Assembly (NCBI RefSeq): GCF_000974785.1
Contig: NZ_BBWV01000004.1
Coordinates: 310,001-374,000 of the forward strand
Source of the DNA: Flavihumibacter petaseus NBRC 106054
Lineage (GTDB): Bacteria > Bacteroidota > Bacteroidia > Chitinophagales > Chitinophagaceae
Length of the DNA stretch: 64,000 nt
Direction: 5' to 3'
Shown: one piece after another, positions 1 to 64,000 of the stretch
How positions within the stretch are numbered: position 1 is the stretch's first letter
Layout: every line of letters begins with the position of its first letter
Notes under the pieces: model-generated
What the model was told of the DNA's origin: nothing
Databases searched by the model: none
What the model saw: the letters and a program-made list of their open reading frames with translations, nothing else
Translations under genes and position numbers: made by a program

Positions 1-1
1 G

Positions 2-457
2 GCGGCGATCATGCGAAAATCACATATTCCGGTGCTTGTCATTCCGGCCGGGGTAGGGTACGTTGCACCTTCCACCATTACCTATGCTACAGATTTCAGC
101 TATACCATGAATATGGTTTGCCTGAACCTGCTGCAGGAATGGGTAAAAAGGCACGCTGATGCCAAGATCAAAGTCATTCACGTGCAGAAACCCAACGAAG
201 TGATGACTGCTGAACAGGTGAGCGGCAAAGTAAGGCTGGAACAGAAGATCTCAGGCCTGCCACATAAATTTTATGTTGCCACCAACGCTTCTGTTGAAGC
301 CGGGCTGGACAGCTTTCTCAATGACAACCCCAGCCAGCTGCTGGTGATGGTAGCGCACAGGCATTCCTGGTGGAACCGCCTGGTAAATGGCAGCCATACG
401 CGCGAAATGGCCTATCGGGCGGATATACCGTTACTCGTGTTGCAGGACAAAGACTGA
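2..457 (+). CDS. Universal stress protein (UspA family), C-terminal part
   Basis: The reading frame is open from the first bases of the window, so the true start lies upstream and only the C-terminal ~150 residues are seen. The segment reads as a second UspA domain: a short linker with IPVLVIPAG, then a beta-strand with TYATDFS and a C-terminal strand ADIPLLVLQ, as at the end of tandem-Usp proteins of Bacteroidota. The usual ATP-binding G-2x-G-9x-G motif near the end is not obvious; MVAHRHSWWNRL occupies that place, so nucleotide binding is uncertain. It is followed by 525 bp of non-coding DNA. Family assignment is fairly safe; the exact stress role is unknown. Confidence 0.75.
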   Translation, partial: AAIMRKSHIPVLVIPAGVGYVAPSTITYATDFSYTMNMVCLNLLQEWVKRHADAKIKVIHVQKPNEVMTAEQVSGKVRLEQKISGLPHKFYVATNASVEAGLDSFLNDNPSQLLVMVAHRHSWWNRLVNGSHTREMAYRADIPLLVLQDKD

Positions 458-480
458 GAACAAGTTTGGGGTTTGCTTTG

Positions 481-506
481 CCTGTCGAAGCTTTAGCGAT
501 GGCAGG
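481..506. repeat. REP-like imperfect inverted repeat with CGAAGCTTTAGCG core
   Basis: The core CGAAGCTTTAGCG (486-498) sits between weakly complementary ends CCTGTC and GGCAGG, 25 nt after the usp stop. The same core recurs at 49168-49180, just after another gene end. Two copies in 64 kb, both immediately downstream of stops, suggest a dispersed palindromic repeat. Only two copies are visible, so this is tentative. Confidence 0.45.
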
Positions 507-569
507 GGTTTGAGGTTTGCAGTTAGGTTTGGCGTTTCCCAGGTTATCTGACACCCAACTAAGTGCTAT

Positions 570-591
570 CCTGGCTCCATCCTGGCTCCAT
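570..591. repeat. Two-copy 11-bp direct repeat
   Basis: The unit CCTGGCTCCAT occurs twice in perfect tandem (570-580 and 581-591), followed by a degenerate CCCTGC. It has the same 11-bp period as the arrays at 710 and 49379. Confidence 0.7.
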
Positions 592-709
592 CCCTGCAAT
601 TTTGGGTGGGTTTTATTGACTGCGGCACGCAAGCCGGGCATCATTGTAGCTGGTACCAGGCACCGTCGAAGCATGGATGGCCATAGGGGGAGTATGGGAA
701 AACCCTGAC

Positions 710-759
710 CTGACCCTAAGCTGACCCTAAGGTGACCCTAAGCTGACCCTAAGCTGACC
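710..759. repeat. 11-bp tandem repeat array (CTGACCCTAAG)n
   Basis: Four consecutive 11-bp units start at 710, 721, 732 and 743 and differ by one base (unit three begins GTGACC), followed by a partial fifth CTGACC. The period is about one turn of B-DNA. It lies just upstream of the AT-rich block and the tig promoter; whether it affects expression is unknown. Confidence 0.9.
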
Positions 760-934
760 TCACAATCACCTATAAATCAAGCATTTAATTTTATCGAATT
801 ATATATTTTTTATTATATAATAATTTTAAATTCATATTATTAGAATGAGGGTATTCAATCCTTCTCCTGGAACCTGCCTATTGTCCACCATTCCCCGCGG
901 TCAATCTTTGGCCGGCAATGCAGAAACCTTTTCG

Positions 935-942
935 TACCTTTG
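935..942 (+). promoter_or_regulatory. Promoter -7 element of tig (TACCTTTG)
   Basis: Exact match to the Bacteroidota TAnnTTTG element, 40 nt before the tig ATG. A TTTG at 907-910 could be the -33 part, but the 24-nt spacing is longer than usual. Confidence 0.55.
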
Positions 943-982
943 CCCCCCATTTTAGGTTAATATCTATAATAAATAGCATCGT

Positions 983-2368
983 ATGGCAACCGTTACGCGG
1001 GAAAACATTGGTCTGTTAAACGACAAGATCACTGTAAAACTGGCAAAAGAGGACTATCTGCCCTCTTTCGAAAAAGCACTCAAAAATTATAGCAAACAGG
1101 CAAATATCCCTGGCTTCAGAAAAGGAATGGTCCCTTCCGGACTAATCCGCAAAATGCACGGCCAGAACGTGTTCGTTGACGAGGTACTGCGTTCCGTTGA
1201 GAAGCAGCTGACCGATTATATGACCAATGAGAAGCTGGAAATCTTCGCCCAGCCGCTTCCGATGCCGGAAAACGACTCCCGTCAGCTGGATATGAATAGT
1301 CCAAATGAGTATGCTTTCGCATTTGAAATCGGCCTGAAACCCGATTTCAAAGTAGCTGACCTGAAAACTGCCAAACTTCCCTATTACAAGATCACTGTTA
1401 CAGAAGAAATGGTAGACGAAGAGCTGAACCGGCTCCAGTTGCGTTATGGCAACATGACAGAACCCGAAACTGTGACAGGTGACGACAATGTATTGAATAT
1501 CAGCTTTACTGAGCTTGGTGACGATGGTCAGCCTGTAGAAGGCGGAATTACCAAAGACAATTCAGTACTGGTTAAGTATTTCGCAGAAGCCTTCCGTCCC
1601 CGGCTGATCGGTAAAAAAACAGGAGATGCGCTTGAAACCACCCTCGCGGAGGCTTTCGATACGAAAGAGCGCGAATGGATCCTGGGTGACCTCGGTCTGT
1701 CCAAAGAAGATCCGGCGCAACTTTCCCGCAAATTCAGGCTGACGATCACTAAAGTTGGCCTGGTGGAGAAAGCAGCAATGGATGAGAACTTCTTTCAGAC
1801 TGCTTTCCCCGGTAAAGAAATTACCGACGAAGCCAGCGTAAGAAATGCGATCAAAGAAGATATCCAGCTGCAGCTCGATGCGCAGAGTCGCAATCAGCTG
1901 TTCGACGGCATCTATCACCACCTGCTCGATCATACCACAATTTCCTTCCCGGAGAGCTTCCTGAAGAAATGGATCCAGAACGGAAACGACAGTCAGAAGT
2001 CCCCCGAAGAAGCCGAGAAAGAATATCCTTCCTTCTCAAACTCACTGAAGTGGACCCTGATCGTTGACCAGCTGGTGAAGGACAACCAGATTGAAGTTAA
2101 ACCGGAAGATCTGCGTGATTTTGCAAAAGCCCAGTTGTTCAGCTATATGGGCAATATGCAAATGGGCCAGCTCGATACGGAGCAGCCCTGGGTTAATGAT
2201 TACGTTGAAAGGATGATGAAAGACCGGAAATTTGTGGAGGATAGCTTCCACCGTATTCAGACGGACAAGGTATTCGGTCTGGCCGAAAGCCAGGTGCAGC
2301 GGGATGAAAAGCCAATTGATCTGGAATCTTTCCAGAAAATGCAGGCAGAGCACCATCACCACCACTAG
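983..2368 (+). CDS. tig: Trigger factor, ribosome-associated chaperone
   Basis: Trigger factor binds the ribosome near the exit tunnel and shields nascent chains; family members also carry peptidyl-prolyl isomerase activity. The N-terminal ribosome-binding domain (residues ~1-145) contains the signature region with PGFRKGMVP (about 44-52) matching the GFRxGxxP motif. A degenerate FKBP-like domain and a long helical substrate-binding domain follow. At 461 aa it is slightly longer than E. coli Tig (432). The protein ends in a natural run of five histidines. The gene leads a proteostasis cluster with clpP1, clpP2 and clpX, a conserved arrangement in bacteria. A hairpin terminator follows the stop, so clpP1 probably has its own promoter. 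Confidence 0.95.
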   Translation: MATVTRENIGLLNDKITVKLAKEDYLPSFEKALKNYSKQANIPGFRKGMVPSGLIRKMHGQNVFVDEVLRSVEKQLTDYMTNEKLEIFAQPLPMPENDSRQLDMNSPNEYAFAFEIGLKPDFKVADLKTAKLPYYKITVTEEMVDEELNRLQLRYGNMTEPETVTGDDNVLNISFTELGDDGQPVEGGITKDNSVLVKYFAEAFRPRLIGKKTGDALETTLAEAFDTKEREWILGDLGLSKEDPAQLSRKFRLTITKVGLVEKAAMDENFFQTAFPGKEITDEASVRNAIKEDIQLQLDAQSRNQLFDGIYHHLLDHTTISFPESFLKKWIQNGNDSQKSPEEAEKEYPSFSNSLKWTLIVDQLVKDNQIEVKPEDLRDFAKAQLFSYMGNMQMGQLDTEQPWVNDYVERMMKDRKFVEDSFHRIQTDKVFGLAESQVQRDEKPIDLESFQKMQAEHHHHH

Positions 2369-2392
2369 TAACACATTGATTGTGGATATAAT

Positions 2393-2418
2393 AAAAGCCG
2401 GGGCAACCCGGCTTTTGT
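2393..2418 (+). terminator. Rho-independent terminator of tig
   Basis: Perfect 10-bp stem AAAAGCCGGG (2393-2402) / CCCGGCTTTT (2407-2416) with a GCAA tetraloop, 25 nt after the tig stop. The A- and T-flanked stem could work in either direction. Confidence 0.85.
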
Positions 2419-2511
2419 GTGCTAAAATGTCAGCCTTTTTGTCATGATTTTCAATTGGAAAGATATTTGCACGACTGTTGTGCCTTATTTTTAATCAAAT
2501 AACCCGGACAT

Positions 2512-3198
2512 ATGGCATCTGAATTTGAAAAATATGCGGTCAAGCACCGGGGCATCTCGAGCCTGACGCTGCACGATTACCAGAAACATCTTGTTACCAA
2601 TCTTACGCCGAATATCATTGAAGAACGACCCATGAACATCGCGGTGATGGACGTGTACAGTCGTCTGATGATGGACCGGATCATTTTCCTGGGCTACCCG
2701 ATCAACGACGAAGTAGCCAATATCATCACCGCACAGCTTCTCTTCCTGGAAAGCACAGACCGGACCCGGGACATCCAGATGTATATCAACTGTCCCGGTG
2801 GTAGTGTTTATGCCGGACTCGGCATGTATGATACCCTTCAGTACATCACACCTGATGTTGCCACCATCTGTATCGGAATGGCTGCGTCTATGGGCGCCGT
2901 GCTCATGTGTTCAGGTACCAAGGGCAAACGTACAGCGCTCAAACACAGTAGAATCATGATGCACCAGCCGAGCGGCGCTATTGGCGGCCAGGCTTCTGAT
3001 ATTGAGATCACTGTCAATGAGATCCGCAAACTGAAGAAAGAACTTTACGAAATCATCGCCCACCATACCGGCAAGCCGATCAAACAGGTGGAAAAGGACT
3101 GTGACCGCGACTACTGGCTCACCTCCCTTGAAGCCAAGGAATATGGACTGGTGGATGAGGTGCTGCTCGTAAATCCCAGAAAGGAACACAAAGACTGA
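2512..3198 (+). CDS. clpP1: ATP-dependent Clp protease proteolytic subunit, copy 1
   Basis: Serine peptidase (family S14) forming the tetradecameric barrel that degrades proteins fed by ClpX or other Clp ATPases in the cytoplasm. The catalytic triad is intact: Ser126 in GMAASMGA, His151 in MMHQPSG and Asp200 in DCDRDYW, with the same 25- and 49-residue spacings as E. coli ClpP. At 228 aa it has a longer N-terminus than usual (~195-207 aa); the first ~35 residues may be a propeptide. A second, distinct clpP follows 44 nt later. The ATG at 2512 gives MASEFEK and is the only sensible start. Confidence 0.95.
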   Translation: MASEFEKYAVKHRGISSLTLHDYQKHLVTNLTPNIIEERPMNIAVMDVYSRLMMDRIIFLGYPINDEVANIITAQLLFLESTDRTRDIQMYINCPGGSVYAGLGMYDTLQYITPDVATICIGMAASMGAVLMCSGTKGKRTALKHSRIMMHQPSGAIGGQASDIEITVNEIRKLKKELYEIIAHHTGKPIKQVEKDCDRDYWLTSLEAKEYGLVDEVLLVNPRKEHKD

Positions 3199-3242
3199 TA
3201 TTCTTCAGTGTAAACAAGCTCTAAGCATTAAAAATTACAAAA

Positions 3243-3869
3243 ATGTTATATCCGAAATATACTGGTTACCGGATGGATGATGAAGAGGAAAAACAGCCGG
3301 AGGACAAGCGCGATGAACTGATGATGCTGAATAAGAAGATTGAAAAATATTTCTTTGAGAACCGCGCCGTTTATCTCTGGGGACCTGTGGAAGATAAATC
3401 CGCCCGCGAAGTAGTGACCAAAATGCTCCTCCTGGATGCGGATGATTCCGGTAAGGAGATCAAATTTTACATCAATAGTCCGGGTGGCGTGGTTACCAGC
3501 GGTATGGTGATCTATGATACCATGCAGATGCTGAAAAGCCCGGTAAGCACCATTTGTATGGGTCTGGCAGCCTCCATGGGGTCAATCCTGCTCAGCGGTG
3601 GCGCCAAAGGCCGTCGCTTTATCTACCCACACGGTGAAGTGATGATCCACCAGCCCAGCCTCGGCGGCTACATGCAGGGCGTGAGCGCCGACCTGGAGAT
3701 CCAGGCGGTTCAAACAAAAAGAGTTAAAGAGCTGGGAGCCAAGATATTAGCAGAAAACTGCGGGAAAACAGTGGCCCAGATCATGAAAGATTTTGACCGG
3801 GATTACTGGATGGACGCCAAAGATGCCATCGCCTACGGGATCGTAGACGGGCTGGTCGACAAGGTCTGA
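3243..3869 (+). CDS. clpP2: ATP-dependent Clp protease proteolytic subunit, copy 2
   Basis: Second S14 peptidase of 208 aa, clearly diverged from its neighbour (INSPGG against INCPGG, a different N-terminus rich in Glu/Lys). The triad is present: Ser111 in GLAASMGS, His136 in MIHQPSL and, by alignment, Asp187 in DFDRDYW. Both copies look catalytically competent, so mixed or alternative ClpP rings are possible. The 44-nt gap from clpP1 suggests co-transcription. A hairpin terminator 55 nt after the stop separates it from clpX. Confidence 0.95.
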   Translation: MLYPKYTGYRMDDEEEKQPEDKRDELMMLNKKIEKYFFENRAVYLWGPVEDKSAREVVTKMLLLDADDSGKEIKFYINSPGGVVTSGMVIYDTMQMLKSPVSTICMGLAASMGSILLSGGAKGRRFIYPHGEVMIHQPSLGGYMQGVSADLEIQAVQTKRVKELGAKILAENCGKTVAQIMKDFDRDYWMDAKDAIAYGIVDGLVDKV

Positions 3870-3924
3870 TCTGCCTTAACGGGAAAATCCCCGGGGGTAA
3901 TCACGTTCATAAATAACGTAAATG

Positions 3925-3953
3925 ACCGTTCCGTTGCTATGGAACGGTTTTTT
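3925..3953 (+). terminator. Terminator of the clpP operon, touching the clpX promoter
   Basis: 8-bp stem ACCGTTCC (3925-3932) / GGAACGGT (3941-3948), 8-nt loop, then a T run. The T run adjoins the TATCTTTG element of the clpX promoter (3953-3960). Confidence 0.75.
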
Positions 3954-3960
3954 ATCTTTG
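3953..3960 (+). promoter_or_regulatory. Promoter -7 element of clpX (TATCTTTG)
   Basis: Exact TAnnTTTG match 17 nt before the ATG at 3978. It shows that the in-frame upstream ATG at 3939, which lies inside the preceding terminator loop, is not the start. Confidence 0.7.
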
Positions 3961-3977
3961 CAAGCAAGCAACAGCGT

Positions 3978-5210
3978 ATGGCAAAAAACACTTTACATTG
4001 CTCTTTCTGTGGCAGAAGCCGCGACGAGGTGAAAATCCTGATCGCGGGACAGGACGGGCATATCTGCGAGAACTGTGTGGAACACGCTCGTGAAATTATC
4101 GAACAGGAGCTGCTGACCCGCTCGGAAACGACGGGCCCCGGCTTCAAACTGACAGTCAAGAAACCTATTGAAATAAAGCGATTCCTCGACGAATATGTCA
4201 TCGGGCAGGATGATGCTAAAAAGGTACTTTCAGTTGCCGTTTACAATCACTACAAAAGGCTCCAGCAAAAGACAACAGAAAACGATATCGATATTGAAAA
4301 AAGCAATATCGTTATGGTTGGCGAAACCGGTACGGGTAAAACCCTGCTGGCGAAAACTATTGCCAAACTGCTGAATGTTCCTTTTGCAATTGTAGATGCC
4401 ACTGTATTTACCGAAGCCGGCTACGTAGGTGAAGACGTTGAAAGTATTCTGACCCGCCTTTTGCAGGTCTGCAATTACGACGTTACTGCAGCTGAAAGAG
4501 GAATAGTGTACATCGATGAGATCGACAAGATCGCAAGGAAAGGGGATAACCCATCCATCACCCGCGATGTGAGTGGTGAAGGTGTGCAGCAGGGATTGCT
4601 GAAATTGCTCGAAGGTACTGATGTGCTCGTGCCACCCCAGGGCGGCAGAAAGCACCCGGAACAGAAGCTCATTAAGATCAACACGCAGAACATCCTGTTC
4701 ATTTGCGGTGGCGCTTTTGACGGGGTGGACAAACTGATCGCCAGGAGAGTCAACACCAATGCAATCGGCTTTAACGTTAACAAGGAACAACAGGAAGCAG
4801 CAAAGAAAAACCTGTTGCAATATGTTAATGCGCAGGATCTGAAACATTTCGGTCTCATCCCCGAATTGTTGGGCCGCCTGCCGGTAGTAACCTACCTCAA
4901 CCCGCTCGATGCTCCGACGCTTCGTTCCATTCTTACAGAACCTAAAAATGCCCTCATCAAACAATACAAGAAGTTGTTTGAAATAGAAGGTATCGAACTG
5001 AGTATTGATAGCGAGGTGATGGATTTCATGGTAGCAAAAGCCATGGAATATAAGCTTGGCGCCCGTGGCCTGCGTTCAATCTGTGAAAGCATTCTGACAG
5101 ATGCTATGTTCGAACTGCCCTCCAGCAAGGAAACCCGTTTCCACCTGACGCTGGATTATGCCGAGAAGAAATTCGACAAGAGCAAAATGAGCCTTCTGAA
5201 AGTTGCATAA
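3978..5210 (+). CDS. clpX: Clp protease ATP-binding subunit, AAA+ unfoldase
   Basis: Hexameric unfoldase that threads tagged substrates into ClpP. The 410-aa protein starts [11 protein letters not shown] at 3978; an upstream in-frame ATG would add 13 residues encoded by terminator and promoter DNA. Seen in order: N-terminal zinc-binding domain with Cys8, Cys11, Cys30 and Cys33; Walker A GETGTGKT (115-122, Lys121); pore loop GYVGED; Walker B IVYIDEID; a C-terminal AAA+ small domain. Family knowledge: the zinc domain binds adaptors and substrates. The next gene starts 1 nt after the stop and is surely co-transcribed. Confidence 0.97.
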
Positions 5211-5211
5211 T

Positions 5212-5391
5212 ATGAAAGAACTGATCGACAAGTTGATGGCACAGGGGCTAAGTGAACAGCAGGCTTACAAAGCTGTTGAAATCGTAAAGGATTTTGCCAA
5301 GGAGAAGTTCCCCATTTTTGGCGGCGCAATTGACAAGCTGTTCGATAAATATGGTCCGAAGGATGATGTGCAGGATGACTACCTGGACTGA
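5212..5391 (+). CDS. Small conserved helical protein downstream of clpX (59 aa)
   Basis: Starts MKELIDKLMAQG one nucleotide after the clpX stop. The sequence is predicted helical and charged: a first helix with GLSEQQAYKAVEIV, a short middle FPIFGG, a second helix AIDKLFDKYG and an acidic tail ending DDYLD. No signal peptide or membrane segment. Function unknown; tight coupling to clpX suggests a role with ClpXP, for example as adaptor or regulator, but that is inference from position only. A terminator follows. Confidence 0.7.
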   Translation: MKELIDKLMAQGLSEQQAYKAVEIVKDFAKEKFPIFGGAIDKLFDKYGPKDDVQDDYLD

Positions 5392-5420
5392 TCAGAATTG
5401 ACATTAATATTATAAAAGTG

Positions 5421-5450
5421 AAGGCCGAATCAGGAATGATCCGGCCTTTA
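5421..5450. terminator. Bidirectional terminator between clpX operon and acyl-CoA dehydrogenase
   Basis: Stem AAGGCCGAATCA (5421-5432) / TGATCCGGCCTT (5437-5448) with one mismatch and a GGAA loop; A/T rich on both sides. It lies between convergent genes. Confidence 0.75.
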
Positions 5451-5471
5451 TTATAGCAAGCAAACGAAAGA

Positions 5472-6617
5472 CTAACGAATATGCAACAGTTCTCTGGCGA
5501 TCACAATTTTCTGTATCTCTGAGGTACCTTCGCCAATGGTACAGAGCTTACTGTCGCGATAATATTTTTCAACGGGAAAGTCTTTGGTATAACCATAGCC
5601 ACCAAAAATCTGAACGGCTTCCGTAGCTGTTTTTACGGCCACTTCACTGGCATAGTATTTCGCCATAGCGGCTTCCATGGTCATATTCAGCTTACGGTTC
5701 TTGCGGTCTGCCGCCTGGTAAGTGAGCAGTTCGGCAGCCATGATCTCCGTTGCCATATCGGCAAGTTTGAATGATATTCCCTGGAAATTTGAAATCGGCT
5801 GGTCAAACTGGTATCGCTCCTTGGAATATTGACGCGCCGCATCATAGGCTCCTGTTGCAATACCAAGGGCCAGCGCAGCAATGGATATTCTGCCCCCATC
5901 CAGTACCTTCATTGACTGCTTGAATCCGTCTCCTACTTCGCCAATTCTGTTCTCATCGGGTATCCGGCAATTGTCAAATATCATTTCTGCAGTTTCACTG
6001 GCGCGCATTCCCAGCTTGTTTTCCTTCTTACCGCCGGAAAACCCCGGGGTGCCGCGTTCCACGATAAATGCAGTGGCATTGTTCTTCGCCCGGACTTCAC
6101 CCGTGCGGGCAATGACCACTGCTATATCGCCGGATTTCCCATGTGTGATCCAACACTTTGTGCCGTTAAGTAACCAATCATTACCATCTTTAACTGCCGT
6201 CGTCCGCATATTTCCGGCATCGCTGCCTGTGTTGGCCTCCGTGAGACCCCAGGCACCAAGCCATTCTCCTTTTGCGAGTCTGGGCAGATATTGCTGTTTT
6301 TGTTTTTCGTTGCCGAAGGCGAGGATGTGACCGCTGCACAAACTGTTGTGCGCCGCCAGGCTGAGTCCGATAGAACCACATACACTGGCAACCTCCCGGA
6401 TAATGGCCACATATTCCAGGTAACCCATGCCTGAGCCACCGTAAGCTTCGGGAACCAGCACGCCCATCAGCCCCAATTCACCCATACGGCTGAAAATCTC
6501 ACGGGGGAAGGTTTGCGCTTCATCCCATTCCATTACATGCGGCAATATTTCCTGCCGGGCGAATTCACGGGCGGTTTGCGCTGCTTGCTGGGTCAATTCA
6601 GGAAGTCCTAACTGCAT
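5472..6617 (-). CDS. Acyl-CoA dehydrogenase
   Basis: FAD enzyme that introduces the trans-2 double bond into acyl-CoA; electrons pass to ETF. The 381-aa length is typical for short/medium-chain or branched-chain members. Recognisable are the N-terminal helical domain, the flavin-binding WGLTEANTGSDAG region, and the C-terminal catalytic base Glu363 in IGEGTSEIQ. Substrate chain length cannot be assigned. A perfect 16-bp palindrome lies 38 bp upstream and is a good candidate operator for a fatty-acid regulator. The preceding minus-strand gene ends 52 bp upstream. Confidence 0.92.
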   Translation of the reverse strand: MQLGLPELTQQAAQTAREFARQEILPHVMEWDEAQTFPREIFSRMGELGLMGVLVPEAYGGSGMGYLEYVAIIREVASVCGSIGLSLAAHNSLCSGHILAFGNEKQKQQYLPRLAKGEWLGAWGLTEANTGSDAGNMRTTAVKDGNDWLLNGTKCWITHGKSGDIAVVIARTGEVRAKNNATAFIVERGTPGFSGGKKENKLGMRASETAEMIFDNCRIPDENRIGEVGDGFKQSMKVLDGGRISIAALALGIATGAYDAARQYSKERYQFDQPISNFQGISFKLADMATEIMAAELLTYQAADRKNRKLNMTMEAAMAKYYASEVAVKTATEAVQIFGGYGYTKDFPVEKYYRDSKLCTIGEGTSEIQKIVIARELLHIR

Positions 6618-6654
6618 AGTCGATTACGCTGCAATATAAAGCGTTTTTTCTTAC

Positions 6655-6670
6655 ACTAACAATTGTTAGT
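6655..6670. promoter_or_regulatory. Perfect 16-bp palindrome upstream of acyl-CoA dehydrogenase
   Basis: ACTAACAATTGTTAGT reads the same on both strands, with a further TAGTG extension to the right. Its position 38-53 bp before the ATG fits an operator for a dimeric TetR-type regulator. No regulator gene is adjacent. Confidence 0.55.
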
Positions 6671-7611
6671 TAGTGAATTTTCCAATAGGGCAGCAGTTTC
6701 TGGTAAAGACTGTCCGAAAGCACATGAATTTGCCTCAGTTCCCTGATATCGCGGAAAGGCCCGTGTGTTTCCCGGTACCGTAAAATCGCTGTTGCAAGCC
6801 GCCAACGGATATAGGGGTGGCTGGACAGGTCATCCCTGCTGGCATCATTCAGGGAAAGCTGGCGCACCGTAACAGGTTCACCGATCCTGATCCTGCCGGA
6901 AAGCCTGTGCCAGAGTGAAGTGTCTGTACCATAGATTTCCCGGAGCTGCTCCCGGGCATAAAATCCGCCCAGGCGGTCGCGGTAGCGCACAATCCGACCT
7001 GCCAGTACCGGCCCGATGCCAGGCAAAGTCATCCAGGCAAGGCTGTCTGCTGTATTGATGTCGAGCGACACAACAGTTGCGCCCCTGTCCGGGTAATTTG
7101 ATTTTATTCCTGCATTAAACTGCCTTCTGTATGTCCCCGCAGCATAATGCATCGTGTCGCGCCGTAAATCATATTGCCAGGCGCCCTGGCGGCGACGGTG
7201 CCGCTGTCCGTAAGCGGCAATGCTGACAAAGGGCAACAGCTTCGTTACAAGGTCAGGATCCATCCCATATATCTTTCCGATTTCACCCGGTTGTTTGAAT
7301 TGACCACCTCTTTCCCGGTATCGTATTATCCTTTGCGCCACCGGTAAGGCGACACCCAGGGAAACCCACCCCTTCTCATCGAGCGTATTGGGATCAAATG
7401 GCCTTAACGGCCGGACCGGTACAACCGGCACAGAGCGGATAGCCCTTATCACACTATCCGTTATCAGAACCGGTTGCGGTGATGGCAACCAGAACCGGGG
7501 TACAATCCAGATCACCAGTACCATACCCACCAACAACAATATGGCTATTCTTTCTCTTCGTGAAAAAGTAAGATAATCTGCCAGCCAGGTTCGCCATGCA
7601 CGCTTTTCCAT
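6670..7611 (-). CDS. Membrane-anchored helix-hairpin-helix (ComEA-like) protein
   Basis: The ATG at 7611 (MEKRAWRTW) is preferred over an upstream in-frame TTG at 7647. The 313-aa protein has one membrane segment near residues 24-42 (IAILLLVGMVLVIWIV) and then three ComEA-type helix-hairpin-helix modules, recognised by repeated pattern [LN]..A/G..I(I/V)RYR(E/D)R.G.F....L..IYG: one early, one with LPGIGPVLAGRIVRYR, and a C-terminal one with LATAILRYRETHGPF. HhH motifs of this family bind DNA without sequence specificity. It could act in DNA uptake or envelope DNA binding; no competence genes are nearby. Confidence 0.8.
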   Translation of the reverse strand: MEKRAWRTWLADYLTFSRRERIAILLLVGMVLVIWIVPRFWLPSPQPVLITDSVIRAIRSVPVVPVRPLRPFDPNTLDEKGWVSLGVALPVAQRIIRYRERGGQFKQPGEIGKIYGMDPDLVTKLLPFVSIAAYGQRHRRRQGAWQYDLRRDTMHYAAGTYRRQFNAGIKSNYPDRGATVVSLDINTADSLAWMTLPGIGPVLAGRIVRYRDRLGGFYAREQLREIYGTDTSLWHRLSGRIRIGEPVTVRQLSLNDASRDDLSSHPYIRWRLATAILRYRETHGPFRDIRELRQIHVLSDSLYQKLLPYWKIH

Positions 7612-7691
7612 GCTCTTTTTTTGCTGCAAACTTTTCAAAATCTGCAACCAATAACAAGCGTGATTTAGCGGTAATGGTGTAATGTGGAACT

Positions 7692-8459
7692 TCAGCCGTT
7701 TACTTCCAGCTGAAGACCGTCATAAGCCAGATGCATTCCCGACGGAAGCGTCGGATCAACCTCCGCATGAAGCCCGAGCTGATGGCTGATATGGGTAAAA
7801 TAGGCATTGGTCACACCCAGTTCGGTGGCCATCTCAATTGCTTCAGACAAGCTGAAATGAGAAATATGTTTTTCTTTCCGCAAGGCATTCAGCACAAGAT
7901 GACTGCTGCCGCGTATCTTTTCCTTCTCGGCATCCCCGATATGATTGGCATCAGTGATGTAGGTGAACGACCCGAAGCGGAATCCAAGTACCGGCATGCG
8001 CATATGCCACACCGTTATTGGTTCGATCCGGATATCACCCACCATGAATGCTTCCTGGTCAATGGGGTGGATCATGATCTCCGGCACTCCCGGATATTTT
8101 GTTTCAGCAAATGCATAGGGAAACTCCCGGATGATATTCATCTGGGTCATCTCGTTGGCATAAATGGGCATGCCCTTACCGGAGAAAAAGTTGAATGCCC
8201 GAACATCATCCAGTCCCGCGATATGATCCTTATGCGGGTGCGTGAACACTACGGCGTCGAGGTGTTTTACCTGCGCACGGAGCATCTGGTACCGGAAATC
8301 CGGTGTTGTATCGATCACGATCGTTGTAGTAGCAGAACGGACCAGTATGCTGGATCGGAGCCGGTTATTTTTTTTGTCGGTGGAAGTACATACCGGGCAG
8401 CCGCATGCGATCATCGGCACACCACTGCTGGTGCCTGTTCCCAGAAACGTTATGGTCAA
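7692..8459 (-). CDS. MBL-fold metallo-hydrolase (PhnP-like)
   Basis: A 255-aa metallo-beta-lactamase-fold protein beginning MTITFLGTGTSSG, the usual N-terminus of the PhnP/RNase Z-like branch. Metal motif THPHKDHIAGLDD is present, with an N-terminal C-G-C-x2-C stretch that in PhnP relatives can bind structural zinc. Family members act as phosphodiesterases on cyclic phosphate substrates; the substrate here is unknown. The start codon is TTG at 8459; no ATG exists in frame before the upstream stop. It lies 22 nt after the 90-aa gene and likely belongs to the porX operon. Confidence 0.85.
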   Translation of the reverse strand: MTITFLGTGTSSGVPMIACGCPVCTSTDKKNNRLRSSILVRSATTTIVIDTTPDFRYQMLRAQVKHLDAVVFTHPHKDHIAGLDDVRAFNFFSGKGMPIYANEMTQMNIIREFPYAFAETKYPGVPEIMIHPIDQEAFMVGDIRIEPITVWHMRMPVLGFRFGSFTYITDANHIGDAEKEKIRGSSHLVLNALRKEKHISHFSLSEAIEMATELGVTNAYFTHISHQLGLHAEVDPTLPSGMHLAYDGLQLEVNG

Positions 8460-8481
8460 TGGAGTGGAGATGCCGGCAGGT

Positions 8482-8754
8482 TTATGATTTCAGCTGAACC
8501 TTTTCCAATACCTCTTTGTAGGTCTTCAATGCTTCGGCACTGAGCTGGGTCGGATCTATGGAAAGTTGCGGAATGATATCCACCAGTGTATTGATCCTTC
8601 CCTCAATCTGCAAAAACTTGTTGAGCACCACAACCTTCTTCTCTTCCAGAATACAATAACCGCTTTGAAAAGTACCCCGTTCATATCGTACGATGTACGA
8701 AGCCTCTTCCAGCACCTGTTCAATTTTATTCAAAGTCGCCTGATTGTATTTCAT
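8482..8754 (-). CDS. Conserved hypothetical protein (90 aa) between porX and MBL hydrolase
   Basis: A small soluble protein, no signal peptide or membrane segment. It begins with a helix (LNKIEQVLEEASYIVRYERG), followed by beta-strand-like SGYCILEEKKVVVLNKF and a C-terminal helical half. I do not recognise a named family. It starts 19 nt after the porX stop and ends 22 nt before the MBL gene, so it is very likely translated from the porX transcript. Confidence 0.7.
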   Translation of the reverse strand: MKYNQATLNKIEQVLEEASYIVRYERGTFQSGYCILEEKKVVVLNKFLQIEGRINTLVDIIPQLSIDPTQLSAEALKTYKEVLEKVQLKS

Positions 8755-8773
8755 GTGACTTGCAATTTAAGCC

Positions 8774-10330
8774 CTATTTCGATACCATCTTGATCACCGG
8801 AACGATCATTTCCTCCAGGCTGATCCCCCCGTGCTGGAAGGTATTACGGTAATAATTCACATAATGGTTGTAGTTATTGGGATAGCACAGGTAGCCGTCT
8901 TCCTTGGCAAAAATATAGGAGGAATTGACAGTGGGTACCGGTAACCCCGCTTCTTTCGGGTCTCTGAACGCCAATACCTCTTTGGGTTCGTATTGAAGAT
9001 TCCTGCCATGTTTATACCGCAGGTTCGTGGTCGTCTGCTTGTCGCCGATCACCTTGTGCGGCGCATTTACCCTCACGGATCCGTGATCTGTCGCAAGAAT
9101 GAGATTGATCTTCTTGTCTGCAATCCGGCGCAACGCCTGGAACAGTGGCGAGTGTTCAAACCAGCTCAGGGTAATGCTCCGGTAACTGATTTCGTCGCTG
9201 GCCAGTTCCTTCAGCACTTCCATCTCGGTACGGGCATGGCTCAGCATATCCACGAAATTGTACACAATAATGTTCAGGTCGTTCCCGAGCATGTTATGGA
9301 TATTGTTCACCAGTTCGTTACCGGCCTGGTGATTCGCCACCTTCGTGTAGGAGAAACGGATATCGTCACGACGGAGCTTTTTCAGCTGCGCTGCAAAAAA
9401 GTATTCTTCTTCGAGATTTTTACCACCTTCCTCCTCATCATTCTTCCAGTGCTGCGGAAACTGCTTTTCGATATCCAGCGGCATCAATCCTGCAAAAATG
9501 GCATTGCGGGCGTACTGGGTGGCTGTGGGCAGGATGCTGTAAAAAGTATCTTCTTCCAGTATCCTGAAATATGCTGCAAAGACTGGCTGAATCGCCTTCC
9601 ACTGATCGAACCGGAGGTTGTCCAGCAGGATAAAAAATGTAGGGGCTTCCTTGTCGATATGTGGCAACACTTTGAACCGGAACAAGGTATTGGACATGAT
9701 CGGCGCTTCATCAGACTTGGGATTCACCCATTTCAGGTAGTTCTTCGTAACAAATTTGCAGAACTCCGTATTCGCCTCCTGTTTCTGGCTCTGAAGTACC
9801 TCCTGCATCTCCGGGCTGTCACTTTTTTCCATCTCCAGCTCCCAGTAAACAAGCTTTTTATAGATGTCCATCCATTCGTTGTAGTCAGGATTACTGTTCA
9901 GCGCCATAAAAAGGTTCCTGAACTGCTGCTGGTAGGCATGCGTTGTTTTTTCGGCTACCAGTCGCCGGTTGTCGAGTATTTTTTTCAGGCTCAGCAATAC
10001 CTGGTTAGGATTCACCGGTTTGATCAGGTAATCACTGATCTGGGAACCGATGGCTTCATCCATCAGGTTCTCGGTCTCATTCTTGGTGATCATGACCACC
10101 GGTACCTGCTGATTGATCTCCTTGATTTTTGCCAGCGTTTCCAGACCGGTAATACCCGGCATAGATTCGTCCAGCAGAACGAGGTCCACCGGATTTTCCT
10201 TCAGGAAATCAATGGCGTCAAATCCGTTGGTCAGCGTTTTTACAGCGTATCCTTTTGTTTCAAGGAAAAGTTTCTGCGATTGCAGACTTTCCATTTCGTC
10301 GTCAACCCAGAGTATGGTGGCTAATGGCAT
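8774..10330 (-). CDS. porX: PorX-type response regulator with PglZ-like phosphodiesterase domain
   Basis: PorX regulates the type IX secretion system of Bacteroidota. The 518-aa protein has a CheY-like receiver (residues 1-120) with acidic pocket VDDE, phospho-acceptor Asp54 in LLDESMPG and Lys in LIKPVNP, then a helical linker, then an alkaline-phosphatase-superfamily PglZ-like domain (about 205-515) with LLDNLRFDQW, PTATQYAR, NFVDMLSHAR and LATDHGSV; the Asp/His/Thr residues fit the metal site known for this family. No output DNA-binding domain is seen. The partner kinase PorY is not in the window. A TACATTTG element lies 5 nt before the ATG, suggesting a leaderless message. It leads an operon with a 90-aa protein and an MBL hydrolase. 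Confidence 0.92.
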   Translation of the reverse strand: MPLATILWVDDEMESLQSQKLFLETKGYAVKTLTNGFDAIDFLKENPVDLVLLDESMPGITGLETLAKIKEINQQVPVVMITKNETENLMDEAIGSQISDYLIKPVNPNQVLLSLKKILDNRRLVAEKTTHAYQQQFRNLFMALNSNPDYNEWMDIYKKLVYWELEMEKSDSPEMQEVLQSQKQEANTEFCKFVTKNYLKWVNPKSDEAPIMSNTLFRFKVLPHIDKEAPTFFILLDNLRFDQWKAIQPVFAAYFRILEEDTFYSILPTATQYARNAIFAGLMPLDIEKQFPQHWKNDEEEGGKNLEEEYFFAAQLKKLRRDDIRFSYTKVANHQAGNELVNNIHNMLGNDLNIIVYNFVDMLSHARTEMEVLKELASDEISYRSITLSWFEHSPLFQALRRIADKKINLILATDHGSVRVNAPHKVIGDKQTTTNLRYKHGRNLQYEPKEVLAFRDPKEAGLPVPTVNSSYIFAKEDGYLCYPNNYNHYVNYYRNTFQHGGISLEEMIVPVIKMVSK

Positions 10331-10335
10331 GGATT

Positions 10336-10343
10336 CAAATGTA
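10336..10343 (-). promoter_or_regulatory. Promoter -7 element of porX (TACATTTG)
   Basis: Exact TAnnTTTG match on the minus strand, 5 nt before the porX ATG; transcription would start at or next to the start codon. Confidence 0.6.
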
Positions 10344-10405
10344 ATTTATCTGATGTTGGTTCGTAGCTTTGGCCGCTGGTATTTACAGATTTTAACAAAA
10401 TAGGC

Positions 10406-11659
10406 ATGGTGAAACCCGTTCGCAAAATCATCAATGATCCCGTTTATGGTTTCATCACGATCAGTCATCCCCTGCTGCTGAAAGTAATCGATCATCCGTA
10501 CTATCAGCGGCTGCGGCGCATTCAGCAAATGGCGCTTGCCCAGCTCGTATATCCCGGAGCGGTGCATACCAGGCTTCATCACTCCCTGGGTGCCTATCAC
10601 CTGATGACCTGTGCCATCGCGGAACTGAGAAACAAGGGCGTAACGATCACACCGGAAGAAGAAACGGCTGCCCAGATCGGAATACTCCTGCATGATGTGG
10701 GTCATGGCCCCTTTTCCCATGCACTGGAGCAAACGCTGATCGAAGGCATCAGCCACGAAGCGCTTTCCCTGGAGATCATGCAGGTACTCAACCGGGAGAC
10801 CGGCGGCCAACTCGAACTCGCCCTTCAAATCTTCCGGGGCACCTACCATAAACCGTTTTTGTCACAACTGATCTCGGGGCAGCTTGATGTAGACCGTATG
10901 GATTATCTCACGCGGGACAGTTTTTACACAGGGGTTTCCGAAGGGGTGATCGGCTATGACCGCATCCTTAAAATGCTTTCCGTGCACGAGGGCAACCTGG
11001 TGGTGGAGGAAAAAGCGATTTACTCCATCGAAAAATTCCTGGTTTCCCGCAGGCTGATGTACTGGCAGGTTTACCTGCACAAGACCGTGCTTTGCCTGGA
11101 AAAAATGCTGGTCAATATTATCCGGCGGGCAAGAATGCTGATCCATACCGGCGTGGAAGTGAAAGCGCCTTCTCCTGTTCTGGACTACTTCCTCCACCTC
11201 GACGGCCCTTTCAGCGCTGCTGAAGACCTGGCCAGGTTTTGCCTGCTGGACGATACTGATGTGCTGGCAGCCATAAAAAGCTGGACCAGCCATAACGACC
11301 GGGTGCTTGCTTCCCTCTGTACGATGATCATCGACCGCCGCCTGCTGAAGGTCAGGCTGTTTTCCCAGCCGGTACCCTTTGATCTGCTGGCCGAACAAAA
11401 GGAAGCTATAGTAAGGTCATCCGGTTTAAGTGAGGAAGACGCTGACTACCTGGTTTTCAGCGGCGTGGCCAGCAATACCACGTATGACCCGATGGATGAA
11501 AAGATCGAAATTCTTTTTAAAGACGGAACCGTAAAAGATATTTCTGCAGTTGACAATGCTCTGATACAGCACAATTTATCCCGCCCTGTTAAAAAATACT
11601 ACTTTTGCTACCTGAATCCGGGAGCCATATCCGGCTGGTTCCCTGAAAAGCCAATATAA
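10406..11659 (+). CDS. HD-domain phosphohydrolase (dGTPase-like)
   Basis: 417 aa with an N-terminal HD domain: metal ligands are expected at HTRLHHSLGAYH and LLHDVGHGPFSHALE, followed by DVDRMDYLTRDSFYTGV, typical of the SAMHD1/dGTPase-like branch. Family members hydrolyse dNTPs or related nucleotides; substrate not assignable. The gene directly precedes lpxD by 11 nt, and so probably shares its transcript although no link to lipid A synthesis is known. No membrane segment. Confidence 0.88.
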   Translation: MVKPVRKIINDPVYGFITISHPLLLKVIDHPYYQRLRRIQQMALAQLVYPGAVHTRLHHSLGAYHLMTCAIAELRNKGVTITPEEETAAQIGILLHDVGHGPFSHALEQTLIEGISHEALSLEIMQVLNRETGGQLELALQIFRGTYHKPFLSQLISGQLDVDRMDYLTRDSFYTGVSEGVIGYDRILKMLSVHEGNLVVEEKAIYSIEKFLVSRRLMYWQVYLHKTVLCLEKMLVNIIRRARMLIHTGVEVKAPSPVLDYFLHLDGPFSAAEDLARFCLLDDTDVLAAIKSWTSHNDRVLASLCTMIIDRRLLKVRLFSQPVPFDLLAEQKEAIVRSSGLSEEDADYLVFSGVASNTTYDPMDEKIEILFKDGTVKDISAVDNALIQHNLSRPVKKYYFCYLNPGAISGWFPEKPI

Positions 11660-11670
11660 ATCAAACTTGT

Positions 11671-12723
11671 ATGCAATTCAGTGCCGCGCAAATCGCCGTT
11701 CTGATCAATGGAAAAGTGGAAGGGGATCCGCAGAAACTCGTGGGATCCTTTGGAAAAATTGAAGAAGCTGCAGCCGGACAACTCGCATTCCTGGCGAATC
11801 CAAAATATGAAGATTACCTCTATACGACGGCGGCTTCCGTAGTGATTATCAACGATAACCTGGAATTACGGCAGCCGGTTTCGGCAGCGTTGGTCAGGGT
11901 ACCGGATGCTTATTCTGCTTTCGCCACACTGCTCAGCAAATACCAGGAACTGAAAACCCAGCAGCTGACCGGCCGCCAGGATCCATCCTATGTATCCGAT
12001 TCTGCCACCATGGGAGAAGGCGTGTTCATCGGTGCCTTTGCCTATATCGGTGAACAGGTGAAAATCGGCAACCAGGTCAAAATATTCCCGAATGCCTTCA
12101 TCGGCAACAATGTGGTGATCGGCGACAACTGTATCATTCACCCAGGCGTAAGGATCTATCATGACTGCAGGATTGGCCGTGGAGTAACCATTCATGCCGG
12201 ATCCGTGATCGGCAGCGATGGCTTCGGCTTCGCTCCGCAGGCAGACGGGAGCTTCAAAAAAGTTCCACAGATCGGCAATGTAGTGGTGGAAGACGGTGTT
12301 GAGATCGGCGCAAATGCCACCATTGACCGGGCTACAATCGGCTCAACCATCATCCGTTCAGGCGCCAAGCTGGACAATCTGATCCAGGTAGCCCACAATG
12401 TGGAAGTGGGACATAATACCGTGATCGCGGCCCAGGCCGGCGTGAGCGGCAGCACCAAGATCGGCAGCAACGTAATGATCGGTGGCCAGGCCGGTATTGT
12501 TGGTCATATTTCCATTGCAGATGGCAGCAAGATCAACGCCCAGAGCGGTGTGAGCAAATCCATCAAAACGCCCAATACAGCAGTGACCGGTTCACCGGCA
12601 TTCGACTATACGAGTGCCCTGCGGAGCCAGGCACTCAGCAGGAACCTTCCGGATATGGAAAAAAGACTTAAAGAACTGGAGCAATTGGTAAAACAATTGC
12701 TGGCGGAAAGAATCAACTTATAA
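11671..12723 (+). CDS. lpxD: UDP-3-O-(3-hydroxyacyl)glucosamine N-acyltransferase
   Basis: Third step of lipid A synthesis: adds a second 3-hydroxyacyl chain from acyl-ACP to the amine. The 350-aa protein has the N-terminal uridine-binding domain (to ~100), a left-handed beta-helix built from hexapeptide repeats (about 105-310), the proposed catalytic His242 in QVAHNVEVG, and a C-terminal coiled tail (MEKRLKELEQLVKQLL) expected at the trimer end. The next gene, lpxC/fabZ, starts 7 nt later. Confidence 0.96.
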   Translation: MQFSAAQIAVLINGKVEGDPQKLVGSFGKIEEAAAGQLAFLANPKYEDYLYTTAASVVIINDNLELRQPVSAALVRVPDAYSAFATLLSKYQELKTQQLTGRQDPSYVSDSATMGEGVFIGAFAYIGEQVKIGNQVKIFPNAFIGNNVVIGDNCIIHPGVRIYHDCRIGRGVTIHAGSVIGSDGFGFAPQADGSFKKVPQIGNVVVEDGVEIGANATIDRATIGSTIIRSGAKLDNLIQVAHNVEVGHNTVIAAQAGVSGSTKIGSNVMIGGQAGIVGHISIADGSKINAQSGVSKSIKTPNTAVTGSPAFDYTSALRSQALSRNLPDMEKRLKELEQLVKQLLAERINL

Positions 12724-12730
12724 AAACGAC

Positions 12731-14137
12731 ATGGACAATAATTTCAATCCAGACAAACAACATACAGTAGGCGCACCCATCAGCATTTCCGGAACCGGAC
12801 TTCATACCGGTGTAAAAGTGGACATGACTTTCCGCCCCGCACATCCGGGCTTCGGACTGCAGTTCCAGCGGATCGATCTTCCGGGACAGCCGATCATCAA
12901 AGCAGATTGCGACCTGGTGACAGACACCTCCAGGGGCACCACCATTGAAGACAATGGCGCCAAAATCAGTACCGTTGAGCATGTACTCGCAGCGCTTGTA
13001 GGAATGGGTGTCGACAACTGTCTGATTGAAATCAACGGACCGGAAACACCGATCATGGACGGCAGCTCCCAACCCTTTGTGGAACTCCTCCAGGAAGTAG
13101 GCATCCAGGAACAACCCGCCACCAAAGTCTGGTACAGCCTCGACGAGAATATTTATCACTACGACGAAAAGAAACGCGTTGAAATGGTAGCCATGCCCGC
13201 ATTGGATTACCAGATCACCACCCTGATCGATTTCAACTCTCCCGTGCTCGGAACCCAGCACGCAGGTTTGAAAAACATGCGTGATTTTGTCAGGGAGATC
13301 TCACCCTGCCGCACTTTCGTATTCCTTCATGAACTTGAAATGCTGCTGGAACATAACCTGATCAAGGGCGGCGATATCAACAATGCCATTGTGGTGGTTG
13401 ACAAGCCTGTTACGGAAGAAGAAATGAACCGTCTCGCCAAATCTTTCGGCCGCGACAAGATGGCGGTTAAGCATGAAGGTTACCTCAACAACCTTGAATT
13501 GCGGTTCCCCAATGAACCTGCCAGGCATAAACTGCTGGATGTGGTCGGCGACCTTGCGCTGATCGGATATCCTGTAAAGACCCGCATCATTGCCAACCGC
13601 CCGGGTCACAGCACCAATGTGGCTTTCGCCAAAAAGATCAAACAATATATCAAGAAGAATAAGCACATGAAGGATGTGCCGGTATATGATCCATCACTGC
13701 CCCCGGTATATACCGCGCAGCAGATCGAACAGACCCTGCCACACCGTTATCCTTTCCTCCTGGTAGACAAGATCATTGCACTGACCGATACCTATATCAT
13801 TGGCGTGAAAAACGTCACCTTCAATGAGCCGTTCTTTACCGGGCATTTTCCGGGCAACCCCATTATGCCTGGCGTTTTGCAATGCGAAGCACTGGCACAG
13901 ACCGGCGGCATTCTGGCCATCAACAGCATGCCTCCTGCCACATATGACACCTATTTCCTGAAGATCGACAACTGTAAATTCAAACAGAAAATCGTTCCCG
14001 GCGATACCATGCTGCTGAAGATGGAGCTGACTGCACCGATACGCCGTGGTATATGCGAAATGCGGGGAACGGTTTATGTTGGCAACAAACTCTGTACAGA
14101 AGCCGATATGGTTGCCCAGGTAGTCAAAAGGGGGTGA
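12731..14137 (+). CDS. lpxC/fabZ: Bifunctional LpxC deacetylase / FabZ dehydratase fusion
   Basis: A 468-aa fusion typical of Bacteroidota. The N-terminal ~305 residues are LpxC, the zinc deacetylase committing UDP-3-O-acyl-GlcNAc to lipid A: zinc ligands lie in TVEHVLAAL and RHKLLDVVGDLAL, and GHSTN holds the catalytic histidine. The C-terminal ~145 residues are FabZ, the 3-hydroxyacyl-ACP dehydratase: LPHRYPFLLVD and the active-site stretch TGHFPGNPIMPGV. Fusion couples use of 3-hydroxyacyl-ACP for lipid A with that for fatty acid synthesis. No break is visible between the domains. Confidence 0.97.
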   Translation: MDNNFNPDKQHTVGAPISISGTGLHTGVKVDMTFRPAHPGFGLQFQRIDLPGQPIIKADCDLVTDTSRGTTIEDNGAKISTVEHVLAALVGMGVDNCLIEINGPETPIMDGSSQPFVELLQEVGIQEQPATKVWYSLDENIYHYDEKKRVEMVAMPALDYQITTLIDFNSPVLGTQHAGLKNMRDFVREISPCRTFVFLHELEMLLEHNLIKGGDINNAIVVVDKPVTEEEMNRLAKSFGRDKMAVKHEGYLNNLELRFPNEPARHKLLDVVGDLALIGYPVKTRIIANRPGHSTNVAFAKKIKQYIKKNKHMKDVPVYDPSLPPVYTAQQIEQTLPHRYPFLLVDKIIALTDTYIIGVKNVTFNEPFFTGHFPGNPIMPGVLQCEALAQTGGILAINSMPPATYDTYFLKIDNCKFKQKIVPGDTMLLKMELTAPIRRGICEMRGTVYVGNKLCTEADMVAQVVKRG

Positions 14138-14164
14138 TTTTCTTCTATTTTATCTCAATTCACC

Positions 14165-14172
14165 TATTTTTG
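14165..14172 (+). promoter_or_regulatory. Promoter -7 element of lpxA (TATTTTTG)
   Basis: Exact TAnnTTTG match 8 nt before the lpxA ATG, inside the lpxC-lpxA gap; suggests an additional internal start giving a nearly leaderless lpxA message. Confidence 0.5.
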
Positions 14173-14180
14173 CACCGCAA

Positions 14181-14987
14181 ATGATTCATCCCCACACGTA
14201 TATCCATCCGAACGCGCGACTGGCCACCAATGTAAAAGTGGATCCCTTTACCGTGATCCACCAGGACGTGGAGATCGGTGAGGGTACCTGGATAGGAAGC
14301 AATGTTACCATTATGGAAGGTGCCCGGATCGGCAAGAATTGCCGGATCTTCCCCGGGGCCGTCCTCGCTGCCGTTCCCCAGGACCTGAAATACGAAGGCG
14401 AATACTCCAATGTAGAGATCGGTGATGGTACCACCATCCGCGAATTCGTGACCATCAACCGGGGCACAAAAGACCGTAACAAGACCGCCGTGGGCAATAA
14501 CTGCCTGATCATGGCGTACAGCCATCTCGCACACGACTGTATTATTGGCAACCACGTTGTGCTGAGCAACAATGTTCAGATGGCAGGTCACGTAACTGTG
14601 GGCGACTGGGCAATCATCGGTGGCGTAAGCGCCGTGCACCAGTTTGTACAGATTGGGCAACATGCCTTCATCAGCGGCGGATCACTGGTCAGCAAAGACG
14701 TGCCGCCCTATATCAAAGCCGCCCGCACCCCCCTCTCCTATGCCGGCGTAAACAGTGTCGGACTGAAAAGAAGAGGTTTCAGCGTTGACCGCATCAACCA
14801 TGTTCTGGATATTTACCGCGTACTGTATAACAAGGGAATGAACACCTCCCAGGCACTCGAATACATCGAAGAAGAATTCAGTGCAACAGATGAACGCGAC
14901 GAGATTGTAACTTTTATCCGGGAAAGCGGGCGAGGCATCATCAAGCGGTTCACCAAAGGAAGCGGCGATGACGATATCGCTATCTGA
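14181..14987 (+). CDS. lpxA: UDP-N-acetylglucosamine acyltransferase
   Basis: First step of lipid A synthesis: transfers a 3-hydroxyacyl chain from ACP to UDP-GlcNAc. 268 aa with N-terminal hexapeptide left-handed beta-helix and a C-terminal helical domain (from ~195). The catalytic histidine is in LAHDCIIGNH; VHQFVQIG matches the conserved HQF. At the acyl-ruler site a glycine aligns with Gly173 of E. coli, compatible with long chains (inference). It follows lpxC/fabZ by 43 nt and its 3' end overlaps the ABC ATPase gene by 20 nt. Confidence 0.96.
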   Translation: MIHPHTYIHPNARLATNVKVDPFTVIHQDVEIGEGTWIGSNVTIMEGARIGKNCRIFPGAVLAAVPQDLKYEGEYSNVEIGDGTTIREFVTINRGTKDRNKTAVGNNCLIMAYSHLAHDCIIGNHVVLSNNVQMAGHVTVGDWAIIGGVSAVHQFVQIGQHAFISGGSLVSKDVPPYIKAARTPLSYAGVNSVGLKRRGFSVDRINHVLDIYRVLYNKGMNTSQALEYIEEEFSATDERDEIVTFIRESGRGIIKRFTKGSGDDDIAI

Positions 14988-15588
14988 AGCCGGAAAGAGG
15001 TTTAACCGGGAATGGATTTTCCGAAAGTTCACCTACACTTTTAACCCTGCCGGCACTTATGCCATTACGGGCCCTAACGGTTCCGGTAAAAGCACGCTGC
15101 TACAGGCAATTGCCGGTGCTATTCACCTCTCTGAGGGCCAGTTAACGGCGGCCTCCAATGGCGATCCCATCGAAGCGGAACAATTATTCCGGCACCTTTC
15201 CTTTGCAGCTCCCTATCTCGATCTTGTGGAGGAAATGACAGCGCTGGAGCTCCTTGCGTTCCATGCCAGCTTCAAGCCATTCCTGCAGGCATTTGATGCA
15301 GAACGGATCCTTACCCACGTGGGACTATCCCAGGCCCGCCATAAACAGATCCGGTATTTTTCTTCCGGCATGAAACAAAGACTGAAGCTCGGCCAGGCTA
15401 TTTTTTCCGATACCGCAATACTCCTGCTCGATGAGCCCTTCACCAATCTCGACGCCGCCGGCATTGCCATGTTCCAGGAAACCATCCGGGAGTACTGCAA
15501 CAACAGAATGCTGATCATCTCCAGCAATGATCCCCAGGAATACAGTAACTGCAGGGATATCATCAGGATCACAGACTATAAATCCTGA
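14968..15588 (+). CDS. ABC transporter ATP-binding protein
   Basis: A single 206-aa nucleotide-binding domain: Walker A GPNGSGKST (about 33-41), signature FSSGMKQRL, Walker B ILLLDEPFTNLD and H-loop replaced by SSNDPQEY, where the usual switch histidine appears missing (Asn/Asp in its place). It resembles CcmA-like ATPases. No permease gene is adjacent. Its start overlaps lpxA by 20 nt, so translation is probably coupled. Its stop abuts that of the convergent alanine dehydrogenase with no spacer (TGATCA). Substrate unknown. Confidence 0.85.
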   Translation: MTISLSEAGKRFNREWIFRKFTYTFNPAGTYAITGPNGSGKSTLLQAIAGAIHLSEGQLTAASNGDPIEAEQLFRHLSFAAPYLDLVEEMTALELLAFHASFKPFLQAFDAERILTHVGLSQARHKQIRYFSSGMKQRLKLGQAIFSDTAILLLDEPFTNLDAAGIAMFQETIREYCNNRMLIISSNDPQEYSNCRDIIRITDYKS

Positions 15589-16803
15589 TCAGCGCCGGCT
15601 GGCAATCAACAGGTTCAGGTCGGTATATTTCAGGTTGAAGCGCTGGCTCAGGTGAAAATGGGTCAATGCCCCTTTAAACAGGTAAATGCCGCTGCGCAGG
15701 TGTACTTTATGCCAGATCAGGTTTTCGATGCCACCTTCGTCCGCAGCTTCCAGAAGCAATGGCATCAGCACATTGCTGATGGCATGAGATGCGGTACGCG
15801 CAAATCCCGAAGGTATATTTGGTACGCAGTAATGGATCACCCCGTATTTCATGAAAATGGGATGCTCATGACTGGTGATTTCGGAAGTTTCAAAACAACC
15901 GCCACTATCAATGCTTACATCAATAATCACACTGCCTGGCCGCATATTACTCACCATCTCTTCGGTAACCACCACCGGAGCCCTGCCGCTGTTGCTGCGC
16001 AAGGTTCCCACTGCAACTTCGCAGGTCTTTAATTGTTTCGCAAGGATCTTCGGTTCCAGAACAGAGGTCCACAACCGATGTCCGATATTATCCTGCAACT
16101 GCTTCAGCCGGTAAACGCTGTTGTCAAAAACCTTTACGGAAGCACCCAGTGCAAGCGCTGCCCGCGCCGCATACTCGCCCACGATGCCCGCGCCCAGGAT
16201 AATCACCTTGGATGGCGGAATGCCGCTGATCCCACCCAGCAATACCCCCTTTCCATGATTGGCCGAACCCAGGTACTGACCTGCAATCAGCATCACCGCG
16301 CTGCCTGCTATCTCGCTCATGCTTCTCACAATCGGGAACGTCCCGTTCTCGTCTTTCAGGGATTCAAACGCGATCGCCGTGATCCGCTTCTCCATCAGTT
16401 TCTCCAGGAGTTCTGATTTCAGCAACGTAATGTGCATCGGCGAGATGATCACCTGGTTGGGTTGCAGAAAAGGGATATCCTCTTCAACGATCGGAGCACT
16501 TTTCACCAGGATGGGCGCTTTATAAACCTCGGCCTTGTCGTAAACGATTTTGGCCCCTGCCTCACTGTAGTCTTTGTCGCGGAAATGCGCGGCATCACCG
16601 GCATTATGTTCCAGCACTACCATGTGGCCGTTGCTCACCAGCACACCAACAGCTTCCGGTGTAAGTGATACCCGGTTTTCCTGGAAAGCCACCTCTTTGG
16701 GAATTCCTATGTGCAGCTGCGCACCGGTAGGTTTCACATCCAGTGTTTCCTCCAATGTTTCGTAACTGAATGAGGGACTTATGAAAGGTTTCTGCTGCGC
16801 CAT
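15589..16803 (-). CDS. ald: Alanine dehydrogenase
   Basis: NAD-dependent oxidative deamination of L-alanine to pyruvate, or the reverse. The 404-aa protein starts MAQQKPF at 16803; a longer frame would overlap tsaE. The N-terminal AlaDh/PNT domain contains IGIPKEVAFQENRVSLTP; the Rossmann domain has VIILGAGIVGEYAARAALALGA (GxGxxG). The C-terminal part contains DVSIDSGGCFETS and HYCVPNIPSGFARTASHA. Similarity to the transhydrogenase alpha subunit exists, but the single-gene context and C-terminal motifs favour alanine dehydrogenase. Confidence 0.85.
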   Translation of the reverse strand: MAQQKPFISPSFSYETLEETLDVKPTGAQLHIGIPKEVAFQENRVSLTPEAVGVLVSNGHMVVLEHNAGDAAHFRDKDYSEAGAKIVYDKAEVYKAPILVKSAPIVEEDIPFLQPNQVIISPMHITLLKSELLEKLMEKRITAIAFESLKDENGTFPIVRSMSEIAGSAVMLIAGQYLGSANHGKGVLLGGISGIPPSKVIILGAGIVGEYAARAALALGASVKVFDNSVYRLKQLQDNIGHRLWTSVLEPKILAKQLKTCEVAVGTLRSNSGRAPVVVTEEMVSNMRPGSVIIDVSIDSGGCFETSEITSHEHPIFMKYGVIHYCVPNIPSGFARTASHAISNVLMPLLLEAADEGGIENLIWHKVHLRSGIYLFKGALTHFHLSQRFNLKYTDLNLLIASRR

Positions 16804-16825
16804 GTAAATTGAAAGGATTGGAAAA

Positions 16826-17248
16826 TTACAAATTAAAACCCGAATTAAGGTTAAGCCTTCGTGTGTTCCCATCCACTAACGTCAATTGCAGTGTTTCCAC
16901 CCCTGGTGGCAACAAGTGGGGAATTTTTTCCGGCCACTCAACGAAGCACCAGCTGCCGCTATACAGGCATTCCTCTACTCCGGCATCAATCGCTTCCTCT
17001 TCATCCTTCAACCGGTAACAATCGATATGGAATACAGGCTGGCCTTCACTGACATACTCATTAATGATAGAAAAAGTCGGACTTCCGACAGCGCCCTTAA
17101 CCGACAGCGCCTCGCAAAGTGCATGGACCAGTGTCGTTTTGCCCGCTCCCATCCCGCCTGAAAGCGCCACCGTTCTGGGGGTTTCCCAGTGGCTGATCAA
17201 CCGATGGGCAATATCATTGATTTGTTGGAGTGAAAAATCCAGCTGCAT
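16826..17248 (-). CDS. tsaE: tRNA threonylcarbamoyladenosine biosynthesis ATPase TsaE
   Basis: ATPase partner of TsaB/TsaD in making t6A37 of tRNA. The ATG at 17248 gives a 140-aa protein, the normal family size; the longer upstream frame runs into the copA region and lacks support. Walker A GGMGAGKTT (31-39, Lys37), SPTFSIINEY and HIDCYRL, then the late WPEKIPHLLP motif are diagnostic. A TATTTTTG element ends 4 nt before the ATG, suggesting a leaderless transcript. The stop lies 22 nt before the alanine dehydrogenase start, so the two may form an operon. Confidence 0.92.
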   Translation of the reverse strand: MQLDFSLQQINDIAHRLISHWETPRTVALSGGMGAGKTTLVHALCEALSVKGAVGSPTFSIINEYVSEGQPVFHIDCYRLKDEEEAIDAGVEECLYSGSWCFVEWPEKIPHLLPPGVETLQLTLVDGNTRRLNLNSGFNL

Positions 17249-17252
17249 CCGG

Positions 17253-17260
17253 CAAAAATA
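17253..17260 (-). promoter_or_regulatory. Promoter -7 element of tsaE (TATTTTTG)
   Basis: Exact TAnnTTTG on the minus strand, 4 nt from the ATG. It decides the start at 17248. Confidence 0.65.
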
Positions 17261-17325
17261 ATCAAACTGCAACTGGGTGGCTATTTTAGGTGATAATACG
17301 TCCAACAATCCGCTGCCGGCGAATG

Positions 17326-17333
17326 TATATTTG
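17326..17333 (+). promoter_or_regulatory. Promoter -7 element of the copper ATPase (TATATTTG)
   Basis: Exact TAnnTTTG, 3 nt before ATG 17337. It shows that the open frame upstream is not coding and points to a leaderless message. Confidence 0.65.
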
Positions 17334-17336
17334 GGT

Positions 17337-19454
17337 ATGGAAACTGTCATCTGGAAGGTCAGGGGAATGACCTGTTCGCACTGCGCCCTCACCGTTTCCC
17401 AGTATCTTGAAAAGCAGGGCATGCATAATGTAAAGGTCAACCCTATTGACGGTGATGTCAGGTTTGAAAGAGAGAGCGGAAAAGTTCCTTCAGCTGAAAC
17501 ACTCACAAAGGGCATCGTTTCCCTGGGTTATGATGTGGTGGACGAAAAAATGGCAGGAGGATCCACTGCTGCGCCCATGAACAGATTCCTGAGATACACA
17601 TTAATCTGTTTGCCTTTCACGCTTGTCCTGATGCTGCACATGATCCCGGCTCTCCACAACAGCTGGATCGGCAATCCCTGGGTTCAGTGTGCACTGGCCG
17701 CCCCTGTATACCTGCTGGGCATGTCATTTTTCGGAAAAAGCGCTTTCAAAAGTATCCGTAACGGCCTGCCAAATATGAATGTTCTGGTCACGCTCGGCGC
17801 TTCTGCTGCATTCCTCTACAGCATTGCCGGAACGCTGCTGTATGGCGGGCATGGCTACCTTTTCTTCGAAACAACTGCCACGATCATCACCCTTGTCTTC
17901 TTTGGCAACTACCTGGAAGATGTTTCCGTGCAATCCACACAAAAACAACTCAACCAGCTGGTGAAAAGCCAAAAGGTGATGGCGAACATGATCGCCTTTG
18001 ACGACAAACACCAGGAACAGATCTTTCCGATAGAAAACAACCAGCTGAGAAATGGCGACCTGGTATTGATCCGGACGGGTGAGCAGGTGCCGGCCGATGC
18101 AAAGATTCTATGGGGCGAAGCACTGTTGAATGAATCCATCATAACAGGAGAAAGCGTACCGGTAGAAAAGAAAGCGAAAGACAATATCATTGGCGGAAGC
18201 CTTGTTGCAGAAGGAACGCTCAAAGCAATCATCACACACACAGCTGCTGACAGTGTGCTCGCCAATATTATCAACCTGGTTAAAAAAGCACAGGGCGACA
18301 AACCACCGGTGCAAAGAATGGCAGATCGCATCAGCGGCATTTTCGTACCGGTAGTACTGATCATTGCAGTCATTACCTTCCTGGTGAATTACCAGGTATT
18401 GCATTCATTTGAAAGCGCGTTGATGCGCAGCATTGCCGTACTGGTGATTGCGTGCCCGTGTGCGATGGGACTGGCTACTCCTGCAGCCATTGCTGTGGGC
18501 CTGGGCCGCGCTGCGCGGAATGGCATACTGTTCAGGGATGCCAGATCACTGGAAGCTTTCAAGACCATCCGCCGTGTGGTATTTGACAAGACCGGCACAC
18601 TGACAACCGGCAAATTCCGGATCGAAGCTTACCAGTCGCTGGTGCTGCCAGATGAAGATTTCCGGAACCTGGTTTATTCCCTTGAAAAATATTCTACCCA
18701 TCCGTTGGCCAGTGCTATCACCGGCGCCTGGAAAACGCGTAATGAAACCCGCTGGGCTTCTATTACAGAAATAAAAGGTAAAGGCATGCACGCCGTCAGC
18801 AGAACAGGTGAAACTTACCAGGCTGGATCCTATGCGATCGCCGCAAGACAGTCGACGGAATCAGATCATAATGTTTATATACTTCGCAATGGTCAGCTGA
18901 TCGGCTGGATCGATGTCACCGATACGGTGAGACCTGAAGCACGGGATGTAATCCGGACACTACACAACAACGGCATTGAGACCATACTGCTGAGTGGTGA
19001 CCGAAAGGATAAAGCAGGCAGGATCGCAAAGGAACTTGGCATTGAAACAATATATGCCGAAAAAAGTCCTGAAGAGAAACTGACGATCGTGGAGCAATTG
19101 ACCCGGGAAGCTCCGACTGCCATGGTGGGAGATGGCATCAATGATGCGCCTGCATTAGCCAAAGCAACCATCGGGATCTCTCTGAGCGACGCTTCCCAGC
19201 TTGCAGTGCAAACAGCAGGCGTCGTTCTGATGAACAATGGTATCCGGCAACTGCCGCTGGCACTTGGCCTCGGCACGCATACCATGAAGACCATCCGCCA
19301 GAACCTGTTCTGGGCATTCGCCTATAACATTGTTGCTATACCCATAGCGGCTTTCGGTTTCCTGACACCCACTTTCGGTGCTTTGGTCATGGGACTGAGC
19401 GACGTGGTGCTTGCGGTCAATTCCGCCCGCCTCATGGTAAAACGTGTCAGCTGA
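17337..19454 (+). CDS. copA: Copper-translocating P-type ATPase (P1B)
   Basis: Inner-membrane exporter of Cu(I). The 705-aa protein has one N-terminal heavy-metal-associated domain with GMTCSHC (Cys13, Cys16), membrane helices, actuator loop TGES, the transport motif CPC at residues 373-375, phosphorylation site DKTGT (Asp417), HP motif STHPLA, and hinge MVGDGINDAPAL. CPC plus a GMTCxxC domain favour copper over zinc/cadmium. No CueR or CsoR-like regulator is beside it. The stop overlaps the recQ start (TGATG), so the two are translationally coupled. Confidence 0.92.
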   Translation: METVIWKVRGMTCSHCALTVSQYLEKQGMHNVKVNPIDGDVRFERESGKVPSAETLTKGIVSLGYDVVDEKMAGGSTAAPMNRFLRYTLICLPFTLVLMLHMIPALHNSWIGNPWVQCALAAPVYLLGMSFFGKSAFKSIRNGLPNMNVLVTLGASAAFLYSIAGTLLYGGHGYLFFETTATIITLVFFGNYLEDVSVQSTQKQLNQLVKSQKVMANMIAFDDKHQEQIFPIENNQLRNGDLVLIRTGEQVPADAKILWGEALLNESIITGESVPVEKKAKDNIIGGSLVAEGTLKAIITHTAADSVLANIINLVKKAQGDKPPVQRMADRISGIFVPVVLIIAVITFLVNYQVLHSFESALMRSIAVLVIACPCAMGLATPAAIAVGLGRAARNGILFRDARSLEAFKTIRRVVFDKTGTLTTGKFRIEAYQSLVLPDEDFRNLVYSLEKYSTHPLASAITGAWKTRNETRWASITEIKGKGMHAVSRTGETYQAGSYAIAARQSTESDHNVYILRNGQLIGWIDVTDTVRPEARDVIRTLHNNGIETILLSGDRKDKAGRIAKELGIETIYAEKSPEEKLTIVEQLTREAPTAMVGDGINDAPALAKATIGISLSDASQLAVQTAGVVLMNNGIRQLPLALGLGTHTMKTIRQNLFWAFAYNIVAIPIAAFGFLTPTFGALVMGLSDVVLAVNSARLMVKRVS

Positions 19455-21358
19455 TGGAACAGACGATCCACGGCATACTGCAACACTACTGGGGGTTCAA
19501 ACAGTTCCGTCAGTTACAGCAACCCATCATTGAAGCGGTGTTATCGGGAAAGGATACACTGGCACTGTTACCGACGGGCAGTGGCAAATCACTCTGTTAC
19601 CAGGTGCCCGCAATCATGCAGGAAGGCATCTGCCTCGTGATCAGTCCACTGATCGCACTGATGAAAGACCAGGTGGAACAGCTCCGGAAAAGAGGCATCA
19701 GTGCCCTGGCGATCCACACCGGCATGTCACAGCGGGAGATCCGAAAAACGATGGACCTTGCCCTGAACAGCCGCATCAAATTACTATACCTTTCCCCGGA
19801 AAGAATTCAGACAAGGGTCTTCCGTGATTTTCTCCCGGAGCTCCCCGTAAACATGGTAGCTATCGATGAAGCCCACTGCGTATCGCAATGGGGATACGAC
19901 TTTCGCCCAAGCTACCTGCAGATCAACACGCTGCGGGAATTCCTGCCGAAGACGCCGTTTCTTGCGCTTACGGCATCCGCTACGCCCCTGGTACAGAAAG
20001 ATATAACCACCCAGCTGCAGTTGCGCGATCCCGTTATACTGAAAGGTAGTTTTGCAAGGGAAGGCTTGTCTTACAGCTGTTTTGAAGAGGCCAACAAGCT
20101 GCAGAAAATCGTCAGTATCCTCGCGCAGGTGGAAGGTTCTTCCATCATCTACTGCCGCAGCAGAAAAAAAACAGCGGAGATTTCCAGACACCTGGCCGAC
20201 AGGGGAATACCCGCCATCCATTATCATGCAGGCCTGCCACAGGATGAGAGACACCTGCGACAAAAAGAATGGACATCCAACCAGTACCGGATAATTGTCA
20301 GCACAAATGCTTTCGGGATGGGCATCGACAAACCGGATGTGCGAACCGTCATCCATCATGATGTACCGGATTGCCTGGAGAACTACTACCAGGAAGCCGG
20401 ACGTGCGGGCCGCGATCAGCAAAAAGCCTACGCCGTGCTGTTGTACCAGAAACAGGAGCTTGCTGAATTGGAGAAACAGCTAGACAAGAAATTCCCGGCA
20501 CCGGAAACGATCCGTGACGTGTACCGGCACCTGACACATTTTATGCAAATCCCGCTGGGCACCGCAGCCGGCACGCAATTCGACTTCGACCTTACGCTGT
20601 TCTGTCAGCGTTTCAAACTGGACCGGACTACAACCATCAATGCGCTGCAGATCCTGCAGGCTGAAGGCTATTGTAATCTGACAGAAGCTGTTTTCATGCC
20701 TTCCAGGCTTCAGTTCCTCGCCAACCGTGAGGCCCTTGAACTGCTTGAACAAAAGTATCCGGAACTGGACGACCTGGCCAAAACACTGCTCCGGCAATAT
20801 GAGGGACTGTTTACCTATCCCGCCGCCATCAATGAGTCTTATCTCGGAAGATTGCTGAAAAAAGAAATGCCGGAAATAGTATCGCTGCTCGGGCAACTGG
20901 ACAGGATGGGGATCATCCGGTATGAGCCTCGCAAAGAGCTGCCACAGCTCACCCTGATGGCGGAGCGGATGTTGCCGCAATCGGTCTTCATCCACACCGA
21001 TGTCCTGCAGAGAAGAAAAGCACTGGCAGCAGAAAGGTTAAAAAAATTACAGCGGTACCTTTCCGGTGACACCTGCAGAAGTGTTTTCCTCGGTAATTAT
21101 TTCGGCGACGAAACTATCCGGGATTGCGGTATCTGCGACAATTGCCTGACCCGGAAAAAACAGGCTTTATCTGTCGCCCCGCTGGTTGAGCAACTATTGA
21201 AAACACTTGACACCGAACGTCAGCAGGTAAATCAGCTCAAACTACTCACCGCAGCAAACTACACTGACGATCAGTTCTGGAAAGCCATGCGTTTTCTGGA
21301 AGATAACAGTCAGATCAGTGTCGGCACGGACGGATGGGTGAGCCGAAGCAGTTCCTGA
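19454..21358 (+). CDS. recQ: ATP-dependent DNA helicase RecQ
   Basis: 3'-5' helicase in recombination and fork repair. 634 aa: Walker A LPTGSGKS (Lys45), DEAH box (138-141) followed by CVSQWGYDFRPSY, helicase C-domain with GRAGRDQ, then an RQC zinc-binding region with cysteines in CRSVFLGNYFGD and CGICDNC. The C-terminus is short and I cannot recognise an HRDC domain, unlike E. coli RecQ. The gene overlaps copA by one base. Its TGA abuts the stop of the convergent HerA-like gene with no spacer. Confidence 0.93.
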   Translation: MEQTIHGILQHYWGFKQFRQLQQPIIEAVLSGKDTLALLPTGSGKSLCYQVPAIMQEGICLVISPLIALMKDQVEQLRKRGISALAIHTGMSQREIRKTMDLALNSRIKLLYLSPERIQTRVFRDFLPELPVNMVAIDEAHCVSQWGYDFRPSYLQINTLREFLPKTPFLALTASATPLVQKDITTQLQLRDPVILKGSFAREGLSYSCFEEANKLQKIVSILAQVEGSSIIYCRSRKKTAEISRHLADRGIPAIHYHAGLPQDERHLRQKEWTSNQYRIIVSTNAFGMGIDKPDVRTVIHHDVPDCLENYYQEAGRAGRDQQKAYAVLLYQKQELAELEKQLDKKFPAPETIRDVYRHLTHFMQIPLGTAAGTQFDFDLTLFCQRFKLDRTTTINALQILQAEGYCNLTEAVFMPSRLQFLANREALELLEQKYPELDDLAKTLLRQYEGLFTYPAAINESYLGRLLKKEMPEIVSLLGQLDRMGIIRYEPRKELPQLTLMAERMLPQSVFIHTDVLQRRKALAAERLKKLQRYLSGDTCRSVFLGNYFGDETIRDCGICDNCLTRKKQALSVAPLVEQLLKTLDTERQQVNQLKLLTAANYTDDQFWKAMRFLEDNSQISVGTDGWVSRSSS

Positions 21359-22933
21359 TTACCACAAAGATTTTTTCCTGCGCGACGTACCGCCGAGGCC
21401 CAGTGCCCCCAGCAAAGTGCGCGTGATCATGTTGGCAGCGGTACGCGTAGCCTGGCGGCCCGCTGAACTGTCGAGCATTTTTTCAAGCATGCCTTTTTCT
21501 TCTTTCTCTTTCGGCCTGTTCTTCTCTGCTTTGGCCTGTTCCGCCGCTTCCCTGGCTTTTTCTGCTTCACCCGCTGCTGCTTCCAGTTTTGCTGAAAGCA
21601 TCTCATACGCACTTTCCGAATCCACTTCCTGGTTGTATTTCGACACCAGCTTGCTGCTTTTCACCAGCTGGCTGATCTCATCGGCGGTCAGCACATCCAT
21701 CCTGCTTCTCGGAGAGATCATCAGGGTATGCACCAGGGGAGTGGGAATGCCTTTCTCATTCAGCATCGTGATGAGCGCTTCGCCGATGCCCAGTTGGGTG
21801 AGCAAATCATCCGTTTTATAAAACTCAGTCTCAGGGTAGTTTTCAGCAGTCTGCTTGATCACCTTGCGATCGGCAGCGGTAAATGCCCGTAAGGCATGCT
21901 GCACCTTCAACCCGAGCTGCCCCAGAACATCCTTAGGCACATCCATCGGATTCTGAGTGCAGAAAAATATGCCGATCCCCTTGGAGCGGATGAGCTTGAC
22001 GATGGTTTCTATCTGCTGCAACAGGGCCTCACTTGCTTCCTGGAAGATCAGGTGCGCTTCATCAATAAAGAGCACAAGTTTGGGTTTGTCCAGATCACCT
22101 TCTTCCGGGCTAGAGCCATATAGTTCGGCAAGCAGCTGCAACATAAACGTGGAGAACAGTTTGGGCCGGTCCTGCAGGTCAGTGACCCTTAGCACCGAGA
22201 TCATACCCCGGCCATCCGGCGCGATGCGCATCAGGTCATCCACTTCAAAACTTTTTTCACCAAAGAATGCTGTTGCACCCTGCTGTTGCAGTTCCACCAC
22301 CTTCCGGAGTATCGTGCCTGTTGAACTGGTGCTGATCTTCCCGTAGTCTTTTTCGATCAGTGCTTTTCCTTCGTCGCTGATGTACTGCAACACTTTGGTA
22401 AAATCCTTGAGGTCGAGCAAAGGCAATTTGTTGTCATCGCACCATTTGAAAATCATGGCGACCAGGCCGGCCTGGGTATCGTTCAGGCCAAGGATCTTGC
22501 TTAGCAATACCGGACCAAATTCACTTACGGTCGCCCTGAGCCGTACACCCGGCCCGTTGCTCAGCGTAAGGAGTTCTGCCGGGTAAGCAGCAGGCTGATA
22601 AGTCATCCCCAGCAACTCATAACGGTCTTTGATTTTGTCGTTCAGAGAACCCGCAGCTGCAATACCACTCAGATCTCCTTTGATGTCCATCAGCAATACC
22701 GGAACACTGTTATCGCTCAGCACTTCAGCAAGCACCTGCAGCGTTTTCGTTTTCCCGGTACCCGTAGCGCCGGCGATAAGGCCGTGACGGTTCATCGTTT
22801 TCAAGGGAAGCAATACCGCCGCATCAGGCTGCGGTTTTCCGTCGAGAACACCAATACCAATTTTGGCAGATTCGCCTTTGAAAGAGTAACCAGCCTGGAT
22901 AGCTTCAAGGAATGCGGTCGGAGTAGTAGACAT
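21359..22933 (-). CDS. HerA-like ATPase of the DUF853 family
   Basis: A 524-aa AAA-like ATPase with Walker A GATGTGKT (about 55-62), Walker B LVLFIDEAHLIF and FFCTQNPMDVP, characteristic of the DUF853/helicase HerA-like proteins. The final ~100 residues are a charged coiled-coil stretch (KLEAAAGEAEKAREAAEQAK) and a Gly-rich tail. Related to FtsK/HerA motors, but no NurA nuclease gene is near. Role unknown; DNA or protein translocation is inferred. Confidence 0.85.
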   Translation of the reverse strand: MSTTPTAFLEAIQAGYSFKGESAKIGIGVLDGKPQPDAAVLLPLKTMNRHGLIAGATGTGKTKTLQVLAEVLSDNSVPVLLMDIKGDLSGIAAAGSLNDKIKDRYELLGMTYQPAAYPAELLTLSNGPGVRLRATVSEFGPVLLSKILGLNDTQAGLVAMIFKWCDDNKLPLLDLKDFTKVLQYISDEGKALIEKDYGKISTSSTGTILRKVVELQQQGATAFFGEKSFEVDDLMRIAPDGRGMISVLRVTDLQDRPKLFSTFMLQLLAELYGSSPEEGDLDKPKLVLFIDEAHLIFQEASEALLQQIETIVKLIRSKGIGIFFCTQNPMDVPKDVLGQLGLKVQHALRAFTAADRKVIKQTAENYPETEFYKTDDLLTQLGIGEALITMLNEKGIPTPLVHTLMISPRSRMDVLTADEISQLVKSSKLVSKYNQEVDSESAYEMLSAKLEAAAGEAEKAREAAEQAKAEKNRPKEKEEKGMLEKMLDSSAGRQATRTAANMITRTLLGALGLGGTSRRKKSLW

Positions 22934-22965
22934 CCTGGTGAATTTGGCGGGAAGATAACGGAATT

Positions 22966-23337
22966 TTAAAACGATTCATCCCGCTCAATCATCAGGATGG
23001 CGTTCTGCGGAACGATATAAAATTTTTCACTTTCATACATCACCTCTGTCGCCCCACTCACGAGGAAGATTGCCAGATCTCCTTCCTTAACCTGGAGTGG
23101 AACATATTTGATCTGCTCTTCCGATTGCTTCCAGGATTCCTCTTCCGGGGGCACGGGAATCGCATAGCCCGGCCCCGTCCGGATGACGGTTCCCTGCTGA
23201 ACTTTTTCTTTCTCCTGGACACCTGGTGGCAGGTAGAGGCCGCTTGCGGTTTTGTCGTGAGGCTGGGATGGCCGGATCAAAACCCGGTCTCCGATGACGA
23301 TGAGCTTCTTGAGTTTGTTGTCGTTTGTCAGTAACAT
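22966..23337 (-). CDS. GroES-like co-chaperone family protein
   Basis: 123 aa, longer than normal GroES (~95). The beta-barrel core is recognisable: VIGDRVLIRPSQPHDKTASGLYLPPG, then GTVIRTGPG and a C-terminal VPQNAILMIE. An insertion of ~20 residues (EEESWKQSEEQIKYVPLQ) replaces the usual region before the dome. No groEL is adjacent, so this is likely a second, divergent cpn10-fold protein rather than the main GroES. Confidence 0.8.
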   Translation of the reverse strand: MLLTNDNKLKKLIVIGDRVLIRPSQPHDKTASGLYLPPGVQEKEKVQQGTVIRTGPGYAIPVPPEEESWKQSEEQIKYVPLQVKEGDLAIFLVSGATEVMYESEKFYIVPQNAILMIERDESF

Positions 23338-23459
23338 GATTCGAGGGCAAAATTAGACAGGAATTACAAAAAAACAGCCCAAAAACATTAACGCCCCCTT
23401 ACCGTTTTGTATAACGGGAAATAAGTTAATTTTATTCCAATACTCAAACATGTTCCCAT

Positions 23460-24167
23460 ATGGAAGAAAAGAAACCTAAAATATTGTTGTGTGAAGATGA
23501 TCAGAACCTTGGACTGGTGTTGAAGAATTACCTGGAGTTAAATGACTTCGATGTGGTTTTGGAAAGAGACGGCCGCCTGGGACTGGCAGCATTTCAGCGC
23601 GAAAAGTTCGACCTGTGCCTGCTGGACGTGATGATGCCAAATATGGACGGCTTTTCACTGGCTGAAGAGATCCGCGATATCGACCCCGATATTCCACTTT
23701 TCTTCCTGAGCGCCAAGACCATGAAAGAAGATATCATCCAGGGGTATAAGCTGGGTGCTGATGATTATATCACCAAGCCTTTCGACAGTGAAGTATTGCT
23801 GATGAAGATCAAGGCGATCCTGAAACGTAATGAAGAACTGAATAAGGAAAACGAGAACAAGGAATTTGACCTGGGCAGCTTTCATTTCAACCCCAAGCTG
23901 CGGGAACTGAGCCATAACGGTCAGACACAAACGTTATCTCCTAAAGAGAACGAGTTGCTGAAAATGCTGGCAGAACATATGAACGACCTGCTTCCCCGCG
24001 AACAGGCGTTGAAGAAGATCTGGGGCAGCGACACCTATTTCAACGGACGCAGTATGGACGTTTACATTGCCAAGCTCCGGAAATACCTGAAAGAAGACAG
24101 CAACATCGAGATCGTCAATATTCACGGCAATGGCTTCCGCCTGGTAGTACCGGTTCCGGAACGCTGA
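23460..24167 (+). CDS. rprY: OmpR-family response regulator, RprY-like
   Basis: 235 aa: receiver domain with acidic pair CEDD, phospho-acceptor Asp56 in LLDVMMPNMDG and Lys in ITKPFD; then an OmpR/PhoB winged-helix domain (~135-232) with LSPKENELLKMLAEH and SMDVYIAKLRKYL. Closely resembles RprY of Bacteroidota. No histidine kinase lies next to it, so it is an orphan here. Its terminator lies inside the 3' end of the convergent ruvB gene. Confidence 0.88.
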   Translation: MEEKKPKILLCEDDQNLGLVLKNYLELNDFDVVLERDGRLGLAAFQREKFDLCLLDVMMPNMDGFSLAEEIRDIDPDIPLFFLSAKTMKEDIIQGYKLGADDYITKPFDSEVLLMKIKAILKRNEELNKENENKEFDLGSFHFNPKLRELSHNGQTQTLSPKENELLKMLAEHMNDLLPREQALKKIWGSDTYFNGRSMDVYIAKLRKYLKEDSNIEIVNIHGNGFRLVVPVPER

Positions 24168-24190
24168 AAACAGTTGCCAGTTAAATAATA

Positions 24191-25225
24191 TCAGAAATCA
24201 AACAGGCCGGGGTGATTCCCGGCTTTTGGTTTTTTACCGAGGTGCTCATAAGCTTTGGCCGTTACTTCCCTTCCCCGGGGCGTACGTTGGATAAATCCTT
24301 CCTGGATCAGGAAAGGCTCATACACTTCCTCGAGGGTACCCGGCTCCTCACCCACAGCTGTCGCAATAGTGGTGAGTCCTACGGGTCCGCCTTTGAATTT
24401 TTCGATGATCGTGGCCAGGATCCGGTTATCCATTTCGTCCAATCCGTGCTCGTCTACATTCAGTGCTTTCAGGGCATGTTGCGTGATGCCCAGGTCAAGC
24501 GTACCGTCATTTAACACCATCGCGAAATCGCGCACCCTTCTCAGCAGGCCGTTGGCAATCCGCGGCGTTCCGCGGCTCCGGCGGGCAATCTCAGCTGCCG
24601 CTTCCGGAAGCAGGGGCGCCTGCAGCAGTTTGGCTGACCTTTTCAGAATGCCTTCAAGCGTTTGGGCGGAATAGTATTCGAGGCGCGATTTAATGGCAAA
24701 TCTCGACAGCAGCGGTGCTGTCAGCAGGCCGCTCCGGGTAGTAGCGCCGATCAGGGTAAAGGGATTCAGGGCAATCTGAATACTCCGGGCGTTGGGACCA
24801 CTGTCGATCATGATATCAATCCGGTAGTCTTCCATGGCAGCATAGAGGTATTCTTCCACTACCGTACTCAGCCGATGGATCTCATCAATAAAAAGGACGT
24901 CATTCGGCTGCAGGTTGGTGAGGAGGCCTGCGAGGTCGCCTGGTTTTTCAATTACCGGCCCCGAAGTCTCTTTGATCTGAACCCCCATCTCATGGGCTAC
25001 AATGCGGGACAGGGTTGTTTTTCCCAGGCCGGGGGGACCATGGAACAACACATGATCCAGCGCCTCACCACGGATCTTCGCTGCTTTGATAAAAATGCGC
25101 AGGTTCTCAATGATCTGCGGCTGACCGGCAAATTCATTGATCTCCTTCGGCCGGAGGTTATTTTCCAGCTCTTTCTCCACAGCGCTCAGATGTGCCGGAT
25201 CAGATTGTAAATGGGGGTTGCTCAT
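24191..25225 (-). CDS. ruvB: Holliday junction branch migration helicase RuvB
   Basis: AAA+ motor of the RuvABC resolvasome. 344 aa: [11 protein letters not shown] near the N-terminus, Walker [10 protein letters not shown] (62-70, Lys69), Walker [10 protein letters not shown], sensor GATTRSG, and C-terminal winged helix with [13 protein letters not shown]. Faces rprY; the last codons also encode that gene's terminator hairpin. Divergent from marR with 72 bp between them. ruvC is present elsewhere in the window (61292); ruvA was not seen. Confidence 0.96.
24206..24235 (+). terminator. Terminator of rprY, inside ruvB
   Basis: Stem GCCGGG (24206-24211) / CCCGGC (24218-24223), 6-nt loop, then a T-rich run TTTTGGTTTTTT on the plus strand. 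It overlaps the last codons of ruvB. Confidence 0.65.
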
Positions 25226-25255
25226 TGTTCAGGGCCAATATTAAAACAATAATTT

Positions 25256-25273
25256 CATTTGCATATACAAATG
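25256..25273. promoter_or_regulatory. Putative MarR operator CATTTGCATATACAAATG
   Basis: Perfect 6-bp arms CATTTG/CAAATG around a near-symmetric ATAT centre, between divergent ruvB and marR. It covers the TTTG (25258-25261) that could be the marR -33 element, 22 nt before TATCTTTG. Fits autorepression. Confidence 0.6.
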
Positions 25274-25283
25274 AAGAAAGGGT

Positions 25284-25291
25284 TATCTTTG
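25284..25291 (+). promoter_or_regulatory. Promoter -7 element of marR (TATCTTTG)
   Basis: Exact TAnnTTTG, 6 nt before ATG 25298; decides this start over an in-frame ATG-less extension upstream. Confidence 0.65.
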
Positions 25292-25297
25292 CAGGCT

Positions 25298-25726
25298 ATG
25301 AAATGCTCTGAAAGCCGGTACAGCCGTTGTATGTATTTTGCCAGCGGTGCACTGGCCAGGAAGATTGAAAAACTGGCCATGGAAACCTGGAGGAAGGTAT
25401 CTCTTTCCCCCAGCCACGGTTATCTCCTGATGATGGTACTGGATCAACCCGGTATTCAGCCCGGATCCGTTGCCGGACAATTGCAGCTGAGCCCCAGCAC
25501 TGTTACAAGGCTTGTTGAAAAACTCGAAGAAAAAAAACTGGTTACCCGTACAACAGATGGCAAGGTTACCAGGATTCATCCTACTGCGGAGGGTAAAGCA
25601 CTTTACCCTGAACTGGAACTTTGCATCAGCCAGTTTCATGAAAAGCTCGACGGCCTGGTGGACCGCACATCGGCAGACCACCTGATCCGCCAGATCAACC
25701 AGGTGACGGACAAACTACCTTACTGA
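25298..25726 (+). CDS. MarR-family transcriptional regulator
   Basis: 142 aa, start MKCSESRY at 25298 set by the promoter element just before it. Winged helix-turn-helix: PSHGYLLMMVLDQPGIQPGSVAGQLQLSPSTVTRLVEKLEEKKLVTR covers helix-turn-helix and wing. An N-terminal pair of cysteines (Cys3 and Cys11) could in principle be redox-sensing, as in OhrR-type MarR proteins, but this is speculative. No obvious target gene is adjacent; the palindrome in its own promoter suggests autoregulation. Confidence 0.85.
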   Translation: MKCSESRYSRCMYFASGALARKIEKLAMETWRKVSLSPSHGYLLMMVLDQPGIQPGSVAGQLQLSPSTVTRLVEKLEEKKLVTRTTDGKVTRIHPTAEGKALYPELELCISQFHEKLDGLVDRTSADHLIRQINQVTDKLPY

Positions 25727-25745
25727 CAGAATACTGTATTGAATA

Positions 25746-25780
25746 GCAAAAGCCGGACTATCTCCGGCTTTTTGCTTTTT
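25746..25780. terminator. Bidirectional terminator between marR and DUF937-OmpA gene
   Basis: Stem GCAAAAGCCGGA / TCCGGCTTTTTGC with a 6-nt loop (one bulged T), flanked by T-rich sequence on both strands. Confidence 0.8.
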
Positions 25781-25796
25781 ATGCATATGGTGTATG

Positions 25797-27011
25797 CTAT
25801 TTCTCTCTAAGCTGCACAGACATGCGGCGGTCAGGCCTGCGTTCATCTTCCGATGCAGTGGCCGCAACTTTGGCGAATTCAGAGCCATACCCTTCTGCTC
25901 CCAGCAACTGCGCAGCATTAGCTCCTGTTGCTTTAATGGCAGCCAGTACAGCATCGGCTCTTTCCTGGCTCAGCTTCTTATTGGCAGCCTCATTACCGGT
26001 TTTGTCGGTGTAACCCCCTATTTTGATTTTGGCTTTAGGATAAGCTTTCAGTATCGTAGCGATATTGTTGATTTGTCGCATACTGCTTTCTGTTAGTTTG
26101 GCGCTGTTCACATCAAAATTAACATCATCAAAATCAAACCATTTATCCTTTCCTGCTTCACAAGCTGCGTCATTCAGACAGGTTACCAGGCCATACTCAA
26201 ATCCGCCCTGGTGAACATCTATTTCAGTACCGTCTGCGAGCTTCAGTTTTAATCCTGAAGCAGCGGGTTTAACCGGTTCTTCTACTACTGCCTTTGCCGT
26301 ATCCGCAACTACTGGTTCGGTGGCATGTTCCGTCTCCTTGTGTCCTCCGCCACATCCCTTCACGAGATAGAGCAGCAAGGCCACCGCTGCGATACCCAGT
26401 AAAAGCGGCATCAGCCAGGAGCCAGATTTTTTGGGAGGCTCGTGGTGCTGGTGCATCGTTGCCGTACGTGCCGGTTCGGATGTTCCTCCGAACAGCCCGG
26501 AGAGCCCCAGTCCGGCCGGGAGGGCACTCAAAATGCTGTTTTTCTGGCTGGTGAGTGATGAAAGCAATCCGGAAGCGGAAAGGCCGTTGTCTGAGGCGTT
26601 TTTACCCAGCAGCCCCAGTATCAGCGGTGCAACAGAACCCAGCAGGGATGCTGCCGAAGAGCCTTTGATTCCAGCCCATTGCGCTACCGTATTGGCAATA
26701 TGCCCCACCTTGTCGCCAAAGATCCCGGAAAGCATTCCCGGTGCATAGTCAGGTATACCGCCACCGGAATGGCTGAATGTGTTGCCCAGGTTATCCAGGA
26801 TTCCACCACTGAACGCCTTTTTGGCAAGATCAAAGATGGTATTGGCACCACCAGTTTCTGCCTTCTGAACAATGCCGGCCAATGCTGCGGGAACCATGCC
26901 ACTGGCGGCTTTCGCAAGCGAGGAGTCAGATTCGCCCAGATAGGAAGCGGCCTTGCCGATCATATCCGGTGTGAGATAACCTTTTACTGCATCAAGAATG
27001 TTGAATGCCAT
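25797..27011 (-). CDS. DUF937 / OmpA-domain membrane protein
   Basis: Starts MAFNILDAVKGYL at 27011 (404 aa). The N-terminal ~165 residues are a DUF937 domain, rich in Gly/Ala/Ser with repeated helical segments; a membrane segment follows (MPLLLGIAAVALLLYLV, about residue 205); then a linker and a C-terminal OmpA domain with FDVNSAKLTESSMRQINNIA, KIGGYTDKTGNEAANKKLSQERADAV and a final RRPDRRMSV, a peptidoglycan-binding fold. The membrane segment would place OmpA in the periplasm and DUF937 in the cytoplasm. The joint function is unknown. Confidence 0.85.
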   Translation of the reverse strand: MAFNILDAVKGYLTPDMIGKAASYLGESDSSLAKAASGMVPAALAGIVQKAETGGANTIFDLAKKAFSGGILDNLGNTFSHSGGGIPDYAPGMLSGIFGDKVGHIANTVAQWAGIKGSSAASLLGSVAPLILGLLGKNASDNGLSASGLLSSLTSQKNSILSALPAGLGLSGLFGGTSEPARTATMHQHHEPPKKSGSWLMPLLLGIAAVALLLYLVKGCGGGHKETEHATEPVVADTAKAVVEEPVKPAASGLKLKLADGTEIDVHQGGFEYGLVTCLNDAACEAGKDKWFDFDDVNFDVNSAKLTESSMRQINNIATILKAYPKAKIKIGGYTDKTGNEAANKKLSQERADAVLAAIKATGANAAQLLGAEGYGSEFAKVAATASEDERRPDRRMSVQLREK

Positions 27012-27157
27012 AGCAATCCGATTTTGATTGTTGAATGATGTATGTTTCCTACGGGGCGGGAGCATTACCAATCGGAGCCTGGGAGGTCACACAAATTATT
27101 GAAAAATATCATCAATCGAGTCCGGCAGGGAAAATAATATACTGGTAACAGGGGGGC

Positions 27158-27865
27158 TTATCCGATGCTCAGGAAACGGTTTAACCGGAGGATCATTTCC
27201 GGATCGGGACAATTGTTGAGCCACTGTTCTTTCTCAGACAGCCGGCAAACACCCGGATAATCATTCCGCCACGACCCCATTTCATCAATCACCTGGAAAT
27301 GAAGGTGGGGAGGCCAATGGCCATTTTCCGCGGGTGAGCCGAACTGCGCTATTTCCTGACCTCGGTTCACATACTGCCCTACAGCAAATCTGCTCAGGTC
27401 GGCATGTGACAGGTGGCCGTATAGGGTAAAAAAATTGCTGCCTTCCAGTTGATGATCTATGATCATCATGGCACCATAATCGCCCATGGCAGGGTGATTG
27501 GCTACTGCGTGTACCATCCCGCCCATAAATGCAAATACCGGTGATCCTGCAGCGCCCCAGATATCTGTCCCCAGGTGCAGCCTGCGTGGCTCTTCTCCCG
27601 GTACGGGTTGAAAGATCCTGCTACGCTGGTAAAAAGGCCTGTACTCACCATATCCGCCGACGAGGTAGCGCGCTCCTTGTTCCGCGCGATAGTTTTCTAT
27701 AAAGCTGGTGAATGCCGTGGTATCATCGATAATCCCATCCGGTAATTGCAACCCCTCAGGAGAGAGGTCAAGTTTAACCAGGCGGTCATTGTCTGCATCA
27801 AATTCAATAACCGGATGAAAAGTGGACTGATATCGGAGCAGTAGTGTTAATAATCTCGAGGGCAT
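27158..27865 (-). CDS. M23-family metallopeptidase-like protein
   Basis: 235 aa starting MPSRLLTLLL at 27865. The LytM/M23 fold is recognised by HLGTDIWGAAGSPVFAFMGG (first zinc His and Asp), DYGAMMIIDH and WPPHLHFQV (catalytic HxH). These endopeptidases cut peptidoglycan peptides, but no signal peptide is visible here, so a cytoplasmic or non-classical role is possible. A TATATTTG element 3 nt before the ATG covers an upstream in-frame ATG and so excludes it. It follows treF by 12 nt but has its own promoter. Confidence 0.8.
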   Translation of the reverse strand: MPSRLLTLLLRYQSTFHPVIEFDADNDRLVKLDLSPEGLQLPDGIIDDTTAFTSFIENYRAEQGARYLVGGYGEYRPFYQRSRIFQPVPGEEPRRLHLGTDIWGAAGSPVFAFMGGMVHAVANHPAMGDYGAMMIIDHQLEGSNFFTLYGHLSHADLSRFAVGQYVNRGQEIAQFGSPAENGHWPPHLHFQVIDEMGSWRNDYPGVCRLSEKEQWLNNCPDPEMILRLNRFLSIG

Positions 27866-27868
27866 GAT

Positions 27869-27876
27869 CAAATATA
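27869..27876 (-). promoter_or_regulatory. Promoter -7 element of the M23 gene (TATATTTG)
   Basis: Exact TAnnTTTG in the 12-nt gap after treF, 3 nt before ATG 27865. Confidence 0.6.
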
Positions 27877-27877
27877 G

Positions 27878-29458
27878 TTATTGCCGGAGCCATTGCGTCA
27901 GTGCGAGGTAAACGCCATTGCTCCAGCCAAAGCCATCCTGTGACGCATATTCACCACCACCCGCGGCTTTATTCAGATCAGCCACATTGTATTTCTCCAT
28001 CATTTTACCGGTCTCTTTAAATACTTTTTCATTCAGCTTTGTCCACCTGGTGGCGATATCCCTTGCCAGTGCTATCTGACCGGCTCTTGCGAGCCCGCTT
28101 ACTGCCATCCATTCAAGCGGCGCCCATCCGTTCGGAGCATCCCATTGTTCGCCGGTATTGTATTCCGAAGTCTGCAATCCCCCGGGCTGCAATAATTTTT
28201 CGCGTACGATCACCGCTGCCTGACTCCCCTGTAAACTGAGATAACCCTGACGGTCAGGAAAGAAACAAAAAGGATACAGGCCGGCAATGGTGATGGCGTT
28301 GGTCATTTTTCCCTTTCGGAACTGGTAGTCGGTATAAAATTTCAGTGTACTGTTCCAGCAATATTTGTCAATGGCCTGACGGCGCTTTTCAGCTTTTTCA
28401 CGGAATAACGTTGCCGTGGAATCATCTTTCACCATAGCACGTGATCTTGCAATAACGGATTCCAGGTTGTACAACAGGCTGTTCAGGTCAACAGGAACAA
28501 TGTCTGTGGTTTCGATTGTAATGATGTTCTGATGATCAGTAAACCAACGGCTGCTGAAGTCGATGCCGCTGGTGGCTCCGGCCCGCAGATGCTGGTACAT
28601 GACGACTTTATTCCGGTTGGAACGTTGTGCGGTTTCCACATCTTCGCGATAGCTTTCCTGCCTGGGTACTGTGCTTTCATCCCAGTTGCGGTTCAGCACA
28701 GTGCCATCCTTTAGTTTCACTACATATTTAAGCGCACTTCCCGGTTTAACTTCTGCCTCTCCATCCATAAAATAGGCATACTCCTTTTCCATCGCAGGCA
28801 AGTAATCCACCAGTACCTGATCGCCTTTAACCGATGCCAGCAATTCAACCATCATGGCAAAGAATGGCGGCTGCGACCGGCTGAGGTAATACGTGCGGTT
28901 GCCATTGGGGATGTGCCCGTAGGTATTGATAAGGTAAGCGAAATTCTTTACCATGCTCTCCATGAGTTCATGTTCACCGGATACTTTCAGACCAAGCATC
29001 GTGAAATAGGAATCCCAGTAATAAATCTCACGGAATCTTCCGCCGGGAACGATATACGGATTGGGAAGCGGCAGCAGAGAAGAACCTTTTACCTGTTGAT
29101 CAGGCTCGCGGCGCAATACCTTCCAGAGTTTCGTGATGTGGGTGGTGATGTCTTCATCCGGCGGCGTAACGTACGACTCCGTCGGGCTCTTCGGAATGTC
29201 AAAATTCTCTTCCACAAACAATTGCAGTGAAAGGCGGATCGCAGGATTCTTTTTTATGGCAAGATAATCCCGTACAATTTCTACAGGATCCCGTTTGGGT
29301 ATACAGTCCACAAAGGTTTTTCCGTCAGGAAAGATCTTACTCATCTGAACATCCGTAAACAGTTGTCCATACACCTGGTCAGGAGTTGGCGGAATGGTCT
29401 GTGCATGTGTCAGACAAAACGATACACAACAACCCAAGGTGAGCAAGATCTGTTTCAT
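27878..29458 (-). CDS. treF-like: Secreted trehalase, GH37
   Basis: Hydrolyses alpha,alpha-trehalose to two glucoses by inversion. The ATG at 29458 starts a signal peptide (MKQILLTLGCCVSFCLTHAQ), so the enzyme is periplasmic, like TreA. 526 aa. Both family signatures are present: PGGRFREIYYWDSY and QWDAPNGWAP, and the end motif GGGEYASQDGFGWSNGV. The proposed acid Asp300 lies in TSGIDFSSRW, where the usual motif is ESGWDFSSRW, and Glu488 lies in EKYN instead of EKYD: the catalytic residues are kept but neighbours differ. It follows the GH65 gene by 16 nt, same operon. Confidence 0.9.
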   Translation of the reverse strand: MKQILLTLGCCVSFCLTHAQTIPPTPDQVYGQLFTDVQMSKIFPDGKTFVDCIPKRDPVEIVRDYLAIKKNPAIRLSLQLFVEENFDIPKSPTESYVTPPDEDITTHITKLWKVLRREPDQQVKGSSLLPLPNPYIVPGGRFREIYYWDSYFTMLGLKVSGEHELMESMVKNFAYLINTYGHIPNGNRTYYLSRSQPPFFAMMVELLASVKGDQVLVDYLPAMEKEYAYFMDGEAEVKPGSALKYVVKLKDGTVLNRNWDESTVPRQESYREDVETAQRSNRNKVVMYQHLRAGATSGIDFSSRWFTDHQNIITIETTDIVPVDLNSLLYNLESVIARSRAMVKDDSTATLFREKAEKRRQAIDKYCWNSTLKFYTDYQFRKGKMTNAITIAGLYPFCFFPDRQGYLSLQGSQAAVIVREKLLQPGGLQTSEYNTGEQWDAPNGWAPLEWMAVSGLARAGQIALARDIATRWTKLNEKVFKETGKMMEKYNVADLNKAAGGGEYASQDGFGWSNGVYLALTQWLRQ

Positions 29459-29474
29459 ATATGATGTTTGGAGC

Positions 29475-31520
29475 TTATTGTACAGTATAAGTCTTTTTAT
29501 CCGGACCAATGCCGGTCAGCGTCAGTTTTTTCCAGCCGGCAGGCAGCACAGTTTTCAACTGGGTGATGCCGGCAGGAGTAATATCCAGGCCTCCGAATCC
29601 CATCAGCACACTTTGCAGAACGCCACCAGCCCCGGTGGCAAAATAAGGGTTGGTGCCGCCTTTGGTTTCCGCCACAACCCGGAATGGGGGATTAAGGTTG
29701 GGTTCATATGACTCCCGGAACCAATGGAGCGCCTTGTCGCGGTCGCCGAGTCGGGCGTAAAGGGTGGTGAAAACCGCCTGGGTCATAGCGGGAGTGCCTG
29801 CATCGGGTACTCTCTGTTCATAATAGGCAAGGTCACGTTTAATAGCCGCAACATCCTTAATTTCTTTTAAAGGGTAAGCCAGCAGGTTAACATCGGCCTG
29901 TTTAATGCCCTCCCCCTGGTAACTGGCATGTTCGCGGGTAGTTCCATCAGGGAATTTGAGAATCGGAATATTCCTGGCTACCACCATCCAGTCGGGATCG
30001 GGGGACAGCCCAAGTATTTTTGCTGCGTCAGTGGCAAACTGAAGATTTGCTTTTGCTGCTGCATTAGTGAAGGCGTTGTTGTCAACATTCTCAGCCCATT
30101 CATCTGCCGCCACCACATTATTGATGGCATAGTTTCCCGGACCATTCCTTTCTACCCGGCTCGCCCAGAAATCTGCCGTGGCGGACAGGATTGGCCAGCC
30201 CTTTTCGCGAAGCCAGGTTTTATCTTGTGTTACGGCATAATAATTCCAGGCGGCAATGGCCACACATGCCGTGATATGGTGCTCGAAAGGCCCGCTCAAT
30301 GCCCATACCGGCGTTTCTTCCACGCCGGTGTCAGCGCTTTCCCAGGGAAACATGGCTCCCTTGTAGCCTTTGGAAAATGCATTCCGGCGCGCCGCTGCCA
30401 GTCGCTGGAAACGGTACTCTACCATACTTCGGGCGATTTCCGGATGCAATACCAGGATGGCCGGATACATCCAGAGTTCCGTATCCCAGAAAACATGCCC
30501 ATTGTATCCGAGCCCGCTCAATCCCATCGGCGAAGGCGAATATGCCGTCCCTTCCCGGGTGAAGGAATACAGGTGATACATCATCGAGTGAATATCCTGC
30601 TGCGCCTGGGGATCGCCTTCGATCCTGATATCACTTGTCCATAAATTTTTCCATGCCTCACGATGCAGCCGCAGGAGGCGGTCCTTCCCTTCCAGGCGGG
30701 CGAATATGGTCAGCCTTTCCGCTTCATTCAGCGGGTCATCATGATGGGCAGAAGTGATAGAAGAACCCGCAATGGCGAACTGGTAGGAATCGTTTGCCTT
30801 AACCTGCTTCGCAAATTTCATGAGGTGCATATTGTTGTCCCACATTTCATGAATCACCCGGGGTTCCTGCCCATGCGGTTCCCGGAACAGGAAACTGTTG
30901 CTGGCACATAGCAGGAGTTTTCCGGTTGGACTTTTCCCGGTGCTGGTCAACAGGCTCAATACTGCATGCGGCCGGTCGATTTCATTATAATAATTCTGCA
31001 CGTCGCGCAGCGCATCCGGCGCTTCCATTACACTTGCCACGCTGATCCTGCAATCCTGGCGGGCCTGAACAGAAACGTCCATCAATACCGTAAACGGCAA
31101 CTGCCGCAATGCGTAATAGGTATAAGAAACAGTGGCTTTTTCTCCCACATCAAAGGTGGTGGTAAACGCCCCCTCCTGCATGTTCAATGACTGGCGCAGG
31201 TTCTTTACTTTATCCGCTGAAATACGTACGCCGTCAACATCCAGCTGCATGTTCAACAGGTTAAATGAGCGCAGGAAATTACTTACCCTGCCCCTGCCAT
31301 ACTGATCATATGCACCTGCCAGCACCACATCCTTCACCCTGAATGGTTCGGGTGCAGAAACGATCCCGATCATGCCGTTGGCAACCGTAATACCAAAATA
31401 CCCCGATGGCTGAATGGAATCGGCTTTGATCAGCCACGGATCCGGTTGCTGGGAATAGAGAAGAAAAGGTAAAAACAGGAAGACGGGAACGGAAAATATT
31501 GATCGAATATATCGGGCCAT
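29475..31520 (-). CDS. Secreted GH65-family glycoside hydrolase
   Basis: 681 aa with a signal peptide (to about SQQ, residue 25). Features of GH65: NGHVFWDTELWMYPAILVLHPEIA, general-acid Glu474 in AADEWAENVDNN and IKQADVNLLAYPL. Glu618 in VAETKGGTNPYFATGAGG lies 144 residues after Glu474, the same spacing I recall for the acid and base pair (E472/E616) of the Flavobacterium johnsoniae GH65 kojibiose hydrolase, so a hydrolase rather than a phosphorylase is likely. Substrate may be trehalose, kojibiose or a related alpha-glucoside. First gene of the minus operon with treF; divergent from the SRPBCC pair across 62 bp. Confidence 0.85.
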   Translation of the reverse strand: MARYIRSIFSVPVFLFLPFLLYSQQPDPWLIKADSIQPSGYFGITVANGMIGIVSAPEPFRVKDVVLAGAYDQYGRGRVSNFLRSFNLLNMQLDVDGVRISADKVKNLRQSLNMQEGAFTTTFDVGEKATVSYTYYALRQLPFTVLMDVSVQARQDCRISVASVMEAPDALRDVQNYYNEIDRPHAVLSLLTSTGKSPTGKLLLCASNSFLFREPHGQEPRVIHEMWDNNMHLMKFAKQVKANDSYQFAIAGSSITSAHHDDPLNEAERLTIFARLEGKDRLLRLHREAWKNLWTSDIRIEGDPQAQQDIHSMMYHLYSFTREGTAYSPSPMGLSGLGYNGHVFWDTELWMYPAILVLHPEIARSMVEYRFQRLAAARRNAFSKGYKGAMFPWESADTGVEETPVWALSGPFEHHITACVAIAAWNYYAVTQDKTWLREKGWPILSATADFWASRVERNGPGNYAINNVVAADEWAENVDNNAFTNAAAKANLQFATDAAKILGLSPDPDWMVVARNIPILKFPDGTTREHASYQGEGIKQADVNLLAYPLKEIKDVAAIKRDLAYYEQRVPDAGTPAMTQAVFTTLYARLGDRDKALHWFRESYEPNLNPPFRVVAETKGGTNPYFATGAGGVLQSVLMGFGGLDITPAGITQLKTVLPAGWKKLTLTGIGPDKKTYTVQ

Positions 31521-31582
31521 GGCAGCTATTTTAACCGGTTGATAGTTAAATTTACCAACTGATTAATTTGTAAAGAGGAATT
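31521..31582. promoter_or_regulatory. Divergent promoter with palindrome AACCGGTT
   Basis: The 62-bp gap holds AACCGGTT (31533-31540), a CG-centred palindrome of the type bound by LacI-family regulators. TTG (31539-31541) and TTAATTTG (31563-31570), 21 nt apart, resemble the -33/-7 elements for the plus gene, so the palindrome would overlap its -33 box. Confidence 0.4.
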
Positions 31583-32548
31583 ATGTTAAAAGGGCGAAAG
31601 TTTTTATTGATCTTATTCCTCGGTTTGCTGAGCATGCTGGTACTTTTATCAGTAAGTCTGCCCCTTGACTTCATTACACGGGCATCCGTTCCGTTCACGA
31701 TGACACGCACCATTGAACAACTTCAGGACCCTCACCGCATGATGAAATGGATTCTGCCATATGCCGATCAGGACTCAGGTAGCGTTAAGGCTTTCAAAGC
31801 TGGCCGGCCTGGTATCCGGTACAAGACTGACAGCGTTGTACTGATGACGGCAAAACCTGAAAGTGCAACATTGGCTTTCACCCGGGATGGCAAGGAAAAG
31901 CAATATGATTTTCTGGTTACCAGAGACAGGAGGGACACACGGCGTTGCAATGTTACACTGACTATTACCACCACCCTTTGGAAAAGACTGATCGACCGTG
32001 ACCCCATTGATGTAGAAGTGATCAAAAGCATGGGAAACCTTAGTCGCTATGTCAATGACACCCGGCTGTTTTATGGATACGCGATAAGGGAAGGCCGCGT
32101 AAAAGACAGTATACTTATTTCCCTGACCACCGCAGTGCCCGTTACCGACGAATATTTAAGGTCGGGAAAACTGTTTGACTCACTGATCAGGTTCACACAA
32201 TTAAAATCGTTGCGGTATAACGGAAACCGTTATTTTCACCGCCAATACCTCGAGCACGACAGCGTTCAGATTACGGCCAGCATTGGTGTTAAAAGCCTTT
32301 TCGAACCGGAACCTGGCGACGGACTAAACAAGAAGTTCTTGCCTTTTGGTGAAAAGCAACTTGAAATTGAGTACAGGGGACCTTACCAGGATGTTACCGG
32401 TGCCTACAAAGCGCTTGAAAATTATAAAAGGGACCACGCCATTATCAATTCCGGCTTACCCCTTGAATTGTACAGCAGTCCCGGATTTGGTTTTGACTCC
32501 TCAGACACCGTCAGCCTGATGCTCTGCCTGCCTTTCACCGAGAATTAA
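31583..32548 (+). CDS. Membrane-anchored SRPBCC/GyrI-like protein, copy A
   Basis: 321 aa with one N-terminal membrane anchor (LLILFLGLLSMLVLLSVSL). The middle part looks like a degenerate SRPBCC (START-like) domain, with RTIEQLQDPHRMMKWILPY in place of the usual helix, and the C-terminal third fits a GyrI-like effector-binding fold (EYRGPYQDVTGAYKALENYKRDHAI ... VSLMLCLPF). It aligns along its length with the next gene, so they are paralogs. Small-molecule binding is inferred from the fold only. A weak GAGG precedes the ATG by 5 nt. Located between the two halves of the sugar-utilization locus. Confidence 0.6.
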   Translation: MLKGRKFLLILFLGLLSMLVLLSVSLPLDFITRASVPFTMTRTIEQLQDPHRMMKWILPYADQDSGSVKAFKAGRPGIRYKTDSVVLMTAKPESATLAFTRDGKEKQYDFLVTRDRRDTRRCNVTLTITTTLWKRLIDRDPIDVEVIKSMGNLSRYVNDTRLFYGYAIREGRVKDSILISLTTAVPVTDEYLRSGKLFDSLIRFTQLKSLRYNGNRYFHRQYLEHDSVQITASIGVKSLFEPEPGDGLNKKFLPFGEKQLEIEYRGPYQDVTGAYKALENYKRDHAIINSGLPLELYSSPGFGFDSSDTVSLMLCLPFTEN

Positions 32549-32584
32549 GCACTAAGCAACAGAAACATATCATTTAACTTTTGC

Positions 32585-33538
32585 ATGCGTTCCAAGAAAA
32601 TTTTAATCACTGTTTCAGCTGCATTGATTGCAGCCGTTCTCCTCACTTTATTTATTCCGGTCAAAAAACAATATACGGCCCGTATACCCCTGCCGATCGA
32701 ACGCACTGTTGCACAGCTGGCAGCAGTTGAAAACGTGCAAAAGTGGTTCACACCATTCACCCAGTCCAATCCCGGTTCCGGTTCCGGAAAGGCATCCGGT
32801 CAGTGGGAACTCACATCGGGCGACTACAGCCTGAAGATCGCTGGTGCAAACTCATTTTATGTGGCACTGTCCTTCAGTAACAAATCTCAAACCGCAATGC
32901 TGAATTTCCAGGTAAACCCCGATTCAGGTTATATGGACATGTCACGTATTACCCTGACGGTGAAAAGGAATATATGGGGTGCAATCAGCGGTAGAAACGA
33001 GCTGTTGGAAACAGCCATTGCGAATCTTTCCGCCCTGGAAACCTATACAGGGAATAACAGGAGGCTTTATGGACTTGACATCAAACATGAGCTTGTAAAG
33101 GATTCTGCTTACCTGTATACAAAAAGGACCATCGGCCAGACCGGATTGGGACAAACGGCTTCAACGCTCTGCAGGCAGCTTACAGATTTTGCAAACAAAA
33201 ATCATCTTGAAATTGCGGGATCGCCCATCATCAATATCAAACAGGTCGGAACAGATAGCACCCAGGTATCCGCGGGATTGCCGATTCATACCTATATCTA
33301 TCTCGCTCCCGGCAATATCATTCAATACCGACAAATGCCGTTCGGTAAAAAGCTACTGGAGGCTCCTTTCAAAGGAGGCTACCGCGACCTGCCAGCCGCT
33401 TTCGACAAATTGAAAAGCTACGCTGATGACCACCGGCTGACCATAATGGCCATCCCCTATGCCAAATACACAGGTGAACAGATTGATTTTGCTGACGGTG
33501 ATCTGATCGACTTTACCGTATATTTCCCGGTAGACTGA
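32585..33538 (+). CDS. Membrane-anchored SRPBCC/GyrI-like protein, copy B
   Basis: 317 aa, paralog of the preceding gene 36 nt upstream. One N-terminal anchor (ILITVSAALIAAVLLTLFIPV), SRPBCC-like middle with IERTVAQLAAVENVQKWFTPF, and a clear GyrI-like end: EAPFKGGYRDLPAAFDKLKSYADDH ... YAKYTGEQ ... DFTVYFPV. Proteins of this layout are common in Bacteroidota and uncharacterised. Its last 26 bases overlap the 3' end of the convergent propeller gene. Confidence 0.65.
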   Translation: MRSKKILITVSAALIAAVLLTLFIPVKKQYTARIPLPIERTVAQLAAVENVQKWFTPFTQSNPGSGSGKASGQWELTSGDYSLKIAGANSFYVALSFSNKSQTAMLNFQVNPDSGYMDMSRITLTVKRNIWGAISGRNELLETAIANLSALETYTGNNRRLYGLDIKHELVKDSAYLYTKRTIGQTGLGQTASTLCRQLTDFANKNHLEIAGSPIINIKQVGTDSTQVSAGLPIHTYIYLAPGNIIQYRQMPFGKKLLEAPFKGGYRDLPAAFDKLKSYADDHRLTIMAIPYAKYTGEQIDFADGDLIDFTVYFPVD

Positions 33539-36500
33539 CGAGCTGCAGGCTGTCGTTGTTTTTAGCCAGCAACAGGGCTGATCCGCCTTTTGCCAACCTG
33601 ATTATGCCTGATCGCCGCACCTGTCCCCTGATGACGAGGCCAGGCAGATTATGGTAACCAAAAGTTCCGTCTCCCCTGCCTATCAACAGATCGCCGAAGT
33701 CGCCGTCATTCCTTCCCATCTGGATGTTATTGTCATAATAATTACCGAAACACAACCAATCAACCCTTCCATCATTATTGTAGTCGAAAGGAACAGCCGG
33801 ATAGATTGGCGACAGCTGAGCCTGCCACGGCAACGGAACCGCAGTATAATTCAGGTGACCGTCATTGATGAGGATAACTGAAGTAAATTCATCTGCGGCC
33901 AGCGTGTCTGCCTCCTGAAGTTTTTGCAATCCGAAAAGGGCCGTCATATCTGCCCTGGCAAAATCAGCCGCATACAGGAATTTCTTTTTCAGGAGGGGCA
34001 TCTGCCGTTCCAGTTCTCCCTTGTTGGCGAAAGGCCGTTCAAGCCCGTGAATGTAATACGTAAGGATCTGGTCCTTTTTGCCATTACCATCAAAGTCGTT
34101 CACGTAAAGCCTGACGGGCTGTTGCGGCGTAGGATTTAACCTGAAGTTATGGCCCGCATTTCCTGCAATCAGGTCCAGGTCGCCATCACCATCCACATCT
34201 GCTTCCTGCACCGAATTCCACCAGCCACGGGCAGGGTAAATTATCTTTTTGCTTAATCTTCCCCCATTATTTTCGAACAAGGTTACCGGGCCCCATTCCA
34301 GCGCCAGCAAAAGGTCCATGTCTCCGTCTTTGTCCAGATCCACCCAATGTCCGTCTTTAACAAATCCTGCCTGTGACAGACCCGGGGCGAGGCTTGCCGT
34401 CATTTCGCGGTAACCACCTTTGCCGTCGCTGATGAACAGGTAAGAATCGGGAACCTTTCCGTAGTTGTAAACCATGCAACGGCCACCGAGAAAAATATCC
34501 GCATAACCGTCACCGTTGATATCTGCAAGGCTGACGGCTGATGCTGTCAATTTGATTGAATCCAGGATGCTGGGATACCTCACAAATTTTCCTGTGCCGT
34601 TATTAACATAGATCCGCGAACACTGCCGGATGGAACTTCCGTAATACTCATTACCACCGCTGGCCACAACCAGGTCAGGGAAGCCGTCTTTGTTAACGTC
34701 ACCCCATGAAGCAGCCACATCTTCGAAGATGCTGTCAGCATCCAGTACCGGCTGGTTCGTTCGTGTGAATTTTCCGCTGGCCTGTTGTAAAAAAACAGCG
34801 GATCTGCTATCCTTTGCACCGCCAACAAAAATATCATCGAGGTGATCACCATTGATATCACCGATGGCCAATGCCGGTCCTTCTGTGGAAAGCTTGTGCG
34901 GCAGCAATTGTTCCCTGTCGAACTCACCGAAATCATCTTCCTTGTGCTGGTACTTTAATCCAGATCCGGAAGTGATGTCATGCATAACCGGCAAGTCTCC
35001 GGCACCAGGCAGGATCGATGTCCGGTCAAATACAGGCAAACCTGATTGGTAAGCTATTTTCATTACAGGCCGTGCACTGTCATAATCAACAGGCTGACTG
35101 GTGCCATCAGGCCAGATGAGTTTTATGGAATCCGGCAGGAACCTGCCCATTCCGATATGCAGCGGGATCTCCATGCTGGACTGGAATCCGTGAACCGGGT
35201 ACTTCTCATAAGTCCTGATCTGCCCTTCCTTTTCAAAACATACTACAGTAGCCCCCAGTGCATGAATATTCCCGGCCGGCCCCTGCAACTGAATGCTGAG
35301 GTACCGGCTGCTGTCAGTTTCCCTGCTCTGATTTCGATAGATCATCACCGGGTCATTGATATTATTGGTTACAATATCGAGATCCCCGTCATTGTCAAGG
35401 TCAGCATATATCGCCCCGTTACTGAACCCAGGTTTGTCTCCCGCAATATGCCCTGCCAGATCTTCGAACTTCAGGTCACCGCGGTTACGGAAAAACCTGT
35501 TATTCAGCCTGATCTCCGGAAAGGTTTGTGACAGGGCTACATTCCGTTCATCCAGGTTGCCGGCCCTGACCTGCGCCTGCACTTCGTCATTCGAAATGTA
35601 ATTCACAAAATCCATGTCATTCATGCGTTTGGGTATGCCGTTGGAAACGAAAAGGTCCTTCCACCCGTCGTTGTCAAAGTCCATCCACAAAGCAGCCCAT
35701 GACCAGTCTGTAGCATGAATGCCACTGAACACACCCACTTCACTGAACATACCATTTCCGCGGTTTAACTGCAGGTTATTTCGGGTATACTGATAATTGT
35801 AGCCATAGCCGATCTTCGAATAGAACAGGTTATACTCATCCTCTCCCAGCGACCGTTTCAGGATATAGGGATCATCCGGCAACATGTCCATGCTGATGAT
35901 ATCAGGCAAGGCATCATTATTGATATCAGCAGCATCAACCCCCATCGAGAACTGGGACGTGTGCATGATGTGATCGTTCAGTTCATCCCTGAAAGTACCA
36001 TCACGCTGGTTGATATACAGGTAATCGTTCTCGTGAAAATCATTTCCGATATAGATGTCCGGATAGCCATCGAGATTGATGTCTGAAACAACAATTCCGA
36101 GCCCGTACCCGATTGCGCTGCTGTTGATGCCACAGGCCCGGGTGATGTCAGTATAGCGGTTCCCTTCATTACGGAAAAACCGGTCACCTGACAACGGATG
36201 GTAAGTACCTGTAAATAATTTACGTTCACCGAAAGTGCCATTGTGATGTACGCTATGGTTCAGCAGGAACATATCGAGATCCCCGTCTTTATCGAAATCC
36301 AGGAAAGCAGCCTGTGTTGAAAATCCCGAAAAATCAAGTCCCCATTCCGCGGCAGCTTCGCGGTAAGCCGGGATACCGTTTTTAATGCCAGTGCAGAGCA
36401 GCAGCTGGTTTTTGCTGATCAGATGTTCATATTGCCCGACCCGGCAAACATAGATATCGAGAAGGCCGTCATTATTGATATCCACCACTGACACGCCGGT

Positions 36501-36830
36501 CGACCATGCGTGATCATCGGGAATACCGGCTTCGGCGGACACGTCCGTGAAATGCAGATCGCCTTCATTGAGATAAAGCCTGTTGGATTGCTGGTTGGCT
36601 GCAAAAAAAAGGTCAATCTTTCCGTCATTATTAAAATCACCTGCCCCTACTCCTGCACCATTGTAGAAATACATGTATTTAAAAAGGTTCAGTTCCGGAG
36701 AAGGCGTAAGCACGTTACTGAACGCTATTCCGGTTTTTTTTGCCGGCACCAGGTCAAATGCCGCCTTTTCCTCAGGCGCTGAGCATGCTGCCAGGAATCC
36801 CGAAAACAGCACTACCAATACTTTTTTCAT
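33513..36830 (-). CDS. Outer-membrane FG-GAP/VCBS beta-propeller lipoprotein with ASPIC/UnbV module, copy 2
   Basis: 1105 aa lipoprotein: signal peptide with lipobox LAAC (Cys16). Seven DxDxDG-type calcium motifs (from DFNNDGKIDLFF at 65 to DLDNDGDLDIVTN) precede an ASPIC/UnbV module (GATVVCFEKEG ... GFQSSMEIPLHIGMG ... IKLIWPDG), and seven more follow (DINGDHLDDIFVG to DYNNDGRVDWLCF). This implies two seven-bladed propellers joined by the UnbV module. It starts 2 nt after the stop of its paralog, so the two are made together downstream of SusC/D. Likely surface-exposed; ligand unknown. It could bind glycan or act in cell-surface assembly. Confidence 0.85.
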   Translation of the reverse strand: MKKVLVVLFSGFLAACSAPEEKAAFDLVPAKKTGIAFSNVLTPSPELNLFKYMYFYNGAGVGAGDFNNDGKIDLFFAANQQSNRLYLNEGDLHFTDVSAEAGIPDDHAWSTGVSVVDINNDGLLDIYVCRVGQYEHLISKNQLLLCTGIKNGIPAYREAAAEWGLDFSGFSTQAAFLDFDKDGDLDMFLLNHSVHHNGTFGERKLFTGTYHPLSGDRFFRNEGNRYTDITRACGINSSAIGYGLGIVVSDINLDGYPDIYIGNDFHENDYLYINQRDGTFRDELNDHIMHTSQFSMGVDAADINNDALPDIISMDMLPDDPYILKRSLGEDEYNLFYSKIGYGYNYQYTRNNLQLNRGNGMFSEVGVFSGIHATDWSWAALWMDFDNDGWKDLFVSNGIPKRMNDMDFVNYISNDEVQAQVRAGNLDERNVALSQTFPEIRLNNRFFRNRGDLKFEDLAGHIAGDKPGFSNGAIYADLDNDGDLDIVTNNINDPVMIYRNQSRETDSSRYLSIQLQGPAGNIHALGATVVCFEKEGQIRTYEKYPVHGFQSSMEIPLHIGMGRFLPDSIKLIWPDGTSQPVDYDSARPVMKIAYQSGLPVFDRTSILPGAGDLPVMHDITSGSGLKYQHKEDDFGEFDREQLLPHKLSTEGPALAIGDINGDHLDDIFVGGAKDSRSAVFLQQASGKFTRTNQPVLDADSIFEDVAASWGDVNKDGFPDLVVASGGNEYYGSSIRQCSRIYVNNGTGKFVRYPSILDSIKLTASAVSLADINGDGYADIFLGGRCMVYNYGKVPDSYLFISDGKGGYREMTASLAPGLSQAGFVKDGHWVDLDKDGDMDLLLALEWGPVTLFENNGGRLSKKIIYPARGWWNSVQEADVDGDGDLDLIAGNAGHNFRLNPTPQQPVRLYVNDFDGNGKKDQILTYYIHGLERPFANKGELERQMPLLKKKFLYAADFARADMTALFGLQKLQEADTLAADEFTSVILINDGHLNYTAVPLPWQAQLSPIYPAVPFDYNNDGRVDWLCFGNYYDNNIQMGRNDGDFGDLLIGRGDGTFGYHNLPGLVIRGQVRRSGIIRLAKGGSALLLAKNNDSLQLVSLPGNIR

Positions 36831-36832
36831 AG

Positions 36833-39800
36833 TCAGTGCTTTTCAGATTTAGCGTGTTGCACCGACAGCAAAACAGGAACACTATCATTCTGTGTCACCA
36901 ATAACGACAGGCGTTGCTGAAATTCCAGGAACTGCAATCCCCTTATTTCTCCTTTCAACTGCAATCCCGAAAATGCAGGATCATTGTTTTGCCATTGCCG
37001 GTTTCCCTGGTTGAACAGGAGATGTCCTTCACTGGCATCAAGCCTGCAGAATTGCGGTTGCAGGTGGAGGTTATTCCCGCCCATAACCATGTCAGCCTTT
37101 CCATCGCCATTAATATCCTTTACAGCAATTGCATTTACAGACGACAATTGAACAGGATACGGCAATTCACTGACGGAGAAATTACCCTTCCCGTCATTCC
37201 AGGCCACAATGGATGCATTGTAATTAAAGATCCTGACGGTAGCCTTAGACAAAACTTTCTCAGGAAACAATTCCTGGATAGATTTCAAAGCGTATTGTTC
37301 ATGCTTTAGATTCTGTTTTTTCAAACTCGGAATCTGATCCGTCAGTTCTCTTTTCAGAAACACCGGTTTGTCTTTCCCGTCAATGGTGCGGGTCAGTATT
37401 TTCTCTTCCTGGCCATTCTGGTCAAAATCGCCGATCCAGAGTTTAATCGGATGTTTTTCATCCGGTTTCAGGTAGAAATTCTTTCCGGAATTTCCGAGTA
37501 CCAGGTCCGTTTTACCGTCATTATCAAGGTCTGCAGCAACCAACGCACCCCACCATCCCTGTAAGGCATCCAGTGATGTTTTAGTGCGAACAAGTTTTCC
37601 ACCCTGGTTGAGAAACACCTGAGGCGACATCCACTCACCGGTGATCACGAGGTCAGCCCTGCCGTCCTGATTAATATCCGCCCATGCCGCACCGGTAATC
37701 ATCCCTGCCTGAACCAGTTCAGGACTGACAGATGCCGTCTGATCAGAAAAATTTCCCTTTCCGTCATTGATGTAGATATAACTATTCGGGGCATTGCCAT
37801 ACTGCTGCGGCACATTCCTGCCACCCACAAAAAGATCGGCATCACCATCACCATCTATATCGTTTGCTATGGCCACGCTGATATTTTCTGTGTTTGCCGG
37901 AAAGGCGTTCTGCTTCCATTCAAAATTGCCCTTTCCGTCATTCAGGAAAAGCCGGTGTGCGAGTCCTGATGGCTGCGGCGTAATAAAGTTGCCGCCAGCG
38001 CCGATAAACAGGTCCTGGTCGCCATCATGATCTGCATCAAAGAACAATACAGCATCGTCATCAATCCCGCGGTTAAGGTTGAATGCAGGGATCTCTTTTT
38101 TCACAAACCCGTTTGCCTGCTGCAGGTAGATCATCCTCGGCTGGTTCACTGCACTTCCGATAAACAGATCCGTCAGGCCGTCTCCGTTCACATCTGCGGC
38201 TGTTATTTTCGGTCCTTCCCGGGACAGCATCACAGGAAGGTTTCTTTCATAGTAAAAATCGATATAATCATCTTCCTGGTGCTTGTCAAAAGGGGCACCG
38301 GCAACCCGGGTAAACAGCACGGGCGGGACGCCGGCATCCGGAACGAATGGTTTTGCTGCAGCGGACGCTGTTAAATGGTAAGTGGAATCCACAGCGGGAT
38401 GAAGCCAGGTGTCAACGCTCCTGTCAGGCCAGATCACCTGCATACTGTCAACGGGCAACTTGCCGGTACCGATCACAATTTTATAATCAACTGAAGACTG
38501 AAATCCACGGGAAGGTATCAGTTCACGCGACAAGACTTTACCGCCCTGGAAAATCCGCACCTGCGAACCAACTGCAAAAGTATTCAGCCCCTTTCCTTTC
38601 AGCACAACGGAGATCGTATGATTGCCGTCATTTCTGTTCTGCATATTCCTGTACACAAATGCCTTGGCGTTAACGTTGTTCACCACGAGGTCCAGGTCAC
38701 CGTCATTGTCCAGGTCCCCATAGGCAGCGCCATTGGAAAAGGACGGTTCATCGAGGCCCCATCGGCTGGCCATGTCTTCAAACTGAACGTCACCTTTGTT
38801 GCGGAACATTTTATTGGCGATCGGTCTTGACGGCATATTGTTGATGACCTCATCCACTTCTTCCCGCTTTCCCGTGAGCACCATTTTTTGAATAATATCG
38901 TTGGCAAAGAAGTCGATGAAATCCTGGTCCGTAACATCCTGGAAGATCCCGTTGCAAACGTAGAGATCGGTAAGTCCGTCATTATCGGCATCGAAGAACA
39001 ATCCGCCCCAGCTCCAGTCGGAAGCTGCCACGCCACTGTAAAATGCTGTTTCCATAAATTGACCATTACCATTATTCACCTGCAGCGTATTCTGCATGAA
39101 CTGATTGTAAAAGCCGCTTTTCTGTTTGAGGCGTTGTATGTCGATGTTCTCAAAAGAAGTGGTTGTTTTCAGCCTGGTTTCATTGTCGGGAAGCATTTCC
39201 GTAACGAAAATGTCTTCACGTCCGTCGTTGTTGATATCAGCCATATCTGCACCCATGGAAGAGTGGCTGATGTGCTGTACCCTGTTTTCCAGTTCGTCAC
39301 GGAAAGTGCCGTCCCGCTGGTTGATATAGAGATAGTCCCGCTCGAAAAAATCGTTGGACACATAGATATCGGGATAGCGATCACCGTTTACATCGCCTAC
39401 TGTTACGCCGAGACCGAAGCCGATCAGGCTTCCGTAAATATGGGCGGCTTCACTGACATCAGTAAACCGACCACCATCATTGCGGAGCAGTTTGTCGCCA
39501 CCTCCTTTCAGGAAATCTGCCACGGGCCAGTCTTTGGCACGGAGGTCCCGTTTATTGGCATAGTTGAGTGTATTGACAGGAATAAAACTGTTGTTCAGAA
39601 TATAGCAGTCGAGATCCCCATCCAGATCGTAATCAAAGAATGCGGCATGGGTGGTATAGCCGCCTTTGTTATCGAGGCCATATATCGCAGCATGATCAGT
39701 AAAAGTATTGTCGCGGTTGTTTACATACATTTTACAGACCGGCACGCGGCCGTTGATATACCCTGCATTGCACACAAAAATATCCAGCCAGCCATCGTGA

Positions 39801-40156
39801 TTGATATCAACCATTACAACTCCGGTGCTCCAGTTTTCTGCATCGGCAACGCCGGCTTTGTCAGTAATGTCCTGGAAAGCGAAATTGCCCTTGTTGAGGT
39901 AGAGTTTGTTGCTGCCCATATTGGCAGTGAAAAAGACATCGGCCAGGCCATCATTGTTGATATCGCCGATTGCACAACCGCTTCCGTTATAAAAGTTGCG
40001 GTAGTTGAAAATGTTGAAATCGCGGGTGTTCTCAATCTTGTTCTGAAAGTCGATACCAGAATTTTCCACCCGGTTGAACAGGGGGTTTGAACTGGATTTA
40101 TCGCGGCAGGAAATCAGCAAGCAGCCCATCAACGCGAACAAAGCGATTCTTTTCAT
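36833..40156 (-). CDS. Outer-membrane FG-GAP/VCBS beta-propeller lipoprotein with ASPIC/UnbV module, copy 1
   Basis: 1107 aa lipoprotein, lipobox LISC (Cys17). First propeller region about 65-495 with seven motifs (DINNDGLADVFF, DINHDGWLDIF, DYDLDGDLDC, DVNGDRYPD, DINNDGREDIF, DADNDGLTDLY, DLDNDGDLDLV); ASPIC/UnbV module about 512-595 (GSQVRIFQGGK, SRGFQSSVDYKIVIGTG, MQVIWPDRS); second region from ~655 with seven more (DVNGDGLTDLF to DINGDGKADMVMG). Clearly homologous to the next gene but diverged. A strong hairpin lies between susD and this start and probably lowers its expression relative to susCD. Confidence 0.85.
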   Translation of the reverse strand: MKRIALFALMGCLLISCRDKSSSNPLFNRVENSGIDFQNKIENTRDFNIFNYRNFYNGSGCAIGDINNDGLADVFFTANMGSNKLYLNKGNFAFQDITDKAGVADAENWSTGVVMVDINHDGWLDIFVCNAGYINGRVPVCKMYVNNRDNTFTDHAAIYGLDNKGGYTTHAAFFDYDLDGDLDCYILNNSFIPVNTLNYANKRDLRAKDWPVADFLKGGGDKLLRNDGGRFTDVSEAAHIYGSLIGFGLGVTVGDVNGDRYPDIYVSNDFFERDYLYINQRDGTFRDELENRVQHISHSSMGADMADINNDGREDIFVTEMLPDNETRLKTTTSFENIDIQRLKQKSGFYNQFMQNTLQVNNGNGQFMETAFYSGVAASDWSWGGLFFDADNDGLTDLYVCNGIFQDVTDQDFIDFFANDIIQKMVLTGKREEVDEVINNMPSRPIANKMFRNKGDVQFEDMASRWGLDEPSFSNGAAYGDLDNDGDLDLVVNNVNAKAFVYRNMQNRNDGNHTISVVLKGKGLNTFAVGSQVRIFQGGKVLSRELIPSRGFQSSVDYKIVIGTGKLPVDSMQVIWPDRSVDTWLHPAVDSTYHLTASAAAKPFVPDAGVPPVLFTRVAGAPFDKHQEDDYIDFYYERNLPVMLSREGPKITAADVNGDGLTDLFIGSAVNQPRMIYLQQANGFVKKEIPAFNLNRGIDDDAVLFFDADHDGDQDLFIGAGGNFITPQPSGLAHRLFLNDGKGNFEWKQNAFPANTENISVAIANDIDGDGDADLFVGGRNVPQQYGNAPNSYIYINDGKGNFSDQTASVSPELVQAGMITGAAWADINQDGRADLVITGEWMSPQVFLNQGGKLVRTKTSLDALQGWWGALVAADLDNDGKTDLVLGNSGKNFYLKPDEKHPIKLWIGDFDQNGQEEKILTRTIDGKDKPVFLKRELTDQIPSLKKQNLKHEQYALKSIQELFPEKVLSKATVRIFNYNASIVAWNDGKGNFSVSELPYPVQLSSVNAIAVKDINGDGKADMVMGGNNLHLQPQFCRLDASEGHLLFNQGNRQWQNNDPAFSGLQLKGEIRGLQFLEFQQRLSLLVTQNDSVPVLLSVQHAKSEKH

Positions 40157-40174
40157 AAAGGACTCAATCTAAAT

Positions 40175-40207
40175 AAAAAAAGGTCATTACAGGAATGACC
40201 TTTTTTT
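40175..40207 (-). terminator. Strong hairpin between susD and the propeller genes
   Basis: Perfect 14-bp stem (40175-40188 with 40194-40207, GGTCATT/AATGACC plus A7/T7), 5-nt loop, ending in seven T on the minus strand. No TAnnTTTG promoter was found between it and the ATG at 40156, so partial read-through is likely. Confidence 0.8.
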
Positions 40208-40229
40208 ATTTAAGAAAAAACTAAGGTGA

Positions 40230-41756
40230 TTAATAGCCGGGGTTCTGCTCCAGGGCAGGGTTTGCAGCTTTAGCTGCATTGGGAATCGGGAACAGCAGGT
40301 ATTTATCGTCAGATTTTTCAGGCTTTGTAGGTCCGAACGGATCCAGGAATTTACCGAAGCGGATCAGGTCGTTCCTGCGCCAGCTTTCCCAATACAGTTC
40401 GCGGCCACGCTCATCGAGGAGTTTGTCCAGGTCAAGCGTTGCCAGCGCTGTTGCGCCGCGCTTCACACGGATCTCATTAACGATGTCCAGTGCATCCTCT
40501 GCATTACCGGTGCGGAGCAGGGCTTCTGCTTTCATGAGCAACACATCTGAATAGCGGAGAAATACATAGTCATTCTCTGCGATATCCTTGTCACCGCTGT
40601 AATCTGACTTCATATCCGGAACATATTTCACTACGCGGATACCGGGCAGCTCAACGTTTCCATCGACAATCGGGGTAATATCACGGGTGAACACCAGGGG
40701 ATTACCACCACGGTCAACCAACGCAACATTGTCTTTGCCATACTGCTGACCAACCAGGAAGCCAACCCTCATTCCCACCTTGTCGGTGAAACCGGTGTAA
40801 GCTTTACCCTTCCGCTGGTCCTGGTCTTCAAACTTGTCGTAGAAATTTGCCAGGGTCGTGAAACCATTCCAGCCGCTTGGGTTCTGGTTGTAGTGGGTAC
40901 CGGCATGCCAGTGGAAACGCACGTTACCTGCTTCTGTTGTTGTATTCTCGTTGGCAAAAATGATCTCTTTGGAAGTCTCCGTATTCTTGGGAATAAAGCT
41001 GGAATAAAAATCACTTTCCAGGGCAAACTTGCCGCTGTTGATGATCTCATCAGCCAGGGAGATGACCTTCTGCATGTCAGCTGCGTCGAAAGTTGGCGCT
41101 TTTCTGTTCAGGAAGGCGCCCCTGTTCAGATACAGTTTCATGAGTATGGCTTTTGCCGCCCATTTGTTGGACTTGTTGGCCGGGCCGTCGCCGAGATCCG
41201 GCAACGCCTTGTCAATATCCGCTTGTATCTGGTCGATTGCAGCCTGCCCCTCAAGAATTTCAGGAGGAAGGTTAAGATCAGATCCTACCTGGCGGAAAGG
41301 CACTTTGTTGTACAGGTCAAACACGTTATAGGTTACCCAGGCACGCAGCATATAAGCCTGCGCTGCAACATCTGCAGGCGGATTATAATTCTGGATATCC
41401 GTTGTAAGGAACACAATCTGAAGGAGGTTAGAAAAGTTGTCGCGGATCCGCTGATTCTCAGCATCCCATTTCTGCGTATGCAACACGCGCCACACGCCGT
41501 TATCATCCCAGTCACCACCACGGGTTGGTCCGATTGCATCATCAGATGTCATATCCTGCAGACACCAGATACCTGTCTGATCCTGGAATGGTCCGTACAT
41601 GGCAGTGTAACAGGATTTCAGCAAACCAGGAATGTCCGCATTCTCTTTGAATTCATTTTGGGGAATGGAACCATTCAGGCTCTCGTCCAGCTTGGTACAA
41701 CCAACGGTTGTAACCATGCCTCCCAGGACTATTATAAATGTTTTTAACGCTTTCAT
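40230..41756 (-). CDS. susD-like: SusD/RagB-family outer-membrane lipoprotein
   Basis: 508 aa substrate-binding partner that caps the SusC channel. Signal peptide with lipobox VGC (Cys20). N-terminal TPR-like helices and the usual late motifs: NDYVFLRYSDVLLMKAEALLRTGNAEDALDIVNEIRVKRGA, ERGRELYWESWRRNDLIRFGKF and LFPIPNAAKAANPALEQNPGY. The first ~100 residues include DQTGIWCLQDMTSDDA. It follows susC by 17 nt. The bound sugar cannot be read from sequence; the locus enzymes point to alpha-glucosides. Confidence 0.93.
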   Translation of the reverse strand: MKALKTFIIVLGGMVTTVGCTKLDESLNGSIPQNEFKENADIPGLLKSCYTAMYGPFQDQTGIWCLQDMTSDDAIGPTRGGDWDDNGVWRVLHTQKWDAENQRIRDNFSNLLQIVFLTTDIQNYNPPADVAAQAYMLRAWVTYNVFDLYNKVPFRQVGSDLNLPPEILEGQAAIDQIQADIDKALPDLGDGPANKSNKWAAKAILMKLYLNRGAFLNRKAPTFDAADMQKVISLADEIINSGKFALESDFYSSFIPKNTETSKEIIFANENTTTEAGNVRFHWHAGTHYNQNPSGWNGFTTLANFYDKFEDQDQRKGKAYTGFTDKVGMRVGFLVGQQYGKDNVALVDRGGNPLVFTRDITPIVDGNVELPGIRVVKYVPDMKSDYSGDKDIAENDYVFLRYSDVLLMKAEALLRTGNAEDALDIVNEIRVKRGATALATLDLDKLLDERGRELYWESWRRNDLIRFGKFLDPFGPTKPEKSDDKYLLFPIPNAAKAANPALEQNPGY

Positions 41757-41773
41757 TGTTTCAGCAATTGAGA

Positions 41774-44700
41774 TTAAAGTGACAGATTAAGTCCCACCAT
41801 GAAAACTCTGGCAGAAGGGTAAGGCGTGTACTCGATACCGAATGAAGGAACACCATCAACAGGTTTGGGGGTGTTTACTTCCGGATCAAATCCTGTGTAT
41901 TTGGTAATCACGAACAGGTTTTGTCCGGTGATATATACAGAGGAATTCCTTACATACTTTGAAATTTTGCCCAGCTGATAAGAAAAGGTCAGGTTGGCCA
42001 TTTTGAAATAGTCACCTTTTTCAAGATACCGGGTAGACACCGGCTGGGGAGCATTGGTAACTTCATGCAGACTCGGTACATACACAGAGCTCGCAACGTT
42101 TTTGTTGGTAGCGAGGTTGTTAATGGTCAACACTGCCTGGGTGGTGTTGTTGTAAACTTCCTGGCCGAATGCACCATTCATATTCGCTGTTGCTGAAAAC
42201 TTCTTATAGGCAAAAGTAGTGCTGAAACCCAGCAAAGTTTTGGGGTTGGGATCTCCTACAAAATATTTGTTCGCTACATTATTGGGATCGCCGCCTTCAA
42301 ACTGTGCATTACCATTTTTGTCAATGCCCAGGAATTTACCCATGTAGAAAGCATTGATGGGCTGACCATTCTCCAGTTTTTGAGAAGTGGCTCCTGTAAG
42401 GCCCTGACCTGTGATAGCACCGGTATAGATCGGGGGACCGAAATAATCATTCATTTCATTCTTGAGGAAAGAAGCAAACACGCCTACGGTCCAGGTCATG
42501 TCATCCTTACTGATAATCTCACTGTTGATGGTAACTTCAAGACCACTATTGGTTACCGTTCCGGGGATGTTGCTCCACCCGAGGTAACCAGGAGCAGGAT
42601 CGACTGCCTTGGAATTGATCAGGAGGTCATCTGTTTTCTTGATAAAGTATTCTACACTACCATACAGGCGGCTCTTGAACAGGGAGTAGTCAACACCGAA
42701 GTTCAGTGTGGTTGAAGTCTCCCATTTCAGATTGGGGTTGGCGAGCTGGATTTGTCGAACAGTACCGGGACCAGTATATACGTACCTGGCCTGGGAAGCT
42801 CCTGAAGGGAAATCCTGGTTACCCGTTACACCATAACCAACGCGGAGTTTCAGGTTGTTCACTACGCTGGAACTTTTCATGAAATCTTCGTTGGTGATAT
42901 TCCATGCAAAAGCTGCAGAGGGGAAGTAACCGTACCGGTTGTTTTTACCGAATTTATTGGACCCGTCAGCACGCATTGTACCGGTTAGCAGGAAACGGTC
43001 CTTGAAGTTCAGGTTTACCCTGCCAAAGAAAGATTGCAATTCTGCAGTGGGATCGATAAAGGAACCCATATCCCTGGAAGCAACAGACGAACCGCCCATG
43101 TAGTCCCAGTAAGGCAATGAATTGGAAGGGAAGTCACGGGCAGTCTGATAGTGACCATTGTAGTCAAACTTCATGTATTCGTAACCCAGCGTAGCACCGA
43201 GATAGAGCGACTTATTCAGTTGCTTGTTGTAGTTCAGGGTGTGGGTGAGTTGTTTGGTAGTCATCTCGTTGTCGAGAATGCCTGCCCAGCCACGATCCAG
43301 GTTACCCTGGAGATTCATCCAGTTCGCCATTTGCGCTTTACGGTTACCAAGGCCATAATTGATGGATACCAGGAAACGGTATTCCAGGTCATTGGTAATC
43401 TTAAAATAAGGGGAGAGGCTGGCCAGAATGTTGGTAGTCCGGGCGCGGTCCTCATAAGCTTCTGACATCGCGAGCGGGTTATAGTTCGTTTCCGGGAACG
43501 GCGCCTTGCGGATGTTCAGCGATCCGTCAGGATTGCGGAGCGGACGCGTTGGGTTCCACTGAAGCGCCATACCGATCAAACTTCCTTCGAAACCGGCGTC
43601 ATTCGAAATAGGCGCCACATGTTCTACGGTCTGTGATGTCAGGATATTGATATCAAGACCGAGTCTTTTGTTTTCCAGGAATTTGAAATTGCCGTTAAGG
43701 GAAGCGGTGTATTTTTTCATGTCGGTCTTCTGCACGATACCATCCTGGTCGTAATAACCGATGGATGCACGCAGTCTCGCATTTTCATTTCCACCACTGA
43801 TACCGGCAGTATAATTCTGGAAGAAACCGGAACGGGTAATGGCGTCCATGGCATCAACATTTCCGCCATAATCGTTGGTATCTTTTTTATATAAACCATA
43901 ATCTTTCAGTGCGGCCCGGTATTGATCACCGTCAAGAACGTCCAGTTGTTTCAACATCTGGCTGAAACCGAAATTGGTAGTAACATCCAGTTTCGGCGCA
44001 CCTGAAGTACCTCTTTTGGTAGTGATCAGCACCACACCGTTTGCACCGCGTGATCCATAGATCGCTGTCGCAGAGGCATCTTTCAGCACATCCATGCTGG
44101 CAATGTCCTGTGGGTTGATGAAGTTAAGAGGGTTGGCGTCAGGTGTATTACCCAATCCCGGAGAGTTCAGACCCGGACGGGCAGAACGGCCATCAAGGGG
44201 AACACCATCCACTACGTACAAAGGACCACCGCCTGCACGGATAGTGGCCGTACCGCGGATCCTTACTGTTGTGGCGCCACCAGGCTGACCACTGTTGTTC
44301 AGGATCTGAACACCGGCGATCTTGCCCTGGATCAACTGATCCGGAGCACTCATGATACCCTGGTTAAAGTCTTTTTCCTTTACGGTGGCTACTGATCCGG
44401 TCAGGTCCTTTTTACGGGCTGTACCATAACCTACCACCACCACCTCATTGAGGTTGGAGTTTGATGCAGTCAACGCTACCGCCAGATCTGATGTCGTTGC
44501 CGAAATCGACTGTTCGGTAGAACCAAATCCAATTGAACTGATAACCAGTGTCTTGGCAGAAGCCGGAACACTGATCTTGAATGTACCATCAGCACCGGTA
44601 GAGACCCCCTGTGTAGAGCCTTTTACCGTAACTGTCGCCCCCACAATCGGAGACCCATCTTTTTGATCCGTGATTTTTCCTGAGATCACCCTTTGGTCCT

Positions 44701-44782
44701 GTGCCTGGATGGCAGAGCAGAGCAAGAGCAGTAGCAAGAGAGCAGAGAGCCCCCTTACCCAACGTGGCAATGCAGCAATCAT
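41774..44782 (-). CDS. susC-like: SusC/RagA-family TonB-dependent outer-membrane transporter
   Basis: 1002 aa. Signal peptide ending SAIQAQ, a CarboxypepD_reg-like domain (VISGKITDQKDGSPIVGATV, ~31-105), a TonB-box-like stretch NEVVVVGYG, plug domain with GKIAGVQI and RIRGTATIRAGGGPLYVVDG, TKRG, and a 22-strand-type barrel ending in GLNLSL. No N-terminal sigma-regulator (STN) domain, so it is probably not a direct signalling receptor. Co-transcribed with susD. Uptake needs TonB-ExbBD encoded elsewhere. Confidence 0.95.
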   Translation of the reverse strand: MIAALPRWVRGLSALLLLLLLCSAIQAQDQRVISGKITDQKDGSPIVGATVTVKGSTQGVSTGADGTFKISVPASAKTLVISSIGFGSTEQSISATTSDLAVALTASNSNLNEVVVVGYGTARKKDLTGSVATVKEKDFNQGIMSAPDQLIQGKIAGVQILNNSGQPGGATTVRIRGTATIRAGGGPLYVVDGVPLDGRSARPGLNSPGLGNTPDANPLNFINPQDIASMDVLKDASATAIYGSRGANGVVLITTKRGTSGAPKLDVTTNFGFSQMLKQLDVLDGDQYRAALKDYGLYKKDTNDYGGNVDAMDAITRSGFFQNYTAGISGGNENARLRASIGYYDQDGIVQKTDMKKYTASLNGNFKFLENKRLGLDINILTSQTVEHVAPISNDAGFEGSLIGMALQWNPTRPLRNPDGSLNIRKAPFPETNYNPLAMSEAYEDRARTTNILASLSPYFKITNDLEYRFLVSINYGLGNRKAQMANWMNLQGNLDRGWAGILDNEMTTKQLTHTLNYNKQLNKSLYLGATLGYEYMKFDYNGHYQTARDFPSNSLPYWDYMGGSSVASRDMGSFIDPTAELQSFFGRVNLNFKDRFLLTGTMRADGSNKFGKNNRYGYFPSAAFAWNITNEDFMKSSSVVNNLKLRVGYGVTGNQDFPSGASQARYVYTGPGTVRQIQLANPNLKWETSTTLNFGVDYSLFKSRLYGSVEYFIKKTDDLLINSKAVDPAPGYLGWSNIPGTVTNSGLEVTINSEIISKDDMTWTVGVFASFLKNEMNDYFGPPIYTGAITGQGLTGATSQKLENGQPINAFYMGKFLGIDKNGNAQFEGGDPNNVANKYFVGDPNPKTLLGFSTTFAYKKFSATANMNGAFGQEVYNNTTQAVLTINNLATNKNVASSVYVPSLHEVTNAPQPVSTRYLEKGDYFKMANLTFSYQLGKISKYVRNSSVYITGQNLFVITKYTGFDPEVNTPKPVDGVPSFGIEYTPYPSARVFMVGLNLSL

Positions 44783-45254
44783 AATGTTAGAGTTTTGATT
44801 TTTGTTTCTCGTGACGGTTTATAAAAAAAGAGTTTTTAGTAAACATTGTCTTTCGAACACCAATCAAATCGGCAGCAATCTTCAATCTCACCTACAAGCA
44901 TTTCTTCTGATCCACAAGCAATCATTTCACTTCGCTTATTACTTAAAAGGCACCGGAAGATGTCAAAATGCTGCCAGACGGGACAGCTATTTGTTCATAT
45001 TTTCTTAACCTTTCAATCAACAACAGTCTGCTGACTATTTGCTGTGTACAAAGTACATATATCGGGTAAAAATAGTGGTTTTTTTTTAACAAAAACTTAT
45101 TTTTTTTAACCTCAATAAATAACTCCCGGAGTTCTAATGCATTAATTATCAGTACCCTAGTTCACTAGATAAGTACAACCCAATAATCGCCGGAAATCCC
45201 GGTCCGGTTTCTTCGCGGTTCACCAAAATGACAGGAATAAAGGTATAAATGACA
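44783..45254. other. Upstream region of susC
   Basis: No gene seen. AT-rich, with T/A runs at about 45070-45115. TGTAC-AAA-GTACA (45045-45057) is a short inverted repeat that could be a regulator site. If transcription starts near it, the susC leader would be about 260 nt, room for post-transcriptional control. Confidence 0.4.
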
Positions 45255-45728
45255 CTACTCCACGCTGGCAAGGACTGCCGCTTTCCTGGCGGTATTTTTT
45301 GCAGGCGGAAGAACAATCCTGTTCTCCAGCAAACCCGCAAAAGCCTCCAGATACGCCTCCAGGTCTTCCCGCCGGTTCCGCTTCAGCCACCGGAAACCGC
45401 CCGGCAGGGCCTCCAGCACCTCCCGGTCGCTCAGGTATTCCAGGTGATGGATATCTGTGGGTGTCATGCCGATATCCGTCAACGCCTTCATCAGCAGCTC
45501 CACCGGTGTTCCCGTTACCGGACAATATTCCGCCGCAATCTCTGTCCATTCTCCCGGTACAGTATGCGCCCCGGTCAGGATCTCCTCCTTGCTGAAATGG
45601 GTTACCACCTGCAGTAGCTGCCCGCAATTACAGGCACCATGATGCCCCCAGGAATAGTAAACTCCTTCCCTTAAACGATCGGCTGCGGCACGAAGGGCCG
45701 CGATCAGTGTTGGATGAGGATATGCCAT
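45255..45728 (-). CDS. Hypothetical protein (157 aa)
   Basis: Starts MAYPHPTLIAALRAAADRLR at 45728. No signal peptide or membrane segment. Contains GHHGACNCGQLLQVVTHFSKEEI, an aromatic- and Cys-rich stretch that could bind a metal, then EWTEIAAEYCPVTG and a C-terminal helix region GGFRWLKRNRREDLEAYLEAF. I do not recognise a named family. Divergent from the Tricorn-like gene with about 106 bp between. Confidence 0.6.
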   Translation of the reverse strand: MAYPHPTLIAALRAAADRLREGVYYSWGHHGACNCGQLLQVVTHFSKEEILTGAHTVPGEWTEIAAEYCPVTGTPVELLMKALTDIGMTPTDIHHLEYLSDREVLEALPGGFRWLKRNRREDLEAYLEAFAGLLENRIVLPPAKNTARKAAVLASVE

Positions 45729-45834
45729 TGTATCTGTTTTGTGCACCACTCATACCTGAATTCCTGCGGTGATGCAAAGGCGCTTTTTCAATTCAGCCGG
45801 TTGGCTACCTTTAAATCTACTAAATAGCTGACAC

Positions 45835-48800
45835 ATGAAACTTCTCACCACTGCCCTGCTGCTGGCGGCCGGAATAGCCCCCGCCCTGGCGCAGGACAAT
45901 CCCCTCTGGTTAAGGTACCCCGCCATCAGTCCCGATGGCAAAACCATCGCATTTGGTTATAAGGGTGATATCTACCGCGTGGACGCCGGCGGCGGCATTG
46001 CCGTTCCCCTGACGATTCATGAAGCGCATGATATGATGCCCGTCTGGAGCCACGACGGCAAAAGCATCGCATTCGCCTCCGACCGCCACGGCAACTTCGA
46101 TGTTTACATCATGCCGGCCACCGGTGGTAATCCCACCCGTGTTACGACCAACAGTTCCGGCGACTATCCCTACGACTTTAGCCCCGACGACAAAAACGTG
46201 ATCTTCGGCAGCGCCCGCAACATCCCCGAAAAAAACATCCGTTTCTACAGTCCGCGGCTCTTTCTCAACCTCTATTCAGTTTCTGTAAAGGGCGGCCGCA
46301 ACCTCCTGATCAGTTCCGCCGGTATGGAAAATGCCCACTACAACAGCAAGGGAACGGAACTGGTATTCCAGGACCGCAAGGGGTATGAAGATGCCTGGCG
46401 CAAACACCACAATTCTTCCGTTACCCGCGATATCTGGATCATGGAAACGGGCAACAATACCTTCCGGCAGATCAGTGGCTACGAAGGGGAAGACCGCGAA
46501 CCCGTTTTCAGCGGCGATGACCAGTTCGTCTATTACCTGAGTGAAAAATCGGGCAGCCAGAACATCTTTAAGGCTCCCGTCAAAAACCGGATGGCGGAGC
46601 AACAGATCACTCAGCTAAAGAATAATCCTGTCCGTCACCTCAGCGTCAGCAAAAACAACACCCTCTGCTTCACTTATGACGGCGAGATTTATACCCTTAA
46701 CGACGGGGGACAACCGAAAAAACTGACTGTCCAGATCTTCAACGACGGGCGTGCCGGGGTGGACAAGAATATCTCTATCAACGGCAGTGTTTCCGAATTC
46801 GCACTTTCGCCCAACGGCAAGGAAATCGCATTTGTCAATCGCGGGGAGATCTTCGTTACCAGCGTAGAAGGCACACAAACCAAAAGGGTGACCAATACAC
46901 CAGAACAGGAAAGAATGGTGGAATGGAGTCCCGACGGCCGCTCCCTGATTTATTCAGCAGAACGCAACGAGAACTGGGATATCTACACGGCAACGATCAG
47001 CCGTAAAGATGAACCCTATTTCTATGCCGCCACATTGCTCACCGAAACACCGCTGATTGCCAACGCCGCCGAAGAATATCAACCAAAATATTCTCCCGAC
47101 GGAAAAGAAGTGGCCTATGTGAGTGACCGCAACATTCTTAAAGTATACAATATCGCTTCCAAAACTTCACGCACCCTTTTGCCTGAGGGACATAACTATT
47201 CCTATTCAGATGGCGACTGGTCCTTCAACTGGAGCCCCGATGGCAAATACATCATCAGTGACGACGGCGAAGGAAATTTCTTCACCGGCAATGCCGCACT
47301 CATCAAATCCGATGGCTCCGGTGGTATCGAGCATCCGCTGCGTAGCGGGTTCGGCCAGGGCAATGTTAAATGGGCGATGGACGGAAAAGTGATTACCTGG
47401 GCCAGCGCCCGCGAAGGCCGTAAATCACTTGCGAACCAGGGCAGCCGTGAAGTTGATATCTATGCAGGTTTCCTCGACCAGGACCTGTATGATAAATTCA
47501 AACTCAGCAAAGACGATTATGCCCTGCTGAAAGAAAAAGAAGAAAAGGAAAAAGCAGAGAAAGATAAGGCTGCAAAAGATGCCGCTGCATCAGAATCAGC
47601 TGATAAAAAAAGTAAGGATAAGAAGAATGGGGACAAAAAGAGCAGTGCACCTGCAGCACCTGCCAAGCCGGCGTTCCAGCCCAACCTCGACAACCTGGAT
47701 ACCCGCATGGCCCGTCTCACCATTAACTCCTCTTCCATCGCTGACTATGCACTCAGCAGTGATGGCAGCAAGATCTACTATCTCGCTTCCTTTGAAAAAG
47801 GATATGACCTGTGGGTGACTGAGCCCCGTACACGGGAAACCAAAATACTGGCGAAACTCGGAGGCTCCCCCAGTGGTATTGAGATGAGCAAAGACGGCAA
47901 GTCGCTTTTCGTTACCAACCGCGGCTCGCTGGTGAAAGTGGATGAAACCGGAAAAATCACACCGATCGGCATCAACGGCGAAATGGTGCTGGATGCCGCG
48001 AAAGAAAGGGAATACATATTTGACCACGCCTGGCGCCAGGTGAAAGAGAAGTTCTACGATCCTAAACTTCACGGAATTGACTGGGATGGATTCAAGACAA
48101 ATTATGCGCGTTTCCTGCCGCATATCAGCAACAACTATGACTTCCAGGAACTGCTGAGCGAACTGCTGGGAGAACTGAATGCTTCGCATACAGGTGGTCG
48201 TTACAGCCCCAAAATGGACAATCCTGATGCTACGGCAGCACTCGGTCTGTTATATGATGAAACCAAAGGTGGAAACGGTCTCCAGATCACAGAAGTGATC
48301 GCAGGTGGCCCGCTTGACCGCAGCAGCAGCAAGGTGAAGGCAGGCGCCATTCTTGAAAAGATCGATGGCGAAGCGATCACCGACAGCACCGACTGGTCAG
48401 CCTTCCTGAACCGCAAAGACGGCAAAAACACACTGCTTTCCTTCTATGATCCAGCTACCAAAAACCGCTGGGATGAAACCGTAAAACCGATCACCTTTGG
48501 CGAAGAAGCAGGGTTGATGTACAAACGATGGGTGAAGAAAATGGATGATATGGTCAACAAGCTCAGTGATGGCAAAGTAGGCTACGTGCACGTGCAGGGC
48601 ATGAACGATGGCAGTTTCCGCAGCACGTTTGATGCCGTATTGGGCAAGAACTTCGACAAGCAGGCCCTCATTGTGGATACCCGTTTTAACGGCGGCGGCT
48701 GGCTGCATGATGACCTGTACACTTTCCTCAGCGGCAAACGTTACCTGGATTTTGCACCGCAGGGGCACCGGCTGAATGACGGCGAACCCATGGGCCGCTG

Positions 48801-49152
48801 GTCCAAGCCCAGCTGCGTGCTGATGAGTGAAAGTAACTACAGTGACGCCTTCATCTTTCCCTATGTGTACAAACAGAATGGCACCGGCAAACTGATCGGA
48901 ATGCCTGTTCCGGGTACCGGTACAGCGGTATGGTGGGAGCAGCAGATCGATCCGACAATCGTATTTGGTATTCCGATGATCGCCACCATTGGTAAGGAGA
49001 ACCGCCCGACGGAAAACCTCCAGCTGGAACCGGATATCAGGGTACCCTTGAAGTATGAAGAGTTTCTGAATGGAAAAGATGCGCAGATTGAAGCGGCCGT
49101 GAAAGAAATGCTGAAAACGTTGAGTGAAAGCAAAGACAAGAAGGCATTTTAA
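45835..49152 (+). CDS. Secreted Tricorn-like serine protease (S41)
   Basis: 1105 aa with a signal peptide (ends ALAQ, residue ~20). N-terminal WD40-like/PD40 propeller repeats (SPDGKTIAF, SHDGKSIAF, SPDGRSLIY, SPDGKYIIS and others) in two propellers interrupted by a Lys/Glu/Ala-rich low-complexity linker (~565-615); then the S41 core with AsnAlaSerHis at 782-785, a PDZ-like domain (ITEVIAGGPLDRSSSKVKAGAIL), nucleophile Ser1003 in SESNYSDAF and Glu1060 in TENLQLEPDI, matching the tricorn tetrad. The propellers are expected to gate peptides to the active site. A strong terminator follows. Confidence 0.9.
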   Translation: MKLLTTALLLAAGIAPALAQDNPLWLRYPAISPDGKTIAFGYKGDIYRVDAGGGIAVPLTIHEAHDMMPVWSHDGKSIAFASDRHGNFDVYIMPATGGNPTRVTTNSSGDYPYDFSPDDKNVIFGSARNIPEKNIRFYSPRLFLNLYSVSVKGGRNLLISSAGMENAHYNSKGTELVFQDRKGYEDAWRKHHNSSVTRDIWIMETGNNTFRQISGYEGEDREPVFSGDDQFVYYLSEKSGSQNIFKAPVKNRMAEQQITQLKNNPVRHLSVSKNNTLCFTYDGEIYTLNDGGQPKKLTVQIFNDGRAGVDKNISINGSVSEFALSPNGKEIAFVNRGEIFVTSVEGTQTKRVTNTPEQERMVEWSPDGRSLIYSAERNENWDIYTATISRKDEPYFYAATLLTETPLIANAAEEYQPKYSPDGKEVAYVSDRNILKVYNIASKTSRTLLPEGHNYSYSDGDWSFNWSPDGKYIISDDGEGNFFTGNAALIKSDGSGGIEHPLRSGFGQGNVKWAMDGKVITWASAREGRKSLANQGSREVDIYAGFLDQDLYDKFKLSKDDYALLKEKEEKEKAEKDKAAKDAAASESADKKSKDKKNGDKKSSAPAAPAKPAFQPNLDNLDTRMARLTINSSSIADYALSSDGSKIYYLASFEKGYDLWVTEPRTRETKILAKLGGSPSGIEMSKDGKSLFVTNRGSLVKVDETGKITPIGINGEMVLDAAKEREYIFDHAWRQVKEKFYDPKLHGIDWDGFKTNYARFLPHISNNYDFQELLSELLGELNASHTGGRYSPKMDNPDATAALGLLYDETKGGNGLQITEVIAGGPLDRSSSKVKAGAILEKIDGEAITDSTDWSAFLNRKDGKNTLLSFYDPATKNRWDETVKPITFGEEAGLMYKRWVKKMDDMVNKLSDGKVGYVHVQGMNDGSFRSTFDAVLGKNFDKQALIVDTRFNGGGWLHDDLYTFLSGKRYLDFAPQGHRLNDGEPMGRWSKPSCVLMSESNYSDAFIFPYVYKQNGTGKLIGMPVPGTGTAVWWEQQIDPTIVFGIPMIATIGKENRPTENLQLEPDIRVPLKYEEFLNGKDAQIEAAVKEMLKTLSESKDKKAF

Positions 49153-49162
49153 GTTTACCGCG

Positions 49163-49188
49163 CCCTCCGAAGCTTTAGCGTAGGTGGG
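49163..49188. repeat. REP-like element with CGAAGCTTTAGCG core, copy 2
   Basis: Core at 49168-49180 flanked by CCCTC and GTGGG, 10 nt after the protease stop. Identical 13-bp core to that at 486-498, in the same orientation and the same place relative to a gene end. Confidence 0.45.
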
Positions 49189-49195
49189 GAAGTTT

Positions 49196-49233
49196 AACAG
49201 TTGGGTCCCCGGGTGGGGACCCAACTGTTTTAT
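49196..49233 (+). terminator. Terminator of the Tricorn-like gene
   Basis: Perfect 15-bp stem AACAGTTGGGTCCCC (49196-49210) / GGGGACCCAACTGTT (49215-49229), loop GGGT, then TTAT. Confidence 0.85.
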
Positions 49234-49370
49234 GGGGTACCCTGTTGAACATCGTTTTATTGGATTTTCTGTTGACTATATGTTTTGTGCTTTACTGATT
49301 TTGGATTTGAGCTCCTCTGTTTCGGGATGTAAAACTGGGTTTTATACAGAAACAAGGCCGGTCTTTTCTG

Positions 49371-49411
49371 GGTAGGAAGGTACTAGCAAGGTAGTAGGAA
49401 GGTAGTAGGAA
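49371..49411. repeat. 11-bp tandem repeat array (GGTAGTAGGAA)n
   Basis: Units start at 49379 (GGTACTAGCAA), 49390 and 49401 (both GGTAGTAGGAA), with a shortened GGTAGGAA before them. The period equals that of the arrays at 570 and 710, but the sequence differs. Confidence 0.85.
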
Positions 49412-49561
49412 GGATAAGAACCACCTACAAACCCCGAACACCCTCCCTTCAGATACGGTTACCATCCAAAAGGAAAGGTATTTGATGCCGCTGTCAACTT
49501 TACCATTTCGTTTGTACTAGTTTTCCCATCAGTTCGTTAGTTTGGTGACAACAAACCATCC

Positions 49562-50656
49562 ATGCTGAAACCAATTTTGTCGTACCTCACTGTCTTCCTA
49601 TGTCTTTTTATCGTAAACGTTCAGGCTCAGACGATTACCGGCGTCTGGCGGGGAAAGGTCAACCGCCAGCAGACGGAACTGAAACTGGTCAAAAACGGTG
49701 ACCAGCTGGTCGGGGTAGCCTATTATTACTCAGGAAAAAATCAATACAAAAAATATAGCGTGAAGGGCCATTTCGACCCGGAAACCAATGGGGTGATCTG
49801 GTGGGATGAAGTATTGCTGGAAGAACAGAAATCCAGGTTGCCGCTGTCTTTAAAGGCAAATCCTGATGCACAGCTGATGGTTGCGGATTTTAATTGTCCC
49901 GGTGCCGATGAAATGCTCCTGGATGGCAACAGTACGTCGCGTGACGATAAATCGAAAAAACATGGTACGCTTCACCTGGAGAAGACCAGCGATACCATGT
50001 TCCCGGATGAATGGGATGAGATCATAGAGAACTATTTCGTAGGCGCCAATGATCCGGAACTCATCGACAGCATCTACCGGTACAGCCTGGCAGCCAATTT
50101 TCCCGATGAGGAGTCTGCTGATCTGCCTCCCGCAGCAGTAAGACAGGATCGCCCCGCCGGGCCTTCCGGAAATGCTGTTGTAGCAGCTCCCCTACCGGCA
50201 AAGACAGCAACGGCTGCAACAGCTCCGGTTGTAACACCACCTGCTGCAACTGCGCCGGCAACGGTGGCGGCCGCGGCACCCAAAACACCCAATCTGACCA
50301 AATTCAGCACCCGTAAAAATGTGCTGCAGACCGTCATCCCGATAACGGCAAAAACCATCGAACTGCGCTTCTATGACAATGCGCAGGTCGATGGTGATTC
50401 CATTGCGTTATTCCTCAATGGCAAGCTGTTACTGGAGCACATCCTGCTTACAGAACAGCCCTACACGGTTAAACTTGATGCCAGCGAACTGGGCGCCGAC
50501 AATGAACTGGTGATGGTGGCCGAAAACCTTGGCAGTATACCTCCCAATACTTCGTTCATGGTGGCGATCGTAGGCGACAAAAGGTATGAAGCCCGTCTCT
50601 TTGCCAACGAGAACAGCAGTGCACTGATCCGCATCATCCGCGAACAGGAAAAATAA
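49562..50656 (+). CDS. Secreted protein of unknown function with Pro/Ala/Thr linker
   Basis: 364 aa. Signal peptide (SYLTVFLCLFIVNVQAQ), an N-terminal beta-rich domain (TITGVWRGKVNRQQTELKL ... GVIWWDEV) reminiscent of lipocalin-like or TIGR-type extracellular folds, a low-complexity linker rich in Ala, Pro and Thr (~205-245), and a C-terminal beta domain (TIELRFYDNAQVDGDSIALFLNGK ... ENLGSIPPN). No lipobox. No family recognised. Its stop lies 3 nt before that of the convergent methyltransferase. Confidence 0.7.
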   Translation: MLKPILSYLTVFLCLFIVNVQAQTITGVWRGKVNRQQTELKLVKNGDQLVGVAYYYSGKNQYKKYSVKGHFDPETNGVIWWDEVLLEEQKSRLPLSLKANPDAQLMVADFNCPGADEMLLDGNSTSRDDKSKKHGTLHLEKTSDTMFPDEWDEIIENYFVGANDPELIDSIYRYSLAANFPDEESADLPPAAVRQDRPAGPSGNAVVAAPLPAKTATAATAPVVTPPAATAPATVAAAAPKTPNLTKFSTRKNVLQTVIPITAKTIELRFYDNAQVDGDSIALFLNGKLLLEHILLTEQPYTVKLDASELGADNELVMVAENLGSIPPNTSFMVAIVGDKRYEARLFANENSSALIRIIREQEK

Positions 50657-50659
50657 CCG

Positions 50660-51751
50660 TTATTTTCTCACTTCAAAAACGCGGTTAAAGGGTGTTTCTG
50701 CGGCCCTGCGGAAGCGCTTGAAGCCGGCTTTATTGCTAACTTCTTCCAATGCCTGGTCGCTGGCAACGGTTCCCAGCACGTATCCGCCAGAGGCCATGGC
50801 GTTCGGGGAGCAGCACAACACTGATGCGCCGGAATAGACCCTGCCTACGGGGTTCAGGTTCTCCACAGCTTTCCTTCCGGCCATGGGCTCCACGAGCATG
50901 ATGGTGCCGTCATCTTTCAGCACTTCCCTTGCGTGGGCCATGGCGCCCACGGGATCACCCATATCATGGAGGCAGTCAAAATAAGCGATCAGGTCAAACT
51001 GGCGGTCTGGAAACTTCTGAGCACTGCCGACATCAAAGCGAACGTTTTTGAGCCCTTCTTCACCGGCCAGCGCATTGGCCCTTTCGATGGAAGGCACGTG
51101 GTTATCGTAACCAACAAAATTAGATTGCGGGAAGGCCCGGGCCATGATCATTGTACTGATGCCATGCCCACAGCCGATATCAGCTACCAGGGCGCCTTTC
51201 TTGAGTTTGTCCACCACACCCTCCAGCGCAGGCAGCCACTGGGCTACCAGGTTACCGGTGTAACCCGGACGGAAAAATCTTTCGGTGCCTTCAAAGAGTC
51301 CATGGTGATGTTCTCCCCACAACATGCCCGCACCTGTTTTGAACAGTTCGGTGATGCGCTCCTCTGCTTTCTGCATGGAGCTGATCACCTGGAATCCCCC
51401 GGCAACATAAAAGGGGCTGTTTTCATCGGTGAGCGCAACGGCATGTTCGTCCGGAAGGCGGTATGTACCTTTCTTTTCATCAAATTCAATGTATCCGCCG
51501 GCGGCCTGGTTGATCAGCCATTCCCGCACATACCGTTCGGTTGTGTTGGTTTTTTTGGCCAGATCTGCCGCCGTTACCGGACCGGCAAATGCCATGGCTT
51601 TGTACAATCCCAGTTTGTCGCCGATAAAACTGAGGGTGATACTGAGGGAAGAACCGAAATCGCTGACTACTTTGTTCAGGAAGCTCTCCATCTTACCCAT
51701 GTCGATGGCGGGAGCACCCGCAGTTTTTGCTGAAGTTGTTGCTGTTTCCAT
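50660..51751 (-). CDS. SAM-dependent methyltransferase with N-terminal winged helix
   Basis: 363 aa starting METATTSAKT at 51751. An N-terminal winged-helix/dimerisation segment (SLSITLSFIGDKLGLYKAMA ... VREWLINQAAGGYIEFDEKKGTYRL) is followed by a class I methyltransferase domain: SAM motif I VADIGCGHGIST, acidic residue in VGYDNH, and FDLIAYFDCLHDMGDP. Layout resembles small-molecule O-methyltransferases and Rv2258c-like proteins. The substrate is unknown and there is no biosynthetic neighbour. Confidence 0.85.
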   Translation of the reverse strand: METATTSAKTAGAPAIDMGKMESFLNKVVSDFGSSLSITLSFIGDKLGLYKAMAFAGPVTAADLAKKTNTTERYVREWLINQAAGGYIEFDEKKGTYRLPDEHAVALTDENSPFYVAGGFQVISSMQKAEERITELFKTGAGMLWGEHHHGLFEGTERFFRPGYTGNLVAQWLPALEGVVDKLKKGALVADIGCGHGISTMIMARAFPQSNFVGYDNHVPSIERANALAGEEGLKNVRFDVGSAQKFPDRQFDLIAYFDCLHDMGDPVGAMAHAREVLKDDGTIMLVEPMAGRKAVENLNPVGRVYSGASVLCCSPNAMASGGYVLGTVASDQALEEVSNKAGFKRFRRAAETPFNRVFEVRK

Positions 51752-52218
51752 ACCAGTATTTTTTTTGAGGACAACTAAGTTATTCTCCCAGCCCGCGAAG
51801 CACGCCTTTTGTGAAGGAGTTACCGCCTTCATTTGACACATTTTTAAACCAACCAGACAGCCGGGTATCTGGGATATGCCAGACGGGTAGAAATCAAATC
51901 AATGGGCAAAAGAAAGTCCCGCCTGGACGGGCGGGACAAATTTTTTTCCGGGACGAGTTACAACCAGTGGGCATCATAGGTATCGGCTGTTCTTTCATAG
52001 GATCAGTTTCCATGCCCGGATAAGGATTGTGCTTTCAATGGATAATGGATACATCGCTTTCAAAGGATCTGGATCAACTTAGGACGGACAAAAACGCTTG
52101 CGGAACAAAATTGCGTTACCTGCAGTCATCTGCCGAAACACTTCGATCAATCCCCTGCTTTTTTCGATTTTTGGGCGCGGAGCAGGGATTTTCATCAGTT
52201 CCCCTGCCCCGCGGGATA
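51752..52218. other. Non-coding stretch between methyltransferase and leuS
   Basis: No supported gene. The only clear structure is a GC-rich hairpin at 51916-51937. Confidence 0.55.
51916..51947. terminator. GC-rich hairpin with flanking T runs
   Basis: Perfect stem GTCCCGCC (51916-51923) / GGCGGGAC (51930-51937) with a 6-nt loop; followed by AAATTTTTTT on plus and TTTCTTTT on minus. Most likely the leuS terminator, although it lies about 280 nt after the leuS stop. Confidence 0.6.
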
Positions 52219-55122
52219 TTATATGACCACATTGATCATCTTATTCTTTACGTAGATCACCTTTTTCGGTGCGCGGCCTTCCAGCCATTTCGCTACCGTT
52301 TCATCTGCCATGATAATACTTTCCACATCCTGCTGGCTGGCATCAAGAGAAATGGTGATCTCCGCCCTTGTTTTGCCGTTGATGGCAACAGGGTATGCCT
52401 TGGCTGATTCCCGTACGTACTGCTCTTCAAAAACGGGAAACGCGGCATCGAGGATGCTTCCTGTATTGCCGATCTGCTTCCAAAGCTCTTCGCAAACGTG
52501 CGGCGCATAGGGTGTCAGGAGGATTAATACCTGTTCCAGTATACCTTTCTTGCGGCATTTCAGGTCGCTGAGTTCATTGGTACAGATCATGAAGGTGCTG
52601 ACGGCTGTATTGAAAGAAAATCTTTCCGTATCCTCTTCAATTTTGCGGATAGTGCGATGAAGCACTTTCAGTTCCGTTGGTGTTGCCGGCTGATCCACTA
52701 CCTGCAGCCCTTTTTCTTCATCGGCGAAAAGTCGCCAGAATTTCTTCAGGAAACGGTGTACACCTTCAATACCCTTGGTGTCCCAGGGTTTGCTCATTTC
52801 AACCGGGCCAAGGAACATTTCGTACATGCGGAAGGTATCAGCACCATATTTGTCTACGAGGTCATCAGGGTTGACGGTGTTATACAGTCGCTTGCTCATT
52901 TTCTCAGTTAATGAGCCGCAGATATATTTCCCTTCTTCCAAAATAAATACAGCACTTTGATATTCTGTTCGCCATTTTTTGAATTTCTCAATATCCAACT
53001 CATACCCATCAACAATATTGACATCGACATGAATAGGCGTAACAGTTATTGTGGAGAAGTCTGAATTCTCTTCAAGGTTAAAAAACGCAATCTGTTCATT
53101 GACCAATAATGCAAGCTCTTTTCCTGTTATCTCACCGCTGACAAATTTCTGATAGTAATGACCCGAAATAAATACCGGCGTTGAAGTATTGACTACAATG
53201 CCTGCGCTACCGTCATCATTACGTCCCATGCTATCAACCCGGTATACAAACCGGCTGCTGCCCTGGATCATTCCCTGGTTCACCAGTTTGCGATAGGGTT
53301 CATCAAACCCGATATGACCGAGGTCATACAGGGCTTTGGTCCACATCCGGCTGTACAACAGGTGTCCTACAGCATGTTCGGTACCACCGATATACAGGTC
53401 TACCTGGTTCCAGTAGTCACTGGCTTTGCGGCTGCAGAATTCCTGGTCATTGTGCGGGTCCATATACCGGAGGAAATACCAGCTGGAACCGGCGTATCCG
53501 GGCATGGTGTTGGTTTCCAGTTCGCGGGCAACCCACTCAGGGATATTGGCCAGCGGTCCTTCTCCGTCGGGTCCGGGCTTGTAACTTTCCACATAGGGAA
53601 GTTCCAGCGGCAAAGCGGATTCGGGAAGCGGTACCGCTACTCCTGATTTCCACTGAACCGGGAAAGGCTCACCCCAGTAACGCTGCCGGCTAAACGCCGC
53701 ATCGCGCATTTTGAAATTCACTTTCTTGCGGCCGATACCCAAGGCTTCCACTTTGTCATTTACCACATCAATGGCTTTCCTCATCTGCAGTCCGTTAAGG
53801 AAGCCGCTGTTTTCCAGGATGGCATCTTTTGTGGGATTGGCTTCGTTGCCGTCGAAGGCATCACCAATGATATTGGTAACCGGGATATTGAAATGGCGGG
53901 CAAATTTGAAATCTCTTTCGTCACCACAAGGCACAGCCATGATGGCGCCTGTACCGTAACCGGCCAGCACATATTCAGAGATCCAGATCGGGATCTCCCG
54001 GCCGTCGAAGGGGTTGATCGCATAGGCACCGGTGAATACGCCGGTGATCTTTTTCTCGGCCATGCGTTCACGGTCGCTCCGGCTCTTCACGTATGCCAGG
54101 TAGGTTTCCACGGCTTCAGATTGAGCGGCAGCAACCAGTTGGGGTACCCATTCCATTTCCGGGGCTACTACCATAAAGTCGACACCGAAGATCGTGTCGG
54201 GCCGGGTGGTGTACACCCGCAGGGTTTTCATCAGGTTCTGCTCACTTTTTACGGCGAAATCCATTTCTGCACCAAAGCTCTTGCCGATCCAGTTGGATTG
54301 CATTTCCTTCATGGCATCGCTGAACTCAATCTGTTCCAGTCCTGACAACAGGCGGTCGGCATATTCGGTAATACGCAGGTACCACTGGCGGAGTTTTTTC
54401 TTGACTACCGGAAAGCCGCCGCGTTCACTTACCCCGTTGATCACCTCATCGTTGGCCAGGACTGTGCCCAGCGCTTCGCACCAGTTCACTTCGCCATAAC
54501 CGCAGTAAGCCAGGCGGTAATCCATCAGGATTTCCTGTTGCCGCGAATTGTCATAACTTTTCCAGTCAGCCGCGGAAAACTGCAGGGAAGGGTTGCCAGG
54601 GCTCGGATGGCTGCTATTCCCTTCAGACTCAAATGCTGCAGTGAGTTCGGTCAGGGGTTCTGCCTTGCCTTTCTGCCGGTTAAAAAAAGACTGGAACAAC
54701 TGGAGGAAGATCCATTGCGTCCAGCGGTAATATTTCGGATCGGAAGTGCGCACTTCGCGGCTCCAGTCATAACAGAAGCCGATATTGTCGAGTTGTTTCC
54801 TGAATGTGGCGATGTTCTTTTCGGTGCTCACGGCGGGATGCACGCCATTTTCGATGGCATACTGTTCGGCAGGAAGTCCGAAGGCATCATAGCCCATGGG
54901 GTGAAGCACATTAAAACCTTTAAGCCGTTTGAAGCGGCTGTAAATATCACTGGCGATATAGCCCAGCGGGTGGCCTACATGAAGCCCTGCACCGCTTGGA
55001 TAGGGAAACATGTCAAGCACGTAAGCTTTCGGCTTGCTGCTGTCGTTGGAAACCTGATACGCGCCGGCGGATTGCCAGGCTGCCTGCCATTCTTTTTCGA
55101 TTCGTCTGAAATTATACTCCAT
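52219..55122 (-). CDS. leuS: Leucyl-tRNA synthetase
   Basis: Class Ia synthetase charging tRNA-Leu; 967 aa. HIGH motif PYPSGAGLHVGHPLGY near residues 37-52, CP1 editing domain with TRPDTIFGVDFMVVAPE and GTGAIMAVPCGDERD, tryptophan-rich stretch WYFLRYMDPHND, and a KMSKR motif (EKMSKRLYN) where KMSKS is usual. Residues ~640-737, immediately before KMSKR, are encoded by DNA of about 35% GC (counted 83/240 at 52921-53160) against 48-50% in flanking parts of the gene, suggesting a replaced or inserted module. Start MEYNFRRIEKEW is standard for the family. Confidence 0.96.
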   Translation of the reverse strand: MEYNFRRIEKEWQAAWQSAGAYQVSNDSSKPKAYVLDMFPYPSGAGLHVGHPLGYIASDIYSRFKRLKGFNVLHPMGYDAFGLPAEQYAIENGVHPAVSTEKNIATFRKQLDNIGFCYDWSREVRTSDPKYYRWTQWIFLQLFQSFFNRQKGKAEPLTELTAAFESEGNSSHPSPGNPSLQFSAADWKSYDNSRQQEILMDYRLAYCGYGEVNWCEALGTVLANDEVINGVSERGGFPVVKKKLRQWYLRITEYADRLLSGLEQIEFSDAMKEMQSNWIGKSFGAEMDFAVKSEQNLMKTLRVYTTRPDTIFGVDFMVVAPEMEWVPQLVAAAQSEAVETYLAYVKSRSDRERMAEKKITGVFTGAYAINPFDGREIPIWISEYVLAGYGTGAIMAVPCGDERDFKFARHFNIPVTNIIGDAFDGNEANPTKDAILENSGFLNGLQMRKAIDVVNDKVEALGIGRKKVNFKMRDAAFSRQRYWGEPFPVQWKSGVAVPLPESALPLELPYVESYKPGPDGEGPLANIPEWVARELETNTMPGYAGSSWYFLRYMDPHNDQEFCSRKASDYWNQVDLYIGGTEHAVGHLLYSRMWTKALYDLGHIGFDEPYRKLVNQGMIQGSSRFVYRVDSMGRNDDGSAGIVVNTSTPVFISGHYYQKFVSGEITGKELALLVNEQIAFFNLEENSDFSTITVTPIHVDVNIVDGYELDIEKFKKWRTEYQSAVFILEEGKYICGSLTEKMSKRLYNTVNPDDLVDKYGADTFRMYEMFLGPVEMSKPWDTKGIEGVHRFLKKFWRLFADEEKGLQVVDQPATPTELKVLHRTIRKIEEDTERFSFNTAVSTFMICTNELSDLKCRKKGILEQVLILLTPYAPHVCEELWKQIGNTGSILDAAFPVFEEQYVRESAKAYPVAINGKTRAEITISLDASQQDVESIIMADETVAKWLEGRAPKKVIYVKNKMINVVI

Positions 55123-55236
55123 CGATGGTATCTGTTATCGGGAAGGATGTTTGGGAATTGTGAAAGGCAACTTAAAAATGTCAGCCTTCGCTGAAACCCG
55201 CAATAACATTGCCCCTCCCCTTCGTTTAACGGGCGA

Positions 55237-55244
55237 CAAAAATA
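55237..55244 (-). promoter_or_regulatory. Possible leuS promoter -7 element (TATTTTTG)
   Basis: Exact TAnnTTTG on the minus strand, 114 nt before the leuS ATG; back to back with the ftsX promoter. Confidence 0.45.
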
Positions 55245-55266
55245 CAAACTGAATAGCGAAAACGGC

Positions 55267-55274
55267 TATTTTTG
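55267..55274 (+). promoter_or_regulatory. Promoter -7 element of ftsX (TATTTTTG)
   Basis: Exact TAnnTTTG 39 nt before ATG 55314. It overlaps a possible upstream TTG start and rules it out. Confidence 0.6.
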
Positions 55275-55313
55275 TCACTAGCCGCCAGTACTAACCCACT
55301 GAAAATCTATAAA

Positions 55314-56186
55314 ATGACGCAAATCGGAAAGTCATCCGCGAAACGTTCGCAACCCTCCTATTTTATGTCCATTCTGGGCGTATCCCTGGTACTTTTCATC
55401 CTGGGGCTGCTGGGATGGATCGTGATCAACGCCAACAAGCTGGGGCAGTATTTTAAGGAGAATGTGGAAGTTCGGGTATACCTCCGGGAGAATATCAACG
55501 AGAAAGACAGTGTGACACTGGTTCAATACATTGCCAACAAGCCATATGTAAAGGAGTACGAATATATTACCAAGGAAATGGCCCGTGCCAAGTTCCTGGC
55601 GGATGGCAATGAAGACTGGAAAAACATCCTGGATGTCAATCCTTTGCCTGCGAGCATTGATTTCAAGCTGCGGAACCAATATGTTCATGCTGACAGCCTG
55701 GCGGCGATCAAAGCCGATCTGATGCAGAACATCGGGGTGAATGATGTGCAGTATCCGCAGAGCCTGGTCAGCAACCTCAATGAGAATGTCCGTAAAATCA
55801 GCCTGATCCTGCTGATCATCGCCATTGTCCTATGTGTGGTGGTGATCGTGCTGATCGACAATACCATCAAATTGGCCATGTTCAGCAACCGTTTCCTGAT
55901 CAAGACCATGCAAATGGTAGGCGCTACCCGGGGATTTATTTCGAAGCCAATGGATCTGCGGGCGGTGATCAACGGTACCATCAGCGGACTGATCGCCCTG
56001 GCGGGAATCCTGGTGCTGGTGGTTTTTGCAGAAAAGCAGCTGCCTGAACTCAGGGCCATGCGGGACATCACCTGGCTGACCCTGCTGGGAATCGGCATCG
56101 TTGTATTGGGCATTCTGATATCTTTGCTCAGCACACACCGCAGCGTGGTGAAGTATCTCAAGATGAAACTCGACGAACTGTATTAA
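55314..56186 (+). CDS. ftsX: Cell division ABC-type membrane protein FtsX
   Basis: 290 aa starting MTQIGKSSAKRSQPSY. FtsX with FtsE links the division ring to peptidoglycan hydrolases. One membrane segment near residues 20-40 (SILGVSLVLFILGLLGWIVI), a periplasmic domain (VEVRVYLRENINEKD ... NPLPASIDFKL), then three more segments, including the FtsX/permease fold with KTMQMVGATRGFI. ftsE is not in the vicinity. Followed by DUF3098 and uppP in the same direction with short gaps (11 and 5 nt): an envelope operon. Confidence 0.9.
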   Translation: MTQIGKSSAKRSQPSYFMSILGVSLVLFILGLLGWIVINANKLGQYFKENVEVRVYLRENINEKDSVTLVQYIANKPYVKEYEYITKEMARAKFLADGNEDWKNILDVNPLPASIDFKLRNQYVHADSLAAIKADLMQNIGVNDVQYPQSLVSNLNENVRKISLILLIIAIVLCVVVIVLIDNTIKLAMFSNRFLIKTMQMVGATRGFISKPMDLRAVINGTISGLIALAGILVLVVFAEKQLPELRAMRDITWLTLLGIGIVVLGILISLLSTHRSVVKYLKMKLDELY

Positions 56187-56197
56187 TATATTGACAC

Positions 56198-56458
56198 ATG
56201 TCCAGGAAAGAAATAAAGACCGCCTCGATTCACACTTCTGAAAACCTTTTCGGAAAAGAAAACTATCTCTATATGATCGTTGGCGTGGTGATCATTGCCA
56301 TCGGCATGCTCCTGATGTCAGGCGGCAAGAGCAGTGACCCTGCTGTATTTGATCAGAAGGAAGTGTACAGCACTACGCGCATTACCATTGCTCCCATCCT
56401 GATCCTGCTTGGACTCGGCGTAGAAATCTTTGCCATTTTCAAGAAGCCGAAAGCCTAG
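56198..56458 (+). CDS. DUF3098 membrane protein
   Basis: 86 aa, two membrane segments ([18 protein letters not shown] and [17 protein letters not shown]), with [22 protein letters not shown] between. A Bacteroidota family regularly found next to ftsX and uppP. Function unknown; the neighbours suggest cell-wall synthesis or division. Confidence 0.85.
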
Positions 56459-56463
56459 TTTAC

Positions 56464-57288
56464 ATGACGATAGTTGAAGCGGTCATCATTGCCATCGTGG
56501 AAGGATTGACCGAGTTCCTTCCGGTTTCCTCAACCGGCCACATGATCATTGCCAGCTCCCTGATGGGCATTGAAAAAGATGCCTTTACCAAATTGTTTGA
56601 AGTGGCGATCCAGCTTGGAGCGATCATGGCGGTAGTGGTGCTCTACTGGAAAAAATTCTTTGATTTCAAGAGGCCGCTGTTTTATGTGAAACTGGCGGTT
56701 GCCGTAATCCCTGCCCTCGTGCTCGGATACCTGTTTTCAGACAAGATCGACGCGATGCTCGAGAGTCCGCTGACGGTGGCGCTCTCCCTTTTACTGGGCG
56801 GCCTGGTACTCGTTTGGATCGACCGCGCGTTTCAACGGCCGGGCATTCACGAGGAAGAAAATATCTCCTTCGGAAAAGCCTTTATCATTGGCTGCTGGCA
56901 GTGCCTGGCGATGATCCCCGGTGTGAGCCGAAGCGCATCCTCCATCATTGGCGGTATGCAGCAGAAGCTGGATCGCAACCTCGCAGCCGAGTTCTCATTT
57001 TTCCTTGCTGTTCCGACGATGGCAGCTGCAACTGCACACAGCCTGATCCTGAAAGACTGGGAACTGGCACCCGGCGTGAAAAGCAAAGGTTATGAGATGC
57101 TGCTCGGGTCAACTGATAAACTGGTATTGTTTATTGTGGGCAACGTAGTGGCCTTTGCCGTTGCCTGGCTGGCGATCCGGTTTTTTATCGGGTTCCTGCA
57201 ACGCCATGGGTTCCGGTGGTTTGGCTACTACCGTATCGCTGCAGGTGTTATTCTTCTTATATTGCTGGGATTGAAGGTTATCCAATAG
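56464..57288 (+). CDS. uppP: Undecaprenyl-diphosphate phosphatase UppP/BacA
   Basis: Recycles undecaprenyl pyrophosphate to the monophosphate carrier for cell-wall synthesis; inner membrane. 274 aa with about eight membrane segments. Motifs [15 protein letters not shown] and [10 protein letters not shown] carry the catalytic Glu, Ser and Arg. Starts 5 nt after DUF3098. Confidence 0.95.
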
Positions 57289-57306
57289 ATAATCCAAAAA
57301 GCAACT

Positions 57307-58644
57307 ATGCCAACTGCTTCGAAGAAAGTCATCAATGGCTGGGCCATGTACGACTGGGCGAACAGCGCCTATAATCTTGTCATCACCACTACCATTTTTC
57401 CAGCCTACTATATTGCCATTACCGAAAAGGGCAATGAACATGGGGCACACTATGTGAATTTTTTCGGCAGGAACTTCATCAATACAGCGCTGATGGATTA
57501 TACACTCTCAGTGGTTTTCCTGCTGGTTGCCCTTTGTTCTCCCATCCTGGGCTCAATAGCCGATTACAGGAGAAATAAGAAAGTCTGGCTCCGTTTGTTT
57601 TGTACGATTGGTTCAGCAGCAAGCATCGGTTTGTTCTTTTTTTATCCCGGTAAGGTCGAATATGGCATGATCATCTTTGCCATAGCCACCCTGGGCTTCT
57701 GGGCAAGTCTGGTATTTTACAATTCTTATCTTCCGGAGATAGCGGCGCCTGAAGACCAGGACAGGGTCTCTGCCAAAGGATTTTCACTGGGATATTTAGG
57801 CAGCGTTTTGCTTCAGCTTATTTGTTTTGTCCTGATTCTGAACCCATCCCTGCTGGCTTATTTCGGACTGAACCCGGAAGACGGCACAGCTGGTCCCCGA
57901 TTCGCCTTCCTGCTTGTCGGACTTTGGTGGTTTGGCTTTGCCCAGATCACGCTCAATGTTTTACCGGGTACCAGCAAAAGTGAGCGTAAAGCCAAAAAGA
58001 ATGTACTGACCAATGGCTTCCACGAGCTGAAACTGGTATGGAAACAACTGACCCATCTGCCCCTGCTCAAAAGATTCCTGCTGGCTTTTTTTCTCTACAG
58101 TATGGGCGTACAAACAGTTATGCTTGTCGCAGCAGGATTTGCCAAAAAAGAGATCTTTCCTGATCCGAATGACCAGGGAAAGCTGATGGGCACCATGATC
58201 ATCATTCAGCTGGTTGCCATTATTGGCGCCATTGCTATGAGCCGGCTGTCGCGCCGCATTGGTAACCTGTGGGTACTGGTGCTGGCAGTGTGTATCTGGA
58301 TTGGCATTTGTGTGGCAGGCTATTTTATCACCGGCCAGATGGAATTTTATGTGCTTGCAGGCGTCGTGGGACTGGTAATGGGTGGCATTCAGAGCATGAG
58401 CCGGAGTACCTATTCCAAGTTTCTTCCCGAAACCCAGGACACCACTTCCTTTTTCAGTTTTTATGATGTGACAGAAAAGATTGCAATGGTGATCGGCCTC
58501 TTTACCTTTGGCTTCCTGGAAGACCTTACGGGAAGCATGCGGAATTCCATCGTCGCACTTGGCATATTTTTCGTTTTGGGATTACTGGCACTCTTCTACA
58601 CCAAAAAAGTTTACGATCGCAGCCATGCAACTGTACACCATTGA
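57307..58644 (+). CDS. MFS transporter of the UMF1/Atg22-like family
   Basis: 445 aa, about 12 membrane segments. Begins with the family hallmark INGWAMYDWANSAYNLVITTTIFPAYY and has NSYLPEIA and GGIQSMSRSTYSKFLPE. The substrate of bacterial members is not established; amino-acid or nucleoside efflux has been proposed for relatives. It follows uppP by 18 nt, and its 3' end overlaps the next gene by 20 nt. Confidence 0.88.
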   Translation: MPTASKKVINGWAMYDWANSAYNLVITTTIFPAYYIAITEKGNEHGAHYVNFFGRNFINTALMDYTLSVVFLLVALCSPILGSIADYRRNKKVWLRLFCTIGSAASIGLFFFYPGKVEYGMIIFAIATLGFWASLVFYNSYLPEIAAPEDQDRVSAKGFSLGYLGSVLLQLICFVLILNPSLLAYFGLNPEDGTAGPRFAFLLVGLWWFGFAQITLNVLPGTSKSERKAKKNVLTNGFHELKLVWKQLTHLPLLKRFLLAFFLYSMGVQTVMLVAAGFAKKEIFPDPNDQGKLMGTMIIIQLVAIIGAIAMSRLSRRIGNLWVLVLAVCIWIGICVAGYFITGQMEFYVLAGVVGLVMGGIQSMSRSTYSKFLPETQDTTSFFSFYDVTEKIAMVIGLFTFGFLEDLTGSMRNSIVALGIFFVLGLLALFYTKKVYDRSHATVHH

Positions 58645-59503
58645 AACCGGATTCTTTAAGCTCGATGGCGGCGCCATGTTCGGCGTGGTGCCCAAACAAA
58701 TGTGGAATAAGCTGAACCCGGGTGATGAGAACAATCTCTGCTCCTGGGCTATGCGGTGCCTGCTGATCGAGACCGACGGCCGGCTGATACTGGTGGATAA
58801 TGGTATCGGCGACAAACAGGATGCAAAATTTATGGGGCATTATCATCTTCATGGTGATGCCACACTTGACAGGAGCCTTGCTGCCCATGGATTTCACAGG
58901 AATGATATTACAGACGTGCTGCTCACCCACCTGCATTTTGACCATTGCGGTGGCAGTATCCGGAGAGAAGGTGAGAAACTCGTACCGGCATTTCCCAATG
59001 CCGTCTACTGGTCCAATGAGGGGCATTGGAACTGGGCTGTTCATCCCAATGATCGGGAGAAAGCTTCTTTCCTGAAAGAGAATATACTGCCCATCCAGGA
59101 AAGCGGGCAGCTGCGTTTTATCGCGCATCCGCTGGTGCCGGATAACCATCCTTCCCTGCATGCCCCATTGGCCACAGCCCGGTTTGCGCCGGGGATAGAC
59201 GTCCGCTTTGCACAGGGCCATACTCATGCCATGATGTTGCCGCAACTGCAGTACAAAGGCAGAACAATCGTGTTCATGGCTGACCTGCTTCCCTCAGTGC
59301 ACCATATTCCATTGCCGTATGTGATGGCATATGATATGTTTCCTCTTACCACACTACTGGAAAAAAAATCGTTTTTACAGGAAGCACAGCAGCACAATTA
59401 TGTACTGTTTTATGAACATGATCCCGTAACCGAGTGCAGCGAGCTTGTACTGACGGAGAAAGGCATCCGGGCGGGCAGCAGCTTTACTATCGCAGACTTA
59501 TAA
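58625..59503 (+). CDS. MBL-fold metallo-hydrolase
   Basis: 292 aa starting MQLYTIETGFFKLDGGAMFG at 58625, inside the end of the MFS gene. Metal motif LTHLHFDHCGG, later GHTHAMMLPQ and FYEHDP provide the remaining ligands. Resembles the quorum-quenching lactonase/glyoxalase II superfamily, but substrate is not assignable. Overlaps the convergent DUF3108 gene by 17 nt. Confidence 0.87.
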   Translation: MQLYTIETGFFKLDGGAMFGVVPKQMWNKLNPGDENNLCSWAMRCLLIETDGRLILVDNGIGDKQDAKFMGHYHLHGDATLDRSLAAHGFHRNDITDVLLTHLHFDHCGGSIRREGEKLVPAFPNAVYWSNEGHWNWAVHPNDREKASFLKENILPIQESGQLRFIAHPLVPDNHPSLHAPLATARFAPGIDVRFAQGHTHAMMLPQLQYKGRTIVFMADLLPSVHHIPLPYVMAYDMFPLTTLLEKKSFLQEAQQHNYVLFYEHDPVTECSELVLTEKGIRAGSSFTIADL

Positions 59504-60281
59504 GTGATGAAAGGGGATAACGCAGGTTCTTGTAATCCATCATATCCACTTTCACGCTGCCCACGCTGATGGGGCTTTCCACGCGGAGCGGAAGGTGATT
59601 GGCATCATCACTTACCCACACTTCCATTTTTTCGCCGCCCTCAAAGATGGTTCCTTTTACCAGCAGGGGCTTGAATTTGATGGCTTTGAATTTCCCGTAT
59701 TTGGTTTTGATGGTTTCTTTGCCGAGGTAACGGATATACAGGTTGTAGGTTTCGTTATCCAGGAACATGGAAAAAGGAATGCGGTCGTTCACCTTGTATT
59801 TGGAGAAATCAATATTACGGGCGTAATAGATCGCGCTGACAACATCCTGCACACAATTGGGCACATTGAACACCCCTTCATTGGTCACCGCCTTGTTGTT
59901 CTGGTGATCGAAAGCCACGGTCTGATATTTGGTATACCCCCCTTCATAAACGTTGCGGATGAATTTATAGGGTTGAAGGGAGGCTGTATCCACATAAGAT
60001 TCGTACCGGTCGCGGACTTTAAAAAAACTATCGTAAAAACTATAGGTTTTGCCATCGCCCACCAGGTGGTAGACCGGAGTGGTGTTCAGTTTTTCGAGGG
60101 ATGCGATAAATTTGGCTTCACCGGCACCGATGTACACACCTGCCAGTGTATAGAAAACCTTGAAGGTGATGCTTTCGGAATGTTTGAAAGCAACATTCCG
60201 GATACCGCAAAATTCGTCGCCCGCATCGAGCCGGGAAGTCAGCAGAACCAAACAAAAGGCCAGTAAGGTCATTCTCTTCAT
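59487..60281 (-). CDS. DUF3108 periplasmic protein
   Basis: 264 aa with a signal peptide (LLAFCLVLLTSRLDA). DUF3108 beta-rich domain: ESITFKVFYTLAGVYIGAGEAKF near the start, YESYVDTASLQPYKFIRNVYEGGY in the middle, KMEVWVSDDANHLPLRVESPI at the end. Function unknown. It starts 4 nt after the flippase-like gene and is surely in its operon. Confidence 0.85.
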   Translation of the reverse strand: MKRMTLLAFCLVLLTSRLDAGDEFCGIRNVAFKHSESITFKVFYTLAGVYIGAGEAKFIASLEKLNTTPVYHLVGDGKTYSFYDSFFKVRDRYESYVDTASLQPYKFIRNVYEGGYTKYQTVAFDHQNNKAVTNEGVFNVPNCVQDVVSAIYYARNIDFSKYKVNDRIPFSMFLDNETYNLYIRYLGKETIKTKYGKFKAIKFKPLLVKGTIFEGGEKMEVWVSDDANHLPLRVESPISVGSVKVDMMDYKNLRYPLSSLISLR

Positions 60282-60285
60282 CGCA

Positions 60286-61275
60286 TCATTTTTCTATAGG
60301 TGTGCGCGTAGCAAAAATTTTGATCCTGATGATCAGCAACGAGCCTGCTACAGCAGGCAGTACCAGGTTGATCAGCCAGATACAGCTCGAAGCGGTAATG
60401 ATCCCCAGGGAATTGGTACTGATCCATCCAAACAATGTCAATGCCACTCTTCCGCGAATACCCAATTCTGCCAGCGCAATGGATGGGATGACTGCCATCA
60501 CCAGGAATTGCACGGCAACGAGCCATCCGGCAATCAGCCATTCATCCGTTACATCAAACAATTGCAACAGTAATATATACTGAAACAAAAAAACAGCATA
60601 CCGCAACAGGGACCACCCCAACACTCTTAACAAAATTCTAACCGGCAGGTGATCAATCAGCCACCCGGGAATCTTGTGAACCCACCGCACCATCCAGCTT
60701 ATACGAAGGTATATCAACAACGATAAACCGCTGATAGTTGTAAGGATCCAGCACAAAACACCAATCCACAAACGGTAAGACTCCCAACCTTCGGGAAGGT
60801 TTAGTCCGGGTTTGCCTGCATACATGCACCATAACCCCGCCGTACCAACGATCATGGTCACCAATAATTGTGCGAAGCTTCCGAGAATGGTGAGTGAAAC
60901 TGCTTCCAGTCTTTTTCCTTCCGGCATGTACAACACCCTGCCGCCATATTCGCCGATCCTGTTGGGAGTATTTACTGCAAAAGCAAGGCCTGCCAGTACA
61001 GCTTTTAAGGAACGCATCCAGGAAACAGGAGTGAGCGGAAAAACGAGCAGCTGCCATTTTGCTGCTTCAATGCCCCAGTTTGCCAGCATGAGCAGTAAGA
61101 CGAGCCAGCCTTTCCATGCAGCGTTTCCACTCATGGCTGCCTTGATATGTAACCATGCATCGGGGAGGTCGGGTTGCCTGCGAAGCTGGTGAAAAATGGA
61201 CCAGGACAACCAGAGGAATATCACCGGACCCAGCCAGTAGTTGAGAAAGATTTTGATACTTTTGTTCCTGATCAT
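60286..61275 (-). CDS. Flippase-like / lysylphosphatidylglycerol synthase TM-domain protein
   Basis: 329 aa starting MIRNKSIKIFLNYW at 61275; several membrane segments (WLGPVIFLWLSWSIF, WLVLLLMLANWGIEAAKW, etc.) of the UPF0104/LPG-synthase membrane-domain family, without the cytosolic aminoacyl-transfer domain. Family members are thought to move lipids or sugars across the membrane. Conserved region NTPNRIGEYGGRVLYM and SIALAELGIRG. Divergent from ruvC; the promoters interleave. Confidence 0.78.
   Translation of the reverse strand: MIRNKSIKIFLNYWLGPVIFLWLSWSIFHQLRRQPDLPDAWLHIKAAMSGNAAWKGWLVLLLMLANWGIEAAKWQLLVFPLTPVSWMRSLKAVLAGLAFAVNTPNRIGEYGGRVLYMPEGKRLEAVSLTILGSFAQLLVTMIVGTAGLWCMYAGKPGLNLPEGWESYRLWIGVLCWILTTISGLSLLIYLRISWMVRWVHKIPGWLIDHLPVRILLRVLGWSLLRYAVFLFQYILLLQLFDVTDEWLIAGWLVAVQFLVMAVIPSIALAELGIRGRVALTLFGWISTNSLGIITASSCIWLINLVLPAVAGSLLIIRIKIFATRTPIEK
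61257..61264 (+). promoter_or_regulatory. Possible ruvC promoter -7 element (TACTTTTG)
   Basis: Exact TAnnTTTG match, within the start region of the divergent flippase-like gene. It argues against the upstream TTG at 61241 as ruvC start. Confidence 0.45.
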
Positions 61276-61291
61276 CCCCGATAAAAATAAG

Positions 61292-61897
61292 TTGTTGTTG
61301 CAAAACCCTCCGAAAATAATTCTCGGCATTGATCCCGGCACCATCGTGATGGGTTATGGATTACTCCAGGTGCAGGCGGGTCGTCTGTCTTTACTTAAGA
61401 TGGATGTATTGAAGCTGAATCCGAAGGCGGATCAGCATTTGCGGTTGGAACTGATCTACCGGACAGTAGCTGAACTGATCGGCACCTTTCGTCCGGATAC
61501 TTTTGCCATTGAGGCACCATTCTACGGGAAGAATGTACAGAGCATGCTGAAACTGGGAAGGGCCCAGGGCGTTGCCATCGCTGCTGCTATCCAGGCAGGG
61601 CTCGAGGTATGTGAATATTCTCCCAAAAAAGTGAAGCAGTCGATTACCGGTAATGGCAATGCCGATAAGGAACAGGTGTGGCAGATGTTGCAGCGTATAC
61701 TCCCGATCGGCGAGGCACCACAATACATGGATGCATCTGATGCGCTGGCGGTTGCGATCTGTCATCATTTCCAGGCCGGGCATCCGCAATTGCCTGCGGC
61801 GACATCGAAAACCGGAAAAGGTAAAAAGGCTGCTGCAAAAGCCGGTAACTGGGAGGCCTTTGTTAAACTGAATGCCGACAGGGTCAGGGGTGTCTGA
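61292..61897 (+). CDS. ruvC: Holliday junction resolvase RuvC
   Basis: Endonuclease cutting Holliday junctions with RuvAB. No ATG is available before IILGIDPGT; three consecutive TTG codons at 61292-61300 are the likeliest starts after the promoter element, giving about 201 aa. Catalytic acids: Asp in ILGIDPGT, Glu in FAIEAPF, and Asp residues in YMDASDALAVAICHH. The C-terminal ~45 residues are a Lys/Ala-rich extension beyond the normal domain (TSKTGKGKKAAAKAGN). Start uncertain by a few codons. The stop is 13 nt from that of the convergent HIT gene. Confidence 0.9.
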   Translation: MLLQNPPKIILGIDPGTIVMGYGLLQVQAGRLSLLKMDVLKLNPKADQHLRLELIYRTVAELIGTFRPDTFAIEAPFYGKNVQSMLKLGRAQGVAIAAAIQAGLEVCEYSPKKVKQSITGNGNADKEQVWQMLQRILPIGEAPQYMDASDALAVAICHHFQAGHPQLPAATSKTGKGKKAAAKAGNWEAFVKLNADRVRGV

Positions 61898-61910
61898 CCA
61901 GCTGCATTTT

Positions 61911-62300
61911 TTACAGGTAGGCCAGGATTTTCTCCTGGCAGGTCTTCAATTCTTCGGGAGACAGTTTGAGTTTGGGCCTTGTAAAGTTGAGATCGTCTGA
62001 ACCGTTGATGGGTGCCAGGTGAAGGTGTGCATGCGGAATTTCGAGGCCTATAACGGCTGCGCCTACCCGATCACAGGGAAAAGCCTGTTCAATGGCTTTT
62101 GCGATGGGCTTGGCAAATACAAGGATCTCAGACAGGTAAGTATCCGGCACTTCGAAAAACTTATCCACTTCAATTTTGGGAACGACCAGTACATGACCGT
62201 GTACCAGGGGGAAGATATCGAGGAAAGCGTAAAATTTATCGTTTTCGGCGACCTTGTAGGCAGGGATTTCGCCGTTAATGATCCTGGTGAATAATGTCAT
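61911..62300 (-). CDS. HIT-family nucleotide hydrolase
   Basis: 129 aa; histidine triad PHAHLHLAPI, with preceding DIFPLVHGHVLVVPK typical of the Hint/HIT branch that hydrolyses adenosine 5'-monophosphoramidates. Starts inside the stop of the upstream gene (ATGA overlap, 62297-62300), so translation is coupled. Confidence 0.92.
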   Translation of the reverse strand: MTLFTRIINGEIPAYKVAENDKFYAFLDIFPLVHGHVLVVPKIEVDKFFEVPDTYLSEILVFAKPIAKAIEQAFPCDRVGAAVIGLEIPHAHLHLAPINGSDDLNFTRPKLKLSPEELKTCQEKILAYL

Positions 62301-63001
62301 CTTGCGGTGATTGGTTGCAGATCTGCCCCCAATGACATCGTCAGTTTGATCTCTTTTGCGTCCCAGGTATCAAAGAAAGGCTGCCAGCGGCCCATACTGT
62401 AAAAGATATCGAAAAGCTCCCTTTCGTTGGCAGGAATGTCTTCCTTATCTGCCCATTCCACATTGGTCACCTTGCCCGATGCATTGATGGTGAGTACAAA
62501 GTTATGGTTCCAGTTGGGAATGGTATTGCTTTTATAATAGGCTGCGCTGAAATATTCCTGCAGTCTTGCACGGCCAAACATGTACAGCGGATCGATCTTG
62601 GTGGTGTAACAGGTCTTAAGGTCTTTCAGATCGCCGTCAGAGAAACCTTCGGGTAACCTGTCGAGTTCGATCCTGAATTTGTCGTTTACCCAGGAGAACA
62701 GGCCGCTGATGGGCTGACCATGGTAATAATAGATGAAGTGTTCGGAACTATCTTCCGGCGAAAAGCGGAGCAGGGTAGTGTCGCCGGCGGAATTATAGAA
62801 CACGCGCGGCCCGGTGGGCTGATCATTGTGGAAAGCGCATTGCATCCTGACAGTGCCGGTGCTGTCGAAAAATAGCCATTCTCCCTGCTTTCTGCCCTGT
62901 TTGTCCAGCGCGTTCAGCTGCATTCCTTTCCAGGCGATCGTCTTCTGTGCGAGGAGACCGAGCGGAAGGAGGAGGACCAGCAGGAATAGTTTTTTCAACA
63001 T
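62297..63001 (-). CDS. Secreted YwqK/MORN-like protein
   Basis: 234 aa with a signal peptide (LLVLLLPLGLLAQ). MORN/YwqK-type repeats appear as KQGEWLFFDSTGTVRMQCAF and PTGPRVFYNSAGDTTLLRF; the C-terminal half (LTINASGKVTNVEW ... WQPFFD) looks like a TonB-C-type beta domain. Function unknown. Overlaps the HIT gene by 4 nt. Confidence 0.7.
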   Translation of the reverse strand: MLKKLFLLVLLLPLGLLAQKTIAWKGMQLNALDKQGRKQGEWLFFDSTGTVRMQCAFHNDQPTGPRVFYNSAGDTTLLRFSPEDSSEHFIYYYHGQPISGLFSWVNDKFRIELDRLPEGFSDGDLKDLKTCYTTKIDPLYMFGRARLQEYFSAAYYKSNTIPNWNHNFVLTINASGKVTNVEWADKEDIPANERELFDIFYSMGRWQPFFDTWDAKEIKLTMSLGADLQPITAR

Positions 63002-63069
63002 GCCGCAAAGCTACCGGCCCAATGTTACCTCAATGTAAAGTCAATGTTACCGGAATATTAACTGCAATA

Positions 63070-63095
63070 AAAAACCGCCCCGTCGGGGGCGGCTT
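63070..63095 (-). terminator. Terminator of greA
   Basis: Stem CCGCCCC (63075-63081) / GGGGCGG (63086-63092), loop GTCG; the minus-strand reading is followed by TTTTTTATT. Confidence 0.8.
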
Positions 63096-63125
63096 CTTCC
63101 GGATATGGGTCCGTTCAACTGCCTG

Positions 63126-63599
63126 TCAGGCAGAAATCTTGTCAATTCTGAATTTCAGTACGCCGGCAGGCGCCTTCACTTCGGCAACTTCGCCTACCAG
63201 TTTACCCAGCAGGCCCTGACCGATCGGGGACGTAACGGAGATCTTTCCGCTCTTCAGATCAGCTTCCTTTTCAGAAACGATCTGGTAGGTCATGGTCTTA
63301 TTGGTAGTAATATTGGTCACGGATACGCGGGTCAGGATCGAAACCTTAGAGGTATCAATCGCATCAGCTTCGAGGATACGTGCGTTTGCCATATCCCCTT
63401 CCATTTTCTTGATCTTGGCTTCCAGGATGCCCTGTGCCTCTTTAGCCGCATCATATTCGGCATTTTCCCGCAAATCTCCCTTTTCCCTTGCTTCGGCAAT
63501 CGCTCTGGAAGCAGCAGGCCGCTCAACTGCCTTCATATGGTGCAGTTCAGCTTTCATTTGCTCCAGTGTCTCTTTGGACACATAAATAACATCAGACAT
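63126..63599 (-). CDS. greA: Transcription elongation factor GreA
   Basis: Rescues backtracked RNA polymerase by stimulating transcript cleavage. 157 aa: N-terminal coiled coil with acidic tip (AEAREKGDLRENAEYDAAKEAQ, the conserved DLxENAEY at the tip) and C-terminal FKBP-like domain (ISVTSPIGQGLLGKLVGEV). Preceded by a perfect Shine-Dalgarno sequence, which is exceptional in this window. A terminator follows. Confidence 0.95.
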   Translation of the reverse strand: MSDVIYVSKETLEQMKAELHHMKAVERPAASRAIAEAREKGDLRENAEYDAAKEAQGILEAKIKKMEGDMANARILEADAIDTSKVSILTRVSVTNITTNKTMTYQIVSEKEADLKSGKISVTSPIGQGLLGKLVGEVAEVKAPAGVLKFRIDKISA

Positions 63600-63605
63600 A
63601 ATTAA

Positions 63606-63613
63606 CCTCCTTT
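63606..63613 (-). promoter_or_regulatory. Perfect Shine-Dalgarno of greA (AAAGGAGG)
   Basis: Minus-strand AAAGGAGG six nt before the greA ATG, fully complementary to the usual 3' end of 16S rRNA. Nearly all other genes in the window lack such a site. Confidence 0.8.
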
Positions 63614-63621
63614 GGTTAAAA

Positions 63622-63666
63622 AGTAAAAAAAAAGAACAACGCCTTCAGATCTCTTGAAAGCGTTGT
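63622..63666 (-). terminator. Terminator of the 2-hydroxyacid dehydrogenase gene
   Basis: Stem ACAACGCCTTCA (63636-63647) / TGAAAGCGTTGT (63655-63666) with one mismatch and a 7-nt loop; the minus-strand reading runs into nine T. It lies directly upstream of the greA promoter region. Confidence 0.8.
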
Positions 63667-63695
63667 ACTTGTATTTCAAAGATAGGAAAACAGGG

Positions 63696-64000
63696 CTACA
63701 ATCCCAATTTTTCCAGTACTACCTGTGCCATTTTAAGATAGGCTTCATGGCTGTATCCCGCGATATGGGGAGTTACCAGCACATTCGGTTTGCTGACCAG
63801 TGTCTGGAGGCGGTTGTATTCTTCGGGAGAATAGGTATCGAGGCGCTCATTTTCAAGAACATCGAGGCCGGCGGCGCTTATTTTACCGCTTTCCAGTGCC
63901 CTGATCACAGCATTGGTATCATGAACTTTACCGCGGCTGGTATTCAGGAAAACAGGTTTCTGTTGCAGGCTGTCAAAAAAGGTATCGTTTGCCAGATGAT
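63696..64000 (-). CDS. D-2-hydroxyacid dehydrogenase family protein, C-terminal part
   Basis: The frame is open to the window edge, so only the last ~101 residues are seen. They read [46 protein letters not shown] and the catalytic VTPHIAGYS, covering the conserved Arg, Glu and His of the D-isomer NAD-dependent 2-hydroxyacid dehydrogenases. It could be a SerA-like phosphoglycerate dehydrogenase or an erythronate-4-phosphate (PdxB) relative; the visible part does not decide. Confidence 0.85.

Follow-up and report, generated by a model that had tools for sequence, protein, structure and literature searches.

Two adjacent genes, A and B, in the window (the 64,000-nucleotide stretch of DNA that was analysed) encode large lipoproteins with a predicted propeller(7)-UnbV-propeller(7) architecture. 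They belong to a widespread double-propeller family whose members are often paired and often lie beside SusC/SusD genes. We moderately favour the reading that A and B are putative lipid-anchored outer-membrane proteins that serve a TonB-dependent uptake system of the SusC/SusD type as its two accessory subunits, probably helping to capture nutrients at the cell surface. If so, many uptake systems hold two large components for which we found no described role, and the split into A and B offers a direct route to testing both.

Both ORFs are real, and their products share 38% identity across 1113 aligned columns. SusC, SusD, A, and B form a single run of genes in the window (Table 1). The lipobox cysteine (C17 in A, C16 in B) occupies a column in which 95% of 226 homologues have Cys. 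The GH65 gene shares this neighbourhood and lies outside the contiguous run, with two plus-strand genes between it and B. An ORF at 45835–49152 on the plus strand (1105 aa) was considered as a third copy of A/B and rejected, as it encodes a Tricorn-like S41 protease; a match of A to TcdB_toxin_midN (18.1 bits against a cut-off of 24.8) is taken as a propeller cross-match.

Table 1. Features of the A/B locus, in window coordinates.
Feature	Position	Strand	Basis
Gene A (P0003), A-type double-propeller lipoprotein, 1107 aa, upstream member of the pair	36833..40156	-	
Gene B (P0002), B-type double-propeller lipoprotein, 1105 aa, begins 2 bases past A	33513..36830	-	
A, predicted signal peptide to lipobox Cys17 (LISC)	40106..40156	-	sequence
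B, predicted signal peptide to lipobox Cys16 (LAAC)	36783..36830	-	sequence
SusD-family lipoprotein gene, immediately upstream of A	40230..41756	-	PF07980
SusC/RagA TonB-dependent receptor gene	41774..44782	-	TIGR04056, 708 bits
GH65 gene, NCBIfam kojibiose hydrolase	29475..31520	-	NF053734, 1200 bits
GH37 trehalase gene, adjoins GH65 gene	27878..29509	-	PF01204; PRK13270
A 25–510, predicted N-terminal propeller of seven blades, each with one motif, closing strand 27–29	38627..40084	-	model strands, coevolution, CRTAC1 alignment
A 513–596, UnbV/ASPIC module, seven predicted strands	38369..38620	-	Pfam PF07593; model strands
B 22–506, predicted N-terminal seven-bladed propeller	35313..36767	-	model; CRTAC1 alignment
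B 509–593, UnbV/ASPIC module	35052..35306	-	Pfam; model
A 611–1100, predicted C-terminal seven-bladed propeller, closing strand 615–617	36857..38326	-	model, structural alignment, coevolution
B 612–1101, predicted C-terminal seven-bladed propeller	33528..34997	-	model, structural alignment
A 894–979, predicted blade-5 insertion with motif 910	37220..37477	-	model, coevolution
A motif 910–918 (DFDQNGQEE), seventh C-half motif, outside the predicted blades	37403..37429	-	
B 896–981, matching predicted blade-5 insertion, motif 912	33888..34145	-	correspondence with A; coevolution in A numbering

We found UnbV proteins in 28 of the 61 Bacteroidota genomes sampled, the window genome counted, and 74 of the 120 matches fall in frames of 1050–1300 aa. 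The window genome has 15 UnbV genes, 14 of which encode double propellers. A and B fall in opposite halves of a midpoint-rooted tree of the 226 sequences, and 70 of the 78 homologous loci carry both types as a tandem whose median gap is −4 bases; both observations bear out the original prediction that the two copies were retained after duplication, and the duplication is an old one. Fifteen columns cleanly separate A from B (between clades of 80 and 46 members), 14 of them in the N-terminal propeller and one in the insertion described below, which argues against the C-terminal propeller alone setting the difference between the types. We excluded any ORF containing over 20 unknown residues, among them the UnbV protein beside A at L016 (13305–17009), which enters no count and for which reason L016 is scored as A only; the 226-sequence set also leaves out L130, L132, and further long UnbV proteins whose C-terminal match is weak.

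SusD is directly upstream of the first tandem gene in 53 of 68 evaluable homologous loci, and the order SusC-SusD followed by double propellers recurs over several bacterial families. For the phylum sample, we hand-picked 39 stretches around long frames (29 double-propeller and 10 other long UnbV) and around 17 of the 30 rows with frames of 500–800 aa; the sample omits some long rows, such as an 840–948 aa group from one genome, and some contigs stop early. SusD lies upstream on the same strand at 14 of 29 double-propeller loci versus none of the 17 short-UnbV stretches, while, against the subunit reading, the other 15 double-propeller loci have no same-strand SusD upstream within the fetched stretch. 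None of the ten other long UnbV frames has SusD upstream, and one has SusC. Among short UnbV genes inside other stretches, two of three have SusD upstream (L099 and L116), and two short-UnbV stretches (L153 and L155) have SusC upstream with SusD absent. The window genome contains 11 double-propeller loci, two with the gene opposite in strand to SusCD and one near no SusCD. Relatives of the GH65 and trehalase genes are found near only 15 and nine of 80 homologous loci, respectively, and near two and one of 39 other double-propeller loci, for which the flanks are shorter.

A rather unlikely alternative is that A and B serve in general adhesion or in a surface layer, binding matrix as integrins do, and are merely co-expressed with SusCD without any role in uptake. 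Part of the family is without adjacent SusCD, and CRTAC1 (cartilage acidic protein 1), which the first half of A resembles, is an extracellular-matrix protein. FG-GAP repeats have also been interpreted as adhesion features in marine flavobacteria, according to excerpts of PMC2668756. Against this stand the recurrent gene order across bacterial families, the tandem spacing, and the short-UnbV stretches without SusD.

Less probable still is that one propeller is a sugar enzyme (a lyase, dehydratase, or hydrolase), with the pair processing its ligand ahead of uptake. The C-terminal half matches the propeller of aldos-2-ulose dehydratase, a metal-using sugar enzyme (4a7k/4a7y, Z 28–30), but LGI1 and WD40 propellers score about equally, so this fold match is uninformative on catalysis, and the analysis turned up no catalytic site. 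A lyase with calcium blades is known, rhamnogalacturonan lyase (excerpts of PMC3123361). Outside the motifs, 73 columns are conserved at 95% or more; the five Asp and one Glu among them could favour an enzyme, but 48 are Gly, Asn, Phe, or Trp.

Counted with the pattern Dx[DN]x[DN]xxx[DE], A and B each contain seven Asp-rich motifs on either side of UnbV/ASPIC, the first at residue 65 in both, just as the original prediction had it. Motifs start at 65, 117, 175, 255, 307, 389, and 481 before UnbV and at 655, 707, 766, 827, 876, 910, and 1014 after it in A, and at 65, 117, 178, 250, 302, 384, and 477, then 658, 711, 770, 831, 878, 912, and 1016, in B. The strict form D.[DN].[DN]G gives 13 matches in A (6+7, site 255 lacking Gly) and 12 in B (6+6, sites 302 and 658 lacking Gly). 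A chance origin is rejected, as 1000 residue shuffles gave means of 0.48 (A) and 0.40 (B) and maxima of 5 and 4, compared with 14 observed in each protein. The 7+7 architecture is the family norm and not peculiar to this pair: the commonest counts among 184 ORFs longer than 1000 aa, the window pair included, are 7+7 (106) and 7+6 (55). All seven N-terminal propeller sites are intact in at least 221 of the 226 homologues, and the Asp-rich loops, conserved across the family, are putative calcium sites.

AlphaFold models of A and B (mean pLDDT 93.2 and 93.5; pTM 0.92 and 0.93), computed from input alignments of 107 and 96 family sequences, place UnbV/ASPIC between two propellers and inside neither ring. 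The claim of two seven-bladed propellers per protein is supported by these models, by structural alignment, and by coevolution; the models and the coevolution draw on the same family and thus represent different methods with overlapping data. The Pfam UnbV domain (PF07593, cut-off 23.4 bits) spans 528–593 in A (52.2 bits) and 524–581 in B (37.6 bits). In the coevolution analysis (226 sequences, effective number 197), five of seven neighbour-blade pairs in each ring exceed every non-neighbour pair, with scores of 3.6, 2.9, 3.5, 2.0, and 3.3 (closure) in the N-terminal ring and 9.7, 9.9, 5.0, 3.6, and 6.1 in the C-terminal ring. The remaining pairs, 2–3 (1.5) and 6–7 (1.6) in the former and 4–5 (2.0) and 7–1 (2.0) in the latter, score no higher than non-neighbour blades.

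Loops of the Dx[DN]xDG type, some without Gly, lie between two blade strands in all seven N-terminal blades and six of seven C-terminal blades. The original equation of seven motifs with seven blades holds one-to-one in the N-terminal ring and breaks down in the C-terminal ring, where motif 910 (912 in B) belongs to a predicted blade-5 insertion; in the model of A, its strand 904–909 pairs with 972–977 and helices occupy 935–970. Because this seventh motif sits in a self-coevolving insertion and the closing blade is motif-free (blade 7 has no motif in 222 of 226 homologues), the C-half motif count is not a blade count, and its agreement with the number of blades is coincidental. Residues 610–1106 of A align with LGI1 EPTP (319 of 330 residues at 2.5 Å) and PRL1 (293 of 294 residues at 3.0 Å), chains that we take to be seven-bladed; below its top row, the Foldseek list consists mostly of multi-propeller proteins, DDB1 for example, with rmsd >20 Å, and these were set aside. 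An eight-bladed C-terminal propeller, with 904–997 as its own blade, 910 as a normal motif, and only the last blade motif-free, was raised by the four strands that the modelled C half carries beyond 28 and by the two strands that flank motif 910 as they do other motifs, but is very improbable: the leading matches of both models fit presumably seven-bladed chains over nearly the whole propeller at 2.5–3.5 Å, the blade-5 strands 871–888 coevolve both with 983–997 (z 3.1) and with the blade that begins at 1007 (z 3.6), 904–925 coevolves with 973–977 (z 6.2), and neither blade 5 (z −1.4) nor blade 6 (z −0.9) is linked to the insertion.

As accessory subunits of SusCD, A and B would be stiffened by metal ions in the Asp loops of both rings, with the conserved N-terminal propeller and UnbV as a common scaffold and the C-terminal propeller, which is less conserved, possibly serving a ligand or partner together with its insertion. 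They would sit beside SusCD and hand ligand to the SusD lid; the nearby GH65 and trehalase genes suggest that at the window locus this may be a small alpha-glucoside. More tentatively, A-type and B-type proteins throughout Bacteroidota might join as a conserved heteropair in an undescribed kind of SusCD complex: UnbV would attach the pair to SusC, the metal-rich rings would enclose a vestibule over the SusD lid, and a frequent downstream PAP2-family gene would act in the same pathway. In the open-access literature searched, we found no text naming VCBS and SusD together and only two that contain both FG-GAP and SusD, one of them on horses and the other using the terms in separate contexts.

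Several known systems invite comparison. BtuG of Bacteroides, as excerpts of PMC10404256 describe it, is a seven-bladed propeller lipoprotein that partners the TonB-dependent transporter BtuB; the likeness is by description only, BtuG being a single propeller that is itself the lid, whereas A and B are two predicted double propellers with SusD present as lid. BtuG was not among the matches listed, which does not speak against a relationship. At the levan locus, all four outer-membrane products are found in one complex (excerpts of PMC7618045), and A and B, like the SGBP and GH accessory lipoproteins of SusCD utilisomes, are predicted from their genes to be surface lipoproteins of a SusCD locus. 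Unlike those accessories, they are two paralogues of one unusual fold, and no glycan-binding or hydrolase family matched either protein in Pfam or NCBIfam.

The Asp-rich loops resemble those of calcium blades (integrin alpha, PilY1, rhamnogalacturonan lyase, and a fungal lectin), in which a Dx[DN]xDG loop lies at the blade tips; the four examples tabulated in the excerpted part of PMC3123361 have one to three motifs, while A and B apparently carry them in seven plus six blades and one insertion. CRTAC1 (PDB 9etn), a propeller followed by UnbV/ASPIC, aligns with residues 25–599 of A (Z 40.0, rmsd 2.3, 454 residues aligned, 23% identity) and with B (Z 38.0). In the model, residues 25–599 of A are a CRTAC1-type core, to which A and B, unlike CRTAC1 with its EGF-type tail, add a second predicted propeller, again of seven blades and bearing an insertion, along with a lipobox and a tandem partner.

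ORFs A and B are separated by 2 bases and follow SusD and SusC genes on the same strand; their products are 38% identical end to end. Each product contains 14 aspartate-rich motifs (pattern Dx[DN]x[DN]xxx[DE]), seven before and seven after the UnbV/ASPIC module and with the first at residue 65, as originally noted; the strict DxDxDG form occurs 6+6 times in B and 6+7 times in A. Shuffled A and B sequences gave means of 0.48 and 0.40 matches, with a maximum of 5 in 1000 trials. Among 184 family members, 7+7 counts were found in 52 of 83 A-like, 19 of 45 B-like, and 35 of 56 other proteins, and 7+6 counts in 25, 16, and 14 of these, respectively. The motif count is therefore real and is the family norm, not a peculiarity of this pair. 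It was originally interpreted as a pair of seven-bladed calcium-binding propellers in each protein, linked by UnbV and retained since the duplication.

Coordinates of the paired double-propeller lipoprotein genes in the window
Feature	Position	Strand	Length
ORF A	36833-40156	-	1107 aa
ORF B	33513-36830	-	1105 aa

AlphaFold2 models of the two proteins, built from family alignments of 107 and 96 sequences, have mean pLDDT values of 93.2 and 93.5 and pTM values of 0.92 and 0.93. In the A model, the N-terminal half consists of a strand at residues 27-29 followed by strand sets starting at 61, 109, 168, 248, 303, 382, and 474, with each motif between the first and second strands of its set. We read these 28 predicted strands as seven four-stranded blades, in which the opening strand completes blade 7. 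The UnbV module (513-596, seven strands) follows this ring and precedes the C-terminal half, and so has the predicted position between two propellers. The C-terminal half comprises a strand at 615-617, sets starting at 651, 699, 758, 819, 871, 1007, and 1071, and an extra four strands within 904-977; these 28+4 modeled strands could form either seven blades with an insertion in blade 5 (A residues 894-979, B 896-981) or eight blades.

Structural alignment with VIA-align matched A residues 610-1106 to LGI1 EPTP (319/330 residues, rmsd 2.5), PRL1 (293/294, rmsd 3.0), and Cdc20 (304/313, rmsd 3.2), among others, all of which we take to be seven-bladed. The B model gave a similar match list, headed, after CRTAC1, by LGI1 EPTP (320/330, rmsd 2.7). 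Mean-field coevolution of inner-strand blocks over 226 homologues (effective number 197) yielded z scores for neighboring C-terminal blades of 9.7 (1-2), 9.9 (2-3), 5.0 (3-4), 2.0 (4-5), 3.6 (5-6), 6.1 (6-7), and 2.0 (7-1). Pairs 4-5 and 7-1 are unconvincing alone, because some non-neighbors reach equal values (1-5, 2.2; 3-5, 2.2; 4-6, 2.0). Across the same homologues, insertion block 904-925 coevolves with 973-977 (z 6.2) and not with blade 5 (z -1.4) or blade 6 (z -0.9); strands 983-997 coevolve with blade 5 (z 3.1). N-terminal neighbors scored, in order, 3.6, 1.5, 2.0, 2.9, 3.5, and 1.6, with 3.3 for the 7-1 closure; as the highest non-neighbor also scored 1.6, pairs 2-3 and 6-7 are not distinct, and the closing strand gave no signal with blade 7 (z -0.9). 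Taken together, the predicted models, structural alignments, and coevolution support seven blades in each ring, in agreement with the two seven-bladed propellers first proposed.

The accompanying idea that seven motifs mark seven blades holds for the N-terminal ring, with one motif per blade, but fails for the C-terminal ring. There, motifs occupy blades 1-6 (A 655, 707, 766, 827, 876, and 1014), and the remaining one, at A 910 (B 912), sits in the blade-5 insertion; only 4 of 226 homologues have a motif in blade 7. The insertion motif, usually D-x-D-x-N-G-x-x-E, is probably functional, given its conservation in 213 of the 226.

Retention of both copies after duplication is borne out by the family tree (FastTree, 226 double-propeller sequences, midpoint root), in which A and B fall in opposite halves: the A half comprises 118 sequences (support 0.993), and the other 108 lie across the root. 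Both types occur together in 83 loci, counting the window as one. Gene orders in 78 loci from the related scan are AB (44), BAB (17), A (8), BA (4), AAB (3), ABB (1), and ABA (1), and in 38 other loci A (18), AB (10), B (6), AA (2), BAB (1), and AAB (1). The genes are in tandem in 70 of the 78, with a median gap of -4 bases and gaps of at most 50 bases in 83 of 89. Judging by record titles, A and B types are both present in Chitinophagaceae, Saprospiraceae, and Flavobacteriaceae, so the duplication probably predates these families.

Of 68 evaluable loci, all fetched as relatives of the pair, 53 have SusD immediately upstream of the first gene. In a Bacteroidota sample, where UnbV is present in 28 of 61 genomes (including that of the window), 14 of 29 double-propeller loci have a same-strand SusD upstream, compared with none of the 17 stretches retrieved for short UnbV genes. 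Other stretches contain three more short UnbV genes, of which two (L099 and L116) have SusD upstream. The window's own genome has 46 SusD_RagB matches, and SusC or SusD is upstream on the same strand in 8 of its 11 double-propeller loci, window included.

Among 80 homologous loci (L016-L095), 46 contain a PAP2-family gene (e.g., L049:16540-18908), with a length of about 460 aa in scanned examples; in 41 loci it lies immediately downstream in the same orientation. A GyrI-like gene, often following it, is present in 41. Neither adjoins the window pair. Instead, a GH65 gene (NCBIfam kojibiose hydrolase) and a GH37 trehalase gene lie beyond two plus-strand genes. Of the 80 loci, 15 carry GH65 relatives and 9 carry trehalase relatives, against 2 and 1 of 39 control loci, whose shorter flanks make the lower counts only indicative. 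Loci L016 and L020 share the GH65/trehalase neighborhood. The two plus-strand genes (31583-33538; 321 and 317 aa) have no Pfam or NCBIfam match; their relatives in L016 and L020 (24-33% identical, with both genes hit by either query) again lie on the opposite strand, between the propeller genes and GH65/trehalase. Elsewhere in the window, 45835-49152 encodes a protein coincidentally of the same length as B, an unrelated Tricorn-like protease (PD40 propeller, Tricorn C1, S41), and 25797-27071 combines DUF937 and OmpA domains.

The architecture, lipobox, pairing, and frequent SusCD linkage are computational observations. We infer that A and B most likely reside on the outer surface, that the aspartate loops would hold metal ions that stiffen the rings, and that the pair probably associates with SusCD and aids ligand capture; an alpha-glucoside as ligand is a guess from the neighboring enzymes. 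In the open-access literature we found no description of the double-propeller form, the insertion, or A/B pairing with SusCD, nor VCBS together with SusD, nor at least three of SusD, vanadium-dependent haloperoxidase, FG-GAP, VCBS, and PAP2 together. FG-GAP and SusD co-occur in two papers, one about horses and the other mentioning each in a different context. Double-propeller proteins are almost certainly present in protein databases under generic names.

Each part is already known. Precedents are the accessory lipoproteins complexed with SusCD in levan and dextran systems (PMC7618045) and BtuG, a propeller lipoprotein that sits on its TonB-dependent transporter (PMC10404256). Short UnbV proteins (~520-750 aa) also exist, and the insertion has no match in them. 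One (L149:7936-10008) has a T9SS sorting domain at its end, so the T9SS is probably the way to the surface for some UnbV proteins. A 1242-aa open frame in another Bacteroidota stretch (L132, G022:C111) matches UnbV twice within a single gene (at 11499 and 13284), and its C-propeller match is weaker. Columns at least 90% conserved number 107/486 in the N-terminal propeller, which is the most conserved, 8/88 in UnbV, and 4/86 in the insertion region. CRTAC1 (9etn) is the best solved relative by sequence (E 1.3e-12 for A, 1.4e-15 for B) and superposes on A residues 25-599 (Z 40.0); thus, A and B consist of a CRTAC1-type core, shared over this region, plus a second propeller that distinguishes them from CRTAC1.
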